Assembly: GCA_009922595.1 (NCBI GenBank)
Contig: RFVC01000002.1
Span: 1 to 64,000 of the forward strand
Direction of reading: 5' to 3'
DNA length: 64,000 nucleotides
Source of the DNA: Gammaproteobacteria bacterium
GTDB taxonomy: Bacteria; Pseudomonadota; Gammaproteobacteria; Pseudomonadales; Pseudohongiellaceae
Shown: piece by piece, positions 1-64,000 of the stretch
How the letters are laid out: every line of letters begins with the position of its first letter
How positions within the stretch are numbered: the stretch's first letter is position 1
Notes under the pieces: model-generated
Database searches by the model: none
What the model was told of the DNA's origin: nothing
Seen by the model: the letters and a program-made list of their open reading frames with translations, nothing else
Position numbers and translations under genes: made by a program

Positions 1-80
1 TCTTAATAATTAGATTTCCTGAAGAGTCCTCTAAAGCTCGGATAAGGCTTAACCATAAATAGAAAATGAGGTGATCTGGG

Positions 81-1430
81 ATGAAATACTTCAAAACAGT
101 AAAAGATCTCTTTCACAAAGTGCTGCTAATCCTGCTTCTTATTACTGCGTCTGATTTGTTGCTGGCTCAGTCCCTCTACAGCAATATCGACTTTCATCCT
201 GTTCCCCTATCCAACATAAGTTCAAGCGCTTACCCAGTCACACAGCAGCCTTCTGCTGAAACCGGCCTGCATTGGAGTAATCACTTAGTTAATACTTATA
301 AGGACAACATCAGGCTAATCGAAAGAGATCATGGCCCCTTTAATATTCTTGTCAGGCAGCAAACTGAATCCCTGGGCGATTTATTGGTAAAGAATGGGGA
401 TTATGAAGAAGCTATAAAGGCCTATGAAAAAAGCATGCATATCATGCGAGTTAATCACGGCCTTTACAATGAAGAACAGGAAACGCTGCTCGATAAGATA
501 ATTAATACCAACATGCAGGTAAAGAACTACAGCAGGGCACATGATCTACAGAAATCCAAGCTCTATCTGAAACAGAAAAACTATTACACAGATGACTCTA
601 GGTATATAAAAGCATTGCTGGACTGGGCAGACTGGAATGTTCAACTGCTGCTAAATAGTGACCACCCACACCAGGCAGAAGTTGAAAGGCCTGGTGCCAC
701 CATTGATACATTCCTTTTAACTGCACAGGAGAATTACATAAAAGCTATAGACTTGATTCAGGCATCCGATGAAGTTAACCATGTACGCCTCATACATGCC
801 GAAAAAAAACTTGCCGCCATCAACTATATAGCTAACTCGATAACGAAGCTTTCGAAGCCAATGTATTTGGTGGATATAGATGACAACACAAACAGCTTTA
901 ACTCTTCAAAAGGGAGAAGAGAGAACCGCGCAGAGATGGCTTACTTTTTAAATGGCAGCAGCGCTCTAAAACGAGCTATAGCCTATTCCCTAGAATCCCC
1001 CGAACCCAACTTTATTTCCATAGCAGAACAAATGATGGCGCTGGGTGACTGGTACCTTCTCTTTGATCGTCGAAGTTCAGCGCTGCAGATGTATGAAGAT
1101 TCGTTTGACTTCCTTAATGCTATTGGCGCCAGCGCCGATGATATTGAGAAGGTCATGACGCCAGGCATGCCGGTTAACAAATCTTCACTAGCGAATACTG
1201 ATAACACTAAAAGAGTTTTCAGCGGTTACATCGATGTTGAATTTAAGGTCAGCAAGTTCGGCATTGCTTATCGGCCGGAGGTAATTGCTACTTCAGAAGA
1301 AGAAATTTCTCCTGTGATCAGGACGCTGATTCGTAAAATCAGGAACGAGAAATTCAGACCTGCATTTATTGATGGCTCGGCTACCAGTAATGAAAATGTA
1401 AAACTTCGCTATTACTATTCCTATAATTAA
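81..1430 (+). CDS. Exported TPR protein with TonB-like C-terminal domain
   Basis: A 449-residue protein of unknown function. The N-terminus (about residues 1-30, basic then LLILLLITASDLLLAQS) is a signal peptide, so the protein should be periplasmic or membrane-attached. Residues about 95-165 look like tetratricopeptide helices (LGDLLVKNGDYEEAIKAYEKS is typical). The last 70 residues read V-x-V-E-F-K-V-S-K-F-G, then IRKIRNEKFRPAF, the pattern of the TonB C-terminal fold, where a two-residue alternation is followed by RFRP. No proline-rich spacer or N-terminal TonB anchor helix is seen, so it is unlikely to be a classic TonB. The start ATG follows GAGGTGATCTGGG. It is convergent with the molybdenum hydroxylase genes and shares a bidirectional terminator with them. 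The fold assignment is moderately sure; the role is unknown. Confidence 0.85.
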   Translation: MKYFKTVKDLFHKVLLILLLITASDLLLAQSLYSNIDFHPVPLSNISSSAYPVTQQPSAETGLHWSNHLVNTYKDNIRLIERDHGPFNILVRQQTESLGDLLVKNGDYEEAIKAYEKSMHIMRVNHGLYNEEQETLLDKIINTNMQVKNYSRAHDLQKSKLYLKQKNYYTDDSRYIKALLDWADWNVQLLLNSDHPHQAEVERPGATIDTFLLTAQENYIKAIDLIQASDEVNHVRLIHAEKKLAAINYIANSITKLSKPMYLVDIDDNTNSFNSSKGRRENRAEMAYFLNGSSALKRAIAYSLESPEPNFISIAEQMMALGDWYLLFDRRSSALQMYEDSFDFLNAIGASADDIEKVMTPGMPVNKSSLANTDNTKRVFSGYIDVEFKVSKFGIAYRPEVIATSEEEISPVIRTLIRKIRNEKFRPAFIDGSATSNENVKLRYYYSYN

Positions 1431-1452
1431 AACGCAGGATATTCATGCACAA

Positions 1453-1478
1453 AAAAGGCCGGGGTATTCCGGCCTTTT
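1453..1478. terminator. Bidirectional intrinsic terminator
   Basis: A perfect 10-bp stem, AAAAGGCCGG (1453-1462) with CCGGCCTTTT (1469-1478), has a 6-nt loop. A-rich and T-rich flanks let it work on both strands. It lies between the convergent TPR gene and the iorB-like gene. Confidence 0.85.
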
Positions 1479-1509
1479 CATGTCTGGCAGATTTAACTGC
1501 TGCAGAATT

Positions 1510-3864
1510 TTATACCAGCTTGTATCCCAGCTCGTACAAGGGCAGCTTCCTGATTCTTTCACCAGTGGCGTTGTAAATTGCATTAGTTACGGCAGCCAAA
1601 ACAGGCGGCATGGATGGTTCTCCAGCTCCTGTAGGCGAAAACTCTTCTGGCTGCAAGAATGCAATTTCCAGTTCAGGTGTCTGAGGCATACGCAGAAGAG
1701 GATACTGGTGGAAGTTCTGCTGCTGGATTATACCGTTCTCAAAGGTAATCTTTGAGTTAAACAACTGGCTAATACCATCAATGATGCCGCCTTCCATCTG
1801 GTTTTCAGCACCACTCAGATTGTGAATGAAACCAAAGTCTGCCACGGCCCAAACCTTGTGAACTTTCACTTCCTTATTGGCGCTAACCGACACATCTGCA
1901 ACTTGAGCTACATAACCGCTGTGACAGAAGTAGAAAGATAATCCCTTAGCACGACCTGCTTCGTTATCATCCTGCTCGTATCCAGAAATCCTTGCAACTT
2001 CTGAGATTACGTTTGCTGCACGCCCAGTATGCATGGAGCCAGGATTCTCGGGGTTTGCAAGCCCAGGTTCACCTAGTGTGTCCATTAAGAATTCAACGTG
2101 TGATTTGCCAGAGGCTACTGCAAGTTCATGCATAAAGCCCTGGAAAGTAAATGCAAAGGCGTTTGATGCGGGGGCGCGCATTGGGCCTGTTGGAATTGCA
2201 TTTTTAAACATGGTCTGGGTCAGCTTGACGTTATCAATGACATCCATTGGGAAGACACTTGCATTTAAATCAGCGCTTGTCATTGGCGTAACATCATTCA
2301 TGGTTGACGTCATGAAATGATCCTGCCATGCCACCAAGTTGCCCTGTCCATCAAGAGCAGCCTTATAGGAGTGAAAACCGCCTGGGCGGAAAAAATCCCC
2401 ACTCATATCATCTTCACGCGTCCATTGAAGTTTAATTGGTATACCCTCCATTCGCTGGGCGATTGCTGTGACTTCGGAAACAAAATCATTGGCAAGTTTT
2501 CGTCCAAAACCACCACCGATTCGAGTTTGATGTAGCACAACACGTTCAGCGGCCTCTTCCTGCGGAACACCCAAGAGTGCTGCAGCACTGCTTTCACCAC
2601 CCTGTGGAATCTGAGCAGGGGCCCAAATTTCTATAGAGCCATTTTCGTAAAGCGCAGTACATGTTTCAGGCTCTAGCTGAGCATGACTAACATAGGGATA
2701 TTCATAAAAAGCTGAAAGCACCTGGTCAGCACTTTCCATAACTGCTTCAGCGTCTCCTTTGCTAGCAGGATTATCTGTAGGAATTGACGCGCCCGGGCCA
2801 CCGGCCAACATCATAAGAGGTTCGCCATCTGAATGCTGAATTGCTCGAGCCTGATCTACAAGATCATCCCATGTTGCAGTCTCTGCATTGCTCAGGTCCC
2901 AATCAATCTCTAGCTCCCGCTTAGCTTTGATTGCTGCCCAAGTCGATTCCGCAACTATAGCTACACCACTGAACATATCACCAGTGGCTGTGTTAAAGCC
3001 TTTTGGATTTCCAACCTCATCAATAATGAATGCATCTACTACGCCCGGCATTGCCTTGATGTGATCTTCATTAAAAGACCGTGCTCTGCCGCCAATCTGG
3101 GCTGACTTAGTATAGGTGGCATAGAGCATGCCCTCCATCTGAGTATCAGCACCGAATAAAGGCTTACCCTGAACGATGTCATAGTTATCAACACCTGTGA
3201 ACCGGCGCCCTAGTAGCTTGAACTGATCAAATGATTTTAGAGTCAGAGAGGAAGGGTCAGGTACTGGTATCGTCGCCGCGAGTTCGGCAAATTCACCATA
3301 ACTCCATTCACGCCCGGAAGCAGCATGTTGTACCTTAGTGTTGCTTGTGGAAAGTTCCGACACAGGAATGTCAAGTTGCTGTGAAGCCGCGGTCAAAATC
3401 ATGGCGCGTGCTGTAGCGCCAGCTTGACGCATAGCCATCCAGTTCATTGGCGTGGAAAGCGAGCCGCCAGCAAATTGTACGCCGTATCTTGTCGCATCAA
3501 TATCAGCCTGAACAACATCTACGTCTTCCCATGCACAATCAAGCTCTTCTGCAATAATCAGCGGCAGACCGGTTTTTATACCTTGTCCACATTCAGGATT
3601 CTTGGAAAACAGGTTTACTCGACCATTAGTCTGAATTTGGACATAAGGGCTGAGCGTGCTTAGTTCAGAACCTTGCGCCTTTGCTTTGGGGCTATTGCCT
3701 ATGGCCATGCCAATGACGAGACCACCTCCAGCGATGCCGCTGATTTTGAAAAAGTCTCTACGGCTAACGTCTGGTATGCCAGCATTGGCCTTGGTTGGTT
3801 TTGTAAATTCCTGAAAAAAATCTGGTAATTCTGGAGACAATGTATTTTCTTTAATTAATTTCAT
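1510..3864 (-). CDS. iorB: Molybdopterin-binding subunit of a Tat-exported xanthine-oxidase-family dehydrogenase (IorB-like)
   Basis: This is the large catalytic subunit (784 aa) of a two-subunit molybdenum hydroxylase of the isoquinoline 1-oxidoreductase type. These enzymes hydroxylate N-heterocycles or oxidise aldehydes and pass electrons to the 2Fe-2S partner. The start is set at 3864 because that ATG overlaps the stop of the upstream subunit (ATGA) and has GGAGG upstream; a longer frame reaching 3969 would run through the partner gene. Residues 34-38 (SRRDF), followed by a hydrophobic stretch, form a twin-arginine signal, so the folded cofactor-loaded enzyme should be exported. The conserved catalytic glutamate lies in GAGEP near residue 749. 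The real substrate cannot be read from the sequence. No XdhC-type maturation gene is nearby. Confidence 0.92.
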
Positions 3865-4364
3865 GCTAATTCTCCTCCCTCTGCGGCATTGTAAAACGCA
3901 GTGCCATTCATCTTGGCAGCAGCATTTTTTATTGCCTGGCGAATACGCGTATAGGTAGCGCAGCGACAAATATTGCCTGACATGGCTGCGTCAATCTCAG
4001 CATCACTGGGATTTGAGTTTGTGTTCAGTAGAGCTGTCGCGCTCATGATCTGACCAGCCTGACAGTAACCACACTGGGGAACATCAATTTCAATCCAGGC
4101 TTCCTGAACAGGCGTCAAGGTGCCATCAGCAGCAAGACCCTCGATAGTAGTGATTTGCTGTTCACTTAGGTTGCCTACCGGAATCTGACAGGAGCGAACT
4201 GGCGCGCCGTCCAAATGCACCGTGCATGCTCCACACTGGGCAATACCACAGCCATATTTGGTGCCAACCAGACCAAGCTCGTCACGAAGCACCCACAGTA
4301 GCGGGGTGGAGGGATCGATCTCACCGATGTCCATTGTTTGACCGTTAATGTTTAAAGTTGCCAT
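3861..4364 (-). CDS. iorA: 2Fe-2S subunit of the molybdenum hydroxylase (IorA-like)
   Basis: This is the small electron-transfer subunit (167 aa) of the same enzyme. It carries both expected [2Fe-2S] sites: a plant-ferredoxin type with C39, C44, C47 and C59, and a C-terminal helical type with C98, C101, C133 and C135 (CGYC and CRC). Length and order match the isoquinoline 1-oxidoreductase alpha subunit, and no FAD subunit accompanies it, as is usual for this subfamily. It has no signal peptide, so it probably leaves the cell with the Tat signal of its partner. It is the first gene of a two-gene operon and overlaps the next gene by 4 nt, implying translational coupling. The 526-bp leader upstream carries two similar 18-bp direct repeats. 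Confidence 0.93.
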
Positions 4365-4616
4365 AACAATTCCTTTGGTTTTTAAATTTGTAGCCTAAAT
4401 AAAATTTGTGCAATTCGTTAATTCGTAGTCTATCTATGCAGTTAAAAACTGTTGCGTCTTCTGACGCAGATTTATGCTTTTATTAATTCTCATTATTGCC
4501 CGAAAGAAACCGGAAAAAATCAAAAGTAAACCACTCAAAAATAAGAATCAAGCAGTAAAACCGGTATTTTCAGCCGGAAATCTCACCGGGGATGATCTTT
4601 CTAGAATTACAAAAAA

Positions 4617-4634
4617 GTATACCCCATGAAATCC
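4617..4634 (+). repeat. Direct repeat copy 1, candidate operator
   Basis: GTATACCCCATGAAATCC matches the copy at 4684-4701 at 16 of 18 positions. The copies are 67 bp apart start to start, in the leader between iorA and the acyltransferase gene. A regulator site is an inference. Confidence 0.5.
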
Positions 4635-4683
4635 TCAATTACCCTATGGGAAATATGAAAAAACCTCGAATTTCAGGCACTAT

Positions 4684-4701
4684 GTGTAGCCCATGAAATC
4701 C
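4684..4701 (+). repeat. Direct repeat copy 2, candidate operator
   Basis: GTGTAGCCCATGAAATCC is the second copy of the repeat at 4617-4634, in the same orientation. Confidence 0.5.
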
Positions 4702-4890
4702 TTTTTTGGGGCAGGTACAGGTTTAATTTTAAGGGATAAACTCTTCTTTTCTGCGTGTGATAAACCTGTCCGAAAGCTTTAAAGTTTCACCCTACAGCTC
4801 AACAAACCCTTAAAATGACAAAAACTGATTGTTTGTAAGTACTAACATATCATATGGATCAATACTTATGCTACTTTCCAAAAACCTTAT

Positions 4891-5475
4891 ATGGCGCCAG
4901 TGAAAAGAACTGTCTTCAATACTCCTGTCATAACCCCCATTTTTCGCTTTTTAGCCAGACTATGGCTCAAGTGGACAGGGTGGAAAGTCAGCGCAAAGGA
5001 AGTGCCAGAACCGCCCTTTATCTTTATTGCCGCGCCCCACACCAGCAACTGGGATTTCCCGTACCTAATTGCAGCGACCCTGGTCCTTAGAATCGAGATT
5101 CACTGGATGGGCAAACACACGCTGTTTACCCCAGTGACAGGTGCCATCATGTGTTGGCTGGGCGGCATTCCAGTCAATAGGACCAAGGCGCACAACATGG
5201 TGTCTCGGATGGCAGAAAGACTCAAAACAAATCCGAATACCATCCTGTGCATTCCCCCCGAAGGGACACGCAGCAAGGTGAAGGAGTGGAAAAGTGGGTT
5301 TTATTTTATTGCCCGCAAGGCTGGCGTGCCGATTCTTATGGCCGCTATTGATTCAGAAAGGCGAGAACTCAAACTAATGGGAGAGTTTATTCCGTCAGGC
5401 GATCTCGACAAGGATCTCAGGCTAATCAAGTCACATTACCAGGACATCAAAGGGATAAACCCGGAAAATTTCTAA
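4891..5475 (+). CDS. PlsC-like 1-acylglycerol-3-phosphate acyltransferase family protein
   Basis: A 194-residue glycerolipid acyltransferase of the PlsC family, which moves an acyl group from acyl-CoA or acyl-ACP to a lysophospholipid-type acceptor at the inner membrane. The HX4D catalytic motif is H50-T-S-N-W-D55, and the acceptor-binding motif is PEGTR at 123-127. The N-terminal segment around residues 12-30 is amphipathic to hydrophobic and probably associates with the membrane. The protein is shorter than typical PlsC (about 240 aa) and the context is not a lipid operon, so the precise substrate is open. The start at 4891 was preferred because an overlapping frame from 4854 encodes nothing recognisable. 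Confidence 0.88.
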   Translation: MAPVKRTVFNTPVITPIFRFLARLWLKWTGWKVSAKEVPEPPFIFIAAPHTSNWDFPYLIAATLVLRIEIHWMGKHTLFTPVTGAIMCWLGGIPVNRTKAHNMVSRMAERLKTNPNTILCIPPEGTRSKVKEWKSGFYFIARKAGVPILMAAIDSERRELKLMGEFIPSGDLDKDLRLIKSHYQDIKGINPENF

Positions 5476-5489
5476 GCCGAATATTCGGC
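5476..5489. terminator. Palindrome between convergent genes, possible terminator
   Basis: A perfect 14-bp palindrome, GCCGAATATTCGGC, sits directly after the acyltransferase stop and 3 bp before the tag stop. It could form a short hairpin, but there is no T-tract, so the terminator call is weak. Confidence 0.35.
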
Positions 5490-5492
5490 ACC

Positions 5493-6092
5493 TCAATCCA
5501 ACAGAGCTTTGATTTTCTGGTACCGGAAACAATCCTTTGTGTGATCATTGACCATGCCGATGGCCTGCATGTAGGCATACACGATAGTGGGACCCACAAA
5601 GCTGAACCCGCGTTTCTTCAGATCCCTGGATATCTCCTCTGATATTTCAGTCTTGGCCGGCAGTTCCTTAATACTTTTCCATGAATTCTGAATCGGCTTG
5701 TCGTCCACGAAACTCCAGATGTAACTGTTGAACGTGCCAAATTCATTACGCACTTTCAAGAAGGCCCTGGCGTTAGTGACAGCCGAATTTACTTTCATTC
5801 GGTTGCGAATAATACATGGGTTCTTAAGTAGGCTATTTATCCTTCCCTGCTTGTATTCAGCGACAGCATTAAAATCAAATCCATCAAACGCCTCCCTGAA
5901 CGCTTGCCGCTTTTTTAGCACTGTTATCCAGCTCAGTCCGGCCTGCATGCCTTCGAGCACGAGGAATTCAAAAAGTTTCTTATCGTTATGAATGGGTACG
6001 CCCCACTCATTATCGTGATACCTATGATAAAGCGTATCGTCGCCTGCCCAGGCACAGCGTGTTTCTGGAATTGATTTGGTCTTTTGTACCAT
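5493..6092 (-). CDS. tag: DNA-3-methyladenine glycosylase I
   Basis: A base-excision repair enzyme (199 aa) that removes 3-methyladenine from alkylated DNA. It shows the Tag signature YHDNEWG near residue 25, and the four zinc ligands of the family can be placed: C13, H26, H184 and C188 (NDHTKDC). E48, in the segment LEGMQAGLSW, matches the base-recognition glutamate of E. coli Tag. The length is close to E. coli Tag (187 aa). It is convergent with the acyltransferase gene and lies downstream of ftsX on the same strand, 44 nt away, so it may be cotranscribed. Confidence 0.95.
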   Translation of the reverse strand: MVQKTKSIPETRCAWAGDDTLYHRYHDNEWGVPIHNDKKLFEFLVLEGMQAGLSWITVLKKRQAFREAFDGFDFNAVAEYKQGRINSLLKNPCIIRNRMKVNSAVTNARAFLKVRNEFGTFNSYIWSFVDDKPIQNSWKSIKELPAKTEISEEISRDLKKRGFSFVGPTIVYAYMQAIGMVNDHTKDCFRYQKIKALLD

Positions 6093-6136
6093 AGGGAATC
6101 AGTTTGGAGGCTTGATATGCAGCAAAAGCTTGAGTG

Positions 6137-7096
6137 TCAGGCTGGTTCGATATTTTTCAGCTGCCTTATTACCGTTACACAGGCACCGATGAAACCAAGG
6201 CCTCCGGCGGTCACCAGCAGCAGCAAAGCATTGCTAACACTTATTCCGGCAAGGGAATAGTCACTCCCATACAGGGTGAGCAGCTGTGAAAGAGGTCCTG
6301 ACAAAAACAGGAATACGATGAGAACCAGCAAGATAGAAATCAGGCCACCCCCTATGCCATACCATATTCCGGTATAGAGAAAAGGCCTGGCCACATAGGC
6401 GTCAGTTCCGCCAACAAGTTTCATTACAAGAATTTCATCACGCCGATTTTCAATGGCGAGGCGCACAGTGTTTCCCACGGCAAGGATGACACCAAGACCA
6501 AGCAGCAGGGCAAGACCGGCAGCAAGTCTCTCCGCAAAGCCAATGATGGCAAAAAGGCGCTGCACCCATTCAAGGTCAACCTGCACATACTCAACATCGG
6601 GCCTCGCATCGAGCTCACCTGCCAGTACAGGCAATGACCCTAATGCCGTCTCGGCAGGCGTCACAACCAGGACTGGAGGCAGCGGATTTTCATCCAGATT
6701 TTCTAGCACATTACCTAATCCGGAGGTCGCCTGGAATTCCACCAGCGCTGTTTCTGCGGAAATAGCCGTCACCGTCAGCACCTCTTCCATGGCTTCGATT
6801 TCCCGTCGATTGTTTTCGAGCGCTGCTTCGCTAATGGCAATATCCATGAACAGTGAAATATTACCAGCCTGGTCGAGACTGCGATTCAGTTGCTGGAGAT
6901 TCTGAAGAAAAAGAAGCAGGCAGACCGGCAGGGCAAGCGCGATGCCAATTACCGACCATGTCAGGAAACTGGAGCCTGGCTCAACCATCAGTCTTGACAG
7001 ACTGTCCACGGCGGTTTCCTGGTTCTGTTGAAACCAGCTTATTTTATTTACTTTCTTGCGGCCGACAACCGAATTGGAAGAGGCGTTTCGACTCAT
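6137..7096 (-). CDS. ftsX: Cell division ABC transporter permease FtsX
   Basis: FtsX (319 aa) is the membrane partner of FtsE. Together they transmit ATP hydrolysis across the inner membrane to activate murein hydrolases at the septum. The sequence shows a cytoplasmic N-terminus, a first membrane helix around residues 45-65 (VIGIALALPVCLLLFL), a periplasmic loop of about 100 residues and three C-terminal helices, the normal four-helix FtsX plan. Its start overlaps the ftsE stop by 4 nt (ATGA). The order ftsY-ftsE-ftsX is conserved in gammaproteobacteria; rpoH, often next, is not here. Confidence 0.95.
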   Translation of the reverse strand: MSRNASSNSVVGRKKVNKISWFQQNQETAVDSLSRLMVEPGSSFLTWSVIGIALALPVCLLLFLQNLQQLNRSLDQAGNISLFMDIAISEAALENNRREIEAMEEVLTVTAISAETALVEFQATSGLGNVLENLDENPLPPVLVVTPAETALGSLPVLAGELDARPDVEYVQVDLEWVQRLFAIIGFAERLAAGLALLLGLGVILAVGNTVRLAIENRRDEILVMKLVGGTDAYVARPFLYTGIWYGIGGGLISILLVLIVFLFLSGPLSQLLTLYGSDYSLAGISVSNALLLLVTAGGLGFIGACVTVIRQLKNIEPA

Positions 7097-7761
7097 GCCG
7101 CATCCTCCGAGTCGGCAAGACGACCCTTCTCAAGGGTTAGTACCCTGTGCTTATTTCTGTCTATCAAACCCCGGTCATGGGTCGCTATCAACACGCTGGT
7201 GCCCACCTGGTTGAACTGCTCGAACAGGTCCATGATCTCAGCTGACAATTCTGGATCAAGGTTGCCGGTGGGTTCGTCTGCAAGCAGCAAAACAGGTTTG
7301 TTGACCACGGCCCTTGCTATACCGACACGCTGTTGTTCACCTCCGGAAAGCGCAATGGGGTTTTGGTTTTCCTTTTTCAGCAACCCGACCTTGTCGAGTG
7401 CTGCCCTTACCCTGCGGGCAGCATCTTCATTGCTATAGCCCGCCACCAGCAGCGGCAGTGCCACATTGTCAAACACACTACGGTCAAAAAGGAGCTGGTG
7501 ATCCTGAAAGACAACGCCTATGTTGCGCCTGAAATAAGGTAACTGGCGCCGCGACAGGCGATTTAAATTTTTGCCATTAACAATCACCTGGCCACCACTG
7601 GCTTTCTCCATGCACATGACAAGTTTGAGTAAGGTGCTTTTACCTGCCCCGGAGTGACCGGTCAGAAATGCAAATTCTCCAGCCCCAAGGTCAAAACCGA
7701 GATTCAGCAGGGCTTCGTGGCCACCAGGATAACGCTTGCTGACGCTGTCAAACTTGATCAT
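7093..7761 (-). CDS. ftsE: Cell division ATP-binding protein FtsE
   Basis: The ATPase of the FtsEX complex (222 aa). Walker A is GHSGAGKST at 35-43, the ABC signature is LSGGEQQ at 138-144, and Walker B with D-loop is ADEPTGNLD ending at 169, followed by an ATHD switch histidine. Length and motifs match E. coli FtsE. It lies 21 nt downstream of ftsY and overlaps ftsX, so the three genes form one operon coupling membrane targeting to cell division. Confidence 0.97.
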   Translation of the reverse strand: MIKFDSVSKRYPGGHEALLNLGFDLGAGEFAFLTGHSGAGKSTLLKLVMCMEKASGGQVIVNGKNLNRLSRRQLPYFRRNIGVVFQDHQLLFDRSVFDNVALPLLVAGYSNEDAARRVRAALDKVGLLKKENQNPIALSGGEQQRVGIARAVVNKPVLLLADEPTGNLDPELSAEIMDLFEQFNQVGTSVLIATHDRGLIDRNKHRVLTLEKGRLADSEDAA

Positions 7762-7782
7762 TTTTTGGATAGAGAGGTGTGA

Positions 7783-8784
7783 TTATTCCTGCGGAGGGTC
7801 AAACAATGCATTAACAAAGTCACTGGCGACAAAAGGCCTCAGGTCTTCTGCCTTCTCACCAATACCTATGAACCTTATAGGAAGGCCAAACTGACGGGCA
7901 ATAGCGAAAATCATCCCACCCTTGGCCGTACCGTCAAGCTTGGTCAGGGTTATGCCGGTAATATTGACAGCCTTGCCAAAACTTTCAGCCTGGCTGATTC
8001 CGTTTTGTCCGGTACCTGCATCCAGCACAAGCATGATCTCATGGGGAATATCGTCGTCGAGTTTCTTCAACACGCGAATGACCTTTGCCAATTCCTGCAT
8101 AAGATTGTCCTTGTTGTGCAGTCGCCCGGCAGTATCCGCTATCAGCACATCGACATTCCTGGCTCTTGCCGATTCGTAGGCATCGTAAATAACGGAAGCG
8201 CTGTCTGCACCGGTGTGCTGCGCAACAACAGGAAGGTCGTGCCTTTTGCCCCACTCCTCAAGCTGCTCAACAGCCGCCGCCCTGAAAGTATCGCCTGCAG
8301 CCAGCATGACTGAAAGGTCTTGCGACTGGAAACGACTGGCCAGTTTGCCAATAGTCGTCGTTTTACCGACTCCATTAACTCCTACCATTAGGATGACGAA
8401 AGGCTTGCCGCTTTTTGTCGGCTCGAGCGGTTGCTCGCATCTTTCTAGTATCTGCTGAAGCTGCTCCTGAAGGGCAGTGTAGAGTGCACCGGAATCAGTA
8501 AGCTGTTTTCTTTCAAGGCTGGCAGTGAGTTCATCAATGATTGTCATCGTGGTTTTTATACCCACATCAGCCATAAGGAGATGGTTTTCAAGCTCCTCCA
8601 GCAAGGCTGCGTTAATTGCTTTCTTGCCGGACAGTAAAGTAGAAAGACCCTCACCCAGGTTGCTACGGGTTTTTTGCAGGCCGGATTTTAGACGCCCGAA
8701 CAGGGAGGTGTTTTCAGCGCTCTTGCTGTCTTGCACTTGAGTGCTATCAGGCTGATCGGCTTTTTTCTTGCCAAATCCAAACAT
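7783..8784 (-). CDS. ftsY: Signal recognition particle receptor FtsY
   Basis: The SRP receptor GTPase (333 aa) docks ribosome-SRP complexes at the inner membrane for cotranslational insertion. The NG domain is complete: an N-domain around residues 40-115, G1 loop GVNGVGKTTT near 135-144, DTAGR (G3) and TKLDGTAKGG (G4/closing loop). The acidic N-terminal A domain is only about 30 residues, much shorter than in E. coli (497 aa in total), and begins with a basic FGFGKKK stretch that may bind lipid directly. It is the first gene of the ftsYEX operon and is divergent from rsmD. Confidence 0.96.
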   Translation of the reverse strand: MFGFGKKKADQPDSTQVQDSKSAENTSLFGRLKSGLQKTRSNLGEGLSTLLSGKKAINAALLEELENHLLMADVGIKTTMTIIDELTASLERKQLTDSGALYTALQEQLQQILERCEQPLEPTKSGKPFVILMVGVNGVGKTTTIGKLASRFQSQDLSVMLAAGDTFRAAAVEQLEEWGKRHDLPVVAQHTGADSASVIYDAYESARARNVDVLIADTAGRLHNKDNLMQELAKVIRVLKKLDDDIPHEIMLVLDAGTGQNGISQAESFGKAVNITGITLTKLDGTAKGGMIFAIARQFGLPIRFIGIGEKAEDLRPFVASDFVNALFDPPQE

Positions 8785-8997
8785 GAAATTACTGCTGAAT
8801 CATTGGTGTTCTGGATTATGAAATACGTCACTAGCAATGATGTGTGAGCACTGCCTGTAATGTCATAAATAAAGGATCATTATGCTATCAGCACTGCTCC
8901 TGCTATACCACAGAAATTCTGGCACAATGACTCTGAGCCAGCCTAAATCCGGGCTACAGCAAAGGCATTCAAATTAAACCATTTGATTTAGCAATTA

Positions 8998-9582
8998 ATG
9001 AACAGCCATTCCAGTAATAAAAACCAGTTTCGAATTATTGCAGGCAAGTGGCGCAGCCGAAAACTTTCTTTCCCAGGCAATGTTGACTCACTTCGCCCAA
9101 CCACAGACAGAATTCGGGAAACGGTTTTTAACTGGCTGCAGCTGCAGCTCCCTGGAGCCAGATGCCTAGATCTCTTCGCAGGCAGCGGTGCGCTCTCATT
9201 TGAAGCATGCTCAAGGCAGGCAGAATCTGTAATCTGCCTGGACAAATCCGTCGAGGCGACCACGAGAATTGCCGAGAACTGCAAAACACTTGGCTGTGAC
9301 AACATGGAGGTTATAACCGCAGATGCTTTAAAGTGGCTTGACGGGACCTCAGGTCTGGCGAAATTCGACCTGGTTTTTCTCGACCCACCTTTTTCCGGAG
9401 ACCTTCTTAACCAATGTATCACCCAGCTCGATACAGGGCACTTTCTCTCACAGGGCGCACGGATCTATATTGAATCAGGCAGCCCGCTGGACTCGCTTGA
9501 GACTCCGAAGCACTGGAACCTCCTGAAACATAAAAAGGGAGGACAGGTATATTTTGGCGTATATGAAAGTGTAAGACACTAG
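8998..9582 (+). CDS. rsmD: 16S rRNA (guanine(966)-N(2))-methyltransferase
   Basis: An SAM-dependent methyltransferase (194 aa) that modifies G966 of 16S rRNA in the small subunit. It has the SAM-binding motif I DLFAGSG at 58-64, an acidic motif II (LDKS), and the N-methylation motif DPPF at 129-132. The N-terminal RIIAGKWRSRKLSFP and RPTTDRIRETVFNWL are family hallmarks. Divergence from ftsY is the common arrangement. Length is normal. Confidence 0.95.
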   Translation: MNSHSSNKNQFRIIAGKWRSRKLSFPGNVDSLRPTTDRIRETVFNWLQLQLPGARCLDLFAGSGALSFEACSRQAESVICLDKSVEATTRIAENCKTLGCDNMEVITADALKWLDGTSGLAKFDLVFLDPPFSGDLLNQCITQLDTGHFLSQGARIYIESGSPLDSLETPKHWNLLKHKKGGQVYFGVYESVRH

Positions 9583-9807
9583 ACGGTCAACTCCTTGGCG
9601 CAGAGCATGGTGCATGCCTGTCTCGGACAGAATCGAACACAAGAAGGTAATCATCACAACCTTCGCCCCTGAAGAGAATGCCCTTAAGCTTTTTAGGGTG
9701 TTTTTTCCAGACATCAGGAAAAGCTCAAATCTCTGACGGATTTTTAGAAGTGCCATGAGCTAGTGTACTAAAGGCCAATCACCAGCATTAATATTTCAGC
9801 CGCAGAA

Positions 9808-9993
9808 TTGAAGGAATTCCGCAAGTTAACTTCAAGCAAGGATGATCGTGATGAATTGACAAGATTGGCCTTGCTTGTCGACCCCAGGCCGGTTTTTACC
9901 CTAGCGAAGCTTTACGAAATGATTCGCAACTTCAGCCCCGCTTCAAAAAAGCAGTTCAGGGTTTTCAAGGATATGGGCAACGCAATGCAGTAG
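9808..9993 (+). CDS. Small hypothetical protein
   Basis: A possible 61-residue basic protein read from a TTG at 9808; the frame stays open back to 9772 but has no ATG or GTG. It has no recognised domain. It is rich in K, R, F and L, with a helical look (LTRLALLVD, FTLAKLYEMIRNF), and ends KDMGNAMQ. The stretch between rsmD and this frame (9583-9807) has nothing I can identify. Coding status is uncertain because the start and ribosome binding site are poor. Confidence 0.35.
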   Translation: MKEFRKLTSSKDDRDELTRLALLVDPRPVFTLAKLYEMIRNFSPASKKQFRVFKDMGNAMQ

Positions 9994-10037
9994 CTGTCAT
10001 TATACGCACCAGGACCGTCTGGCGTTTCAGGCAGAAG

Positions 10038-10427
10038 CTATTCTTTATAAAAAACAAATTCTATTTCTACCGCTGCTCCCAGCGGCAGCGCATCAACGCC
10101 TACAGAGCTTCTGGCTGGCGGCGGCACATTAATTGAATTGAACAGAGCCTCCCAGGCTTCATTAAAGGCGCTAAAATCCTTAAAGTCGGCAGCAAACACC
10201 CTGGCAAAAGCGAGGTGTTCGAAACCAAGAGAAAACTCTTTCATGAGCACCTGCAGGTTTTCAAGAATCTTTTCTGTTTCCTTGCCGATGCCGCCTACAA
10301 CAAGTTCACCCATGTCATTGTCCAGAGCAATTAGTCCGCTGCAGTAATAATTTGAACCCGCCCTGACCATCTGGCTGTATTTGAATTTTGGTGGAACGAG
10401 CTTTTTTGATACTAGGTGTTCAACCAT
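10038..10427 (-). CDS. RidA family reactive intermediate deaminase
   Basis: A YjgF/YER057c/UK114 family protein (129 aa). RidA enzymes hydrolyse reactive enamines and imines made by PLP-dependent dehydratases. The catalytic arginine in PARSSVGV (about residue 105) and the acidic residue in VEIEFV near the C-terminus are both present, so an active deaminase is likely. It is the second gene on the minus strand after the NSS transporter (21 nt gap), suggesting cotranscription. That pairing hints at amino acid handling, which is inference. Pseudomonas has a RidA gene near spoT, but this copy is elsewhere. Confidence 0.88.
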   Translation of the reverse strand: MVEHLVSKKLVPPKFKYSQMVRAGSNYYCSGLIALDNDMGELVVGGIGKETEKILENLQVLMKEFSLGFEHLAFARVFAADFKDFSAFNEAWEALFNSINVPPPARSSVGVDALPLGAAVEIEFVFYKE

Positions 10428-10448
10428 GTCTGCTTTTGCTATTGCCTC

Positions 10449-11816
10449 CTAGAAAACCAGGTTATAAAACACTATCCCCATCACAAGAGTGACACCGTAT
10501 TTCAGCATGATCATCCAGCCATGATACAAGTGACTCTTGTTGAGAACCTTCAGCTCCTCCCGCGTTACGGCTTCAGGCAGCACCCAGCCAACAAACAGGG
10601 CGGTCATAAGGCCGGTAAGAGGCAGCATGATGTTGCTTGTGAGGTAATCAAAAATTCCAAAGAATGTTTGCTCAATTCCGGCAAATCCTAGTGGATGAAA
10701 ACCTGATAGCTTGTTTAACGACAGGACGGAAAGGAATCCAAGCACCCATATAACCAGGCCGCTGACTATAGCCGCTTTTTTCCGTGAACAGTTATCACGG
10801 CTTGTCAGCCAAGTAACAGGAACCTCAAGCATGGATATTGAGGATGTGATAGCCGCGAAAGCCAGCAGTATAAAAAACAGGGATCCAAAAATAAGACCGC
10901 CGGGCATGTTGCCGAATGCCAATGGAATCGTTTCAAATACCAGGCCTGGCCCTCCACCTGCATCAAGCCCATAAGCAAACACAATGGGAAAAATGGCAAG
11001 TCCTGCCAGCACAGCAACGATGGTGTCGGCAGAAACAATGATGGCCGCCGAATCAGAAATGGAGTCACTCCGCTTCAGGTATGAGCCGTAAGCCATCAGG
11101 GTTGTAGCCCCCACGCTGACTGAGAAAAAGGCCTGACCAAAAGCATCGACTATAACCCCGGCATTCAGGCGGCTGAAATCCGGGGTAAACAAGTATGCGG
11201 CAGCGGCCGTAAATTCACCTGCCACCATCGCATAGATAACCATCCCTACCAGGATCAGAAATAATAGAGGCATCATAAATTTAACGGCTTTTTCCAAGCC
11301 GCCTGATATGCCGTTGGCTGAGATATATATCGTGATCACCATGAAGAGGCTGTGGGCGCCCAGCACAGAAAGCCAGCTGTTATTGAATCCGTTGGAAATC
11401 GAGGTCGCTTCTTCAGGCGATACCCCCTGGAAAGTTCCGAGCATATTTTTAACCGCGTAGAAGATAGTCTCTCCACCAATCATGCTGTAGTAGGAAAGGA
11501 TCATGCTGGCAGTAAAAATGCCCATATAACCTATGATGACCCAGAAGGAACTGGCCTGGGATTCAATCACCAGTTTCTTCAGCGAATTGGTCGGACAGTC
11601 CTGGCCACGCCTACCAATCAGGAATTCACCTATGACCAGTGGCAAGGCGAGAAAGAATACTGACGCGATATAAACAAAAACAAATGCGCCACCGCCATTT
11701 TCACCGGTCGTATAAGGAAAGCGCCATATATTGGCCAGCCCCACTGACGAACCGACGGCGGCCATAATAAACAGCCAGCGTGATGACCAGTTTTCGTGTT
11801 CGTGAGATTGCTGCAT
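10449..11816 (-). CDS. Sodium-dependent neurotransmitter:sodium symporter (NSS/SNF) family transporter
   Basis: An inner-membrane sodium-coupled amino acid transporter of the LeuT family (455 aa). The start of TM1, SSVGLANIWRFPY, and the following ENGGGAF are the family signature and include the sodium- and substrate-binding unwound region. At 455 residues it matches the shorter bacterial members such as MhsT and Tyt1, which have eleven rather than twelve helices. The substrate is probably a neutral or aromatic amino acid but cannot be fixed. The RidA gene follows at 21 nt. It is divergent from coaD. Confidence 0.92.
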   Translation of the reverse strand: MQQSHEHENWSSRWLFIMAAVGSSVGLANIWRFPYTTGENGGGAFVFVYIASVFFLALPLVIGEFLIGRRGQDCPTNSLKKLVIESQASSFWVIIGYMGIFTASMILSYYSMIGGETIFYAVKNMLGTFQGVSPEEATSISNGFNNSWLSVLGAHSLFMVITIYISANGISGGLEKAVKFMMPLLFLILVGMVIYAMVAGEFTAAAAYLFTPDFSRLNAGVIVDAFGQAFFSVSVGATTLMAYGSYLKRSDSISDSAAIIVSADTIVAVLAGLAIFPIVFAYGLDAGGGPGLVFETIPLAFGNMPGGLIFGSLFFILLAFAAITSSISMLEVPVTWLTSRDNCSRKKAAIVSGLVIWVLGFLSVLSLNKLSGFHPLGFAGIEQTFFGIFDYLTSNIMLPLTGLMTALFVGWVLPEAVTREELKVLNKSHLYHGWMIMLKYGVTLVMGIVFYNLVF

Positions 11817-11912
11817 GAAGGATTTGCCCGGCTTATTTTATTGTTACTTACTGGAAAGCATCTGCAACCATAGCAGATTCAAGGGGCAGATGTACCACCG
11901 AAAATGAAGTGA

Positions 11913-12688
<776 letters not shown>

Positions 12689-12774
12689 GCGTAAAATTCT
12701 TTACCTGCCAAAGAGCGGGTCGCAATCGTAAGGGTATAAATCTGCCTGGCTCAATTTTATGGGACCCCTCTCGA

Positions 12775-13590
12775 TTATTTTTGGCACTGACTGCAATAAA
12801 CACTGGAGCGCTGGCCAAGACGTATTTCCTTCAAAATGCTCTTGCACTCTCGGCATGGCAATCCACCCCGTCCATAAACGTTGAGAGACTGCTTGAAATA
12901 TCCAGGCTCCCCATCTCCCCCGATAAAATCTCTCAGGGTTGTTCCCCCCACCTTGATTGCCTCAGCAAGAATCTGCTTGATATTGAAAGCAAGCAACTCA
13001 AACTTCTGCCGTGTGACTCTGCCAGCCGCACGGGCCGGCCTTATTCCGGATCGAAACAGTGCTTCGTTTGCATAGATATTGCCAACTCCAACTACCACAT
13101 GGCTGTCCATGATGAAAGTTTTCACGGCTGCCTTGCGCTTTCTTGACTGCCTAAACAAATAGTCGCCATCAAATTCCCCGGTCAGCGGCTCCGGCCCAAG
13201 ACTGACAAGCAGTGGATGGTCCATTGGATCGCCCTCTATCCAGTGAATACTTCCGAATTTTCGTGGATCACGGTAGCGAAGTGCATTGCCATCCTGAAGT
13301 CTGAAATCAACGTGATCATGTTTTTCAGCCGGTGTTTTGCCCGGCACTATGCGCAGACTTCCGGACATACCGAGGTGAATCATGACTGTGCCATTGCCGG
13401 TATCAATCAGCAGGTATTTACCCCTTCGCCCAACTGATTGCACTTTTCTGTCGGACACTAAGTCGCCCAGGTTGGCTGGAACCGGCCAGCGTAATTGCCG
13501 CTCACGTAGTTCAACACTGCGGATTTTTTTCTCAAGCACATGCGGCTCTATGCCGCAGCGAGTGGTTTCAACTTCAGGAAGTTCAGGCAT
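12775..13590 (-). CDS. mutM: Formamidopyrimidine-DNA glycosylase
   Basis: MutM/Fpg (271 aa) excises 8-oxoguanine and formamidopyrimidines and cleaves the abasic site. After Met removal the N-terminus is PELPEVETTR, with the catalytic proline and glutamate; the H2TH region contains GVGNIYANEALF. The C-terminal zinc finger has C246, C249, C266 and C269. The size matches E. coli MutM (269 aa). It is convergent with the coaD-yfhL pair and divergent from the hydantoinase. Confidence 0.97.
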   Translation of the reverse strand: MPELPEVETTRCGIEPHVLEKKIRSVELRERQLRWPVPANLGDLVSDRKVQSVGRRGKYLLIDTGNGTVMIHLGMSGSLRIVPGKTPAEKHDHVDFRLQDGNALRYRDPRKFGSIHWIEGDPMDHPLLVSLGPEPLTGEFDGDYLFRQSRKRKAAVKTFIMDSHVVVGVGNIYANEALFRSGIRPARAAGRVTRQKFELLAFNIKQILAEAIKVGGTTLRDFIGGDGEPGYFKQSLNVYGRGGLPCRECKSILKEIRLGQRSSVYCSQCQK

Positions 13591-13633
13591 AAGAAAGGAA
13601 GAAGGCTGTCACAGATAGGTCGTATTGTTTCGT

Positions 13634-13639
13634 TATAAT
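13634..13639 (+). promoter_or_regulatory. Candidate -10 box for the hydantoinase gene
   Basis: TATAAT sits 50 nt upstream of the chosen ATG at 13689 and overlaps the mutM leader region. The -35 match is poor. Confidence 0.35.
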
Positions 13640-13688
13640 GCTGCTGCTTGAAATGGCGGCAGGTAAACCAAATGGCTGGAGCAGTACC

Positions 13689-15695
13689 ATGATTCTGGGA
13701 GTTGATACAGGCGGCACATTCACCGACTTTGTCCTGCTGCGCTCTGTAAACAACGAAGAGGATGTCCAGCTCAGGGCCCATAAGGTGCTGTCTACTCCCC
13801 ATGCTCCGGAGGAGGCAATTCTACAGGGCATTCGGGAAATGGGTCTAGAGGATGCCGTCGACAAAGGGGATCTCATCATTGTGCATGGCAGTACCGTCGC
13901 TACCAATGCCGCACTTGAGGGTAAGGGGGCAACAACGGCCTTTATTACCAATACCGGTTTTCGGGATTTACTGACAATTGGCAGGCAAACCCGACCTGAA
14001 CTTTACCGGCTCGAAACACCGCCCATTCCACCGCCTGTACCAAGGGAGCTGTGTTTTGAAACAGCCGGGCGCCTGGACAGCCAGGGGCGGGAACTGGAAA
14101 AGGTGGATACGGAAATTCTGGACAGTGTCGTCAGGCTGGTTGCCGACCAAAAACCGCAGGCTATCGCCATAACACTACTGTTTTCATTCCTGGACAACAC
14201 CCACGAAAAGGAGGTTGCGGCTTACCTGGAAGAGCACCTCGATTACTCGCCCTTCATCAGCAGCTCACATGAAGTGCTGCCGGAATACCGGGAATATGAG
14301 CGCGGCATCGCCACTTGGCTGAACGCATCGTTGGGCCCATTAGTAAGCAGTTACTTACTTAGCTTGAAACGCAGTGTTTCCAAGTGCCGGCTTTCCATCA
14401 TGCAGTCAACTGGCGGCACAATAAGCGCAGACCAGGCCGCCATGAAGTCGGTTAATTTACTGCTTTCAGGCCCTGCCGGGGGACTGGCTGCAGCGGATTA
14501 CCTGGCCAGGCTTACAGGCAATCAGAAACTGATGACCTTTGATATGGGGGGAACCTCTACGGATGTAGCCCTCATGGACGGCGCTATTACGCTCACCAGT
14601 GAAGGGTATATTGGCAATTACCCGGTGGCCGTTCCGATGGTGGATATGCACACCATCGGGGCTGGCGGCGGTTCGATCGCCAGCCTGGATGCCGGCGGCC
14701 TTCTCCAGGTGGGTCCAAAGTCCGCCGGGGCCAGCCCTGGACCTGCCTGCTACGGAAAAGGTGGCAATAAAGCCACGGTTACAGATGCCAACCTGGTGCT
14801 TGGCAGGCTAATTCAGTCAGAATTTCTGGGCGGCGGCATGATCCTGGACCTCGACGCCGCCAGCGCTGCCATCCAGCCGCTGGCGAAAACCCTCGGGTTG
14901 AGCATTGAAGAGGCCGCGACAGGCATTATCCAGGTAGCAAATGAGCATATGGCCAGGGCGCTCAGGGTCATCTCGGTAGCGCGGGGCCACGATCCCCAGG
15001 ATTTCAGGTTGTGCTGTTTTGGAGGGGCCGGTGGGCTGCATATCTGCGCATTGGCCGATGCCATGGGCATGAAAAAGGCCATGGTGCCTGTGCATGGTGG
15101 CGTTCTCTCGGCCATGGGCATGTTCCTGGCGCCAGTACAACGCCAGCTGTCACTCACTCACCAGGCACCTTTAGTGGCCATTAAAGACGAGTCAATCGAT
15201 GCCATGTTTATAAGGCTCGAACAGAAAGGCTTGCAAGCGATTGAAAAAGAGGGCTTTTCTGTAGCAGAGTGCCATACTGAAAGAAGCCTGGACCTGCGTT
15301 ATACAGGACAGTCATCCTCGTTGAATGTCCCCTTCAACGCACGCCAGCAGGCCGTTGATGATTTCCATGCACTCCATGAACAGCGCTATGGACATCGCCT
15401 AGAGAGCCCGGTCGAGCTGGTCAATGTGCGTGTGGGAGTTAAAGAAAATAAAGCGCCGCCGACACTGGCCAGGCTTGACCAGGGAGCCGGCTCCTTGAGT
15501 CCCTCTAAAGAAAAGACAGTACATGGAATAAACGAAGCCGTAGCGTTAATTCACAGAAATGAACTGCTTGCAGGGGATTCATTTGATGGCCCCGCGCTGA
15601 TTTTGGAAACCAATGCCACCACCTGGATAGAACCGGGCTGGACCGTTGACTGTGATGAGTTTGGCAACCTGATGCTCACCAAGGCAATGGAATAA
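13689..15695 (+). CDS. Hydantoinase/oxoprolinase family protein (HyuA-like)
   Basis: A 668-residue ATP-dependent amidohydrolase subunit of the hydantoinase A/5-oxoprolinase family. The start at 13689 is preferred: it gives ILGVDTGGTFTDF, the actin-fold phosphate-1 loop, at the extreme N-terminus, and GGAG lies 8-9 nt upstream. A longer frame from 13638 lacks these. The second actin-like subdomain shows MTFDMGGTSTDVA and GPAGG. Such enzymes normally pair with a HyuB subunit, acetone carboxylase or N-methylhydantoinase partners; no partner is present here, so it is an orphan. Its substrate cannot be told from the sequence. Confidence 0.9.
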   Translation: MILGVDTGGTFTDFVLLRSVNNEEDVQLRAHKVLSTPHAPEEAILQGIREMGLEDAVDKGDLIIVHGSTVATNAALEGKGATTAFITNTGFRDLLTIGRQTRPELYRLETPPIPPPVPRELCFETAGRLDSQGRELEKVDTEILDSVVRLVADQKPQAIAITLLFSFLDNTHEKEVAAYLEEHLDYSPFISSSHEVLPEYREYERGIATWLNASLGPLVSSYLLSLKRSVSKCRLSIMQSTGGTISADQAAMKSVNLLLSGPAGGLAAADYLARLTGNQKLMTFDMGGTSTDVALMDGAITLTSEGYIGNYPVAVPMVDMHTIGAGGGSIASLDAGGLLQVGPKSAGASPGPACYGKGGNKATVTDANLVLGRLIQSEFLGGGMILDLDAASAAIQPLAKTLGLSIEEAATGIIQVANEHMARALRVISVARGHDPQDFRLCCFGGAGGLHICALADAMGMKKAMVPVHGGVLSAMGMFLAPVQRQLSLTHQAPLVAIKDESIDAMFIRLEQKGLQAIEKEGFSVAECHTERSLDLRYTGQSSSLNVPFNARQQAVDDFHALHEQRYGHRLESPVELVNVRVGVKENKAPPTLARLDQGAGSLSPSKEKTVHGINEAVALIHRNELLAGDSFDGPALILETNATTWIEPGWTVDCDEFGNLMLTKAME

Positions 15696-15953
15696 CACTG
15701 GATTTCCATCGATTACAGCCTCCTTTCCCTAGACAGTTTTCATGAGATTTACGCCTCAAAAGTGTTCAGGGCTGATTCAGCATGAAACATGCAGAATCAC
15801 CAGCATGGTAGGTTGGGAATACCGTCTAATATTTTCTTCAAAACGGTTGACCTTCCCGGCCCATAGGCGGAGGATAGTCGGTCCCGGATCTTGCCCTGAA
15901 CCGCCTGGACTGTACTGAATATGCGGACTTTAGGTATACAGAAAGAACTTGAG

Positions 15954-17021
15954 ATGAAGAACAAAGTCAAACAAGCACTGAAACAAACTTTGCGACTTCT
16001 GATTGGCATCTCTGCCATTATCCTGGCCGGCTGTCAGAGCACGTCCAGTTCCTCTTCGTCATCCTCGGCGCCGAGCATGCCAAGCTCAAGCTCTCCAAGT
16101 TCACCCAGCTCCGCACCGAGCATTCCAAGCTCATCTTCAAGTTCTCCCAGCTCTCCCAGCATGCCGAGCACATCTTCAGGAATGCCGAGCTCTTCGCCCA
16201 GTATGCCCAGTCAAAGCTCAAGTTCCTCAAGCTCCAACTCATCAAGCTCGAGCAGCTCCCAGTCGCAGAGTCAGCAGGCTGGACAGCAACAAGGTAGGCA
16301 GCAGTCATCCCAGGGCGGTTTCGAGTCATCTCCGCAGGTAGCCGGACAAAATGGTGCCGATTCTTCCAGCGCTCAGGGCTCCGGGGGACAACAGGCAGGT
16401 CATCAACAGGACGGACAGCAGTCGGGTGACGGAAGTTCATCTCCCCAGGTGGCAGGCAACGGTGGCTTTGAATCAGGCACCCAGGGCGGCAGCAATGGCC
16501 AGAACAGCGGCGTATTTGAAAGTTCAGGTGGCCAGGGCGGTGGCGATGATCCCTTTGCGGAACTGGAAGCCGGACGCGGCCAGGTAATGACCGCCGCAGA
16601 ACGCAGAGCAGCACTGGACGAGAGACTCAATGAAGGTTTTGCAGAATTCGATGGCATGATCCTGGGCGAACGTGAACGAGTCCAGGCCCAGGCAGACGAG
16701 GCTGGCAGTGACGTCATGGCTACCGGTGGCGGCGGCAGTGAAGGTGACGGTGAAAGCGGCAACTTTGAGCCACTGGTTATTGCCTCAGGCCCCGATGGTT
16801 CAACCGGCGGGGGTATCATGATTGGCGATGCCCGTCGGGAAGGCGAATTCAGCAATCAACAGGAAGAAACCTTCCCTGTTCCTGACGACATTCCGCCCGG
16901 TGCTAACGATGATGTCGTGGCAAGGCAGCTTCGCGAAGCTGCCATGAGTGAACCTGACCCCGAACTGCGAGAGGCGCTGTGGGATGAATACAGGGCTTAC
17001 ACGGGGCTCAGCACAGAGTAA
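15954..17021 (+). CDS. Serine-rich low-complexity lipoprotein
   Basis: A predicted outer-membrane lipoprotein of 355 residues and unknown function, first gene of the envelope cluster. The start is set at 15954 because MKNKVKQ begins a proper lipoprotein signal ending LAGC; a 33-nt longer frame from 15921 lacks this. After the lipid cysteine come about 80 residues made almost only of S, P, M and A, then a Q/G/S-rich stretch with repeats of GGFES and SSPQVAG. Then comes a charged segment (AAERRAALDERLNEGFAEFDG) and a conserved-looking C-terminus, VARQLREAAMSEPDPELREALW. The low-complexity part may be a flexible tether across the periplasm and the C-terminus the functional piece. This is inference. 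Confidence 0.82.
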   Translation: MKNKVKQALKQTLRLLIGISAIILAGCQSTSSSSSSSSAPSMPSSSSPSSPSSAPSIPSSSSSSPSSPSMPSTSSGMPSSSPSMPSQSSSSSSSNSSSSSSSQSQSQQAGQQQGRQQSSQGGFESSPQVAGQNGADSSSAQGSGGQQAGHQQDGQQSGDGSSSPQVAGNGGFESGTQGGSNGQNSGVFESSGGQGGGDDPFAELEAGRGQVMTAAERRAALDERLNEGFAEFDGMILGERERVQAQADEAGSDVMATGGGGSEGDGESGNFEPLVIASGPDGSTGGGIMIGDARREGEFSNQQEETFPVPDDIPPGANDDVVARQLREAAMSEPDPELREALWDEYRAYTGLSTE

Positions 17022-17131
17022 ATTTCACTTAATGACTACTTAATGGCAGCAATTTATTAGTAGTACAAAGAGCAATTAAATCCGTAAATACTGGCCGGCC
17101 AGAGCAGACAAGCAAAAACAAGGTACAAGGC

Positions 17132-18325
17132 ATGAACAAACTGATTCAATATGCACTCATCCTGATGTTAATGATGGGTGTCAGTGCTTGTGCTACACAA
17201 AACGTGAAAAGCACCACCTTCACTCCTATTGTCAGTGACAACGCCAGCACTCCCGAAGATGAACTGCTTGATATCGGGATAGCGATTTTCCAACCTGGGC
17301 TGGATGATATGCCGCGCAACCGGGAGGAACTGACCTTTTCCGATGTGCGCATGGCAGAAACCTACTTTACCTCCTATGAACTGGCCAATGCTCTACAAAA
17401 CAGCGGCAACTGGGGTGTTGTCAGGGTGGTCCCAGGCGATCTCTCTAGCTCAGATCTCGCGATAACCGGCACAATTTTGCAATCGGACGGCGAGACCATG
17501 CGCCTGCATATCAATATCAAGGACTCCACCGGGGTAACTTGGATAGATAAGGAGTACGAGGAAGTGGTCAGCAAGTTCAGCTACGACCCTCGCATGCGGC
17601 GCAGCGAAGATGCCTTCCAGGGATTGTTCAACAAGATCGCCAACGACCTGTACACCTTCAAGGAAAGCAATATTGAGCGGGAAGACACCCAGAGAATCAG
17701 GACCGTGTCTCAAATCCAGTTTGCCCGCAGCTTTGCCCCGCAGGTTTTTGACAGTTACCTCGAGGAAGGCCGCAATGGCATATTACAGCTGGCTCGCCTT
17801 CCCGCCGAGAATGATCCTATTCTGAACCGCATAGAAGATATTCGTGAACGCGACTTCCTGTACGTGGATGCCCTGCAGGATTACTACTCCAATTTCGTCC
17901 GCCAGATGCAGGTGCCCTACACCGAGTTCAGGCGCATGAGTTATGACGAGGTGATGAAAATGGACCGCCTTGCGGCAGATGCACGCCGCAACATGATCAT
18001 GGGTGTGGCAGCAATCATTGGCGGCCTGGCAGCGACCCAGAGCAACAACGCCACTGCCTACTGGTCGTCTCCGGTGATTCTTGCCAGCGGCGGGTGGCTG
18101 ATCAAGGATGCTTTTGCCAAGGGAGATGAGAGGCAGATGCACGTCGAAGCCCTTGCCGAGCTTGGCAACTCCCTGGAAATGGAAATTGCTCCCCAAACTA
18201 TCGAGCTGGAAGAAAGAACCATCACGCTTTCGGGCTCTGTTGAAGCCCAGTATGAGCAGTGGCGGGAACTGCTGGCTGACATTTATGCCAATGAAGTCGG
18301 GGAGGCAGAAAGCTCTGACCTCTAG
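17132..18325 (+). CDS. Hypothetical lipoprotein of the envelope cluster
   Basis: A 397-residue lipoprotein of unknown function. The signal ends VSAC, with A and T following the cysteine, which suggests outer-membrane sorting. The first domain (about 40-190) resembles periplasmic lipoproteins that build small alpha/beta folds (LLDIGIAIFQPG, LAITGTILQSDGETMRLHINI), a pattern like CsgG/LpoB-type N-terminal domains, though I cannot prove this. Residues about 290-335 hold two hydrophobic stretches around MIMGVAAIIGGLAA and SPVILASGGWLI that may insert in a membrane. It lies 110 nt after the serine-rich lipoprotein and 65 nt before the TPR gene, on the same strand. Confidence 0.85.
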   Translation: MNKLIQYALILMLMMGVSACATQNVKSTTFTPIVSDNASTPEDELLDIGIAIFQPGLDDMPRNREELTFSDVRMAETYFTSYELANALQNSGNWGVVRVVPGDLSSSDLAITGTILQSDGETMRLHINIKDSTGVTWIDKEYEEVVSKFSYDPRMRRSEDAFQGLFNKIANDLYTFKESNIEREDTQRIRTVSQIQFARSFAPQVFDSYLEEGRNGILQLARLPAENDPILNRIEDIRERDFLYVDALQDYYSNFVRQMQVPYTEFRRMSYDEVMKMDRLAADARRNMIMGVAAIIGGLAATQSNNATAYWSSPVILASGGWLIKDAFAKGDERQMHVEALAELGNSLEMEIAPQTIELEERTITLSGSVEAQYEQWRELLADIYANEVGEAESSDL

Positions 18326-18390
18326 TGCCGGCCGTATCACTGTAACTTAAGTGATGCCAGCAACTACCTGTTCCGGAGCAGCAGTTCACC

Positions 18391-19941
18391 ATGTCAGACT
18401 CAGAAAAAATCACTCCAGCGGACATCAATCTCTCCGCTGCGAAACCAGCTTCTGAACAATCCACAGAATCAGATGCGCCTGCACTTGGTGTCGAAGAGAT
18501 CAGGCGCTCTGACCTAGAGAAAAAGAAGCAGTCGCGGATCCTGGCCGGCATCTTTTTTCTTTTACTCGTGCTTGTTGGCGGCGTAATTTTCATCCTGCCG
18601 AAATTTATCTCACCGCCCGATCCTGCTGCCAGCAGGGTGGTTGTCGTCAACCAGCCGGTTGGTGCAGCCGCCCCTGCAAACCAGGTCTCACCTTTTGATG
18701 AAGCCCAGAAACTCCGGCAGAGGGAATCCGCGCAAAACGTTCTCGCCGAACTGCTTGATGTCCAGGAAACTCTCGAGGACAAGGAAGTAGAGGCGTGGGC
18801 ATCACTTGAATTCAACCGTGTATTTGAATTGGCCGAAATTGGTGATGAAGCTTACCGCGGACAGGAGTTCGTGACGGCCGAAGAATACTACCAGCAGGGT
18901 CTCGACATTTTGCTGTCGTTAGAGGCAAGCCTGCCCGATTTTTTTGCCGAATACATGGCCCAGGGAGACCAGGCCATCCTTGATGGCGACCCCGAGCTGG
19001 CTGAAGATTCTTTTAATATCGCCGTGCTGATAATGCCTGGCAACGACGAAGCCATTACCGGTTATGACCGGTCGCAGCAACTGGCCAAAGTTCTGGCCAT
19101 CATTGCCGAGGGCGAGGGGCTCCACGAAGCCGATGCCTTCGAGGAAGCCGCTGAAAAGTATCGTGAAGCGCTGGTTATAGATCCGGTTCATGTGGGCGCT
19201 AACGCCCTGCTGGAGCAGGCAAATACTGACATACTGGACCGCGACTTCTCTGCTGCAATGTCCCGTGGATTCGCCTCCCTGGGCGGCAACAATCCTGAAC
19301 AGGCGGAAAACGATTTTCGTGCGGCTCTGGCACTGAAACCCGAATCCCCTGAGGCCAATGCCGCACTTGAACAGACTATAAGCCAGATGACGCTGTCTGC
19401 CATCAACATACACCTTGATGCCGCGACCGGGTTCGAAAGTAATGAGCAGTGGCAGCAGGCGCTCAATGAGTATGATGCTGTACTGGTGATTGACCAGAAT
19501 CTGGTCACCGTTCGTGAAAAACGCAGAGGCGCAAACAGCCGTAACAACCTGGACAATTACCTGGAAACCATTAACAACGAACCTCTGAGACTGGCTGAAA
19601 GCAGCGTGTATCAGCAGGCCGTCGGCATCTACAACGAAGCCGTCAAAATTACTGGCAACTGGCCGCGATTGGACGGGCAGCTTGTCACGCTGAGAAGTTT
19701 CCTGGAGCGAGCCACTGAGCCGGTTGCCGTACGCCTGCAGTCTGACGGGCTGACCAGCGTCACTGTTTACCAGGTCGCCGAACTGGGCCAGTTCACCATC
19801 GAAACGCTGAACCTGACACCCGGCAGCTATGTTGCCGTCGGTGTGCGTGAGGGATACAGGGATGTCCGGGAAGAATTTATTGTCGGCTTTGATGGCCAGG
19901 CCCCAGTGATCACTGTTAAGTGCATGGAAGAGGTCCTTTAG
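18391..19941 (+). CDS. Membrane-anchored TPR protein with PEGA-like tail
   Basis: A 516-residue bitopic inner-membrane protein. A cytoplasmic N-terminus of about 47 residues, ending in the basic stretch EKKKQSR, is followed by one helix at about 49-70, placing the rest in the periplasm. Residues about 140-450 are tetratricopeptide-like repeats: AYRGQEFVTAEEYYQQGLDI, AILDGDPELAEDSFNIAVLI and HEADAFEEAAEKYREALVID are clear units. The last 70 residues (SGLT-like beta pattern ending VGVREGYRDVREEFIVGF) resemble a PEGA domain, as in the next protein. It is probably a scaffold in the envelope complex encoded around it. The next gene starts 18 nt downstream. Confidence 0.88.
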   Translation: MSDSEKITPADINLSAAKPASEQSTESDAPALGVEEIRRSDLEKKKQSRILAGIFFLLLVLVGGVIFILPKFISPPDPAASRVVVVNQPVGAAAPANQVSPFDEAQKLRQRESAQNVLAELLDVQETLEDKEVEAWASLEFNRVFELAEIGDEAYRGQEFVTAEEYYQQGLDILLSLEASLPDFFAEYMAQGDQAILDGDPELAEDSFNIAVLIMPGNDEAITGYDRSQQLAKVLAIIAEGEGLHEADAFEEAAEKYREALVIDPVHVGANALLEQANTDILDRDFSAAMSRGFASLGGNNPEQAENDFRAALALKPESPEANAALEQTISQMTLSAINIHLDAATGFESNEQWQQALNEYDAVLVIDQNLVTVREKRRGANSRNNLDNYLETINNEPLRLAESSVYQQAVGIYNEAVKITGNWPRLDGQLVTLRSFLERATEPVAVRLQSDGLTSVTVYQVAELGQFTIETLNLTPGSYVAVGVREGYRDVREEFIVGFDGQAPVITVKCMEEVL

Positions 19942-19959
19942 GGCTCGGCGGTACTTCCT

Positions 19960-22050
19960 ATGTCAGACGGAAAACTAAATACACCTGACAATGGCAACCG
20001 GGGTTTTGACGACCCCATAACACCAATCGATTTTACGCCGGTTGATGGTACCGAAAAAAAATTCAGCATTACCCTCAGCCCGGTCAAAATTGTCCTCTCT
20101 TTAATACTCCTGGTATTTGCTGGCGCGGCATGGTTTGTTCTGTCTGCACGCTCCGTATATCTGGATGTGAGACCTGGAACCAGTCTGGTCAGCGTCAATC
20201 ATCCAGTCACTGTGAAAATTGGAACGCGCTACCTTGTACTTGAAGGCGACCTGCCTATCACCGTCACATCTGAAGGTTATTACGATCTTGACACCACCCT
20301 GACCGTGACGGAGGAAGCGGCTCAGACTTTTCTCATCGAGATGCTGCCCCTACCTGGCATTTTTACCGTCAATACAGAGGGCTTAGAAGGCGCTTCTGTG
20401 GCAATCGATGGTGAGGTTGTCGGCACCACCCCTCTTGTAGATGTGGAAGTGGCTGCCGGCGAACATCTTGTTGAAATCTCGCTTGATCGCTACGAATCCT
20501 ATATCGATAACATTGTCATTGAAGGCCGCCAGACCCGTCAGGGCCTGGACGTTGAACTGCTGCCAGCCTGGGCCAACGTGGGATTTGCCACAACACCTGC
20601 CGGCGCCACTGTTACGGTCGACGGTTTTGATGTGGGACAGACACCACTGTTGACGGAAATTCTGGAAGGATCCCACGAAGTGCTGATCAAGTTGACCGCC
20701 CACAAAATCTGGACCGAAACCATCGACGTGCTGGCACGTGTGGACATGGTGGTTCCGACCATAACGCTGGAACAGGCCGATGGGCTGGTGCTGCTGCAGT
20801 CCACGCCATCGAACGCAAACGTTACTCTCGATGGCACCTTTGCCGGGCAGACACCTCTGGAATTTAGCGTGACGCCTAGCACAACCCATGAACTCACCTT
20901 TTTCCTGAACGGTTACGAGGAAACGCGCCGCACAATCACCACGCAGCCGGAGGAAGAAACTTCCCTTAATGTTACTCTTCAGCCGATCACGAGTTCCGTG
21001 GAAATCAGCGTTATACCAGCCGACGCCGAGCTGTTCGTGAATGGCGAGTTAATGGGCAATGCCAACCAGACTATCGATCTTATAGCGGCATCACAGATGC
21101 TGGAGATCAGGCGCGAGGGTTATGTCACCTACGAGACTGAATTTGTATCCAGGCCCGGGCTTGATCAGAAACTCGAAGTCACCCTGAAAACGCTTGAGCA
21201 GCAGCGCCTGGAAAATATCAAGCCTTTCATTACCAACGCCGCCGGCCAGACAATGAAACTGATTTACCCGTCCAGCTTTCAAATGGGGGCCTCCCGCCGC
21301 GAACCCGGGAGGCAGGCCAATGAGGCCATCAGGAATATCAGTCTGACCCGGCCTTTCTACATGTCCCTAATGGAAGTCAGTAATGCCCAGTTTGCCATGT
21401 TTGATGGCGAGCATTCCTCGGGGGTCGTTGAAGGCAGAACTCTCAGCAACAACAACCAGCCCGTTGTAAGGATTACGTGGGATCAGGCGGCACGTTTCTG
21501 CAACTGGCTCAGCGAACAGGAAGGGCTTCCAGCTTTTTATACCATCGAGGGTGATACCGTTACCGACTTTAACCCTGATAGCACTGGCTACCGTCTGCCT
21601 ACTGAGGCCGAATGGGCCTGGTCAGCGCGCGTTGAGGAAGACCCCAGCAGCCTGCTGAAATTTCCCTGGGGCGCGCAAATGCCGCCGCCTGCCAATCACG
21701 GCAACTACGCCGACATATCAGCAGGTGTATTCCTGGGCAGGATCATTGCCAACTATAACGACAGTTATCTCGGTACTGCCCCGATAGGCAGTTTCCCGCC
21801 GAACAGCAACGGATTTTTTGACATGGGCGGCAACGTGGCAGAGTGGGTGCATGATTACTATGGTGCCACTGGACAGATCGGCGGCCGTGAAGAGCTTGAC
21901 CCGCTCGGCCCAACCAATGGCACATACCATGTCATACGCGGTTCCAGCTGGGCGCATGGCACCCTGACGGAGCTGCGCCTCTCCTTCCGCGACTACAACA
22001 ATGAACCGCGCGATGACGTTGGCTTTCGTGTAGCGCGGTACCTTGAATAA
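19960..22050 (+). CDS. Membrane-anchored PEGA-repeat protein with formylglycine-generating-enzyme-like domain lacking the catalytic cysteines
   Basis: A 696-residue bitopic protein. One transmembrane helix lies at about 43-62. The periplasmic part has about five beta-rich PEGA-type repeats from residue 66 to 415; the signature is, for example, ATVTVDGFDVGQTPL and NVTLDGTFAGQTPLEF. Residues about 428-695 are a SUMF1/FGE-sulfatase fold, shown by FQMGASRREPG, YRLPTEAEWAWSAR, GFFDMGGNVAEWVHDYY and DVGFRVAR. In active formylglycine-generating enzymes two cysteines follow the RGGSW motif; here RGSSWAHG (from residue 660) has none, so oxidase activity is unlikely. It may act as a ligand-binding or structural module. 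Genes are tightly packed on both sides. Confidence 0.9.
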   Translation: MSDGKLNTPDNGNRGFDDPITPIDFTPVDGTEKKFSITLSPVKIVLSLILLVFAGAAWFVLSARSVYLDVRPGTSLVSVNHPVTVKIGTRYLVLEGDLPITVTSEGYYDLDTTLTVTEEAAQTFLIEMLPLPGIFTVNTEGLEGASVAIDGEVVGTTPLVDVEVAAGEHLVEISLDRYESYIDNIVIEGRQTRQGLDVELLPAWANVGFATTPAGATVTVDGFDVGQTPLLTEILEGSHEVLIKLTAHKIWTETIDVLARVDMVVPTITLEQADGLVLLQSTPSNANVTLDGTFAGQTPLEFSVTPSTTHELTFFLNGYEETRRTITTQPEEETSLNVTLQPITSSVEISVIPADAELFVNGELMGNANQTIDLIAASQMLEIRREGYVTYETEFVSRPGLDQKLEVTLKTLEQQRLENIKPFITNAAGQTMKLIYPSSFQMGASRREPGRQANEAIRNISLTRPFYMSLMEVSNAQFAMFDGEHSSGVVEGRTLSNNNQPVVRITWDQAARFCNWLSEQEGLPAFYTIEGDTVTDFNPDSTGYRLPTEAEWAWSARVEEDPSSLLKFPWGAQMPPPANHGNYADISAGVFLGRIIANYNDSYLGTAPIGSFPPNSNGFFDMGGNVAEWVHDYYGATGQIGGREELDPLGPTNGTYHVIRGSSWAHGTLTELRLSFRDYNNEPRDDVGFRVARYLE

Positions 22051-22060
22051 GGGTGAAGTC

Positions 22061-22303
22061 ATGACAGATCGACTGCTCATACTGGTTGCGCTTTTTCTTC
22101 CACTGCTGATTTCAGCGGCCGAAAAGGAATCCGCGCCCATAGAAACAGATGAAAGCACTGAAAATGAATTTCTGACTGAGCCCCTCGATGATGAAAGCCA
22201 GGAGCCGGTAGATGAAACCAGCGAAGTAGCGCGGGATGAAAATTTTGTTCCCACAATTCGCATTACCGAGGATCTGCCCGTGGCATTTCCCGTAGACATA
22301 TAA
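22061..22303 (+). CDS. Small acidic exported protein
   Basis: An 80-residue protein with a signal peptide (LLILVALFLPLLISAA) and a very acidic mature region (many E and D), ending in the hydrophobic motif PTIRITEDLPVAFPVDI. ATG at 22061 is preferred over an in-frame TTG at 22043: the TTG would overlap the previous gene, while AAGGGTGAAG precedes the ATG. No domain is recognised. Its place directly before the proton-channel gene suggests a small periplasmic partner or linker of the complex, possibly with the C-terminal segment as a binding peptide. This is inference. Confidence 0.75.
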   Translation: MTDRLLILVALFLPLLISAAEKESAPIETDESTENEFLTEPLDDESQEPVDETSEVARDENFVPTIRITEDLPVAFPVDI

Positions 22304-22328
22304 AGGATAAGCAGACAAGGCATTCCCT

Positions 22329-23147
22329 ATGAAACATCAAGGTATCGTTTCCGACCTCATATACCAGGTTTTTGCCCTGATCATCTCGGTGATCGTGGTG
22401 CACGCTGTCTACGTGGCGGTAATTCGTCCGGAGGCTGAGTCCTTCATCGAGCAGCAGGCAATACTGCAGGAAGCAGATCCCGAATATGTCGGTGAACGCT
22501 CGATCTATGTTGTCATGCGGGATTTCGAGCAGGAGACCTGTATCATCCTGATGCTCTGGGCGATGTCCATCATTGGTCTGAAGGTTTACCGCAACCGCAA
22601 TGAAAACCGGTTGCTGCAGCGCTCTCTGCTCAATCTTTCGGAGGGTATGAGCATTCTCCCAGAAGATGCGCGCGACTATGCGCGACCCGTGCAGGCACTT
22701 CCCACCGAGGAGCGCGAATTTTTATTGCCCAGAGCCCTGCTTGCCGCACTTCAGCGTTTCGGCTCGACACGTAACATTCCGGACGCTGCCAGCGTAATCA
22801 AGGATATCTGCAGTACCGAAGCTGAACGGTTAGAGAGCGAGTTGACCATCGTGCGCTACATTGCCTGGGCCATACCGTCCATCGGCTTCCTCGGCACAGT
22901 GCGTGGTATCGGTGAAGCACTTGGGCAGGCTCACCGTGCTGTCAGCGGCGATATTGTCGGCGTCACCATGAGTCTCGGGGTAGCCTTTAACTCTACTTTC
23001 ATTGCACTAGTGGTCAGCATCCTGATCATGTTCATGCTCTACCAACTTCAGCTTATGCAGGACCGGCTCGTGCTGGATACGCAGAACTACTGCGACAACT
23101 ACCTGATCAGACATCTGCAGGTTCCTGAGAAGGGTGACCTGGAATGA
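22329..23147 (+). CDS. MotA/TolQ/ExbB-type proton channel family protein
   Basis: A 272-residue inner-membrane protein with four predicted helices, at about 12-32, 70-86, 175-198 and 213-238. The conserved core of the family is present in the third helix, PSIGFLGTVRGIGEAL (183-198), which corresponds to the GLLGTVxGI motif of TolQ and ExbB, followed by a helix VTMSLGVAFNSTFIAL as in ExbB. Such proteins form pentameric channels that turn proton flow into movement of a partner dimer. No separate ExbD, TolR or MotB gene is nearby. The two VWA proteins just downstream have an ExbD-like N-terminal helix and are the likely partners. It overlaps the next gene by 4 nt. Confidence 0.9.
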   Translation: MKHQGIVSDLIYQVFALIISVIVVHAVYVAVIRPEAESFIEQQAILQEADPEYVGERSIYVVMRDFEQETCIILMLWAMSIIGLKVYRNRNENRLLQRSLLNLSEGMSILPEDARDYARPVQALPTEEREFLLPRALLAALQRFGSTRNIPDAASVIKDICSTEAERLESELTIVRYIAWAIPSIGFLGTVRGIGEALGQAHRAVSGDIVGVTMSLGVAFNSTFIALVVSILIMFMLYQLQLMQDRLVLDTQNYCDNYLIRHLQVPEKGDLE

Positions 23148-24466
23148 GCCTGCATATTATTGAGCTAAACGACCGCAATATAAGCCTGCGCAACCTGGAA
23201 AATGTTCTTGTGCAAAGTCCTGGCTTTGCCAACATTATCGACAAGGAGCCCGTATTCGGTGAAGAAGCCAGGAAAGTGGCAAGGCTACACCCCCGCCAGA
23301 CCTTTACCCAGTTCTGGTCACAGCTAAGCCTGGACCCACTGGTGAACAGCAACAACCATTTCCGCCACCAGGCTGACCTTGCCTTTGCCCATCTCAATGC
23401 CATTTCGAATGAGCACGCTTTAAAAGATGAAGTCATTTTTGCCGTCCCCAGCAATTACAACCGTAACCAGCTTTCCATTCTTTTGGGCCTGGTACAGTCC
23501 TGTGACTTTGATGCGGTAGGCTTGGTGGACATACCGCTGCTGGTTGTGGGATCAGCTGACGGCTCAGGTCAGGCCATTTATCTTGATATACAGCTGCACC
23601 AGACAGTACTGACGACATTTTCTCCCCAGGAAGGCAACACTGCGCGCGACAAGGTTATACAGATTCCCGGAACCGGGCTGATGGCACTGCATGATGCCTG
23701 GGCCAATATGGTGACGGATGAATTCATCAAGCAAAGCCGTTTTGATCCGCAGCATAATGCCGAGACAGAGCAGTATGTTTACAACCAGTTAGGCAACTGG
23801 ATAAACCAGTCGCTGCAAGACAACGAAATCCTCATGGAGATCAACAACAAGGGCTCCGTTTACCAGGCAAGGGTGAACAGAGGGCATTTTGAACAAAGGG
23901 TCAGGAGTATTTTTGGCCGGGTCAAAGAAGAACTGCAGACCCTGGCTGGCAGCAACTATACGCTGTTTCTGCCCGATGACCACGCCTCGCTTCCTGGCGT
24001 ATCCCTGTATCTCGACAATGTAAGCAAAGTGCAGGAAGGGCAGCTGCTGGAGAACTGCCAGAGGCATATGGACCAGATTCGCGGCGAGCCCGGCTCGCTG
24101 AGTTTTGTCACCAGCCTGCAGCTGGCAGGTTCGCCGGTTGCCAGCAGCGCACACAGGCCTGATTCAAAATCACCTTCTCATGTGCTGGTGAACAACCGCG
24201 CCTATGCCCTACCTGCCCACTTTCAGTATGGTCCCGTCAATGGCAGCGATTCAGCGGGCAAGGGCACCATCCAGGTAGAAGCCACCGGTAGCTCCGGCGA
24301 TCTGAAAATTTCGCAGGCTGAGGAAGGCGTGGTGCTTGTTGTCCAGGGCATTGGCCAGGTTCAGTTAAATGGTAGCAAAGCCGCCGCAAGGGAAAACCTC
24401 AAACTGGGTGACGTTATTCGTCTTCCCGGATCAGACACTGCACTTCAGTTAATCCAGGTCGAATAA
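23144..24466 (+). CDS. Divergent Hsp70/actin-like protein with FHA-like C-terminus
   Basis: A 440-residue protein without signal or membrane segment, so cytoplasmic. The N-terminal 250 residues follow the Hsp70 ATPase order loosely: FGEEARKVARLHPRQTF resembles the segment after the phosphate-1 loop, and EVIFAVPSNYNRNQLSILL resembles the AVITVPAYFNDxQR strand-helix. However, the phosphate-1 loop itself (ELNDRNISLRN) lacks the usual GT/S residues, so ATP binding is doubtful. The last 100 residues are beta-rich and end VQLNGSKAAARENLKLGDVIRL, a pattern of FHA-like domains. It overlaps the channel gene by 4 nt and precedes the first VWA gene by 3 nt, so a cytoplasmic regulator of the channel is plausible. 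Fold calls are tentative. Confidence 0.8.
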   Translation: MSLHIIELNDRNISLRNLENVLVQSPGFANIIDKEPVFGEEARKVARLHPRQTFTQFWSQLSLDPLVNSNNHFRHQADLAFAHLNAISNEHALKDEVIFAVPSNYNRNQLSILLGLVQSCDFDAVGLVDIPLLVVGSADGSGQAIYLDIQLHQTVLTTFSPQEGNTARDKVIQIPGTGLMALHDAWANMVTDEFIKQSRFDPQHNAETEQYVYNQLGNWINQSLQDNEILMEINNKGSVYQARVNRGHFEQRVRSIFGRVKEELQTLAGSNYTLFLPDDHASLPGVSLYLDNVSKVQEGQLLENCQRHMDQIRGEPGSLSFVTSLQLAGSPVASSAHRPDSKSPSHVLVNNRAYALPAHFQYGPVNGSDSAGKGTIQVEATGSSGDLKISQAEEGVVLVVQGIGQVQLNGSKAAARENLKLGDVIRLPGSDTALQLIQVE

Positions 24467-24469
24467 AGC

Positions 24470-25597
24470 ATGTCTGAGAGCAGGGCCGCCAAACGCGAGT
24501 TCAATCCAATCAGCCTGGCATTCCTGGATGTCATGTCTTGCGGGTTTGGTGCGGTTGTCCTGATCTTTCTAATTCTTGACCACTCAACCAGTATTCAAAA
24601 CAATGTCGCCAATCCCGAACTCGTTGCCGAGATCAGCCTGCTAAACGAGGAAATCAATGAAGGAGAAGCCAACCTGGTCCGCATCAGGAATACAATTTCC
24701 GATGTGGACTACCAGATGGTGGAAGCGCAGGGACTGGCCCGCTCCATTCAGCAGGAAATAGAGGACTTCCTGGAAGAGCTGGCGCAGCTGGAAAATACGA
24801 CATTGGCCAGAGAAGAAAGCGTTGAAAAACTTAAGGCGGACATAGAAAACCTTGAGGAGGAACTTGAGCGCCTCCGGGCCGCGCAGGACTCCTTCAGCGG
24901 CAATTTTGTTCGCCCCTTTGTCGGTGACGGCAACCGCCAGTACCTGACCGGGCTTATCCTGGGTGGCAGCCGCATACTGGTGCTGGTTGATACATCGGCC
25001 AGCATGCTTGATAACACCATCGTCAATATCATACGTCGCCGCAACATGTCCGACGACAGGAAGATCAGTTCGGATAAATGGGTGGGCGTCCGCAATATCG
25101 TGGACTGGCTGACAACACAGCTGCCCCCGCCCAGCCAGTACCAGCTTTACACATTTAACGAAGAAGTGGAGGCGCTGATCCCCGGGACAGAGGGCAGCTG
25201 GCTGGAAGTAGCCGATGACGTACAGCTCAATGATGCGGTGGATCGACTAGATAAACTGATTCCGGAAAATGGCACCAACCTCGAAAACGTTTTTCAGAGT
25301 GTTGCGGCCATGAACCCGCTTCCCGACAATATCTACCTGATTACTGACGGACTGCCAACACTTGGCAGCCGCCAGGGCAGTTTCTTAAACAGGAATAATA
25401 ACAGTAATGCCAACACGGTAACCGGACGAGAGCGCGAAGAGCTTTTCAAGAATGCGCTCACACAATTACCCTCGGGAATTCCGGTCAATGTCATCTTGGC
25501 TCCTCTCGAAGGGGATCCTATGGCGGCCTCTTTATACTGGAAACTTGCTGTCTCGACGGGCGGCTCCTACCTCAGTCCTTCAAGGGACTGGCCGTAA
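24470..25597 (+). CDS. Membrane-anchored VWA protein with ExbD/TolR-like N-terminal helix (first copy)
   Basis: A 375-residue protein. A short cytoplasmic N-terminus leads to one helix at about 14-36 that starts ISLAFLDVMSCGFGAVVL; the FLDVM pattern with D20 corresponds to the TPxxDVM helix of ExbD/TolR, whose aspartate carries protons. A coiled coil of about 90 residues follows (51-140). The rest is a von Willebrand factor A domain with a full MIDAS metal site: DTSAS at 174-178, T269 and D293 (ITDG). The topology puts the VWA domain in the periplasm. It is 3 nt after the Hsp70-like gene and 18 nt before a second VWA gene with the same plan. Likely moving partner of the upstream channel protein. 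Confidence 0.9.
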   Translation: MSESRAAKREFNPISLAFLDVMSCGFGAVVLIFLILDHSTSIQNNVANPELVAEISLLNEEINEGEANLVRIRNTISDVDYQMVEAQGLARSIQQEIEDFLEELAQLENTTLAREESVEKLKADIENLEEELERLRAAQDSFSGNFVRPFVGDGNRQYLTGLILGGSRILVLVDTSASMLDNTIVNIIRRRNMSDDRKISSDKWVGVRNIVDWLTTQLPPPSQYQLYTFNEEVEALIPGTEGSWLEVADDVQLNDAVDRLDKLIPENGTNLENVFQSVAAMNPLPDNIYLITDGLPTLGSRQGSFLNRNNNSNANTVTGREREELFKNALTQLPSGIPVNVILAPLEGDPMAASLYWKLAVSTGGSYLSPSRDWP

Positions 25598-25615
25598 GGA
25601 AGCGAATCTAAACTC

Positions 25616-26617
25616 ATGTCCAGGCGCACAACAGAAACTTTCAATATCTCGTTCCTTGATGTCATGTCCTGTGGTTTTGGGGCAATCATCCTGCTGCTCA
25701 TGATTACCAAGTCCTCTGCTCCGATACCGCTGGAAATTTCAGAAACGCCTGTTGAAGGCAGCGTCTTGGAGTTACAGCGTCAGCTTTTCGAAATTCGCGG
25801 AGAAACCAATATTCTAAACCGCGACCTGAATGCGAAGCATGAACAGCTGTCGCAGTATGAAGAGCGAATCGCACGTTTACGCCGAGAGCTGTCCACGCTG
25901 AACGGCCAGTTTAATTCCACCAACCAGCAGTCCACCGTCAACGACATCCTGGAAGGGCAGCTCGCTATCGCTAGGCAGCAGCTCACCGATGAAATGCGCC
26001 GCCTGCAGGCGAACATGGCAGAGCAGCAGCTGAATGACTCCGTGGGAGGCGTGCCAGTGGACAGCGAATACATCATCTTCATCATTGATACCTCGGGGAG
26101 TATGTTCAATTACTCATGGAACCGGATGCTCGAGGTAATGGTGGACACCCTGGATATCTATCCCGAGGTTAGAGGAATCCAGGTACTCAACGATATGGGC
26201 GAATACCTGTTTTCCAGTTTTCGAGGAGACTGGATTCCTGATACACCGGCTCGCCGGCAGGCAATCCTGCAGAGGCTGCGGACATGGAACCCCTTTAGTA
26301 ACTCCAGCCCCGTAGAGGGTATTACCAATGCCATTCGCACCTTTTATGACCCGGGCAAGAAAATCAGTATTTACGTGCTGGGCGACGAATTCCCACCTGC
26401 CAGCGGATCCATTCGTAATGTCATTGAGACCGTGGACCGCATTAATGTTGAGGATCAGGACGGCAATCGCCTCGTGAGAATCCACGGAATCGGTTTTCCC
26501 GTATATTTTTCACAGCCTGACCGATACCAGAGTACCGGCGAGCGTTTCGCCACCCTGATGCGCGAACTGGCCCGAAAAAACGGCGGTACTTTTGTAGGTT
26601 TGAATGATTTTTATTAG
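25616..26617 (+). CDS. Membrane-anchored VWA protein with ExbD/TolR-like N-terminal helix (second copy)
   Basis: A 333-residue protein with the same plan as its neighbour. The N-terminal helix, about residues 10-31, contains the identical 11-residue motif FLDVMSCGFGA (13-23, acidic residue D15). It is followed by a coiled coil (about 50-140) and a VWA domain with MIDAS start DTSGS at 158-162. Outside the anchor helix and MIDAS the two proteins differ, so they are old paralogues rather than a recent duplication, and may form a heterodimer on the pentameric channel. It ends the tight part of the cluster; the next gene is 129 nt away. Confidence 0.9.
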   Translation: MSRRTTETFNISFLDVMSCGFGAIILLLMITKSSAPIPLEISETPVEGSVLELQRQLFEIRGETNILNRDLNAKHEQLSQYEERIARLRRELSTLNGQFNSTNQQSTVNDILEGQLAIARQQLTDEMRRLQANMAEQQLNDSVGGVPVDSEYIIFIIDTSGSMFNYSWNRMLEVMVDTLDIYPEVRGIQVLNDMGEYLFSSFRGDWIPDTPARRQAILQRLRTWNPFSNSSPVEGITNAIRTFYDPGKKISIYVLGDEFPPASGSIRNVIETVDRINVEDQDGNRLVRIHGIGFPVYFSQPDRYQSTGERFATLMRELARKNGGTFVGLNDFY

Positions 26618-26746
26618 CATTTATGCGCCATTCAGCGTATTTATGTAAGCAGAAACTGGAGTAAACTATGTAGACGCTCTAGGGAAATCCCTGTTATTTT
26701 CAGGTCTTTTATCCCGCGGGAAGCCTACAAAACGCAGTGAGTTATT

Positions 26747-27421
26747 ATGAGCAGTACAATTTTTCACAAAACTGCAAATACCGCAGCTGAGCTGATCGGG
26801 TCATATTTCAGTCGTGCCGGCCTTGTCGTACTTGTAGCTCTGCTTACCGCCTGTTCAGCCACGGTGATTAATATTGAGGGATCTTTCCCTGCCCCCCTTG
26901 TTCAAAAAATACCGCTAACCATTGGCGTGATCTACGACGACGCTTTTTCCAACCATAGTTTTATCGAGATCAATGACACCACTGGCGATGACCAGTACAT
27001 TATAAATTCGGGGGCATCGCAGATTGCCCTTTTTAATACCATGCTGCCTGCAGTGTTCGAACAGGTTGTCCAGCTGGACAACATGGAAAGCGCTAGTAAC
27101 TATGGCGAGCTTGATGCTGTTTTTTTGCCGGCCATTGAGGAGTTTCAGGTTGGCCTGCCCCAGAAAACTCGATTGAACGTCTACGAAATCTGGGTCAAGT
27201 ACAACATGCGTCTTGCCAGGGCCAATGGCGATTATATCGCTGACTGGGTTATGACCGCCTACGGGAAGTCACCCGAGGAAACATTCCAGTCTGTAGATGC
27301 CGGCGTAAATGATGCCGCCAATGTCGCCCTGCGCGATCTTGCAGCAAGTTTTACGCTGGGGTTAAGTAACATTCCTGAAGTTAATGAGTGGCTGAGATCT
27401 GAAAACGTGCTGGGAGAATAA
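26747..27421 (+). CDS. Hypothetical lipoprotein
   Basis: A 224-residue predicted lipoprotein. An unusually long n-region (about 20 residues) precedes the hydrophobic AGLVVLVALLTAC lipobox. The mature part has an alternating pattern IPLTIGVIYDDAF and ends in an amphipathic helix. It is reminiscent of periplasmic lipoproteins of the GNA1162/LpoB-like kind, but I cannot assign a family. The 129-nt gap upstream may carry a separate promoter. It is followed at 40 nt by another lipoprotein, making a pair that may work with the envelope cluster. Confidence 0.82.
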   Translation: MSSTIFHKTANTAAELIGSYFSRAGLVVLVALLTACSATVINIEGSFPAPLVQKIPLTIGVIYDDAFSNHSFIEINDTTGDDQYIINSGASQIALFNTMLPAVFEQVVQLDNMESASNYGELDAVFLPAIEEFQVGLPQKTRLNVYEIWVKYNMRLARANGDYIADWVMTAYGKSPEETFQSVDAGVNDAANVALRDLAASFTLGLSNIPEVNEWLRSENVLGE

Positions 27422-27461
27422 GTCTTTTTCCCCCCGACGATTTGTTAACAGAACAAACACT

Positions 27462-28139
27462 ATGAACACAAAAGAATTTCTGAGACGATCTTTGCACATG
27501 CTGCTCGCTGTTTCGGCCGCCATCATTCTCAGCAGCTGCACCACGACCGAAATTGATGAGTTCAGACAAAGCGCCACTACCATCAACCAGGATGAAAGCA
27601 TCGTTATTCTTGGCAGGCGTCAGAACAACAATTACGAAACCGAGGAAAGCTTTGTCGGATGTGTGGCAGATGTTGTTTCAAGCGGCCAGAATTCGATTTC
27701 AGTAATCGATGAACGCGAATTTCTAGATGCCATGTTTCCCTTCTTTGAGCCTCGCACAGCACCTATGCGAACAGGCCACCTAGAACAGCTAATGGCTGTC
27801 GATGTCGCGGCTGAAAAAATGGAGGAGTTTGGTATCGAGTACATCGTGTGGCTTGACGGCATTACTGAGCGCTCTGATCAGTCCGGATCGATTTCATGCA
27901 CAATTGGGCCCGGCGGCGGGGGTTGCTTTGGCTTTGGTACCTGGACCGATGACTCTATCTACGAAGCTGAAATATGGGACATGGACACCCTGAGCTCTGT
28001 TGGCTCTATCAGTACTGAAGCTAACGGCCAGTCTTACATGCCTGCTGTGGTTGTGCCTATTCCGCTGATTGCCCGCGTTGAGGCTAATGCTTGTAGTGGG
28101 CTGGGAAACCAGCTAAAACAATTTATCAACGGCTCCTGA
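27462..28139 (+). CDS. Hypothetical lipoprotein
   Basis: A 225-residue predicted lipoprotein with lipobox LSSC followed by TTTEI. The mature region has strand patterns such as ESIVILGR and EYIVWLDGITER and a glycine loop between two cysteines (CTIGPGGGGC), suggesting a possible disulfide, plus other cysteines that fit periplasmic oxidation. The layout is loosely like CsgG/LpoB-type domains. The function is unknown. It sits between another lipoprotein and the M48 peptidase, all on the same strand with gaps under 50 nt. Confidence 0.82.
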   Translation: MNTKEFLRRSLHMLLAVSAAIILSSCTTTEIDEFRQSATTINQDESIVILGRRQNNNYETEESFVGCVADVVSSGQNSISVIDEREFLDAMFPFFEPRTAPMRTGHLEQLMAVDVAAEKMEEFGIEYIVWLDGITERSDQSGSISCTIGPGGGGCFGFGTWTDDSIYEAEIWDMDTLSSVGSISTEANGQSYMPAVVVPIPLIARVEANACSGLGNQLKQFINGS

Positions 28140-28187
28140 GCCAAATAGTTCATGCTTAATTAAGCTTTTTCCCATTAGGATGGCCCT

Positions 28188-29636
28188 ATGAAAAGCTTGT
28201 CTTTCCCGCTGACAATTCCCACAGTACTTAAACCGGCAGTGACACTATTCCTAGTCACTACTTTTCTTGTTGCCTGCGCGAGCAATCCAACCGGCGGGGC
28301 CAACTTTGTACTCATGTCCGAAAATGCCGAGATTGAAAAAGGCAGGGAGCTGCATGAGGAAATGCTTCAGCAGAACCCAATCTACCAAGATGGTGAATTA
28401 CAGGCCTATGTCGACCGGATTGGCAAAAAAATGGCTGCCGTCTCTCATAGGCCTGAACTGGATTATGTTTTTACAATAATAGACAGCCCGGACATTAATG
28501 CATTCGCGCTCCCGGGCGGGTACGTCTATATCAATCGCGGACTGATGACATACCTGAATTCCGAGGCACAGCTAGCCGCCGTGCTGGGTCATGAAATTGG
28601 TCACATCACGGCACGGCATGCCGTCAGACAGCAGACTGCATCAAGAACCGCTAACGCGGCTTCCATTGCCCTTATCTTTGCAACCGGTGTGGACATGCGT
28701 GAAACAACCAGCCTCATCAGCGGCGCCCTGATCAGCGGCTACGGCCGTGAAATGGAACTGGAAGCTGACAGTCTGGGCGCCGAGTACCTGTTCAATGCAG
28801 GTTATGACCCGAATGCCATGGTAGAGGTAATCGAGGTTCTGAAAAACCACGAAGACTTTACCAAGAGAACATCAAACAGGACGGCAGTCGCCTACCACGG
28901 GCTCTTTGCCTCTCACCCCAGGAACGATACCAGACTGAAAGAAGTAGTTGGCAAGGCCGGCACTTTATCGGAACAGCAGTCAGGCTCTGAAGACCCCTCC
29001 CTATTCCGTGATCAGATGACAGGCCTTATTATTGGTCCGAGCCCTCAAAATGCTGCAGGGGGTGACCAGCGCAACCGTTATTACCAGAACCTTTTCAACT
29101 ACACCCTGATTTTCCCGGAGGGCTGGGCTAGGCAGGAAACAACAACGACTGTCACTGGTACCAGCATGGACCAGGCAAGTCATATCAGGGTCGAGGGTCG
29201 GCGTCTGCAGCAAGCCAAAGAAGCGCGTCTGTATATACGTGAGGACCTGGGTATACCCGACCTGCGGCAATCAGAGCCACTATCCCAGTTTGGCTTGGCA
29301 GGCTTCACTGGTATTAATCCCGCCAACAATGAACGTATCGCCGTACTCTATTATGGCCCTCGTGCTTTCGTGATCTCGGGAAAGGCCAGTGAGGAATTTC
29401 CTGACGACACTCTGATGGAGTCAATTCGCAGCTTCAGGCCTATTGCTCGAAATGAAACGCTCTTTGCAAACCCTGTGCAGATTACCTACATCCAGGCAGA
29501 CGGCAGAGTGACCTATGCGGATCTTGCAAGACAGTCACGCCTTCCTGAACACCAGGAAGACATGCTTCGACTGCTCAATGGCGACTATCCTTTTGGCGAA
29601 CCCGATGAGGGTGAGTGGATAAAAATAGCAAACTAA
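28188..29636 (+). CDS. M48-family metallopeptidase lipoprotein (BepA/LoiP-like)
   Basis: A 482-residue zinc endopeptidase. The signal ends LVAC (C30), so it is a lipoprotein facing the periplasm. The zinc site is H135-E-I-G-H139, with the third ligand in MELEADSLGAEY (about 190). The upstream INAFALPGGYVYINRGLM is the typical M48 substrate-strand motif. Family members BepA, LoiP and YcaL degrade or help to assemble outer-membrane proteins. The C-terminal 200 residues are not TPRs as in BepA but a beta-rich region of unknown role. It is the last gene of the same-strand run and could provide quality control for the cluster. Confidence 0.93.
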   Translation: MKSLSFPLTIPTVLKPAVTLFLVTTFLVACASNPTGGANFVLMSENAEIEKGRELHEEMLQQNPIYQDGELQAYVDRIGKKMAAVSHRPELDYVFTIIDSPDINAFALPGGYVYINRGLMTYLNSEAQLAAVLGHEIGHITARHAVRQQTASRTANAASIALIFATGVDMRETTSLISGALISGYGREMELEADSLGAEYLFNAGYDPNAMVEVIEVLKNHEDFTKRTSNRTAVAYHGLFASHPRNDTRLKEVVGKAGTLSEQQSGSEDPSLFRDQMTGLIIGPSPQNAAGGDQRNRYYQNLFNYTLIFPEGWARQETTTTVTGTSMDQASHIRVEGRRLQQAKEARLYIREDLGIPDLRQSEPLSQFGLAGFTGINPANNERIAVLYYGPRAFVISGKASEEFPDDTLMESIRSFRPIARNETLFANPVQITYIQADGRVTYADLARQSRLPEHQEDMLRLLNGDYPFGEPDEGEWIKIAN

Positions 29637-29853
29637 CCTGCAGCTATTCAGACAGCCAACTGAGAAATTAAGTTTGCCTCCATTTACCGAACCCCTATTC
29701 CTATTGGGTCCTTATTTGACCGCTCCTCAGTGCTAAGACTCAATAAGTATTGCACCTGCGATAGGGCTGATATTAACCTGAGCCAAAAGCGGCCATGATT
29801 CAAAAGTGCAGGGAGCCATGCTACCTTTGTTGATGAACAGGAACTGAGTTTCT

Positions 29854-30156
29854 ATGCCAAAACGACTGCACGAGTGCCCTCATTGTCATGAAAAACAAAT
29901 TTCCACTTGCCAGAAACTGTTTTCCGTATCTTTCTCTCCTGCTATTTGCCCCGCGTGCAAGCAGGAAAGCAATATGCCTATCATCCAGGGGCTCATGTCT
30001 TTGACAGCCTGGATAACACTGACATGGGTCTTCATTGGCCTGTCGATCATGGCAGGAATGTCTTTTTTCCTGCTGGGCACCATTCCTGCCTTCATTGTGT
30101 GCATTGACAAGTTCATCCTGCAGTCTCCTCTCGTAATCAAGGAAGTTCAGCAGTAG
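29854..30156 (+). CDS. Small zinc-ribbon membrane protein
   Basis: A 100-residue protein with a zinc ribbon at the N-terminus (C8-x2-C11 and C32-x2-C35) and two hydrophobic helices at about 47-66 and 69-90. It likely lies in the inner membrane with the ribbon in the cytoplasm. No function is known to me. It is 19 nt upstream of ubiX and probably shares its transcript. Confidence 0.72.
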   Translation: MPKRLHECPHCHEKQISTCQKLFSVSFSPAICPACKQESNMPIIQGLMSLTAWITLTWVFIGLSIMAGMSFFLLGTIPAFIVCIDKFILQSPLVIKEVQQ

Positions 30157-30175
30157 ACCATCAAGGATTTAACGA

Positions 30176-30784
30176 ATGAGTAAAGAAGCGCGACCAAGAA
30201 TTATCGTCGGCATTAGTGGTGCTTCCGGTATTGTTTACGGCATAGAAACACTGAAGGCACTGCGTGAGCTGGATATAGAAACCCATCTCGTGGTGAGCAA
30301 GTCTGCACTGGTCACACTGAGCCAGGAAACTGACATGAAACCTAGTGAGTTAATATCCCTGGCCGATCACCATTACACCAACGCGGATATCGGGGCCGCC
30401 ATCTCCAGCGGCAGTTTTCAGACTATGGGAATGCTGGTCGCTCCCTGCTCTATCAAGACCATGTCGGAGATAACCACGGGCGTGACATCCTCACTGCTCA
30501 GCCGCGCCGCCGATGTCGTGTTGAAGGAACGCCGGCGACTTGTCCTCATGGTAAGAGAAACACCATTGCATGCCGGCCATCTTGAAAGCATGCTGAGGGT
30601 CACCAATATGGGGGCAATAGTTAATCCGCCGGTACCGGCGTTTTACACGCACCCGAAAAGCATAGAAGACATGGTGAGTCAGACAGTAGGGAGGGTTCTT
30701 GATTTGTTTGACCTGGCAACAGGTCGGGTAAAGCGATGGGCTGGCAACCAGCCCAGGCAGCAGGACAGGAAACTTGTTAAATAG
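30176..30784 (+). CDS. ubiX: Flavin prenyltransferase UbiX
   Basis: UbiX (202 aa) attaches a dimethylallyl group to FMN to make the prenyl-FMN cofactor used by the decarboxylase UbiD in ubiquinone synthesis. The N-terminal FMN site GISGASGIVYG, a central APCSIKTMSEI stretch, ERRRLVLMVRETPLH with the catalytic arginine/glutamate, and GAIVNPPVPAFY are all present. Length is normal. ubiD is not in the window, but ubiA, another ubiquinone gene, is at 48.3 kb. Confidence 0.95.
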   Translation: MSKEARPRIIVGISGASGIVYGIETLKALRELDIETHLVVSKSALVTLSQETDMKPSELISLADHHYTNADIGAAISSGSFQTMGMLVAPCSIKTMSEITTGVTSSLLSRAADVVLKERRRLVLMVRETPLHAGHLESMLRVTNMGAIVNPPVPAFYTHPKSIEDMVSQTVGRVLDLFDLATGRVKRWAGNQPRQQDRKLVK

Positions 30785-30810
30785 ATTCCCTTGCCTTGAG
30801 AGAAAGCCTC

Positions 30811-30966
30811 TTACTTGATCTTGGCTTCCGTATAGATGACGTGCTTGCGGACAACTGGATCAAATTTCTTGATCTCCATCTTGTCCGGCATATTGCGCTT
30901 GTTCTTTTCTGTGGTATAGAAGTGCCCAGTACCTGCACTTGAAACCAACCTGATTTTTTCTCTCAT
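30811..30966 (-). CDS. rpmG: 50S ribosomal protein L33
   Basis: A 51-residue ribosomal protein read from ATG at 30966 to TAA at 30811: it begins [19 protein letters not shown] and contains [19 protein letters not shown]. This is the zinc-free form of L33, without CxxC. It is too short to be caught by ordinary length filters but is unmistakable. It follows rpmB on the same strand, 36 nt away, as in most gammaproteobacteria. Confidence 0.97.
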
Positions 30967-31002
30967 GATTCTTGTCTCTTTAAATTAAGTGAGCTGCGAA
31001 GC

Positions 31003-31239
31003 TTAAACCTTCACACCGCGGGCACGCATATCGCTCAGCACCTGGTCGATGCCCAGCTTGTCGATAATGCGCATGCCTTTGCTAGAAAGACGCAGCTTGA
31101 CGAAGCGATTTTCTGATTCAACCCAGAAACGGTGTGTGTGCAGGTTTGGACAGAAACGGCGCTTGGTTTTATTATTGGCGTGAGAAACATTATTGCCAGT
31201 AACAGGTTTTTTGCCGGTAACCATGCATTCTCTGGACAT
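31003..31239 (-). CDS. rpmB: 50S ribosomal protein L28
   Basis: A 78-residue large-subunit ribosomal protein with the conserved [20 protein letters not shown] start and [20 protein letters not shown] core. It forms the rpmB-rpmG operon. The region upstream, between rpmB and the divergent coaBC, holds a relic of radC, which is the usual neighbour here. Confidence 0.97.
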
Positions 31240-31424
31240 TGTAAAGCCTCGTAATATCTATTGTCTGGGCATAAAATCGACCGATTTAGCACCCTGATCA
31301 AAATTCGGTCAAAAAAGAGCGCGTAATATATCGAAACTGCTGATCGAGTTCAAGGAAATATCGGTATCCGAGGCCATTCAAATACCAGGAAATTCTGCTG
31401 GAAGTTCAAGCATTTACTGCCCGA

Positions 31425-31634
31425 TCAGGCCATGCTTTCAGACTCCCTATATATAAGCCCTCTCTCAGACAGCGAAGTAACGATGCCCTCTCTCGTGATG
31501 AGATAGTCCAAAGTACAAATATCTATGCTCTCAAGAGGCTGTTTTAGCCTGCCCGTGATTCCAAAATCAGCCAGTCTGAAACTATCATCATTACTGCTCC
31601 TAAACCGGCCTAAGTCATTGACATATAATTGAAT
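31425..31634 (-). pseudogene. radC: radC C-terminal relic
   Basis: The minus-strand frame 31634-31425, closed upstream by TAA (31635-31637) and downstream by TGA (31425-31427), encodes ITGRLKQPLESIDICTLDYL, then ITREGIVTSLSERGLIY. This matches the C-terminal end of RadC (IT-x-RL-x6-L-x-x-VDI-x-x-LDHLI, then SL-x-ERGL). The preceding HNHPSG metal motif is eroded to FRSSNDDSFRLADFG, and the N-terminal two thirds are missing. The relic lies between rpmB and coaBC on the strand and at the place where radC is found in E. coli and Pseudomonas. There is no usable start. It is a dead remnant, not a functional gene. Confidence 0.82.
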
Positions 31635-31744
31635 TTAGACCGTCTTGCTGATAGGCTTTGCCGTCCCTTAAACAGGCCGCAGCCTCTTTTTCTGGTCATC
31701 TTAACTATAGACCAGGCTTTAAAAATTACCCGGATTATTCCTTC

Positions 31745-32938
31745 ATGCTTAGTCTTTCTAACAAACAGGTCATTCTCGGAGTAACCGGCGGTATTGCAGC
31801 TTACAAATCCGCCGAATTATGCCGCCAGTTGATCAAGGCCAACGTAGAAGTCAGAGTGGTAATGACTCCTTCTGCGACAGAGTTTGTCACCCCCCTAACC
31901 TTTCAGGCCCTCTCCGGAAATCGCGTGCATACAGAGCTGCTGGATGAGGAGGTCGAGGCCGCAATGGGGCATATCGAACTGGCCCGGTGGGCTGACCTGA
32001 TCCTGGTGGCGCCCGCCAGTGCCAATTTCATAGCAAGGCTGGCCCAGGGCAGAGCGGAGGATTTGCTCTCAACACTTTGCTTGGCCACCGATGCACTCAT
32101 CGCTGTAGCGCCCGCTATGAACCAGGGTATGTGGCACAATGAGGGCACACAAAAAAACCTGAAGCTGGTTGAAGAAAAAGGGATTACCGTGCTTGGACCA
32201 GCATTAGGTGAGCAAGCATGTGGTGATGTGGGACTGGGCAGAATGCTTGAGCCTCATGAGATAGTGTCACAAGCCGCTGATCTATTTGAAACCGGTGAGC
32301 TCTCAGGGGTGAATGTCACCATCACGGCTGGCCCCACACGCGAAGCTATAGATCCGGTTCGTTACATAAGCAACCGCAGCTCAGGAAAAATGGGGTATGC
32401 GCTTGCTAGGGCAGCCATGGAAGCAGGCGCCAATGTAGTGCTGATCAGCGGCCCGGTTGCGCTAGAGCCGCCGCCCCGGGTAAAAGTGGTGAGCGTTGAA
32501 AACGCCCGGCAGATGCTGGATGCCAGCCAGGAGTCACAGGGGGATATTTTTATTAGTGTAGCCGCCGTGGCGGATTACCGTCCTGAAAAACCCGAGGATA
32601 ACAAGATCAAGAAAAACCACGACAGCATGGATCTGAGGCTGGTCAAGAATCCAGACATACTCGCCACGCTTTCCCTTTCAAATAACAGGCCATTCTGCGT
32701 TGGCTTCGCAGCAGAAACTGAAAACATAGAGGAATATGCTTGCAAGAAACTCAAGGAAAAGAATCTTGACCTGATTTTTGCCAATAACGCCACGGCAACC
32801 ATCAATAGTGAATCCGCCCAGTTGACAGCGTACTGGGATGGGGGGCAAGGAACCTTTGCCGAGAACACCAAAGGCGCTCTGGCCAGGGACATGATCAGCC
32901 TGATTGCCAACCACTACAGGCAAAACGCCGGTCACTGA
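31745..32938 (+). CDS. coaBC: Bifunctional phosphopantothenoylcysteine decarboxylase/phosphopantothenate-cysteine ligase
   Basis: CoaBC (397 aa) performs two successive steps of coenzyme A synthesis. The flavin-dependent CoaC half shows VILGVTGGIAAYK and the PAMNQGMW substrate loop; the CoaB half shows ITAGPTREAIDPVRYISNRSSGKMG and AAVADYRP. ATG at 31745 is chosen because it starts just before the first beta strand; a frame from a TTG at 31658 adds an implausible leader. The usual downstream neighbour dut is missing, and an algC relic begins right after the stop. Confidence 0.96.
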   Translation: MLSLSNKQVILGVTGGIAAYKSAELCRQLIKANVEVRVVMTPSATEFVTPLTFQALSGNRVHTELLDEEVEAAMGHIELARWADLILVAPASANFIARLAQGRAEDLLSTLCLATDALIAVAPAMNQGMWHNEGTQKNLKLVEEKGITVLGPALGEQACGDVGLGRMLEPHEIVSQAADLFETGELSGVNVTITAGPTREAIDPVRYISNRSSGKMGYALARAAMEAGANVVLISGPVALEPPPRVKVVSVENARQMLDASQESQGDIFISVAAVADYRPEKPEDNKIKKNHDSMDLRLVKNPDILATLSLSNNRPFCVGFAAETENIEEYACKKLKEKNLDLIFANNATATINSESAQLTAYWDGGQGTFAENTKGALARDMISLIANHYRQNAGH

Positions 32939-32944
32939 GTACCC

Positions 32945-33088
32945 ACACAAATCTTTCGCGCCTATGGCATCAGAGGAATTGTCGGAGAAGGCCTTTACGC
33001 CTATATCGTCCAGCTGATAGGCAAATCTGTCGCCAGCCAATCGATTGTTTTAGGGGGGTCTATTCTCGTGGTCGAAGATGCTTATTAA
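32945..33088 (+). pseudogene. algC: algC (phosphomannomutase/phosphoglucomutase) N-terminal relic
   Basis: The 47 codons after the coaBC stop read TQIFRAYGIRGIVGEGLYAY, then IVQLIGKSVASQS, ending at TAA 33086-33088. This matches the N-terminus of AlgC (IFRAYDIRGVVG, then a helix with IGRAIGS). The remaining 400 or so codons with the active-site serine are gone. In Pseudomonas the order is coaBC-dut-algC-argB; here dut is absent and only this stub lies between coaBC and argB. The relic is in the same frame as coaBC, separated by its TGA and two codons. It is non-functional. Confidence 0.8.
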
Positions 33089-33109
33089 CCGGGCCCTCCA
33101 AAATTTCTC

Positions 33110-33138
33110 TTGGGCTTGGGCTACAGGTGCCCTATAAT
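33110..33138 (+). promoter_or_regulatory. Promoter for argB
   Basis: TTGGGC (33110-33115), a 17-bp spacer and TATAAT (33133-33138) form a good sigma-70 pattern 52 nt before the argB ATG. It follows the algC relic directly, so argB seems to have its own promoter after the loss of its former upstream neighbours. Confidence 0.6.
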
Positions 33139-33160
33139 TCCGGTTCCATTTTGTTAGTAA

Positions 33161-34090
<930 letters not shown>

Positions 34091-34095
34091 TAGCC

Positions 34096-34704
34096 ATGGC
34101 TCGAGAAAAAGGCGCAAAAAAAGAAGCAATCCTCAGGGCGCTCGCCCAGATGTTGGAAAATAATCCTGGCGGCAGGATTACAACGGCGACACTGGCTTCA
34201 GAGGTGGGCGTATCCGAAGCCGCACTCTACCGCCACTTTCCTAGTAAAGCTCGGATGTTTGAAGGGCTGATTGAATTCATGGAAGAAACCCTTTTTTCCA
34301 GAATTACCCGAATTCTTGCGGAGGGATCCACGGCGCTTGTGCAGTGTGAAAAAATTCTCTTCCTAGTTCTGACATTTGCCGAACGCAACCCGGGCATAAG
34401 CCGCGTATTGAACGGTGACGCTCTTGTTGGTGAAACAGAACGGCTGCGTGACCGTGCCAGCCAGATTTACAACAGGCTGGATACCCAGTTAAAACAGGTA
34501 TTCCGGGAAGCCGAGGCAAAGGAAGGGATTCGCACACGACTGACCCCCGGCGAAACCTCCAACCTGCTTCTGACATTTGTTGAAGGGAAAATCAGCCAGT
34601 ACGTTCGTACAGATTTTTTCCAGAAACCCACTGACATCTGGGCAGAGCAGTGGCCGTTCCTGAACCAGGATCTCTTTCGCCGCCCAGGCTCAGAAATAAT
34701 TTAA
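34096..34704 (+). CDS. slmA: Nucleoid occlusion factor SlmA
   Basis: A TetR-family DNA-binding protein (202 aa) that blocks FtsZ ring formation over the chromosome when bound to SBS sites. The helix-turn-helix is TTATLASEVGVSEAALYRHF, near residues 33-52, and the rest (MFEGLIEFMEETLFSRI, FAERNPGISRVL) matches SlmA rather than a ligand-responsive TetR repressor. The size matches E. coli SlmA (198 aa). In E. coli slmA follows dut near pyrE; the same neighbourhood is kept here. Confidence 0.94.
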   Translation: MAREKGAKKEAILRALAQMLENNPGGRITTATLASEVGVSEAALYRHFPSKARMFEGLIEFMEETLFSRITRILAEGSTALVQCEKILFLVLTFAERNPGISRVLNGDALVGETERLRDRASQIYNRLDTQLKQVFREAEAKEGIRTRLTPGETSNLLLTFVEGKISQYVRTDFFQKPTDIWAEQWPFLNQDLFRRPGSEII

Positions 34705-34727
34705 CTTAATTTAAGGACCGGCAGCGC

Positions 34728-35375
34728 TTATATACCATATTCTGCCTGGTAGGCTTTCATCTGCGGAAGAAAAGGCTGCATTGTCTGATCTTCGTTTTGT
34801 TCCAGATAATCAATTATCTGCTGTAGATTAATGATGCTTATCACCGGAATCGAAAATTCTTTTTCTATTTCCTGTATGGCAGAGAGTTCGCCCTGCCCCT
34901 TTTCCTGCCTGTCCATTGCAACTACCACGCCTGCAGGTTCAGCATCGGCCGCTGCAATTATTTCCATAGTCTCGCGAATCGCAGTTCCGGCTGTGATAAC
35001 GTCATCAATAATAAGCACTCGGTTTTGCAGTGGAGAGCCAACAATACTGCCCCCCTCTCCATGATCCTTAGCTTCCTTGCGATTAAAACACCACGAAATG
35101 TCCTGCTTGAATTCCCTTGAAAAAGCAATTGAAGCAGCTGATGCCAGCGGAATACCTTTATAGGCAGGGCCAAAGATAACGTCGTATTCCACGCCGGAAT
35201 CGTAGATAGCATTGGCATAACAGGTGCCAAGAATATCCAGAGCGGCACCTGTGTTGAACAAACCGGCGTTAAAGAAATACGGACTTTTTCTGCCCGACTT
35301 TAGAGTGAAATCACCAAATTTAAGAATCTTGTTAGTGGTGACATAGTTTAAAAAGGCTTGCTGGAATTCCTGCAT
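34728..35375 (-). CDS. pyrE: Orotate phosphoribosyltransferase
   Basis: PyrE (215 aa) joins orotate to PRPP to form OMP in pyrimidine synthesis. The PRPP-binding loop [13 protein letters not shown] is near residue 120, and the N-terminal [20 protein letters not shown] and [11 protein letters not shown] are family hallmarks. It is convergent with slmA and follows rph on the minus strand after 42 nt. The rph-pyrE order is the classical one, and pyrE attenuation in E. coli depends on rph translation; I did not identify a UTP-sensing attenuator here. Confidence 0.97.
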
Positions 35376-35417
35376 AAAATGTTTCCGTTATTTAGTTTGC
35401 CTGTCTGGTGTTAACTC

Positions 35418-36155
35418 TCAGGGCGCAAGGTGACCCAGGCTTTCCCTCTGAACTGCAAACAGCTGTTCACCACCATGGCGAGCAAGATCAATCATGGCGT
35501 TGAGATCATCAATACTAAAATCGCCGTCTTCGCCCGTGCCCTGTATTTCTATAAAACCACCACTGTCAGTCATGACGACATTCATATCCGTTTCTGCCGA
35601 AGAGTCTTCAATATAATCTAAGTCAAGCACCGGCTGTCCCTGGTATATGCCAACTGACACAGAGGCGATCATTTGCTTAAGAGGGTTTTCGCTTACAAAC
35701 GAATTGTTAAGCATGTAATGCACAGCATCCACCAGTGCAACGCAGGCACCGGTAATGGATGCCGTCCGGGTTCCACCGTCGGCCTGGATAACATCACAGT
35801 CGATCTTGATCGTGTTTTCTCCAAGTTTTTTCATGTCCACCGCTGCACGCAGTGAGCGCCCTATGAGCCGCTGAATTTCCTGGGTCCTGCCGCTTTGCTT
35901 ACCGCGGGCTGACTCCCTGTCCATTCTTGAGCTTGTGGAGCGAGGCAGCATTCCGTATTCAGCTGTCACCCAGCCCTGCCCCTTACCCTTAAGAAATCTT
36001 GGCACACTGTCTTCGACAGAGGCAGTACAAACAACCTGGGTATCACCAAATTCGACCAGAACGGAACCCTCTGCGTGACGGGTAAAGTGACGGGTAATGG
36101 AGATGTTGCGCAGATCTTCTGACTGTCTGCCACTTGGCCTATGTGTTGCTGACAT
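35418..36155 (-). CDS. rph: Ribonuclease PH
   Basis: RNase PH (245 aa) is a phosphate-dependent 3' exoribonuclease that trims tRNA precursors. The N-terminal [20 protein letters not shown], the central [18 protein letters not shown] and the [19 protein letters not shown] phosphate-site segment are diagnostic. The size is as expected. It is divergent from yicC, with about 118 bp between them that must hold both promoters. Confidence 0.97.
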
Positions 36156-36273
36156 TAATTCCTCTTATATCTGAAAAAATAGGTGTCTCTAAAACTGGGC
36201 GCTAATTTTATTATGAAAACCAAATCCGCTATAGTTCAATCCCACTTTATTTGCAGCCAAGCAACACCAACTT

Positions 36274-37137
36274 ATGACAAGCAGTATGACCGCATTTGCC
36301 CGAAAGCAAGCAGATTTTCCCTGGGGCACTCTGGTGTGGGAAATCCGCTCTGTAAATCACCGCTACCTGGAACCGGCCTTCCGACTGCCCGAGCAGTTCA
36401 GGTCAGTTGAAACAGCCCTACGTGATGTGCTGCGCAGCAGCCTGAGCCGCGGCAAAATTGAAGCACAGCTCAAGTTTTTGCCTGACCTTTCAGAAGCCGG
36501 CAAAATTCAAGTGAATGAAGCCCTTCTTGAACAGCTCAACCATACCATCCAGAAAGTAGCAAATGCCTCTTCAGCATCTATGCCAAGCTCACTGGATATC
36601 CTGAAATGGCCCGGCATCATTCAGGAGCAGGAACAGGAGTCTAAAGTAATCGAGGAAGCATCTCTATCCCTGTTCAGGAATACCGTTCAGCTGCTCAAGG
36701 AGCACCGAGACAGGGAAGGCGCAGAATTGGAAAAAACGATTGAGGGACGCCTAGCAGCGATTACCAACATAGTTAACGACATTCGCGAAGCACTGCCTGA
36801 TATTTTGGAAAGACAGAAACAGCGGCTGCAGGAGCAGGTCGCCGAGCTGACCAGCGAGGTGGATCCTGAACGTCTGGAGCAAGAACTGGTTTTGATTATG
36901 CAGAAAGCCGATATTTTTGAGGAAATTGATCGCCTTGATGCCCACGTTAAAGAAATCAGACATGTCCTATCTCGCAATGAGCCTATCGGCCGTCGGCTCG
37001 ACTTCCTAATGCAGGAACTGAACCGAGAAGCCAATACGATCTGCTCAAAGTCCGTTGTGACTGAAACCACTCTTAATGCCGTTGAATTAAAAGTACTAAT
37101 CGAGCAGATGCGCGAGCAGATACAGAACATCGAGTAA
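36274..37137 (+). CDS. yicC: YicC-family endoribonuclease
   Basis: A 287-residue YicC protein, a conserved RNase that in E. coli affects small RNA turnover such as RyhB. The start MTSSMTAFARKQADFPWGTLVWEIRSVNHRYL is the family N-terminus, and the C-terminus with GRRLDFLMQELNREANTICSK is the DUF1732 signature. It lies 18 nt before gmk and divergent from rph, a conserved arrangement in gammaproteobacteria. Confidence 0.95.
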   Translation: MTSSMTAFARKQADFPWGTLVWEIRSVNHRYLEPAFRLPEQFRSVETALRDVLRSSLSRGKIEAQLKFLPDLSEAGKIQVNEALLEQLNHTIQKVANASSASMPSSLDILKWPGIIQEQEQESKVIEEASLSLFRNTVQLLKEHRDREGAELEKTIEGRLAAITNIVNDIREALPDILERQKQRLQEQVAELTSEVDPERLEQELVLIMQKADIFEEIDRLDAHVKEIRHVLSRNEPIGRRLDFLMQELNREANTICSKSVVTETTLNAVELKVLIEQMREQIQNIE

Positions 37138-37155
37138 GGGCATAGACAACAACTT

Positions 37156-37785
37156 ATGGCTCGCGGCAGACTCATTCTTGTTTCAGCCCCATCGGGGGCA
37201 GGCAAAACCAGCCTAGTCAATGCGCTGCTTGAAAATGCAGCTGAATCAGGTTCGAAGCTTTGTGTTTCTGTATCTCACACCACTCGGCCGAAGAGACCCG
37301 TTGAAGTTGACGGCAACAACTACCACTTTGTCAGTGAAGCACACTTCAAATCGCTGCAGGACACTGACACTTTCCTGGAGTATGCAGAAGTTTTCGGAAA
37401 TTTTTACGGCACATCCCGGCACTGGGTTGAAGAACAGCTGGAAAGTGGCTGGGATGTGATCCTGGAAATCGACTGGCAGGGTGCAGAGCAGGTTAAATCC
37501 CTGGTAGAGGGTGCCATCAGTATATTTATTCTACCCCCCTCCCTGAAGGCCCTTCGTGAACGCCTTACCAACCGGGGCCAGGATGATGAGGCGGTCATCA
37601 ACAAGCGCATGGCTGAAGCCGTCAGCGAAATCTCTCATCATGACCTGGCAGATTACTTCATTATCAACGAGCATTTTGACCAGGCACTTCAGGAACTAGA
37701 GACCATTATTCAGTGCAGCCGCCTCGGCATCCCCTATGATCAGCCAGACTGCAGTGAGCTGCTGGAAAACCTGGTTAATGGCTGA
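37156..37785 (+). CDS. gmk: Guanylate kinase
   Basis: Gmk (209 aa) converts GMP to GDP with ATP. P-loop SAPSGAGKTSLV lies near residue 10, and SHTTRPKRPVEVDGNNYHFV carries GMP-binding arginines. The lid includes LTNRGQDDEAVINKRM. Length is normal. It stands upstream of rpoZ and spoT; gmk, rpoZ and spoT form the conserved stringent-response neighbourhood, and GMP kinase is itself a ppGpp target in some bacteria. Confidence 0.97.
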   Translation: MARGRLILVSAPSGAGKTSLVNALLENAAESGSKLCVSVSHTTRPKRPVEVDGNNYHFVSEAHFKSLQDTDTFLEYAEVFGNFYGTSRHWVEEQLESGWDVILEIDWQGAEQVKSLVEGAISIFILPPSLKALRERLTNRGQDDEAVINKRMAEAVSEISHHDLADYFIINEHFDQALQELETIIQCSRLGIPYDQPDCSELLENLVNG

Positions 37786-37796
37786 GTTTTTGTCCC

Positions 37797-37826
37797 TTGC
37801 CACTGGTCTGCTGCCTCCCTTATAAT
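37797..37826 (+). promoter_or_regulatory. Promoter for rpoZ
   Basis: TTGCCA (37797-37802), an 18-bp spacer and TATAAT (37821-37826) lie upstream of rpoZ, 73 nt before the ATG. Five of six -35 bases and all -10 bases match the sigma-70 consensus. Confidence 0.65.
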
Positions 37827-37899
37827 GCCGTCCCCCGGTCACAATGGGCATTACAGGCCGGTCCTAACTTGTTAAAAATACTCAGGAATCACGAATCCC

Positions 37900-38265
37900 A
37901 TGGCTCGAATTACCGTAGAAGACTGTCTTGCTAACGTAGAAAACCGCTTTGACCTGGTTATGATTGCCAGCAAACGTGCCCGCCAACTGCAAACCGGTGG
38001 GAAAGATTCCATGGTTGAGGAAGATAACGATAAGCCCACCGTGCTCGCGCTGCGCGAAATTGCTGAGGGTCTGGTGGATGACTCCATTTTGACTGAAATT
38101 CCCGAAGAGGATACCGTGGATCCTGCCGAGGCAATTGAAGGTGCACCAAAGAACGATATCTCCATTGAGGAAGCCATGGATGCGGTCATGGTTACCGAGT
38201 CAGAAGATGCTAATTCCGATGCGGGAGCCACTCCTGAAATCGACACTCCTGACGAAGATCAGTAA
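37900..38265 (+). CDS. rpoZ: RNA polymerase omega subunit
   Basis: The omega subunit (121 aa) binds the beta-prime subunit, helps RNA polymerase assembly and forms part of a ppGpp site. The start [20 protein letters not shown] is diagnostic. It is longer than E. coli omega (91 aa) because of an acidic C-terminal tail from about residue 65 (EEDTVDPAE and so on), which occurs in some other gammaproteobacteria. A strong terminator follows, so spoT must have its own promoter. Confidence 0.95.
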
Positions 38266-38270
38266 GTCCG

Positions 38271-38300
38271 ATAGCCGGCTCAATCAGCCGGCTATTTTCT
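38271..38300 (+). terminator. Intrinsic terminator after rpoZ
   Basis: A perfect 10-bp stem, ATAGCCGGCT (38271-38280) with AGCCGGCTAT (38286-38295), has a 5-nt loop and is followed by TTTTCT. Confidence 0.85.
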
Positions 38301-38445
38301 CTCCCTATATTTCTACTTTTCCTTCTTCCTTTTCTGGCATTCTTTCAATACCTTACCAAAATTCCACGTAAGCCATTGATATAAAGCTAGACTGCCTTTA
38401 TTTAAGCCAGCTGGTATAGTGCTAATCTGCTTTAGGACAACACCA

Positions 38446-40557
38446 ATGACGGCAATAGAAACATTTGCAGAAGATCTCACCGAATACATGGGCAGTGCCC
38501 AGGTAGACCTGGTGCGTCGTGCCTATTTCTATGCTGAGCAGGCCCATGATGGACAGTTCCGACGCAGCGGTGAAGAATATGTCACTCACCCGCTGGCCGT
38601 AGCCCGGATCCTGCAAGAAATGCACATGGACCATCAAAGCCTCATCGCGGCTATGCTTCATGATGTCATCGAAGACACCGGCATCACTCGGGAATCCATT
38701 GAATGTCAGTTTGGAGAAACAGTGGGCAACCTGGTGGAAGGCGTGAGCAAGCTGAACCAGATCAAATTTTCGACCCGCGCTGAAGCCCAGGCAGAAAACT
38801 TCCAGAAGATGGCTTTGGCGATGGCAAAAGATATTCGTGTCATCCTGGTGAAGCTAGCAGACCGCATGCATAACATGCGCACCCTGGATGTCCTCAGCCC
38901 AGAGAAACAGAAACGCATTGCTAGGGAAACGCTGGATATCTATGCGCCGATCGCCAATCGATTGGGCATGCATAACATACGCCTTGAATTTGAGGAACGC
39001 GGTTTCAAAGCACTGTACCCGTTGCGCGCCCAACGCATAGACGCCGCCGTAAAAAATGTCAGCGGCTACCGCAAGGAGCTCGTATCTCAGGTACAGGAAG
39101 CGCTCGAAGCCTGTCTCAAAAGGGAGAATATGCCGGGCCGTGTACTTGGGAGGGAAAAGCATCTCTACAGCATCTATAAAAAGATGAGAGAGAAGCGTCT
39201 TTCTTTCAGGGATATCACGGACGTTTTTGCCTTTCGCATCATTACTGATGATGTCGATACCTGTTACCGGATTCTTGGCGCCGTTCACAGCCTTTACAAG
39301 CCAGTACCAGGCAAATTCAAGGACTACATAGCCATTCCTAAGGTAAACGGCTACCAATCACTGCATACCACCCTTTTTGGCATGCACGGAGTGCCTATCG
39401 AAATCCAGATTCGTACAGAAGAGATGGACAAGATGGCCAGTAACGGCATCGCTGCGCACTGGTTGTACAAGTCCTCTGATGATGCCCCCAACCAGAGTCA
39501 TATCCGCGCGCGTCAATGGGTTCAGGATCTGCTGGAAATGCAGGAGCATGCCGGCAACTCGCTTGAATTCATCGAACACGTTAAGACTGACCTCTTCCCC
39601 GATGAGATCTATGTCTTTACTCCCAAGGGAGCGATCCTGGAATTACCAGCCGGCTCAACCCCGGTCGATTTTGCCTATGCCGTGCACACGGATGTAGGCA
39701 ACTCCTGTGTGGCCTGCCGTATCAACCGGCGCCTGGCCCCTTTAAGCCAAACCCTGCAGAGCGGGCAAACCGTGGAAATTATCGCATCGGGCAACCAGCC
39801 CAACCCAGCCTGGCTGGGCTTTGCAGTCACCGGCAAGGCGCGCAGTAATATCCGGCACTACCTGAAGAATCAGCGCCGCTCTGAAGCCATCGCTCTTGGC
39901 CGCCGCTTGCTAAACAAGACGCTTTCCAGTTTTGGCTACCACCTGTCGAATATTCCCAAAGAAAAAATTGGCGGGCTACTGGAGCAAACTGATTTTGATG
40001 TGCTGGATGATCTGCTTGAAGATATCGGCTTGGGCAACCGCATGGCCTATATCGTTGCCCGCCGCCTCATTCCTAGTGAAGGCAGAGAGGAGATGGATGA
40101 CAACGCGGATGAAAGCTCGATGGCAATCCGCGGCGCTGAAGGCATGCTGATGACGTTTGCCAAGTGCTGTCACCCGATACCCGGTGACACCATCGTGGGA
40201 TATATCAGTGCCGGCAGGGGAATGATCGTTCACCGCGAGACCTGCAACAATGTTGCTGAAATTCGCAACGACCCGAAGAAATATGTAAATCTGCGCTGGG
40301 ATCCAACTGTCGGCGGGGAATTTGCTGTAGAGCTTAGAGTAGAGCTGGAGCACCAGCGCGGCATAATCGCGACTCTTGCCAATGTCATCTCGGGGGCTGA
40401 AGCCAATATAGAGAAGATTGACACCTCCGACCGGGATGCGCAGTTCAGCATTGTCACCCTGACCATGACCGTCCGTAATCGTGTACACCTGGCAAAAGTA
40501 TTGAAAAAAGTAAGGATGCTCAAGCCGGTAACACGGGTTACCCGCGTGAAGCATTAG
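38446..40557 (+). CDS. spoT: Bifunctional (p)ppGpp synthetase/hydrolase SpoT
   Basis: SpoT (703 aa) sets ppGpp levels during starvation. In order: an HD hydrolase domain with MLHDVIEDTG near residue 75; a RelA-type synthetase domain (GRVLGREKHLYSIYKKM, YIAIPKVNGYQSLHTTL); a TGS domain around 385-445 (IYVFTPKGAILELPAGSTPVDFAY); a helical/zinc-type region with KCCHPIPGD; and a C-terminal ACT domain. The hydrolase motif is intact, so it is SpoT rather than RelA. Start 38446 (ATG) is preferred to a GTG at 38419 because it matches the family N-terminus. Length equals E. coli SpoT (702 aa). Confidence 0.96.
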   Translation: MTAIETFAEDLTEYMGSAQVDLVRRAYFYAEQAHDGQFRRSGEEYVTHPLAVARILQEMHMDHQSLIAAMLHDVIEDTGITRESIECQFGETVGNLVEGVSKLNQIKFSTRAEAQAENFQKMALAMAKDIRVILVKLADRMHNMRTLDVLSPEKQKRIARETLDIYAPIANRLGMHNIRLEFEERGFKALYPLRAQRIDAAVKNVSGYRKELVSQVQEALEACLKRENMPGRVLGREKHLYSIYKKMREKRLSFRDITDVFAFRIITDDVDTCYRILGAVHSLYKPVPGKFKDYIAIPKVNGYQSLHTTLFGMHGVPIEIQIRTEEMDKMASNGIAAHWLYKSSDDAPNQSHIRARQWVQDLLEMQEHAGNSLEFIEHVKTDLFPDEIYVFTPKGAILELPAGSTPVDFAYAVHTDVGNSCVACRINRRLAPLSQTLQSGQTVEIIASGNQPNPAWLGFAVTGKARSNIRHYLKNQRRSEAIALGRRLLNKTLSSFGYHLSNIPKEKIGGLLEQTDFDVLDDLLEDIGLGNRMAYIVARRLIPSEGREEMDDNADESSMAIRGAEGMLMTFAKCCHPIPGDTIVGYISAGRGMIVHRETCNNVAEIRNDPKKYVNLRWDPTVGGEFAVELRVELEHQRGIIATLANVISGAEANIEKIDTSDRDAQFSIVTLTMTVRNRVHLAKVLKKVRMLKPVTRVTRVKH

Positions 40558-40781
40558 CCGGCATAAATAATATCGTTTTCGTCGACTGAGTTTTCTACAT
40601 ATTATCAGCCACTTGGTTTAATCATGGCCTTATACCGGGTCGGTACATGCTTTTGACTAGCCGCCTACTCCATAAGATAGGGCAGGGTCGTCACATTTGT
40701 AATCGCATATTAACTGCCTGTACTGCGCTCAAAATGACTTGTAATATGGCCTGCCCAATTTGAATTTAGAGGGAGTTCACC

Positions 40782-42863
40782 GTGGTCAAGTCACGCAACG
40801 CAGTCACGTATTTTCTATTGGTTATCACGGCAATATATTGCCTTCAGAAGGCAGCGGCACTGCCGGCTCCCTCCCCGGCTTTTTCTAGTGATGTACTGGC
40901 AGCTCCGCCAAGCCTCAACTGGCTGTCCAATGGCGGAAACCTGGGCAACCAGCGCTACTCACCGTTAACACAGATAAACAAGGAAAATGTCGCCGGGATG
41001 AAGGCCGAGTGGCGGGTTCACCTGAACGGTTCAGGTAGCGGGCCCAATCACTCCGGTCAGGGCGAACCACTCTTTTACGATGGAACGCTTTTCGTTGGTA
41101 CCGGTGAAAATGATGTCTTTGCCATAGATATAGAAAGTGGTGAATTTCTCTGGACCTACCAGGCCAATCTTGACCCAGGCCGTGTGAACGTTTGCTGCGG
41201 CTGGGTTAGCCGTGGCCTGGGCATGGGTGAAGGCCAGATTTTTGTCGGCCAGCTGGATGCGAAGCTGGTTGCCCTTGACCAGGAAACCGGCCAGGTAAAC
41301 TGGGAGGTTCAGGCCGAGGACCCGCTGATGGGCTTCTCTATAACCTCTGCTCCCCTTTACTACAACGGTATGGTGATCACTGGTTTTGCCGGCGGGGAGC
41401 GCGCCATTCGCGGCCGAATCAAGGCCTATGACGCCACAGACGGGACCCTGCTCTGGACCTTCTATACCATTCCTGGCCCTGGCGATTTTGGTCATGAAAC
41501 CTGGCCGCAGGACAATGAAGCCTGGCGTTATGGCGGTGCGCCCATCTGGCAGACCCCCGCAGTCGATCCAGAGCTGGACATGATTTATTTCTCTACCGGC
41601 AATGCCGGGCCTGATCTCAACGGCAATGAGCGCGAAGGTGACAACCTCTTCACCGTGTCCATCGTGGCGCTTGATGCCTCGACCGGAGATTACCGCTGGC
41701 ACTTCCAGCAGGTGCATCATGATATCTGGGATTACGATTCGCCAAGTCCCGTCGTCCTCTTTGACGTAGAGAAAGACGGTGTCATGCGCAGGGGGCTGGC
41801 GGAGGCAAGCAAGTCAGGCTATCTCTATATTCTGGACCGTATCACCGGCCAGCCGTTGGTAGGAATTATCGAGACGGCAGTCCCTCAGAACGAACGCCAG
41901 AAAACCTCTCCGACCCAGCCTATCCCGGTGGGAGAGGATTTCATTCCCCATTTTATCGATATCGCCCCCGAGGGTTGGACACTGGTCAACCAAGGTCGGA
42001 CTTTCACTCCGTTCGATACAGACCCGGTGCTTTACAAGCCTTTGGCTGGCGTTAACTGGCCGCCAAAAGCCTACGACCGGGAAAACGGCTGGATCTATAT
42101 CTGCGCCAATGACCGTATTGGTGGTGCGGCCCAGGAGGCAGAAAACTCTGAGCCCACACATGACGCCACTTGGCTTGGCGGCGGGTTCAGGCTACCCAGT
42201 CTGCCATCCAGAGGGATTTATGCCGCCATGGATATAACTACCAATACTATCGCCTGGCGCCAGCAATGGGCCGGGGGGTGTTCTTCAGGCTCTATGGTTA
42301 CCGCCGGCGGCCTGGTTTTCCATGGCCGCAATGATGGCCGCTTTACCGCCATGGACAAAGACAATGGTGAAATGCTTTGGGAATACCAGACCGATGCGGG
42401 CGTAAACGGCAGCGCTGCGACCTTCATGCATGAAGGCGTACAGTACGTATCCGTCATTTCTGCCGGCACTATTTACTCAGCCGGAAGGCACGGGGACAGC
42501 ATCTGGCTCTTTTCCCTTGAAGGCGAAATAGAGCAGGAACAGGAACCCGTATCCACCACAGGCGGAATTGGCGCCGCCGCGACACCGATGGATCTTGAAC
42601 CTGTTTCTCCCCCACAGGATCGAGCACCTGACCTAGCCTCGGGGCGGTCAATTTTTAATTCTCTTTGCTCAGCCTGTCATGGACCCAATGGTGAAGGTGG
42701 AGAGGCCGGCGTGGAGTTTATTGGTAAAACCTATACACCAACAGACATCATGACTATTGCCAACTATGGCCGAAACACCATGCCGGCTTTTGGTTTTGCT
42801 TACACCACTGAACAGCTGCATGATGTGGCAGGCTATATCATCGAAGAGGTTCTGAAGGACTAG
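40782..42863 (+). CDS. PQQ-dependent quinohemoprotein dehydrogenase with C-terminal cytochrome c
   Basis: A 693-residue periplasmic dehydrogenase that oxidises alcohols (or similar substrates) with PQQ and passes electrons to its own haem. It begins with GTG preceded by GGGAG; residues 1-26 form a Sec signal. The eight-bladed propeller carries tryptophan-docking repeats, and C138-C139 (VNVCCGW) is the vicinal disulfide of quinoprotein alcohol dehydrogenases. The C-terminal cytochrome has CSACH at 629-633 and a Met ligand near 667 (NTMPAF). No PQQ synthesis genes are in the window. An aldehyde dehydrogenase 2.7 kb downstream could take its product, but recG lies between. Substrate unknown. Confidence 0.93.
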   Translation: MVKSRNAVTYFLLVITAIYCLQKAAALPAPSPAFSSDVLAAPPSLNWLSNGGNLGNQRYSPLTQINKENVAGMKAEWRVHLNGSGSGPNHSGQGEPLFYDGTLFVGTGENDVFAIDIESGEFLWTYQANLDPGRVNVCCGWVSRGLGMGEGQIFVGQLDAKLVALDQETGQVNWEVQAEDPLMGFSITSAPLYYNGMVITGFAGGERAIRGRIKAYDATDGTLLWTFYTIPGPGDFGHETWPQDNEAWRYGGAPIWQTPAVDPELDMIYFSTGNAGPDLNGNEREGDNLFTVSIVALDASTGDYRWHFQQVHHDIWDYDSPSPVVLFDVEKDGVMRRGLAEASKSGYLYILDRITGQPLVGIIETAVPQNERQKTSPTQPIPVGEDFIPHFIDIAPEGWTLVNQGRTFTPFDTDPVLYKPLAGVNWPPKAYDRENGWIYICANDRIGGAAQEAENSEPTHDATWLGGGFRLPSLPSRGIYAAMDITTNTIAWRQQWAGGCSSGSMVTAGGLVFHGRNDGRFTAMDKDNGEMLWEYQTDAGVNGSAATFMHEGVQYVSVISAGTIYSAGRHGDSIWLFSLEGEIEQEQEPVSTTGGIGAAATPMDLEPVSPPQDRAPDLASGRSIFNSLCSACHGPNGEGGEAGVEFIGKTYTPTDIMTIANYGRNTMPAFGFAYTTEQLHDVAGYIIEEVLKD

Positions 42864-43355
42864 AGGCAAGAGATATTTGATCTACCATGCTGTGTGTCAA
42901 GCAATTATGAGTAATTGACCCGTATGGAATTCAGTCAAATACCGGATTGTATTTCATGATTCGTTTTGAAGAACCCATTGCTTGGAAAAAAGTCAGCCGC
43001 GCATAGCATTGAAAGATAAAGGACCTTCAAAAAACTCGAGATTTCGAATTAAAACGGCAAATAGCACCTGCAGGGCCTTCCATATTTCAAATATTGCTTA
43101 GGGTTACGAGTACTATTTTAAAAAGAGCTCGCTAATTTGCCGAACTATGCGATGGGGTCAGCAGGAGAATTGAGATCACAGATCTATATTAGGTATGAAG
43201 ATCGGACATTGCAAAAAACTGATGGTCAGCGATGAATAAAGGAATTTGTAGAAATATCCAAAATACTCCACAAGCTGATTAAAGCTTTAAGTCTGAATAG
43301 TTATCCCTCTCCTCTTGTCTCTTGCCTCTGTTCTAGCGATAGCTAGAATGTCTTC
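42864..43355. other. Intergenic region before recG
   Basis: A gap of 492 bp, AT-rich, without a credible reading frame or a recognisable relic on either strand. Its only clear structure is a perfect inverted repeat next to the recG start (43331-43348). Confidence 0.55.
43331..43348. promoter_or_regulatory. Inverted repeat upstream of recG
   Basis: TTCTAGC (43331-43337), loop GATA, GCTAGAA (43342-43348): a perfect 7-bp inverted repeat ending 7 nt before the ATG of recG. It overlaps the ribosome-binding region, where no strong Shine-Dalgarno is seen. A hairpin or an operator is possible. Confidence 0.45.
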
Positions 43356-45458
43356 ATGAGTTCCATCACCGCTACCCCCTCTTTGGATCTAAGCACTCTC
43401 CCCGTCACCCAGTTGAAAGGCGTTGGTCCCAAGCTGGCTGAAAAACTTGCCGTCATTAATATTCACAGCGTCCTTGACCTGCTATTTCATCTGCCCTTTC
43501 GTTACCAGGACCGCACCCGTATTACCCCTATAGGCTCGCTTAAGCATGGCATGGAGGCCGTGATCGAGGGCGAGATCATGGGCAGTGCTATCGTTTTTAG
43601 CCGCCGGCGCAGCCTGTTGGTAAAGATTCAGGATGGCACCGGCATAACAAGCCTGCGTTTCTATAACTTCAGTGCCGCGCAGAAAAACAACTTGAAGGAC
43701 GGCGCGCGTATACGCTGCTTTGGAGAGGGGCGCTGGGGTAAAAGCGGTGTCGAACTTTACCACCCGGAATATGAGGTGCTGTCCGGCAGCGACAAGGCGC
43801 TTGCTGATCGGCTGACTCCGTTATATCCCGCGACTAAAGGACTACACCAAGCTCGGCTCCGCTCGCTAACAGAACAGGCACTGAGCATGCTCTGTAAATC
43901 GGGCTCTTTGCCAGACCTCCTGCCGAAGGCGTTGAGCCGCGAATTGAAATTTATTTCCCTAGAAGATGCGCTGGTTTACCTGCATCGCCCACCCGTGGAC
44001 GCTTCGCTCAGGGAGCTGGAAGAAGGTACTCATCCAGCACAGTCACGCCTGGCCTTTGAAGAACTGCTTGCCAATTACTTATGCCTGCGTCGGCTGCGGG
44101 AGCAGGCTGACCAGCATGCCGCAACGCCATTCCTCTCAGCCGGAGCGCTGCCCGGCAGGCTTCTGGCTTCTTTACCCTTTGCGCTTACCCTTGCTCAGAA
44201 ACGCGTTTCAGCAGAAATCAGTAGGGACATGGAAAAACCAACGCCCATGCTTCGCCTTGTCCAGGGAGACGTTGGCTCAGGTAAAACGCTCGTGGCGCTG
44301 ATGGCGGCCCTGCAAGTTGTTGAAAAAGGCTACCAGGCAGCCATCATGGCGCCGACTGAAATTCTTGCCGAACAGCATTACCTCAACATGGATGAGCTCC
44401 TTCAGCCATTCGGCATTTCCACCGTATTCCTGAGCGGAAAAATAAAAGGTAAACAGCGCAGCAAGGTGCTGATGGAAATGGCAAGCGGCCAGGCGCAGAT
44501 AGTCATTGGCACCCACGCCCTGTTTCAAGATGAAGTGTCATTCCATCAGCTTGGAATTGTGGTCGTGGATGAACAGCATCGCTTCGGGGTTCATCAACGT
44601 CTGGCCCTCAGAGAAAAGGGAAACAACGATTCAAAATATCCTCACCAGCTCATTATGACGGCGACGCCAATTCCCAGAACATTGACCATGAGCGCTTATG
44701 CCGATCTCGACTGCTCCATCATTGACGAACTACCACCCGGACGTACCCCAGTGAATACCATCCTTGCCGCAGACTCACGCCGAAGCGAAATTATTGAACG
44801 TATACGTGCAGCCTGCAGCGAGGGCAAGCAGGCCTACTGGGTGTGCACACTCATTGAGGAGTCCGAGGTCCTGCAATGCCAGGCGGCCGAAGCCACCTAT
44901 ACGGAACTGCAGGCCCTGCTGGCCGGCATCAACATCGGTCTCATACACGGACGTATGAAGCCAAGGGAAAAAGCAGAGGTAATGCAAACCTTCAAGAACG
45001 GAGATACGCAATTACTTGTTGCTACAACCGTGATTGAAGTCGGTGTAGACGTACCCAATGCCAGCTTGATGGTCATTGAAAATCCGGAGCGGCTGGGTCT
45101 GGCCCAGCTGCACCAATTAAGGGGTCGGGTTGGTCGCGGTAGCGAAGCCAGTCACTGCGTGCTGCTCTATAAATCTCCCTTGAGTGACATGGCAAAAGAA
45201 AGGCTGTCCATCATGCGCCAGAGTAATGACGGTTTCTATATCGCTGAGAAAGACCTGGAAATTCGTGGGCCGGGTGAGGTGCTGGGTACGCGCCAGACCG
45301 GACTCATAGAATTCAAACTGGCAGATCTTTTAAGAGACGCCCATCTGCAACCCCTGGTTAAACTCTGGGCAAAAAAAATCAAAACCGATAATCCTGAGTT
45401 TATTGAGCCGTTGATCAATCGCTGGCTGGCAGGGTCTGAACAGTATGGCCATGTCTAG
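43356..45458 (+). CDS. recG: ATP-dependent DNA helicase RecG
   Basis: RecG (700 aa) remodels stalled forks and Holliday junctions by branch migration. An N-terminal wedge domain has an OB fold (about 60-145). The helicase core carries Walker A GDVGSGKT at 304-311, DEQHRFGV (DEAD-box type motif II), TATPIPRTL (III) and the QLRGRVGRG motif VI. The C-terminal TRG region contains RGPGEVLGTRQTG. Length is close to E. coli RecG (693 aa). Its place after spoT, here separated by the PQQ dehydrogenase, echoes the spoT-recG neighbourhood of many gammaproteobacteria. Confidence 0.96.
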   Translation: MSSITATPSLDLSTLPVTQLKGVGPKLAEKLAVINIHSVLDLLFHLPFRYQDRTRITPIGSLKHGMEAVIEGEIMGSAIVFSRRRSLLVKIQDGTGITSLRFYNFSAAQKNNLKDGARIRCFGEGRWGKSGVELYHPEYEVLSGSDKALADRLTPLYPATKGLHQARLRSLTEQALSMLCKSGSLPDLLPKALSRELKFISLEDALVYLHRPPVDASLRELEEGTHPAQSRLAFEELLANYLCLRRLREQADQHAATPFLSAGALPGRLLASLPFALTLAQKRVSAEISRDMEKPTPMLRLVQGDVGSGKTLVALMAALQVVEKGYQAAIMAPTEILAEQHYLNMDELLQPFGISTVFLSGKIKGKQRSKVLMEMASGQAQIVIGTHALFQDEVSFHQLGIVVVDEQHRFGVHQRLALREKGNNDSKYPHQLIMTATPIPRTLTMSAYADLDCSIIDELPPGRTPVNTILAADSRRSEIIERIRAACSEGKQAYWVCTLIEESEVLQCQAAEATYTELQALLAGINIGLIHGRMKPREKAEVMQTFKNGDTQLLVATTVIEVGVDVPNASLMVIENPERLGLAQLHQLRGRVGRGSEASHCVLLYKSPLSDMAKERLSIMRQSNDGFYIAEKDLEIRGPGEVLGTRQTGLIEFKLADLLRDAHLQPLVKLWAKKIKTDNPEFIEPLINRWLAGSEQYGHV

Positions 45459-45588
45459 TCTTCACGACCCACTATTTCTTCAGTAGGAACGGCGGCTGCG
45501 ACCACCCCCTGGGCCTTATACTCACTTGCGTCTGCTGCTGTTTCCTTGCATAGTCTGGTCCCTTAGTTAAATGTAAAGAGGAATTCCA

Positions 45589-46917
45589 ATGTCCAGCTCA
45601 CTCTCCGACATGAAACGTATTTTTGATCTTCAGCAGCAGCACCAGTGGAACATGAAGGCATCCTCTGCCGATGAGCGCAAAACTCTCCTTTCCCAGCTGC
45701 GAGATGCAGTGAAGGCGCATGGCGATGAGATTATCGAAGCTGTAAAAAAAGATACCCGCAAGCCAGAAATGGAGGTTGGTATAACTGAGGTGGGAAACGT
45801 GGTGGCCAATATCGACCGCAATATCAATAACCTCGACGAATGGATGCGGCCGTTGGATGTTCCATCATCACTGGACCCTGATGACAGCGCGCAGATTCTC
45901 TATGAGGCGCGTGGCGTTTGCCTCATCCTCGGCCCCTGGAATTTTCCGCTAGGGCTGGTATTCGGCCCCCTCGCTGCAGCCGTTGCTGCAGGCAACTGCT
46001 GCATGGTCAAGCTCACTGACCTGTGCCCTGCAACAGCAAGCGTAGCCGGTAAAATCATCAGCGAGGTGTTTGACGAGAAGGAAGTTGCCCTGTTCGAGGG
46101 CGAGGTGGATGTTGCCACCGCATTGCTTGAGCTACCGTTTAACCATATTTTCTTCACTGGCAGCACGCGGGTCGGCAAGTTGGTGATGGCCGCCGCCGCC
46201 AAAAACTTGGCTACTGTCACGCTCGAGCTGGGCGGAAAATCGCCGGTCATTATTGATGATGGCGCTGATGTTGAAAAAATCGCCGGCGACCTTGCAGGTG
46301 CCAAGCAGTTCAACGGCGGGCAGGCGTGTATCTGCCCCGACTATGTATTCGTTAAGGAAAGCCAGAAAGAGACCCTAGTGAATACCTTCAGGGAAAAGGT
46401 AAAGGAAAACCTTTATGACGAAGACGGCAATATCAAGAAGGAAAATATTGCCCAGATTGTCAATCCGCAAAATTTTGCCCGCGTTAAAGGACTTTTTGAG
46501 GATGCGGTAGCTAAGGGCGCCTGCGTGGCCGTTGGCGGCAAACTCGAGGAAGGCGACCTGACTGTACACCCGACCATGCTTACCGATGTGACTCCGGACA
46601 TGGCGATTCTGCAGGAAGAAATCTTTGGCCCGGTTCTTCCTGTCATGACCTACGATGACCTTGATGAAGCCATCGAATATATCGAGAGGCACGACAAGCC
46701 ACTGGCCCTGTACGTGTATTCCCCCGACCAGAACAACATAGACAGGGTATTGAAGCGCACCTCATCAGGAGGCGTCACCGTGAATGGCGTCTTCTCCCAT
46801 TACCTGGAAAACAATCTCCCGTTTGGAGGCGTGAATGGCAGCGGCATGGGGAGCTATCACGGGCATTTTGGCTTCAAGGCTTTTTCTCACGAGCGGGCTG
46901 TCTACCGTCACAACTGA
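45589..46917 (+). CDS. Aldehyde dehydrogenase, class 3-like (coniferyl-aldehyde-dehydrogenase-like)
   Basis: A 442-residue NAD(P)-dependent aldehyde dehydrogenase. Catalytic residues visible are N118 (PWNFP), E213 (LELGGKSP) and C247 (GGQACICPDY). The length near 440 and the short N-terminus put it with class 3 and coniferyl-type enzymes rather than the 500-residue class 1/2. A feature is KLTD at 141-144, where most members have KPSE; the cofactor-binding lysine is kept. GAGGAATTCC precedes the ATG. It may oxidise aldehydes made by the PQQ dehydrogenase, but that link is inference. Confidence 0.92.
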   Translation: MSSSLSDMKRIFDLQQQHQWNMKASSADERKTLLSQLRDAVKAHGDEIIEAVKKDTRKPEMEVGITEVGNVVANIDRNINNLDEWMRPLDVPSSLDPDDSAQILYEARGVCLILGPWNFPLGLVFGPLAAAVAAGNCCMVKLTDLCPATASVAGKIISEVFDEKEVALFEGEVDVATALLELPFNHIFFTGSTRVGKLVMAAAAKNLATVTLELGGKSPVIIDDGADVEKIAGDLAGAKQFNGGQACICPDYVFVKESQKETLVNTFREKVKENLYDEDGNIKKENIAQIVNPQNFARVKGLFEDAVAKGACVAVGGKLEEGDLTVHPTMLTDVTPDMAILQEEIFGPVLPVMTYDDLDEAIEYIERHDKPLALYVYSPDQNNIDRVLKRTSSGGVTVNGVFSHYLENNLPFGGVNGSGMGSYHGHFGFKAFSHERAVYRHN

Positions 46918-46937
46918 TTAAAGGGCTGTAGCGGTGG

Positions 46938-48233
46938 CTAAGCAAGGTCTGAGACATTTTTATCGGCAAGGATCGACGTTTCGCCTTCACTGCGCCCGAT
47001 AATGACAGCTCCACAGGAGTCACTGAAGATGTTCACCGAGGTGCGGCACATATCCAGTATCCGGTCAGTTACTAGCAGCAGCCCGATGGCCTCAACAGGC
47101 AGCTCGATTGCCGTAAGAATTACGGTAATGGCGACCAAACTCGCCGCCGGTATTCCGGCAACCCCAATCGACGTTAATAGCGCAATCAGCACGACGGTGA
47201 ACTGGGTGGCAAAGGTCATTTCCAGCCCATAGGCCTGGGCAAGAAAGATCGCGGCCACACACTCATACAGTGCGGTGCCATCCATGTTGATGGTGGCGCC
47301 AAGCGGCAGCACAAAACTGGTAGTGCGATTAGAAACGCCAGCATTTTTCTCAACGCATTCCATGGTCAGCGGCAGGGTTCCCGAGGATGACGCCGAGGAA
47401 AAAGCCATCAGCATGGCTGGCGCCATTGCCCGAAAATGACTAGTGGGGTTTACACCAGCACCGTATTTCAATACCAACGGCAGCACAATGAACATATGGG
47501 CGGCAAGTGCCAGCAGAACAGTAAAGAAGAACAACAAAAGCGGCCTGAACGCGGTAAATCCAGTAGAAGCGACAGTTTCAGCAACTAGGCCAAAAACACC
47601 ATAAGGAGCAAACTTCATCACCCACACGGTGATGCGCATCATGGTTTCAAATACCCCACCCCACAGGTTGCCAAGCGCCTCGCTTTGTCTGGAAGGAATT
47701 TTCGTCATGAAAAAACCAAAAACTAGGCTGAAAAAAATCAGCCCAAGCATCTGTCCTTCGGCTGCTGCCTGAACAATATTGGTTGGAACCATGCGCAGGA
47801 ATATCTGGACTACATCACCTCCCCCACGCCCTTCCACGCTTGCCACTGCAGAGGTCGCCTCGGCACTGTCCAGCGTAAGGTTAAGCGCTTCGCCTACCGG
47901 CTGCCCGTTGGAAATACCGGGCGCAAACAGGTTGACAAAAAACAGGCCCACCAGTATTGCGGCGGTACTTGAAAAGGCGTAATAGACAATTGTCTTGCCT
48001 CCAAGGCGGCCAAGGTCATTGCCGCCCCCCAAAGTTGAGATGCCCACAATAATGGATGACATGATCAGCGGCACAATGATCATGCGCAGCGCGTTCATAA
48101 AAAGGGTGCCGATGAAATCGTAGACCTGAAGAAAAGTGACCCCCAGAACTGCAGCGTCTGTGCCAGTGAGAGCGCCGGCGATCGCCGCCAAGATGATGGC
48201 AGCCAAGATCTGCCAATGTAGTTTCAGTTTCAT
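46938..48233 (-). CDS. Dicarboxylate/amino acid:cation symporter (DAACS family)
   Basis: A GltP/DctA-type inner-membrane symporter (431 aa) for acidic amino acids or C4 dicarboxylates driven by sodium or protons. The serine-rich hairpin AFSSASSSGTLPLT, the unwound helix NMDGTALYE and the final GIPAASLVAITVIL followed by DRILDMCRTSVNIFSD are the transport-core signatures. Eight helices and two re-entrant loops can be traced. It is convergent with the aldehyde dehydrogenase (20 nt) and divergent from ubiA. Confidence 0.94.
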   Translation of the reverse strand: MKLKLHWQILAAIILAAIAGALTGTDAAVLGVTFLQVYDFIGTLFMNALRMIIVPLIMSSIIVGISTLGGGNDLGRLGGKTIVYYAFSSTAAILVGLFFVNLFAPGISNGQPVGEALNLTLDSAEATSAVASVEGRGGGDVVQIFLRMVPTNIVQAAAEGQMLGLIFFSLVFGFFMTKIPSRQSEALGNLWGGVFETMMRITVWVMKFAPYGVFGLVAETVASTGFTAFRPLLLFFFTVLLALAAHMFIVLPLVLKYGAGVNPTSHFRAMAPAMLMAFSSASSSGTLPLTMECVEKNAGVSNRTTSFVLPLGATINMDGTALYECVAAIFLAQAYGLEMTFATQFTVVLIALLTSIGVAGIPAASLVAITVILTAIELPVEAIGLLLVTDRILDMCRTSVNIFSDSCGAVIIGRSEGETSILADKNVSDLA

Positions 48234-48280
48234 GGTAAGCCCTTTTTTTTGTTGTCATTAGAACAATGGATCGTCCCTTA

Positions 48281-48309
48281 TTCAATGCTATGACCTGTGG
48301 GTCTATAAT
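48281..48309 (+). promoter_or_regulatory. Candidate promoter for ubiA
   Basis: TTCAAT (48281-48286), a 17-bp spacer and TATAAT (48304-48309) lie 30 nt upstream of the ubiA ATG. The -10 is perfect; the -35 is weak. Confidence 0.5.
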
Positions 48310-48339
48310 AATTCACCTCATTAACCGTGTTTGAATTTC

Positions 48340-49290
48340 ATGGCCGATACACAATACCTTGCTCGCAGTCGCGCCTTTCTCAATGAGATCTGGGAAAGCA
48401 GCAGGCAGGAATTCGAGAAGCGCTTTCCGGAAACCTACGCTCACCTGCCCTACTACTGGCAGCTCACCCGGATGGACCGCCCTATCGGCATTTTTCTGCT
48501 ACTCTGGCCCACCCTCTGGTGTCTATGGATTGCAGCCGAAGGCATCCCTGACCTCAAGCTGCTGATAATTTTTACCCTGGGTACCGTGCTCATGCGTGCG
48601 GCAGGCTGCTGCATCAATGATTATGCAGATCGTGATTTTGATGGGCATGTCGAGCGCACCAAGAATAGGCCTTTGGCAAAAGGACGAATAACAGGCAAAG
48701 AGGCGCTGATACTTTGCGCCCTGCTCTGCCTGCTGGCCTTTTGCCTCGTGCTATTAACCAACCGGTTGACAGTGTACATGTCATTTGGGGGGCTGGGGCT
48801 GGCACTGCTCTACCCGTTCACCAAGCGCTTCACCCACCTGGCCCAGCTTTTTTTAGGTGCGGCTTTTTCCTGGGGCGGGGTAATGGCATTTACCGCGCAA
48901 ACTGGCAAGCTTCCGGTTTACGCGTGGCTGCTCTATACGGCCAACTTCATCTGGACCGTGGTTTATGACACGCAGTACGCCATGGTGGACAGAAAAGATG
49001 ATTTGAAGATTGGCGTTAAATCTACGGCCATACTTTTTGCCGAGGCCGATATTTTTGTTATCGGCATGCTGCAGATGTTTTTCATTGTGTCCATGTCGCT
49101 TGCTGCTGAACCATTCGGCCTGGGGGGGTGGTACCAATTTGGTCTATTCATAGCGGCCTGCCTGTTTTGCTACCAACAGTTTCTGGTCTGGAAGCGCCTC
49201 CCTAAGGACTGCTTCCGCGCATTCCTCAATAATCACAAGGTCGGGATGGTGATTTTCTTTTTTACGGCAGTAGATTTATTTATTCCGTGA
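48340..49290 (+). CDS. ubiA: 4-hydroxybenzoate octaprenyltransferase
   Basis: UbiA (316 aa) prenylates 4-hydroxybenzoate in ubiquinone synthesis. The two magnesium-diphosphate sites are N93-D94-x2-D97-x-D99-x-D101 (NDYADRDFDGHVERTKNRPL) and DTQYAMVDRKDD. About eight or nine hydrophobic helices are present. ATG at 48340 is taken; a TTG nine bases upstream is possible. The N-terminus has about 30 extra residues before the first conserved LPYYWQLTRMDRPIG. UbiC, its usual partner gene, is not adjacent. Confidence 0.95.
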   Translation: MADTQYLARSRAFLNEIWESSRQEFEKRFPETYAHLPYYWQLTRMDRPIGIFLLLWPTLWCLWIAAEGIPDLKLLIIFTLGTVLMRAAGCCINDYADRDFDGHVERTKNRPLAKGRITGKEALILCALLCLLAFCLVLLTNRLTVYMSFGGLGLALLYPFTKRFTHLAQLFLGAAFSWGGVMAFTAQTGKLPVYAWLLYTANFIWTVVYDTQYAMVDRKDDLKIGVKSTAILFAEADIFVIGMLQMFFIVSMSLAAEPFGLGGWYQFGLFIAACLFCYQQFLVWKRLPKDCFRAFLNNHKVGMVIFFFTAVDLFIP

Positions 49291-49417
49291 GAGGCAAAAA
49301 GCAAACAAGGATGTTATTAGAAATTTGTCTGCCAAACTTTAAATAACTTACAAAATATTCTCTGTAATTTCTATCTAAAACTTTCTGCTTAACGAATTAT
49401 TCCTTGAATCTTGTCTC

Positions 49418-49777
49418 TTATAGAAGCTCCTTCCCATTAAAGACTTTCCTATCCAGCTCAAAAGACTCGACTCCATCTACACAACCAAGATTGACACGAA
49501 AGTACCCTGGCTTGCGCATAGTCTCATGGAAAGTGTAATTACCGCACTGATTGCAGAAATAATGTTTCGCCACCTTGTTACCGAACTGGTAGCTGGATAA
49601 GGCATTACCTTCTATGGTTCTTTCCAGCTCGGCATCGGCTAGAGGCGGATTGAGCATGATAGCGGCGCGACGTTCACAGTAGGAGCAGTTGCAGCTCAGC
49701 CCCGAGGTTATTTCCTCTGCCATTGAAAATGAAAATTTGACGGCGCCGCAGTGACAGCTTCCCCTGTATTTTGGCAT
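49418..49777 (-). CDS. GFA/CENP-V domain zinc protein
   Basis: A 119-residue protein of the glutathione-dependent formaldehyde-activating enzyme (GFA) fold. It shows the typical zinc ligands GSCHCGAVKF, CNCSYCERR and FCNQCGNYTFH. ATG at 49777 is chosen because GGGGGAGAC lies just upstream; a longer frame overlaps the previous gene. The family is named for formaldehyde activation, but most members have no proven reaction. It lies 20 nt after the PHP phosphatase gene. Confidence 0.88.
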   Translation of the reverse strand: MPKYRGSCHCGAVKFSFSMAEEITSGLSCNCSYCERRAAIMLNPPLADAELERTIEGNALSSYQFGNKVAKHYFCNQCGNYTFHETMRKPGYFRVNLGCVDGVESFELDRKVFNGKELL

Positions 49778-49797
49778 TAGTGTCTCCCCCTGGTGTT

Positions 49798-50661
49798 TCA
49801 GTTGTAGATAATCAGTGCAGGCCTGGGCCAATCTAGATTAGCGCCAAGATCACTCAGAATCTCAATACCCCTCTCATAATTTCGGCCCACGGAATTTACG
49901 CCGTGGGAATCGTCACCTGGCACAACATCAATATCAAGCTCGAGCGCTGCTTCCAGCACGGGCATGGAAGGATACTGCTCTGTGGCCTTGTCAAAACCAC
50001 GCAGGTTGAAATCCAGTATCAGGCCGCATTCTGAAACAAAATCCAGGTTGCGCTCTACCCGTTCCCAGACCCCGGCCTTTCCGAGAGTATTGAGATAATC
50101 GGGGTCAAATTTTCGGATAAGATCAAAATGCCCGACTACTGAAGGTTCAAGCTCTTGGAGCATTTCAAACTGGGCGTCAAAATAATCCCGGTAAAGCTGT
50201 TCCAGGCTGCCTGAAGCTTTGACAGCCGCATCGAAATTAGCCTGGTCATAATCGATACAGAAGCCGTTCACATGATGCACAGAGCCTACCAGGTAATCAG
50301 GTTTCAGTTCTTCCACCAGCTTGTGCACGTAGGCCGATGACCCTTCATAGGTTTCCGTTTCAAAAGCAGTATAGATTTCGATTTTGCCCGCATACTTTTG
50401 CTTAAGGCTGCGGCATTCACTGAAATAGGTACGAAACCTGTCAAGAAGGTAGTCGGCACCCAGGTCATCCTCAACTTCGTCAGGATAGCGCAGCGCATCG
50501 GAGAGTGGCGCCATATGTTCTGTAATGCCGACCCAAGAGAACCCTTCAGCAACGTAGGCGCGAATAACTTCTTCCAGGCTGTCGCTGGCATGATGACAAA
50601 ACTGTCCGCTGTGACCACCGTGCACAGACACTTTTTCAACGGCAGAAAAGACTTGAGACAT
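49798..50661 (-). CDS. PHP-domain histidinol-phosphatase-like protein
   Basis: A 287-residue metal-dependent phosphatase of the polymerase-and-histidinol-phosphatase (PHP) fold, HisK/YcdX type. The metal-binding start VSVHGGHSGQFCHHASDSLEE (split in two here) aligns with the HxHTxFCxHG motif of Bacillus HisK; then GITEHMAP, VGSVHHVNGF and a C-terminal PGDDSHGVNSVG follow. The first HxH is changed to HGGH, so the exact metal set may differ. The substrate is unproven; no other his genes are near. GFA follows on the same strand. Confidence 0.87.
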   Translation of the reverse strand: MSQVFSAVEKVSVHGGHSGQFCHHASDSLEEVIRAYVAEGFSWVGITEHMAPLSDALRYPDEVEDDLGADYLLDRFRTYFSECRSLKQKYAGKIEIYTAFETETYEGSSAYVHKLVEELKPDYLVGSVHHVNGFCIDYDQANFDAAVKASGSLEQLYRDYFDAQFEMLQELEPSVVGHFDLIRKFDPDYLNTLGKAGVWERVERNLDFVSECGLILDFNLRGFDKATEQYPSMPVLEAALELDIDVVPGDDSHGVNSVGRNYERGIEILSDLGANLDWPRPALIIYN

Positions 50662-50788
50662 TAACTTTCCCTGGGTTTATACAACGTCTGTAAATTAATG
50701 CAGCCTGGGATTCGAGTAAACACTTTTATAGATAAACTGAGCAATCTAGATCAGGGTGCCCCGCGTACCTGGAAGTAGATAGAATTTC

Positions 50789-52021
50789 ATGTCTACAATA
50801 AGAGCCTCGAAAGCAACATTCTGGTACCCTGTGAGCGAAGCGACTTATCACCTACGTTTTCTAACCAGCATAACTGAAATTGATGCTGAGGCCTGGGATG
50901 CCCTTGCCGGGAGAAACTACCCTTTCATGCAGCATGGCTTTTTCCTTGCCCTGGAAAAAAGCAACTGCACAAAGGCCATTACTGGCTGGCAGCCTTACCA
51001 TGCTGTAATTGAAAAAGGGCCTGAAGGCAGCAGTAAGCCAGTCGCCATCATGCCGCTTTTTTTGAAAGACAACTCACGTGGCGAATACGTTTTTGACTGG
51101 TCTTGGGCAGACGCTTACCACCGTCACGGCATGGAGTACTACCCAAAGCTTGTTACGGCCGTCCCTTTCACGCCCTGCCCTGGACCGCGAGTTTGTATTG
51201 CTACTGGTCAAGATGCGGATGAAATCTATCGAATTCTCAGTGTCTATATCCCGCAGCAGGCTAAAAAGCTTAATGCTTCAAGCTGGCATGTCCTATTTCC
51301 TGAGCGCCATGAATGTGAAGCCTTTAATACGCTCGGCATTCAGGACAGGATTGGATGTCAGTATCAGTGGTTTAACAATGAATATCAAACCTTCGACTGT
51401 TTCCTGGAACGCTTTGCCTCAAGGAAAAGGAAAAATATACGTAAGGAAAGACAAAAAATACTTGATGCCGGAATCAAATTCGAAAAAATTCCGGGGCACG
51501 AAATCACCAACGAACAGTGGAAGCAGTTTTATATTTTTTACCAGAACACGTACCTCGTGCGAGGACGCTCCCCTTACCTGACAGAGGAATTTTTTATAAG
51601 TGCCGGCGATATCATGCCGGATAGCCTGCTGCTAGTACTGGCAAAGAAAGACGACTCCTATATTGCTGGTGCATTAAGTTTCGTCGGTGAAGACACGCTT
51701 TTCGGCCGTTACTGGGGCTGTACCGAGGAATACCAATTCCTGCACTTCGAAACCTGCTACTACCAAGGCATTGATTACTGTATCGAAAAAGGGCTTAAGC
51801 GTTTTGATTCCGGGGCGCAGGGTGAGCATAAAATTCAGCGCGGCTTTGAACCAGTTCTGACCTGGTCCAATCACTGGATTGGCAACTCGGATTTTGATCA
51901 TGCCATCAGCCGCTTCCTGGCCGATGAAGAAAAATATATCCGACGGTACCAGAAGGAAGCCTTCAACTATCTGCCTTTTAAAAATACAAATGAAGAGGAA
52001 AAGAAGCTGACCGGGGACTAG
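50789..52021 (+). CDS. FemAB-like acyltransferase (DUF482 type, GNAT fold)
   Basis: A 410-residue protein of the peptidogalycan/FemAB-like family. Features are the early FMQHGFFLALEKSNC motif, the central FDWSWADAYHRHGMEYYPKLV with PCPGPRV, and a GNAT-type second half with GRYWGCTEEYQFLHFETCYYQ and RFDSGAQGEHKIQRGFEP. The family is common in proteobacteria, but its acceptor molecule is unknown; related FemXAB enzymes add amino acids to cell wall precursors. It stands alone between the PHP gene (divergent) and yaaA (convergent). Confidence 0.9.
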   Translation: MSTIRASKATFWYPVSEATYHLRFLTSITEIDAEAWDALAGRNYPFMQHGFFLALEKSNCTKAITGWQPYHAVIEKGPEGSSKPVAIMPLFLKDNSRGEYVFDWSWADAYHRHGMEYYPKLVTAVPFTPCPGPRVCIATGQDADEIYRILSVYIPQQAKKLNASSWHVLFPERHECEAFNTLGIQDRIGCQYQWFNNEYQTFDCFLERFASRKRKNIRKERQKILDAGIKFEKIPGHEITNEQWKQFYIFYQNTYLVRGRSPYLTEEFFISAGDIMPDSLLLVLAKKDDSYIAGALSFVGEDTLFGRYWGCTEEYQFLHFETCYYQGIDYCIEKGLKRFDSGAQGEHKIQRGFEPVLTWSNHWIGNSDFDHAISRFLADEEKYIRRYQKEAFNYLPFKNTNEEEKKLTGD

Positions 52022-52117
52022 GTTTTTTCGCTAGATCAACAACTGGTTTTATACAGGCATCACTTGATCTACCAAAAGACCAAGCTTCGCACTAATCGCA
52101 ACTTCGGTGTTTAAGAC

Positions 52118-52891
52118 TTATTTAAGTTTGCGCAGGAATACCGGTTTTTCTTCGGTTGACTCTGTTTTATTGAACTTGTAGCCATTCAGCCTGTAATTTT
52201 TTAGTTCGTTCACATCCTCTGCGCGGTTCCTAATAATCCAGGCTGCCATCTGCCCCCTGGCCTTCTTAGCAAAGAAGCTAATAACGCGATATTTACCGCC
52301 ACTAAAGTCCTTGAAGACGGGCTGCACAACCTTTGCCTGCAGGCCTTTTTTATCCAGCACATTGAAATATTCATTTGATGCCAGATTAACTAGAACCTCT
52401 TCCCCGGTCGCTTTCAAATCGCGGTTTATCGATTTAGTGATCTTATCACCCCAGAATTCGTAGAGGTTTTTCCCCCGTTCATTCTCCAGGGCCGTGCCCA
52501 TTTCAAGACGATAAGCCTGCATCAGGTCGAGGGGCTTGAGTGCGCCATAAAGACCAGACAGAATGCGAAGATGATCCTGGGCGTACTCAATATCGGCCTT
52601 ACTAAATTTTTCTGCCTCAAGCCCCGTATAAACATCTCCCATGAAGGTGAATATTGAAGGACGTGCGTTGTCTTCACTAAAAGGGGTTTTCCAATTTTTA
52701 TAGCGTTCTGTATTCAGCTCGCTAATGGCATCGCTGGTATTCATGAGCTTCTTCAGGGCATCCGAAGAATAAGAGCGCATCTGTTTAACCAGTTTACGAG
52801 CATCACTCAGAAACTCGGGCTGGGTAACCAAGGGTGTATTGTAATTGCTTTCCAGGTCCAGCGTCTTAGCTGGCGAGAGTACAATAAGCAT
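52118..52891 (-). CDS. yaaA: Peroxide stress protein YaaA
   Basis: A 257-residue YaaA/DUF328 protein. In E. coli YaaA is induced by OxyR and lowers free iron during hydrogen peroxide stress; it also binds DNA. The start MLIVLSPAKTLD, the GDVYTGLEAE segment, RILSGLYGALKPLDLMQAYRLEMG and the C-terminal SFFAKKARGQMAAW are diagnostic. Length equals E. coli YaaA (258 aa). It precedes by 46 nt no same-strand partner except the hypothetical gene upstream at 52938. Confidence 0.95.
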   Translation of the reverse strand: MLIVLSPAKTLDLESNYNTPLVTQPEFLSDARKLVKQMRSYSSDALKKLMNTSDAISELNTERYKNWKTPFSEDNARPSIFTFMGDVYTGLEAEKFSKADIEYAQDHLRILSGLYGALKPLDLMQAYRLEMGTALENERGKNLYEFWGDKITKSINRDLKATGEEVLVNLASNEYFNVLDKKGLQAKVVQPVFKDFSGGKYRVISFFAKKARGQMAAWIIRNRAEDVNELKNYRLNGYKFNKTESTEEKPVFLRKLK

Positions 52892-52937
52892 TATGATTAA
52901 ACGTCCTTAACGCGATGTTTGTTTCAATGAAGTTATG

Positions 52938-53447
52938 TCATACCGTGTTGAGAAATTCATCCCACCAGTGCAGCGGGGTTACGCCATCCTGTCGGTCGTA
53001 AATATTACCGTAGTACCAGACCGAGTCCTTGAACCTGGCCATAGCGCCGTCCAAAAGACGCTCTATTTCAGCGAAGCCAATATTAACATGCAGGCTGTAA
53101 GCCAGGGCACGCTTAGTTTTGCAGTCTAGGGAGCCGCCCAGTTTTTCCACCTCAGGAGTAAGGTATTCCTCCAAGGGTGCTACATTGTCCTTACGAAAAA
53201 AACGTATCGCCAGGTTGCCGCTTCGCTTCATTATCTGATAATCCGCAGGGTTGTCGGGGGCGCAGGAAAAAATATCGCCTGCCGCCAGGTCTCGCACAAA
53301 GAGCGGTGAGCGCAACATCTCAAAGGCGCCAACCTCCGTCAGCTTCACTTCCAGCTTTTCCAGTACGGGTGCGCCTTGGCTGTCAGTGCCAGCAACTAGT
53401 TGAACCCAGCGGGTTTCGTCCTTTTTTTGTTCGGATTCGTTCGGCAT
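52938..53447 (-). CDS. Hypothetical protein (possible DUF4265)
   Basis: A 169-residue cytoplasmic protein. The start is put at 53447 (MPNESEQKKDE); a longer frame from 53489 adds a hydrophobic leader not supported by a ribosome binding site. It begins with a beta-strand-rich part, with FVRDLAAGDIFSC recalling the DUF4265 family. It ends in WDEFLNTV. No function can be given. It lies 46 nt upstream of yaaA on the same strand and may share a transcript with it. Confidence 0.78.
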   Translation of the reverse strand: MPNESEQKKDETRWVQLVAGTDSQGAPVLEKLEVKLTEVGAFEMLRSPLFVRDLAAGDIFSCAPDNPADYQIMKRSGNLAIRFFRKDNVAPLEEYLTPEVEKLGGSLDCKTKRALAYSLHVNIGFAEIERLLDGAMARFKDSVWYYGNIYDRQDGVTPLHWWDEFLNTV

Positions 53448-53789
53448 GAGTGTTCCAAAAACGCGCCATAGTATCAGGCTACATGGCACCTTTCACCTTC
53501 CTTGTCTTATTTTAAGTAGTCAGGTGGCTAGCGCTTTTAATCTGATTCTACAAATTTCTGGGCAGAGATAGAGACATATTAAATTACAAAAACGCTCTTC
53601 TAGCTTAGATTCTTTCCCGGTATTTGATCATGCTCTACATGGGCTTGAATGGCTATTTGGTTCCACCCCATTAAGCATGACTCAAAGCGTGCGCAGTGAT
53701 CTCATGATCTTACACATCAGAAAATAGCTTGACCTTCGGCATTGCCTTAGCCAAAAAAAACCTGCACTCTTAATTTATATTTTTATCTC
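53448..53789. other. Intergenic region
   Basis: A 342-bp gap between the divergent hypothetical and membrane protein genes. It is AT-rich, with no coding frame, relic or strong repeat that I can see. It likely holds the two divergent promoters. Confidence 0.5.
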
Positions 53790-54161
53790 TTGTGCCTTAA
53801 TTTGAACAAGTTGTTGCTAATCCTGCACCAGATCGCTTTGAGGATCCGGTGGTGTCGCTCAATCGCAATCCTGTTTGGATTAGCTGGTCTTAGCGGCTTT
53901 GTTGCCAGCCTATTTATGGAAGGCGGTCATTATGGGCACTGGCTCGAACCCTCACTAGTCCTCATTCTCTGGGGCATGATGTTTTTCACTTTCATACAGC
54001 TTTTCCAGCGTATTCCTACCCCTGTCTTACCGCAAGATGACTTCATCACTAGGCTTGGCTCGCGCATTCTGCTGGTTTTTTACAGCTTACTGGCCCTGGC
54101 AGTTGTCATTGTCTCTCTTATCTTGGTCTGGATGAGCTACAGACTCATTTACCTAGACTAG
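53790..54161 (+). CDS. Small membrane protein
   Basis: A 123-residue inner-membrane protein with three helices, at about 24-42, 50-70 and 90-115. TTG at 53790 is the first start; another TTG at 53802 is possible. No known family is recognised. A hydrophobic frame of this length is unlikely by chance, but expression is unproven. It stands alone upstream of the cyclophilin gene. Confidence 0.6.
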   Translation: MCLNLNKLLLILHQIALRIRWCRSIAILFGLAGLSGFVASLFMEGGHYGHWLEPSLVLILWGMMFFTFIQLFQRIPTPVLPQDDFITRLGSRILLVFYSLLALAVVIVSLILVWMSYRLIYLD

Positions 54162-54337
54162 ACATAATAAAAGCCGGCTAGATAAACCAGCTTGAAGCTA
54201 TCATTTTTTATAGAGCTAATAATTTATGGTCAAGCTCAAGAACACATACTGAGTGTGCATACCTACGTAGCTGATTTATGCTATTCTGCGCCCTCGTTTT
54301 TTGCCATAAATCTGTTCAATTCGTCCTTTTTACAAAT

Positions 54338-55978
54338 ATGAAAAAGCCTGCCTACAACACTTTTCTTTTAGCAGCTATCCCATTGATATTCCTGTCTTTT
54401 TCAATAAGGGTTACAGCCCAGACCGTTACCTGTTTTGATACCAATATCGGCAGTTTCTGTGTTGAACTGTTAGAAACTGAGGCCCCCGGGACATCTCAGA
54501 ATTTCCTAGGATATTTAAACCAGGGTAGTTACCGTAATTCCTTTTTCCATCTCTTATCGACAGAGAGCCCTGCCTATATTCAGGGCGGCCGATTCGCTGA
54601 CCTGGGTGGCGGAGATCTAAGCTCTCTAGTCGAAATTTTTCGCCGACCCTCGGTAACTCCTGAAACTAGCTTAGAAAACACTCGCGGAACATTGGCAATG
54701 GTGCCCGACGATTTGGCAAATCCTGACGTGATTACCAGTCAGTTCATTATCAACCTCACCGATAACCCTCAGTTTGATGACGCGGAGGGCACAACAGTGT
54801 TTGCCAGAATCTTGGGAGATGGCCTGGATATCGTGGATGCCATAGCTACTTTACCTGCTATTTCTCTTGGCGCCGAAGGGCTTGAGCAGGTCCCGGTAAT
54901 CGGACCTGAGGTGCCGGCCATTAATTCGGTCAGGGTGAATATTCTAGATGCGTACATTTATGATGGAACCGCTGAGGAATATCTTGCTGAATTTGGAGGC
55001 TCTGGTGGAAATGGTGGCGAAGACGGTGATGATAACGGCGGGGAAACACCTACACCTGGGGAAGGCGAGGTTCTCTATAAAGATGCCGTCTGTGTCGATA
55101 CCAATGTCGGTGAATTCTGTATGCAGATGCTGACTGATGTGACCCCTATTACAGTCCAGAATTTTCTAAACTATGTAAACAGCAGCCGCTATGACGATAC
55201 CCTCATACATCGCTCGGTTCCCGGGTTTGTTATCCAGGGCGGTGGATACCGCGCTAACCCGCTCGGCGCATCTATCGAGAGAGACGATGCTATCCAAAAC
55301 GAATTCAATCGTTCAAATCTGCGAGGGACAGTAGCTATGGCGAGACTTGGCGGCATTGAAAATAGTGCAACCAGTGAATGGTATGTAAACCTAGCTAACA
55401 ATTCTCAGCTAGATGGCGTTGATGGTGGTTTTACAGTTTTTGGCGAAATAGTTTCGGGAATGGATGTAATTGATTCAATTGCGAATCTGCCAATTTCAGA
55501 CCAGCAGTCAACGCTGGGGAGCCCATTTGGCGAGCTACCTTTGGTTGATGAAGACGATGATGGTGTCGATGCAGATGATATCGTCTTAGTTCAGAGAATT
55601 TATATCACTGACGTCATTGCTAATGAAATGGCGGACAGTGGCGCCACAGATAACAACAATGAAACAACGCCAGAGACTACAGCTCAATATTCTTCCCTCA
55701 CCCAAAGCTTCAAGCTGGATGTAAAAGTTAATAGTGAACTTTATCGCGTCACAATGTTCAGAAGAGAAGATTTGGCTGGTCTTTCATTTAGCGTCAACAC
55801 TAGCACTATTATTACAGTCAACGATGTTGGTCAGGATAGAGGCATTATGGATTTAGACTCTGGCATATTTACAATACCCACAATTCTTGTGGGCGGCCAG
55901 GTTGTGACGGATGTTGTTTTAAAACTGACGGATTTCGCTACGCTTACTTTCAGACTTGAAAGCTATAACACTCAGTAA
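54338..55978 (+). CDS. Exported protein with two cyclophilin-type PPIase domains
   Basis: A 546-residue protein beginning with a signal peptide (ATG at 54338; a frame from 54278 has a poorer N-terminus). Domain 1 (about 30-205) and domain 2 (about 250-455) are cyclophilin folds joined by a G/D/E-rich linker (220-245). Cyclophilins isomerise peptidyl-prolyl bonds. Domain 2 keeps the active arginine in H291-R292 with FVIQGGGY; domain 1 reads H71-L72, so it has lost that arginine and is probably inactive. The last 90 residues are a separate beta-rich segment. The TRAP small permease starts 2 nt downstream, an odd neighbour. Confidence 0.9.
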   Translation: MKKPAYNTFLLAAIPLIFLSFSIRVTAQTVTCFDTNIGSFCVELLETEAPGTSQNFLGYLNQGSYRNSFFHLLSTESPAYIQGGRFADLGGGDLSSLVEIFRRPSVTPETSLENTRGTLAMVPDDLANPDVITSQFIINLTDNPQFDDAEGTTVFARILGDGLDIVDAIATLPAISLGAEGLEQVPVIGPEVPAINSVRVNILDAYIYDGTAEEYLAEFGGSGGNGGEDGDDNGGETPTPGEGEVLYKDAVCVDTNVGEFCMQMLTDVTPITVQNFLNYVNSSRYDDTLIHRSVPGFVIQGGGYRANPLGASIERDDAIQNEFNRSNLRGTVAMARLGGIENSATSEWYVNLANNSQLDGVDGGFTVFGEIVSGMDVIDSIANLPISDQQSTLGSPFGELPLVDEDDDGVDADDIVLVQRIYITDVIANEMADSGATDNNNETTPETTAQYSSLTQSFKLDVKVNSELYRVTMFRREDLAGLSFSVNTSTIITVNDVGQDRGIMDLDSGIFTIPTILVGGQVVTDVVLKLTDFATLTFRLESYNTQ

Positions 55979-55980
55979 CT

Positions 55981-56535
55981 GTGCTGAAACTCCTCAAGAC
56001 ATTCGTCCGCTACGCAGACGGTCTTACAGAAACCGTAGGTAAATCGTCTTCCTGGTGCGCTATCCTTATGGTGCTGGTGACGTTTTACATTGTTATCACA
56101 CGCTACGTATTCAATCTTGGCTCCATCGCGGTTCAGGAATCTGTTATCTACCTGAACGCTCTTTTATTTTTGCTTACCTCGGGTTACACACTTAAACATG
56201 ACGGGCATGTACGCGTAGATATTTTTTATGGCCCGGCTAGCGTGCGTTATAGAGCCTGGGCCAATATGCTTGGTGGTCTGTTTTTGTTGGTCCCGGTTGC
56301 GGGCTTTATCCTCTGGGTAAGCTGGGATTACGTGACGGCCGCCTGGCGTATCAAGGAAACCTCTCCTGAAGCCGGAGGAATCCCTTTTGTATATCTGCTC
56401 AAAACCCTGATTGTAGCGATGGCCTTCCTAGTTATTCTTCAAGGATTAGTAGAAATTATCCGCAACGCACTTTTTCTTTTTGCCGACGAAAAAGATCCAG
56501 ACCAGCAAAGCGATCTCAGTGGCGGAGCAATATGA
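55981..56535 (+). CDS. dctQ: TRAP transporter small permease (DctQ-type)
   Basis: The four-helix small membrane subunit (184 aa) of a tripartite ATP-independent periplasmic transporter. It starts at GTG 55981. The conserved RYVFNLGSIAVQESVIYLNALLF and LKHDGHVRVDIF motifs are present. Its stop overlaps the large permease ATG by 4 nt. The partner binding protein gene is convergent downstream. Confidence 0.93.
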   Translation: MLKLLKTFVRYADGLTETVGKSSSWCAILMVLVTFYIVITRYVFNLGSIAVQESVIYLNALLFLLTSGYTLKHDGHVRVDIFYGPASVRYRAWANMLGGLFLLVPVAGFILWVSWDYVTAAWRIKETSPEAGGIPFVYLLKTLIVAMAFLVILQGLVEIIRNALFLFADEKDPDQQSDLSGGAI

Positions 56536-57923
56536 TGGAAATGATTCCACTTCTGCTCTTTATTGCCATCTGCCTGGTTTTGATGTGCGGCTATCCAGTA
56601 GCCTTTTCCCTTGCGGGCACCTCGCTCGCCTTTGCAGCTATAGGCATGGTCACTGGCACTTTTGATGCAGCCTTTTTGAGCGCCGTGCCTAACCGGCTTT
56701 ACGGCATTATGATCAACACCAATCTTTTTGCCGTCCCCATGTTCGTCTTTATGGGCATGATGCTGGAAAAGTCCAAGATTGCTGAATCACTACTTAAAGG
56801 CATGGCGCTGCTATTTGGCAGAATGCGGGGCGGGCTTGGCATTTCCGTGATCCTGGTTGGAATGTTGCTTGCGGCAAGCACCGGTATCGTTGGTGCCACC
56901 GTCGTGACCATGGGCGTGCTGTCTCTGCCAACCATGCTGCGCGCAGGATACAGCCCGTCCCTGGCGACCGGGACTATCTGCGCTACCGGCACACTGGGCC
57001 AGATTATTCCGCCTTCAATAGCGCTGGTGCTGCTTGGCGATGTGATTTCCAACGCTTATCAACAGGCCCAACTGAGCATGGGCATTTTCAGAACGCAGAA
57101 TGTATCCGTTGGGGATCTGTTTTCCGGAGCTATGCTGCCAGGGCTCATTCTTGTTGGGCTGTATATTTTCTACATGATTGGCTCTGCCATTTTTAACCCA
57201 GAAAGCGCCCCACCTGCGAAAATCGAAGACCTGAAAAATGTTGCGGGTGGAGACGGCCTGTCGGTCATACTGAGCAAGAGCCTGTTGCCGCCGCTACTAT
57301 TGATTATTGCTGTGCTCGGTTCAATTCTTTTAGGCGCAGCAACACCCACAGAAGCTGCCGGCGTTGGCGGATTAGGTGCCATATTACTGGCGCTGATAAA
57401 GCAGCAAATTAGTTTTTCAATTCTTAAGGATGTTGCAGAATCAACGGCCAGGGTAACGGCTATGGTTTACTTGATCCTGGTAGGGGCTGCCATATTCTCA
57501 CTTGTCTTCAGAGGTTTTGGCGGCGACATTATTGTTGAGGAATTTTTTGCTGACCTGCCGGGCGGTGTTGTTATGGCTACGGTCATTGTGATGCTGGTTG
57601 TTTTCTTGCTTGGGTTTATCCTGGACTTTATTGAGATTACCTACATGGTGGTTCCTATCGTTGGGCCGGTGCTATTAGCAATGGGATTGGATCCGGTCTG
57701 GCTGGGCGTGATGCTGGCCGTAAACCTGCAGACTTCATTCCTGACACCGCCGTTCGGATTTTCACTTTTCTATTTAAGAGGGGTGGCGCCAGACTCAATC
57801 AAGACCACGCAGATATACAAAGGAGTGATTCCCTTTATTTTTATCCAGCTGATGGTGCTGGGAATGCTGACCATGTGGCCGGAGTTAGCGACATGGCTAC
57901 CCGCTAAGCTCAAGGCGGGATAG
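56532..57923 (+). CDS. dctM: TRAP transporter large permease (DctM-type)
   Basis: The large membrane subunit (463 aa) that forms the sodium-driven transport channel. It has about twelve helices; the GTFDAAFLSAVPNRLYGIM, STGIVGATVVTMGVLSLP and CATGTLGQIIPPSIALVLLGD segments are typical of DctM. Length is within the family range. It works with DctQ and the binding protein encoded next. The binding protein type suggests keto-acid substrates, but this is not certain. Confidence 0.94.
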   Translation: MMEMIPLLLFIAICLVLMCGYPVAFSLAGTSLAFAAIGMVTGTFDAAFLSAVPNRLYGIMINTNLFAVPMFVFMGMMLEKSKIAESLLKGMALLFGRMRGGLGISVILVGMLLAASTGIVGATVVTMGVLSLPTMLRAGYSPSLATGTICATGTLGQIIPPSIALVLLGDVISNAYQQAQLSMGIFRTQNVSVGDLFSGAMLPGLILVGLYIFYMIGSAIFNPESAPPAKIEDLKNVAGGDGLSVILSKSLLPPLLLIIAVLGSILLGAATPTEAAGVGGLGAILLALIKQQISFSILKDVAESTARVTAMVYLILVGAAIFSLVFRGFGGDIIVEEFFADLPGGVVMATVIVMLVVFLLGFILDFIEITYMVVPIVGPVLLAMGLDPVWLGVMLAVNLQTSFLTPPFGFSLFYLRGVAPDSIKTTQIYKGVIPFIFIQLMVLGMLTMWPELATWLPAKLKAG

Positions 57924-57941
57924 CCGAATAAAGCCTGACTC

Positions 57942-59051
57942 TCAAAGATTCCTGGCCCGCACGTACGCTTCTTCAGAAACGTCTTGGTAGGCACGGATAC
58001 TTTGTTCAAATTCGCGGTACGATGCATGAATTTCAGCTGCCGCGGAGCTGAGGTTGGCCAGTTTATCTATCTCCTCCTGGGCAATGGTGTTCAATTCCTG
58101 GAGCAAGTCATCGGGAAACTGCCTTGGCGTAATGCCGTGAGTTTGTTCCAAGTCTGACAGCGACAAGGCATTTCGCGCAGTAAATTCATTCGTCATTTCT
58201 ACTCCTGCTGCTGCCGCGGCGGTGCGCAGAACTTCCTGAAGGTAAAACGGCAGCGCCTCAAATTGCTCTTTATTAAACAAAAATTCCATTACCGCACCAG
58301 GTTCATGCCAGCCGGGGTAATAATAGTACTCCGCAATTTCATATAAACCGAAAGCCTGGTCGTTATAAGGGCCAACCCATTCCGTAGCATCAAGCACACC
58401 CGTTTGCAGCGCGGTGAATAACTCGCTGCCGGGCATATTCACTGGCACGCCACCTAGGCGGGAGAGGATATCCTGCGCTAGGCCGGGTATCCGCATTTTC
58501 AGGCCCTGGAAATCCTCCTTCGAATTGATCTCCTTGTTAAACCAGCCGCCCATCTGCACTCCGGTCGTACCGGCCGGTACCGGGATCAGGTTAAAGGGAA
58601 CATACAGTTCTTCCCAAAGCTCAAGGCCGCCTCCGTAAAGAATCCAGCTCTGCATTTCATGTCCGTTCATTCCAAACGGCAGCACCGTAAAGAACTGGGC
58701 TTCCGGTACCTTGCCTTTCCAGTAGTAAGCAGCTCCATGACCAATTTCTGCCGTGCCTGCGCTGACTGCATTAAACACTTCAAGTGCCGGCACCAGCTCA
58801 CCATCACCATAAACACGTATTTTCATGCGGCCGTTGGACATGGCTTCGACTTTTTCAGCAAATATTTCAGGGGCACGGCCTAGGGCCGGAAAGTTTTTTG
58901 GCCAGGTGGTGGCCAGTTTCCATTCATAGAACTGTTGGGACTCAGCTGCCACAGCGCCAGCGTCAGCAGGCGGAGAATCACTCCCACAGGCCTGGAGCAG
59001 CAGGGACACTACCAGTGTATAAATTGTTATGCTTATATTCCTGAGGGACAT
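57942..59051 (-). CDS. dctP: TRAP transporter substrate-binding lipoprotein (DctP/TakP-like)
   Basis: The solute receptor of the TRAP system (369 aa). A signal ending LLQAC makes it a lipoprotein rather than a freely soluble receptor, which is less common. WKLATTWPKNFPALGRAPE, VEYRGGGLELWEEL-like and YYYYPGWHEPGAVMEF elements match the TakP branch, which binds 2-oxo acids. The catalytic-type arginine that holds carboxylates is in LKMRIPGLAQDIL. Unlike the usual operon it is encoded opposite to the permeases, whose ends lie 18 nt apart. Confidence 0.92.
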   Translation of the reverse strand: MSLRNISITIYTLVVSLLLQACGSDSPPADAGAVAAESQQFYEWKLATTWPKNFPALGRAPEIFAEKVEAMSNGRMKIRVYGDGELVPALEVFNAVSAGTAEIGHGAAYYWKGKVPEAQFFTVLPFGMNGHEMQSWILYGGGLELWEELYVPFNLIPVPAGTTGVQMGGWFNKEINSKEDFQGLKMRIPGLAQDILSRLGGVPVNMPGSELFTALQTGVLDATEWVGPYNDQAFGLYEIAEYYYYPGWHEPGAVMEFLFNKEQFEALPFYLQEVLRTAAAAAGVEMTNEFTARNALSLSDLEQTHGITPRQFPDDLLQELNTIAQEEIDKLANLSSAAAEIHASYREFEQSIRAYQDVSEEAYVRARNL

Positions 59052-59106
59052 GAGCTCTTTCCTCCTGTCTTTTGTATTCTACTCTGCGGATTCAGCTTGT
59101 GGCTTT

Positions 59107-61356
59107 TTAGACCGCTTCCAGCTTGGCATAGGACATGACGAGCCACTTGCCACCTACCTCATCAAAATTTATTTGTACTCGGGCATTAGGCCCGCTACCT
59201 TCGTAATTGAGTACCACGCCTTCGCCAAACTTGGGGTGTTTCACCCGCTGCCCAAGACTGATATTTGTGCCTGAAACCGTACCGGAAGGCTCGAGACCGC
59301 CGATCATACCATGTTTGCCAGCGCTCCCACCGGGCTCGAAACCGTCCCGGCGGACTTCTCCCTTCATCCTAATTTCCTCGACCAGCTCCTCAGGAATTTC
59401 TCGTAGGAAGCGCGAGGGACGTGTCAGGGTTTCTTCACCATGCAGGCGCCTGGATTCAGCATAGGAAAGTGTGAGTTTCTGCCTTGCTCGAGTAATGCCG
59501 ACGTAGCAGAGACGCCGCTCCTCCTCAAGGCCGGCGAGGTCGTCCATGGACATTTTATGTGGGAACAGGCCCTCTTCCATGCCCGTAATAAAGACTTTAG
59601 GAAACTCGAGCCCCTTCGCCGAATGCAGTGTCATCAGCTGGACCGCATCCTCGTAATCATCGGCCTGGGCATCTCCTGCATCCAGTGCGGCCTTGTCTAG
59701 AAAGGCCGTTAAAATATCCAGCTCCGTCAGCTCCTTGTTCAGCTCCTCCGCTGACTCTTCCAGCAGCATCGCGTCTTCCTGGGGCAGGTCCTCTACTTCA
59801 AACGCTTTCGCAGCATTAACCAGTTCTTCAAGGTTCTCCAGTCGAGTGCGCGCTTTCTCGCCTCCTTCTTTTTCATGGTGTTGTATCAGTCCGCTTTGCT
59901 TAATCACGTACTCAGTGAATTCAAAAAGTTCCTTGCCTTCCAGCTGTTCGTCCATTGCATCAATCAGCGCCATGAATCCGGATACATTAAGAACTGCCCG
60001 CGAAGAAATAAGGGATGCCTGGACCGCTTTGACGGAAGCCTGCCACATAGAACAACCCTCGGCGCGGGCAATCTGGCGAATGCTGTCTACTGTCTTTGTC
60101 CCGATGCCGCGAACTGGCGTGTTGATGACCCTTTCGAAGGCCGCATCGTCATCACGGCTTCCTACCAGGCGCATATAGGCCAGTGCGTTCCGAATTTCCA
60201 AACGCTCATAAAATCGGAAGCCGCCATAAATACGGTACGGCATGTTAATTCTAAGCAGAGCTTCTTCAAGCTCGCGCGATTGAGCATTTGATCGATAGAG
60301 AATTGCCGCCTCTTCGTGTCGGTTGCCGGCATTCACCCATTTTTCGATCTGCCCGACGACGAAGCGCGCCTCATCCTGCTCATTGAAGGCCCCGTACAGT
60401 GAGATCCTTTCACCCTCCTTGTCCTCGGTCCAAAGCTCTTTGCCGAGACGGCCCGAATTTTTGGCTATCAGCTTGTTCGCTGCATTGAGAATATTGGCCG
60501 TTGAACGATAATTCTGTTCGAGCCTGACCAGATCTGCATCCGAAAAATCCTTGTCAAAATTCTGGATATTTTCTATGCGTGCGCCGCGCCAACCATATAT
60601 GGACTGGTCATCATCCCCTACCACCGTTATAAACCCGGTATGGCCTACCAGCATCCTCAGCCAGGCATACTGAATAGCATTGGTGTCCTGGAATTCATCT
60701 ACCAGGATATGACGAAATCGAGTCTGGTAGTGCCCAAGAAGTGCCGGGTGTTTCAGCCAAAGCTCATGGGAGCGCAGAAGAAGTTCACCGAAATCAACCA
60801 TGCCGCCTCTCTCGCAGGCCTCTTCATAGGCAGCATAGACGCGAATCATGACCTTCGTGAATTCCTCGCCAAAATCCTCTAGGTTAGACGCCCTGAGTCC
60901 CTCGTCTTTTTGATTATTGATGAACCACTGGCACTGTTTAGCAGGCCATTTACCTTCGTCCAGTTCAAGGTTTTTGCTAATCCGCTTAATTAAGCGCAGC
61001 TGATCGTCGGCATCTAGAATCTGAAATTTTTCCGGAAGACCGGCTTCTTGGTAGTGAGCGCGTAAAAGTCGATGAGCAAGCCCATGAAAAGTGCCAACCC
61101 ACATACCCCCTACCGGACGTTCGAGCAGTTCTTCGATACGCACCCGCATTTCATTTGCCGCCTTGTTGGTGAAGGTCACCGCCAGGATACCGTGTGGAGA
61201 AACACCCTCCATCTGAATGAGCCAGGCAATACGATGAACCAACACCCGGGTCTTGCCGCTTCCGGCTCCTGCCAGCACAAGAAGATTGCCTGGGTCTGAG
61301 GTTACTGCTTTACGCTGGTGATCGTTGAGAGGGTTAAGAATATGGGAGACATCCAT
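59107..61356 (-). CDS. uvrD: DNA helicase II UvrD
   Basis: UvrD (749 aa) is a 3'-5' SF1A helicase for nucleotide excision and mismatch repair. ATG at 61356 gives MDVSHILNPLNDHQRKAV, matching the E. coli start. Walker A GAGSGKT is at 30-36, then motifs with VDEFQDTNAIQY, VVGDDDQSIYGWRGA, LEQNYRST, VQLMTLHSAKGLEF and VGITRARQKL. The C-terminal GQRVKHPKFGEGVVLNYEGSG is the conserved Tudor-like RNA polymerase contact. Length is slightly above E. coli (720 aa). It is divergent from the cold-shock pseudogene. Confidence 0.97.
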   Translation of the reverse strand: MDVSHILNPLNDHQRKAVTSDPGNLLVLAGAGSGKTRVLVHRIAWLIQMEGVSPHGILAVTFTNKAANEMRVRIEELLERPVGGMWVGTFHGLAHRLLRAHYQEAGLPEKFQILDADDQLRLIKRISKNLELDEGKWPAKQCQWFINNQKDEGLRASNLEDFGEEFTKVMIRVYAAYEEACERGGMVDFGELLLRSHELWLKHPALLGHYQTRFRHILVDEFQDTNAIQYAWLRMLVGHTGFITVVGDDDQSIYGWRGARIENIQNFDKDFSDADLVRLEQNYRSTANILNAANKLIAKNSGRLGKELWTEDKEGERISLYGAFNEQDEARFVVGQIEKWVNAGNRHEEAAILYRSNAQSRELEEALLRINMPYRIYGGFRFYERLEIRNALAYMRLVGSRDDDAAFERVINTPVRGIGTKTVDSIRQIARAEGCSMWQASVKAVQASLISSRAVLNVSGFMALIDAMDEQLEGKELFEFTEYVIKQSGLIQHHEKEGGEKARTRLENLEELVNAAKAFEVEDLPQEDAMLLEESAEELNKELTELDILTAFLDKAALDAGDAQADDYEDAVQLMTLHSAKGLEFPKVFITGMEEGLFPHKMSMDDLAGLEEERRLCYVGITRARQKLTLSYAESRRLHGEETLTRPSRFLREIPEELVEEIRMKGEVRRDGFEPGGSAGKHGMIGGLEPSGTVSGTNISLGQRVKHPKFGEGVVLNYEGSGPNARVQINFDEVGGKWLVMSYAKLEAV

Positions 61357-61497
61357 GGCTTCGCATTCTACCAAATACGCCAGAAGCCTTGGGATAAAAA
61401 TACTAAGGAATGATGAAAAATCCGTAATTGAGTATCTAATGGCTTTTTTACTTGCTACCGTGGATCAAGGTGAGATGTTTCTCAGAAGTTGAAAAGG

Positions 61498-61526
61498 CCG
61501 GCCAGGCACCGCCAGCCGGTTTTTTT
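61498..61526 (+). terminator. Intrinsic terminator upstream of the cold-shock pseudogene
   Basis: Outer stem CCGGC (61498-61502) with GCCGG (61515-61519), inner stem GGC (61505-61507) with GCC (61511-61513), followed by a run of seven T. It ends 11 nt before the ATG at 61538, so it could end or attenuate transcription into the cold-shock frame. Confidence 0.7.
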
Positions 61527-61537
61527 AAGAAGGTGTT

Positions 61538-61756
61538 ATGTCAGAGCAAGTTGAAGGAGCCGTCAAATGGCTCAAAGATTAAAAAGGATTTGGTTTTATC
61601 GAGCAGTCAGACCGCCGGGACGTATTCGTCCATTACAGTGTAATTATCGACGATAGCCGTCGAACACTGGTTGAAGGGCAAAAGGTAATCATGGAAATTA
61701 CCCAGACTGAGACGGGTCCTCAGTCTGGAAATGTAAGCCCTGCCAATTCAGACTGA
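61538..61756 (+). pseudogene. CspA-family cold-shock gene with in-frame stop
   Basis: The frame reads VEGAVKWLKD, then TAA (61580-61582), then KGFGFIEQSDRRDVFVHYS, then LVEGQKVIMEI and so on to TGA at 61754-61756. This is a complete cold-shock domain of 72 codons with RNA-binding motifs KGFGFI and VFVHY, broken at codon 15 only. In intact family members that position is commonly E, G or A-type, and GAA-to-TAA is a single-base change. A ribosome binding site AAGAAGG precedes the ATG. A real nonsense mutation, a sequencing error or readthrough remain possible; I judge nonsense mutation or error most likely. Confidence 0.85.
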
Positions 61757-61787
61757 TTCACTAGTATTAATTTAAAGTCGGACCAAA

Positions 61788-61810
61788 AAAGCAGCCTTTC
61801 CAACTGCTTT
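61788..61810 (+). terminator. Possible terminator after the cold-shock pseudogene
   Basis: AAAGCAG (61788-61794) pairs with CTGCTTT (61804-61810) around a 9-nt loop. The 3' side has few T, so it is weak. It would end a transcript of the cold-shock gene. Confidence 0.45.
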
Positions 61811-61935
61811 ATCGCCTTCATCAATAAACATAATTTTAGTTTTGTACCCAAATTTTTCTCTCTAGGCCTCCCTTCTCTCCCCAGACAAGTCCTTTTATAC
61901 TCAAGCCTGGAATCAAGTAAGCCGGAGTATTTCCC

Positions 61936-62799
61936 CTGGAAAACACCAACCTAATCAAGGCCATTGGTGAAGCGTTGGGCGATATGCGCAAATCTGAGCG
62001 AAAAGTTGCTGATTTTGTGCTCGCCGACCCCGCCTCTGTCCTCGATATGCGCATAAAAGACCTGGCCAGCGGGTCCGACGTGAGCGAACCGACCGTAGTC
62101 AGGTTCTGCCGCGCCCTGGGTTATGACGGCTTTCAGTCATTTCGGCTGCAGTTAGCAAGATATCTGGGCAGCAGCGGCATCTACAGCCAGTTTTCTGTAA
62201 GCGATACGGACTCAATGACTGATGTCTCCCGAAAGGTTTTTGATTCAACTATTGGCTCTCTTTTGTCAGTTCGAGAAGAACTTGATATTGGCGCCCTGGA
62301 GTCTGCTATTGCTGCTCTGGCTGATGCCGAAAGAGTAGAGTTTTATGGCTTCGGCGCCTCCGGTTCTGTTGCCATTGATGCCCAGCACAAGTTTTTCCGC
62401 CTACAGATGAATGCAGCTGCTTATACCGACCCGCATATTCAGCACATGTCAGCTATCTCACTGAAAGAAAGTGATGTTGTTGTCGCCATTTCCCAGTCGG
62501 GGCGCTCCACGGCCCTTATAGAGAGCGTGAAACTGGCACGAGAAGCAGGCGCCAGGGTAATAGGGCTAGTGCCCGACGACACACCTGTCGCTGAGTTATG
62601 CGGCATACCCATTCATATCAACGTGGAGGACAGCCAGCATATGTTTACACCGGTATCATCGCGAATCGCGCACCTGGTCGTGATTGATGTATTGGCAATG
62701 GGGGTAGCACAGATGCGCAGTGGCATGCTTCAGGATCACCTGAAAAAACTGAACAGAAGTCTTAAATCATTGCGTTCACATAAACGCAAGGAAGCCTAG
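61936..62799 (+). CDS. RpiR/MurR-family transcriptional regulator (HexR-like)
   Basis: A 287-residue sugar-phosphate-responsive regulator. An HTH_6 domain carries KSERKVADFVLADP and a recognition helix SEPTVVRFCRALGYDGF; a SIS domain follows with FYGFGASGSVAIDAQHKF and VAISQSGRSTALIESVKLA, which binds phosphosugars. HexR-type members control glucose catabolism. The nearest normal start is TTG at 61975, but the family's first helix (NLIKAIGEALGDM) lies upstream. Only CTG at 61936, with GGAG 8 nt ahead, would include it, so I give that start. It is convergent with glmS with a one-base gap. A role in amino-sugar control is inference. Confidence 0.88.
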   Translation: MENTNLIKAIGEALGDMRKSERKVADFVLADPASVLDMRIKDLASGSDVSEPTVVRFCRALGYDGFQSFRLQLARYLGSSGIYSQFSVSDTDSMTDVSRKVFDSTIGSLLSVREELDIGALESAIAALADAERVEFYGFGASGSVAIDAQHKFFRLQMNAAAYTDPHIQHMSAISLKESDVVVAISQSGRSTALIESVKLAREAGARVIGLVPDDTPVAELCGIPIHINVEDSQHMFTPVSSRIAHLVVIDVLAMGVAQMRSGMLQDHLKKLNRSLKSLRSHKRKEA

Positions 62800-62800
62800 C

Positions 62801-64000
62801 TTATTCTACTGTGACCGATTTCGCTAGGTTGCGCGGTTGGTCTATATCAGTCCCCTTTATGACCGCCACGTGATAGGACAGTATCTGCAAGGGGATTGTA
62901 TAAATGATTGGAGAAAGAAAGTCGCTACAGTGTGGGACGTTAATTACCGTCGTATTTGCATCGTTATTGAAGCCCGCCTCTGCATCAGCAAATACATATA
63001 GCTGACCGCCGCGCGCACTGACCTCCTGCAGGTTAGATTTCAGCTTTTCCAGAAGTTCATCATTTGGCGCCACAGCAATAACAGGCATGTTGTCGTCAAC
63101 CAGTGCCAGAGGGCCATGTTTGAGCTCGCCCGCCGGGTAGGCCTCAGCATGAATATACGAAATTTCTTTCAATTTTAAGGCGCCTTCTTTAGAGACAGGA
63201 TACTGAACGCCGCGTCCCAAGAATAAAGAGTGTCGCTTGTCGGCGAAATCAAGGGAGATATCTCTGATTTGGTTATCCAGTGTCAGTGTCTGCTCAAGAA
63301 TGTGAGGCAGCTCATGCAGATCCGCAACAAGATTTTTTTCCTCTTCCTCGCTAAGTCCATTACGTCTGGCCAGTACGAGACAGAGCAGTGTCAGAATAGA
63401 AAGTTGAGTGGTAAAGGCCTTGGTTGATGCAACACCGATTTCCCTACCGGCCTGGGTCATGATCGCAAAATCGCTTTCCCTTTCAATTGAGCTGTTGGCC
63501 ACATTGCATATGGTCATTCGGCCGACATAGCCGGCCTCCTTGGCAAACCGGAGGGCAGCGAGTGTATCGGCTGTTTCCCCTGACTGCGATATCGTGACAA
63601 ATAAACAGTTTTTGGGCACCAGCATATTGCGGTAACGGTATTCACTGGCAATATCAACAGAGCATGGCATGCGGGCTATATTTTCAAACCAGAACTTGGC
63701 AATCATACCGGCATGGTAGCTAGTGCCACAGGCGACAATCTGGACGCTTTTTGTCTGATCGAAAATAGCCTTAGCATCGACCCCGAAAGCTTCTTCCATC
63801 ACATGGGTTTTACTGATCTTGCCCGCCAGGGTGTTAGTCACCACCTCCGGTTGTTCATAAATTTCCTTGAGCATGAAATGGCGGTAGTCGCCCTTAACTG
63901 AATCCTGGAGGTCCTGGCGTAAACGCACAATCTTGCGGTCAACTTTTTGGTCCCCATTGCTGATTTTTATCCTGTTGGCCTTTATTTCAGCAATATCACC
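62801..64000 (-). CDS. glmS: Glutamine-fructose-6-phosphate aminotransferase, C-terminal part (window edge)
   Basis: GlmS makes glucosamine-6-phosphate from fructose-6-phosphate and glutamine, the entry step of peptidoglycan and LPS amino-sugar synthesis. The window holds the last 399 codons; the frame runs open through base 64000 (GDIAEIKANRIKI) and the glutaminase domain lies beyond. The two SIS isomerase domains show ACGTSYHAGMIAKFWFE, SQSGETADTLAALRFAKE, VASTKAFTTQL, FLGRGVQYPVSKEGALKLKEISYIHAEAYPAGELKHGPLAL and the final LAKSVTVE. The internal ATG at 63928 is not the true start. It is convergent with the RpiR gene. Confidence 0.97.
   Translation of the reverse strand, partial: GDIAEIKANRIKISNGDQKVDRKIVRLRQDLQDSVKGDYRHFMLKEIYEQPEVVTNTLAGKISKTHVMEEAFGVDAKAIFDQTKSVQIVACGTSYHAGMIAKFWFENIARMPCSVDIASEYRYRNMLVPKNCLFVTISQSGETADTLAALRFAKEAGYVGRMTICNVANSSIERESDFAIMTQAGREIGVASTKAFTTQLSILTLLCLVLARRNGLSEEEEKNLVADLHELPHILEQTLTLDNQIRDISLDFADKRHSLFLGRGVQYPVSKEGALKLKEISYIHAEAYPAGELKHGPLALVDDNMPVIAVAPNDELLEKLKSNLQEVSARGGQLYVFADAEAGFNNDANTTVINVPHCSDFLSPIIYTIPLQILSYHVAVIKGTDIDQPRNLAKSVTVE

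Follow-up and report, generated by a model that had tools for sequence, protein, structure and literature searches.

A MotA/TolQ/ExbB-type channel clustered with an unequal pair of VWA proteins: a candidate ion-driven envelope motor

Motors of the 5:2 type drive flagella, iron uptake, cell division, gliding and type IX secretion. The 64-kb stretch of DNA analyzed here (the window) encodes a MotA/TolQ/ExbB-type channel and two VWA proteins, and the question is whether these VWA proteins take the place of an ExbD/TolR partner, as the original prediction proposed for a cluster of twelve same-strand genes (g01 to g12). In the open reading frame (ORF) list of the window, all 12 ORFs are found on the + strand at the predicted coordinates. 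The intergenic distances from g01 to g12 are 110, 65, 18, 10, 25, -4, 3, 18, 129, 40 and 48 nt, those around g05 being computed with the ATG of this small gene at 22061. These distances match exactly the proposed packing of the core at 18391-26617, in which no gap exceeds 65 nt and one pair of genes overlaps by 4 nt. The full 12-gene order is kept in 15 of 55 loci, the window included, and the cluster is therefore beyond chance; one further locus, the 16th, has all twelve genes in a different order. The flanking genes are housekeeping by appearance and look like coaD, mutM, ubiX, coaBC and argB. Between 15600 and 30200, sigma-70 patterns (9 vs. a chance mean of 9.9) and terminator patterns (16 vs. 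14.4 by chance) are at chance level, so transcript boundaries cannot be claimed.

The families were predicted to co-occur across genomes, and they do. Of 274 genomes sampled in the window's class, 20 contain a channel of the g06 type (>240 bits, a threshold set once the scores were seen to leave a gap from 97 to 242 bits), and the same 20 contain the VWA genes (Fisher 9e-31 over the 274 genomes, uncorrected for kinship). The system is also found in 17 of 288 genomes of a second phylum, both counts including the starting genomes. Its distribution in the window's order is patchy: among the genomes listed, one other possesses the system and at least 20 are without it. In all 51 loci with both VWA genes, VWA1 has VWA2 as the first labelled gene behind it (widest gap between open frames, 146 nt), and the channel gene lies directly 5' of VWA1, or of g07 and VWA1, in 48 of 50. 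Channel and VWA pair are on separate contigs in genome G213, as are VWA2 and channel in G435, and the channel is absent from its usual place in locus L012. In L019, from a Kiritimatiellota genome, channel, g07, VWA1 and VWA2 form a stand-alone set whose neighbours are on the opposite strand. Sister systems consist of a channel with one VWA protein, plus FHA and PP2C proteins. Distance correlations among channel, VWA1 and VWA2 range from 0.88 to 0.91, which kinship alone could explain, and those with g07 from 0.60 to 0.72. In trees of the channel, VWA1, VWA2 and g07, the L019 group joins Proteobacteria in some, with mixed support, and lateral transfer is not claimed from this placement. Microbulbifer thermotolerans DSM 19189 (locus L017) is a cultured carrier of the system, and another of the loci, L014, is from Pseudohongiella sp. 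O18.

The channel gene g06 (22329..23147) matches MotA_ExbB at 50.5 bits against a Pfam cut-off of 22.9, and its product, with four inferred helices as in MotA, belongs to the MotA/TolQ/ExbB family by both family profile and pore threonines. The latter, T190 and T223, align with T145 and T178 of TolQ in a weak profile match (E-value 0.094) and are invariant in 50 of 50 channel relatives. The two VWA genes follow at 24470..25597 (g08, VWA1) and 25616..26617 (g09, VWA2), each encoding a trans-membrane (TM) helix, a predicted coiled-coil stalk (residues ~45-140 in VWA1) and a VWA head. The TM helix of VWA1, FLDVMSCGFGAVVLIFLI, carries D20, which is invariant in 53 of 53 aligned relatives (one more row, the 54th, is a fragment that lacks this region), and that of VWA2, FLDVMSCGFGAIILLLMI, carries D15, invariant in 52 of 52. 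Both aspartates hold even at 28-29% identity to the window's VWA proteins. Known motors couple energy through TM aspartates and pore threonines. The text of a report of June 2025 in Mol Biol Evol (PMC12204202) likewise gives these residues this role. Because the TM aspartate is invariant, the VWA proteins fit the partner slot as proposed.

The N-terminal helices of VWA1 and VWA2 are ExbD-style in motif and position. Homology to ExbD has no statistical support: Pfam matched no ExbD in the N-terminal regions, and profile comparison with the four ExbD proteins that this genome encodes gave no significant homology (hhalign 8 and 0.7%). Sequence homology thus does not place the VWA helices in the ExbD/TolR/MotB family, and the likeness may be convergent. 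As for the heads, VWA1 matches VWA_2 at 29 bits (Pfam), while VWA2 reaches 15 bits, under the Pfam cut-off; the assignment of the latter as a second VWA protein is confirmed by alignment of its profile with VWA1 across 254 columns (hhalign 99.5%, E 3e-23) and by its invariant DxSxS. Against PDB sequences, the VWA2 profile has matches in the stalk only. The metal-site residues D158, S160, S162, S230 and D257 of VWA2 are all conserved in 52 of 52 relatives, with Ser occupying the Thr position. VWA1 of the window has the full motif (DxSxS, Thr and Asp), and in the alignment 41 of 53 relatives keep the Asp of D174 and 38 of 54 the Thr of T269.

This anatomy supports a motor, from which we infer ion flow and motion. 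The cluster probably encodes a 5:2-type, ion-driven envelope motor of the inner membrane whose VWA axle is asymmetric and would pass force to outer-membrane lipoproteins. The g06 protein would form the channel ring, as in MotAB, ExbBD, TolQR and GldLM, and the TM helices of VWA1 and VWA2 would form a heterodimeric two-helix axle, each with one aspartate facing the ring threonines. The coiled coils (~95 residues, ~14 nm if helical) may extend both VWA heads through the periplasm, and the metal site of VWA2 may there grip an acidic partner, while g07 with its FHA-like tail may be a platform or switch on the cytoplasmic side. In Proteobacteria, rotation could transfer force to two bitopic proteins, g03 (TPR) and g04 (PEGA-SUMF1), as well as to outer-membrane lipoproteins, g02 first. 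As to its cellular role, upkeep of the outer membrane or surface is our guess. Such a machine would add a further kind of 5:2 motor, one whose axle is an unequal pair.

The g07 gene (23144..24466) is present in 39 of 55 loci and in all 39 is the next labelled gene 5' of VWA1, with 21 nt or less between open frames. It has no Pfam family match; against PDB sequences its profile gave ribosomal protein L17 (0.042) and, over the tail, kinesin-like KIF13B (0.44). The prediction of a cytoplasmic Hsp70/actin-like protein is borne out by the AlphaFold2 model (pLDDT 86), in which residues 1-311 have the fold of the Hsp70 nucleotide-binding domain (2v7y, Z 26.0, rmsd 3.0 over 309 residues); the VIA fold matches spanned residues 1-320 only, short of the C-terminal, FHA-like beta domain. 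FHA exceeds the Pfam cut-off in one of 15 g07 members, the relative in L020 (1.3e-5). The phosphate loops of Hsp70 have DLGTT and GGGT patterns. In g07 they are degenerate, with a DLGTT-type pattern in 0 of 39 and a GGGT-type pattern in 1 of 39 relatives, so that this pseudo-Hsp70 looks like a switch or scaffold.

These features of g07, its FHA-like tail in particular, and the FHA and PP2C proteins that accompany the sister channels would also suit a signalling or gating device, with the VWA heads as sensors of envelope stress and the channel and g07 as its relay to the cytoplasm via phospho-recognition. We regard this as unlikely as the sole function, given that all relatives examined keep the aspartate and the two threonines through which known motors couple energy, and that outer-membrane lipoproteins and long stalks suit force transfer; signalling and motor readings can both hold. 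A bolder and less probable elaboration of the envelope motor is a class with an obligately asymmetric axle, VWA2 being a metal-dependent clutch and VWA1 a supporting arm. On its cytoplasmic side the motor would be gated by g07, as an Hsp70 fold that binds no nucleotide and bears an FHA module of the phosphopeptide type, and in the outer membrane it would be coupled to a ring of lipoproteins of the FlgT/CsgG type. If this is true, phosphorylation could be a switch common to such motors, since the simpler sister systems pair a single VWA with FHA and PP2C as separate proteins.

The remaining genes encode envelope proteins. Four lipoproteins had been predicted, and their lipoboxes, like that of the M48 peptidase, can be read from the sequence. 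The Ser-rich, low-complexity g01 (15954..17021; LAGC, +2 Q) is expected from its +2 residue to be an outer-membrane lipoprotein; it has no Pfam family and relatives in 28 of 55 loci. In g02 (17132..18325; VSAC, +2 A; 28 of 55 loci), a first domain precedes long helices, and in the AlphaFold2 model this domain matches FlgT (3w1e, Z 10.8, rmsd 4.3/135), PelC (5t11, Z 10.6), CsgG (6l7a, 9.8) and the N-terminal domain of TolB (7mx5, 9.2) by VIA, a resemblance that is moderate because the pLDDT is 72. The lipoproteins g10 (26747..27421; LTAC, +2 S; 19 of 55 loci) and g11 (27462..28139; LSSC, +2 T; 18 of 55) could share this fold; the g10-g11 and g02-g10 profile comparisons aligned signal peptides only, and against PDB sequences the g02 and g11 profiles gave chance-like matches or none and that of g10 one match (0.75). 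The bitopic TPR protein g03 (18391..19941; TM 50-68), the M48 metallopeptidase g12 (28188..29636; HEIGH, 132 bits) and the bitopic g04 (19960..22050; TM 44-62), with four PEGA repeats and an FGE-sulfatase (SUMF1) domain, are assigned as predicted by Pfam, as are the channel and VWA1. The lipoprotein g12, found in 22 of 55 loci, is related to BepA/LoiP (NCBIfam BepA, E 2e-35, under the equivalog cut-off). Catalytic FGE/SUMF1 proteins have active-site cysteines near the C-terminus. No Cys is found in the last 120 residues of 33 of 36 g04 family rows (one of the 33 a fragment), which sets g04 apart from the catalytic proteins. The small acidic exported protein g05 (22061..22303; 31 of 55 loci) has 80 aa from its ATG, with TTG 22043 as an alternative start.

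The SUMF1 domain of g04 is closest to GldK of the type IX secretion system (T9SS; NCBIfam E 2e-29, under the model's cut-off). Together with the several outer-membrane lipoproteins and the CsgG/PelC resemblance of g02, this would fit a motor that powers T9SS-like secretion or surface assembly rather than upkeep. Such a role is improbable, as Pfam recognizes no outer-membrane translocon among the 12 genes and, by the ORF list, the four-gene version in L019 is without obvious adjacent secretion genes.

It was also predicted that the channel has no ExbD/TolR gene beside it. In an ExbD profile search, local ExbD is absent from 54 of 55 loci, the sole match (L017) being on the opposite strand ~6 kb past the M48 gene. 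A search of the window's genome found four ExbD matches, on contigs C125, C275, C47 and C280, and none on the window's contig, C2. The contig of the C125 ExbD has no channel match. That the channel pairs with an ordinary ExbD/TolR encoded elsewhere, such as that of C125, and that the VWA genes are mere neighbours is very hard to credit, since channel and VWA genes occur in the same 20 of 274 genomes, the VWA helix aspartate is invariant and the other channels found adjoin ExbD on C275, C47 and C280 (a channel cut at the end of contig C12 was left out) whereas g06 does not. A defence system was rejected: a PADLOC scan of six proteins gave ZorA at 14.5 bits (channel), otherwise mostly matches to the VWA coiled-coil stalks, and no ZorB, so that the ZorA-ZorB pair of Zorya is not found among these six, and the flanks are housekeeping-like. 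According to the text of PMC7159879, vWA, Hsp70, FHA and PEGA occur in conflict systems; its main text does not contain "ExbD" or "MotA".

The original prediction knew of no described function for this combination. A literature search likewise found no described or tested function for it and, in the texts available, no description of such a system besides PMC12204202 ("vWA" is absent from the available text of PMC12905483). The idea of the motor core is not new: PMC12204202 put it forward as a prediction, its text describing a TolQ-like pentamer that lacks TolR and encloses a pair of vWA proteins (TPH-vWA force transducers), and AF3 models of the vWA helices with the channel for what is, by description, apparently the same family. 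That prediction agrees with the ion-driven motor proposed here. By the written description, the locus appears to belong to these TPH-vWA motors, with which it shares a vWA gene beside a tolQ-like gene without local TolR/ExbD, two different adjacent vWA proteins, the TM aspartate and the threonine ring, and occurrence in Proteobacteria and Verrucomicrobia; as in that description, neither VWA protein of the window has an SHLS motif in its N-terminal helix. In the text of PMC12204202, the TPR gene is tied to the other vWA family, unlike g03. "Hsp70", "SUMF", "M48", "MIDAS" and "PEGA" are absent from its main text, although its figures or supplements may draw neighbours. Beyond that text are the pseudo-Hsp70 with an FHA-like tail beside VWA1 wherever present, the metal site that is invariant in VWA2 and, by alignment counts, apparently eroding in VWA1, the likely outer-membrane lipoprotein whose first domain is of FlgT/PelC/CsgG/TolB type, and the sister systems, in which a single VWA goes with FHA and PP2C. 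With exact residues and a cultured carrier, the role of the published vWA motors is directly testable.

Among other known systems, the nucleotide-binding domain of DnaK has the fold modelled for residues 1-311 of g07, in which the FHA-like domain would replace the substrate-binding domain. The predicted first domain of g02 is shared with FlgT, PelC, CsgG and TolB, to which g02 adds its long helical part. GldLM-GldKN of type IX secretion shares the 5:2 motor type with a SUMF1-like envelope partner, and the GldK-like domain of g04 has precedent, since the text of PMC8986121 describes, for a known 5:2 motor, contact of GldK with the periplasmic domain of GldM; unlike GldK, the SUMF1 domain here is bitopic with PEGA repeats, and no T9SS translocon gene was recognized in the cluster. 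The TolQR, ExbBD and MotAB motors share the pore threonines, the axle aspartate and a bitopic partner with a periplasmic part, whereas the axle here would be an unequal gene pair with VWA heads on coiled coils, in a putative four-helix channel like that of MotA.

The twelve-gene cluster of the window is a well-supported member of a kind of system predicted in 2025 (PMC12204202). In section 8 of that paper, heterologous vWA pairs, which are adjacent to tolQ and without tolR, are predicted to place a helix, in which an aspartate is conserved, inside the pentamer, and the taxa named for vWA systems are Proteobacteria and Verrucomicrobia. The function of the first vWA family is stated there to be unknown, and the system of the window fits with the second family, to which it was matched by description. 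The terms Hsp70, SUMF, M48, MIDAS and PEGA are absent from its main text; the Hsp70-like subunit and the putative outer-membrane side presented here go beyond that text. Our literature search, with preprints and most subscription papers outside its scope, gave no phenotype and no other description of such systems among the results listed. For the system of the window, we infer motor action.

The original prediction of twelve + strand genes (g01-g12) at 15954-29636 was confirmed for all of them by ORFs with unchanged coordinates. The intergenic distances from g02 to g09 are 65, 18, 10, 25, -4, 3 and 18 nt, and the families recognized by Pfam are TPR (g03), four PEGA and FGE-sulfatase (g04), MotA_ExbB (g06), VWA_2 (g08, or VWA1) and M48 (g12). 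Lipoboxes are read in g01, g02, g10, g11 and g12, where the residue after the Cys is Q, A, S, T and A, respectively. Under the enterobacterial rule for this residue, all five would be directed to the outer membrane. Immediately upstream of the cluster is what is presumably a hydantoinase/oxoprolinase-like gene (13638-15695). The window's genome comprises 2.64 Mb in 307 contigs, with Gammaproteobacteria as its closest named relatives, and an ExbD gene (L022, G000:C125:20933-21310) is found on one of its contigs without any channel match.

Linkage was compared across 55 loci, which were the window, 15 further loci and 39 from whole genomes, with the near-duplicates L014/L015 and L068/L069 kept and several contigs being short. 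Because all 55 were fetched through VWA1 or VWA2 (g09), only the other genes are informative on presence: the channel (g06) is found in 50, g07 in 39, TPR in 36, g04 in 35, g05 in 31, g01 and g02 in 28 each, M48 in 22, g10 in 19 and g11 in 18, where the TPR and M48 counts take in five loci of a second phylum, that of L019, with these genes a few kb off and TPR on the other strand. In these five loci (L060, L062, L064, L066 and L067), the M48 and divergent TPR genes, which echo g12 and g03, are located a few kb past VWA2. The channel-less loci L021 and L063 are truncated at contig ends; L012 has no channel at the usual place and its upstream part is cut off; the channel of G213 (L047) is on a different contig, as are the channel and a VWA start of G435 (L058). 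VWA1 is followed by VWA2 in 51/51 loci, and the channel is directly upstream of VWA1 or g07-VWA1 in 48/50, the exceptions being L011, where it is upstream on the opposite strand (519-1388, -) with the remaining operon in order, and L044, where it is located after VWA2. The exact 12-gene order is found in 15 of the 55 loci, window included. In L019 (Kiritimatiellota B12222), the run consists of channel-g07-VWA1-VWA2 alone, and its closest neighbors are on the other strand.

Counting the starting genomes, here as in both phylum samples, the VWA profile matched 20 of 274 genomes of the class (18 via full-length VWA2 and 2 via a VWA1 start at contig ends) and the channel profile matched 25 of 274, 20 at ≥242 bits and five at 75-97 bits. 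The 20 genomes with strong channels are the same 20 that have VWA (Fisher 9e-31, with relatedness ignored and the bit line drawn post hoc); without the bit line, VWA is found in 20 of the 25 channel-bearing genomes. The system is present in 16/398 genomes of the phylum sample, 13 of which belong to one family, and in 17/288 genomes of the phylum of L019. Among the genomes listed for the window's order, one other has the system vs. at least 20 without it, so that gain or loss is frequent.

The loci of the five weaker channels (L077-L081) form a sister set. L078 (6078-12443) and L079 (3125-7750) each contain the channel, FHA, PP2C, trypsin-FHA and one VWA protein; L080 (3.9 kb) contains the channel, FHA and PP2C at 205-2692; L077 (3.2 kb) contains the channel and an ORF reading like FHA at 1433-2588; and in L081 a trypsin-FHA gene adjoins the channel profile match, the channel being unlabelled by the ORF filter. 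The VWA proteins of L078 and L079 start with the trans-membrane segment SALDLFASAxGAFILI and score 36 and 18 bits with the VWA1 profile. For L078, the VWA match reaches 26.7 bits, below the cut-off of 27. From this gene content, a simpler layout exists, with one VWA protein and with FHA and PP2C as separate proteins, and that of L078 and L079 is a single-VWA relative of the window's system.

The channel g06 scores 50.5 bits with Pfam MotA_ExbB (cut-off 22.9). A weak profile alignment (E 0.094), from whose printed form the residue numbers were counted, places T190 and T223 of g06 on T145 and T178 of TolQ without gaps, and these TolQ positions line the pore. Both threonines are invariant in 50/50 relatives including the window, at identities to the window protein as low as 34%. 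Helices at 14-32, 69-87 and 218-236 were found by hydropathy scan, and residues 180-198, which are conserved, TolQ-aligned and below the scan threshold, were counted as a fourth, so that the layout would be MotA-like with four helices.

The candidate axle proteins VWA1 and VWA2 start with FLDVMSCGFGAVVLIFLI and FLDVMSCGFGAIILLLMI, respectively, in which F and D are invariant (53/53; 52/52) and C and G nearly invariant. The helix is followed by ~95 residues of predicted coiled coil (SMC-type model matches) and then the VWA head. The two heads differ: the metal-site residues D158, S160, S162, S230 and D257 of VWA2 are each conserved in 52/52, whereas in VWA1 D174 is conserved in 41/53 and T269 in 38/54. 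Judged from sequence, VWA2 is likelier than VWA1 to be a metal-dependent gripper.

No Pfam match was found for g07. In its structure model (pLDDT 86, from 15 sequences), residues 1-311 align with the nucleotide-binding domains of Hsp70 proteins (2v7y, Z 26.0, rmsd 3.0, 309 aligned), and the top Foldseek match is a chain of the RAC complex with the Hsp70 Ssz1 (E 4e-16). By sequence, the g07 tail looks FHA-like; the FHA cut-off of Pfam is reached in 1/15 members (L020, 25.9 bits), the window member being below it. The labelled gene preceding VWA1 is g07 in 39/39 g07-bearing loci, with ≤21 nt between the open frames, and this adjacency persists in L011 and L044, where the channel has moved.

The first domain of the g02 model (pLDDT 72) resembles FlgT (Z 10.8), PelC (10.6), CsgG (9.8) and TolB (9.2), and TolB is the top Foldseek match (E 2e-3). 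FlgT and TolB both act beside 5:2 motors. The SUMF1 domain of g04, in which Cys is absent near the C-terminal end in 33/36 rows, is nearest to GldK, under the cut-off, and GldK itself is contacted in gliding bacteria by the periplasmic domain of GldM, as reported in PMC8986121. Together, these similarities would place the load at the outer membrane. Residues ~285-325 of g02 (17984-18106) are a Gly/Ala-rich hydrophobic stretch between two long helices, modelled with very low confidence, and are possibly a membrane-inserting part.

Compared with ExbD proteins of the same genome, such as TPMLDVVFILLIFF or VPLIDVMLVLLIVF, the VWA1 and VWA2 helices have the Asp at the same place, but their profiles match ExbD without significance (hhalign 8% and 0.7%), so the resemblance is treated as a likeness rather than as homology. 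The g07 model has the fold of the nucleotide-binding domain in common with Hsp70; the two Hsp70 phosphate-loop patterns are missing from g07 members, the first being present in 0/39 and the second in 1/39.
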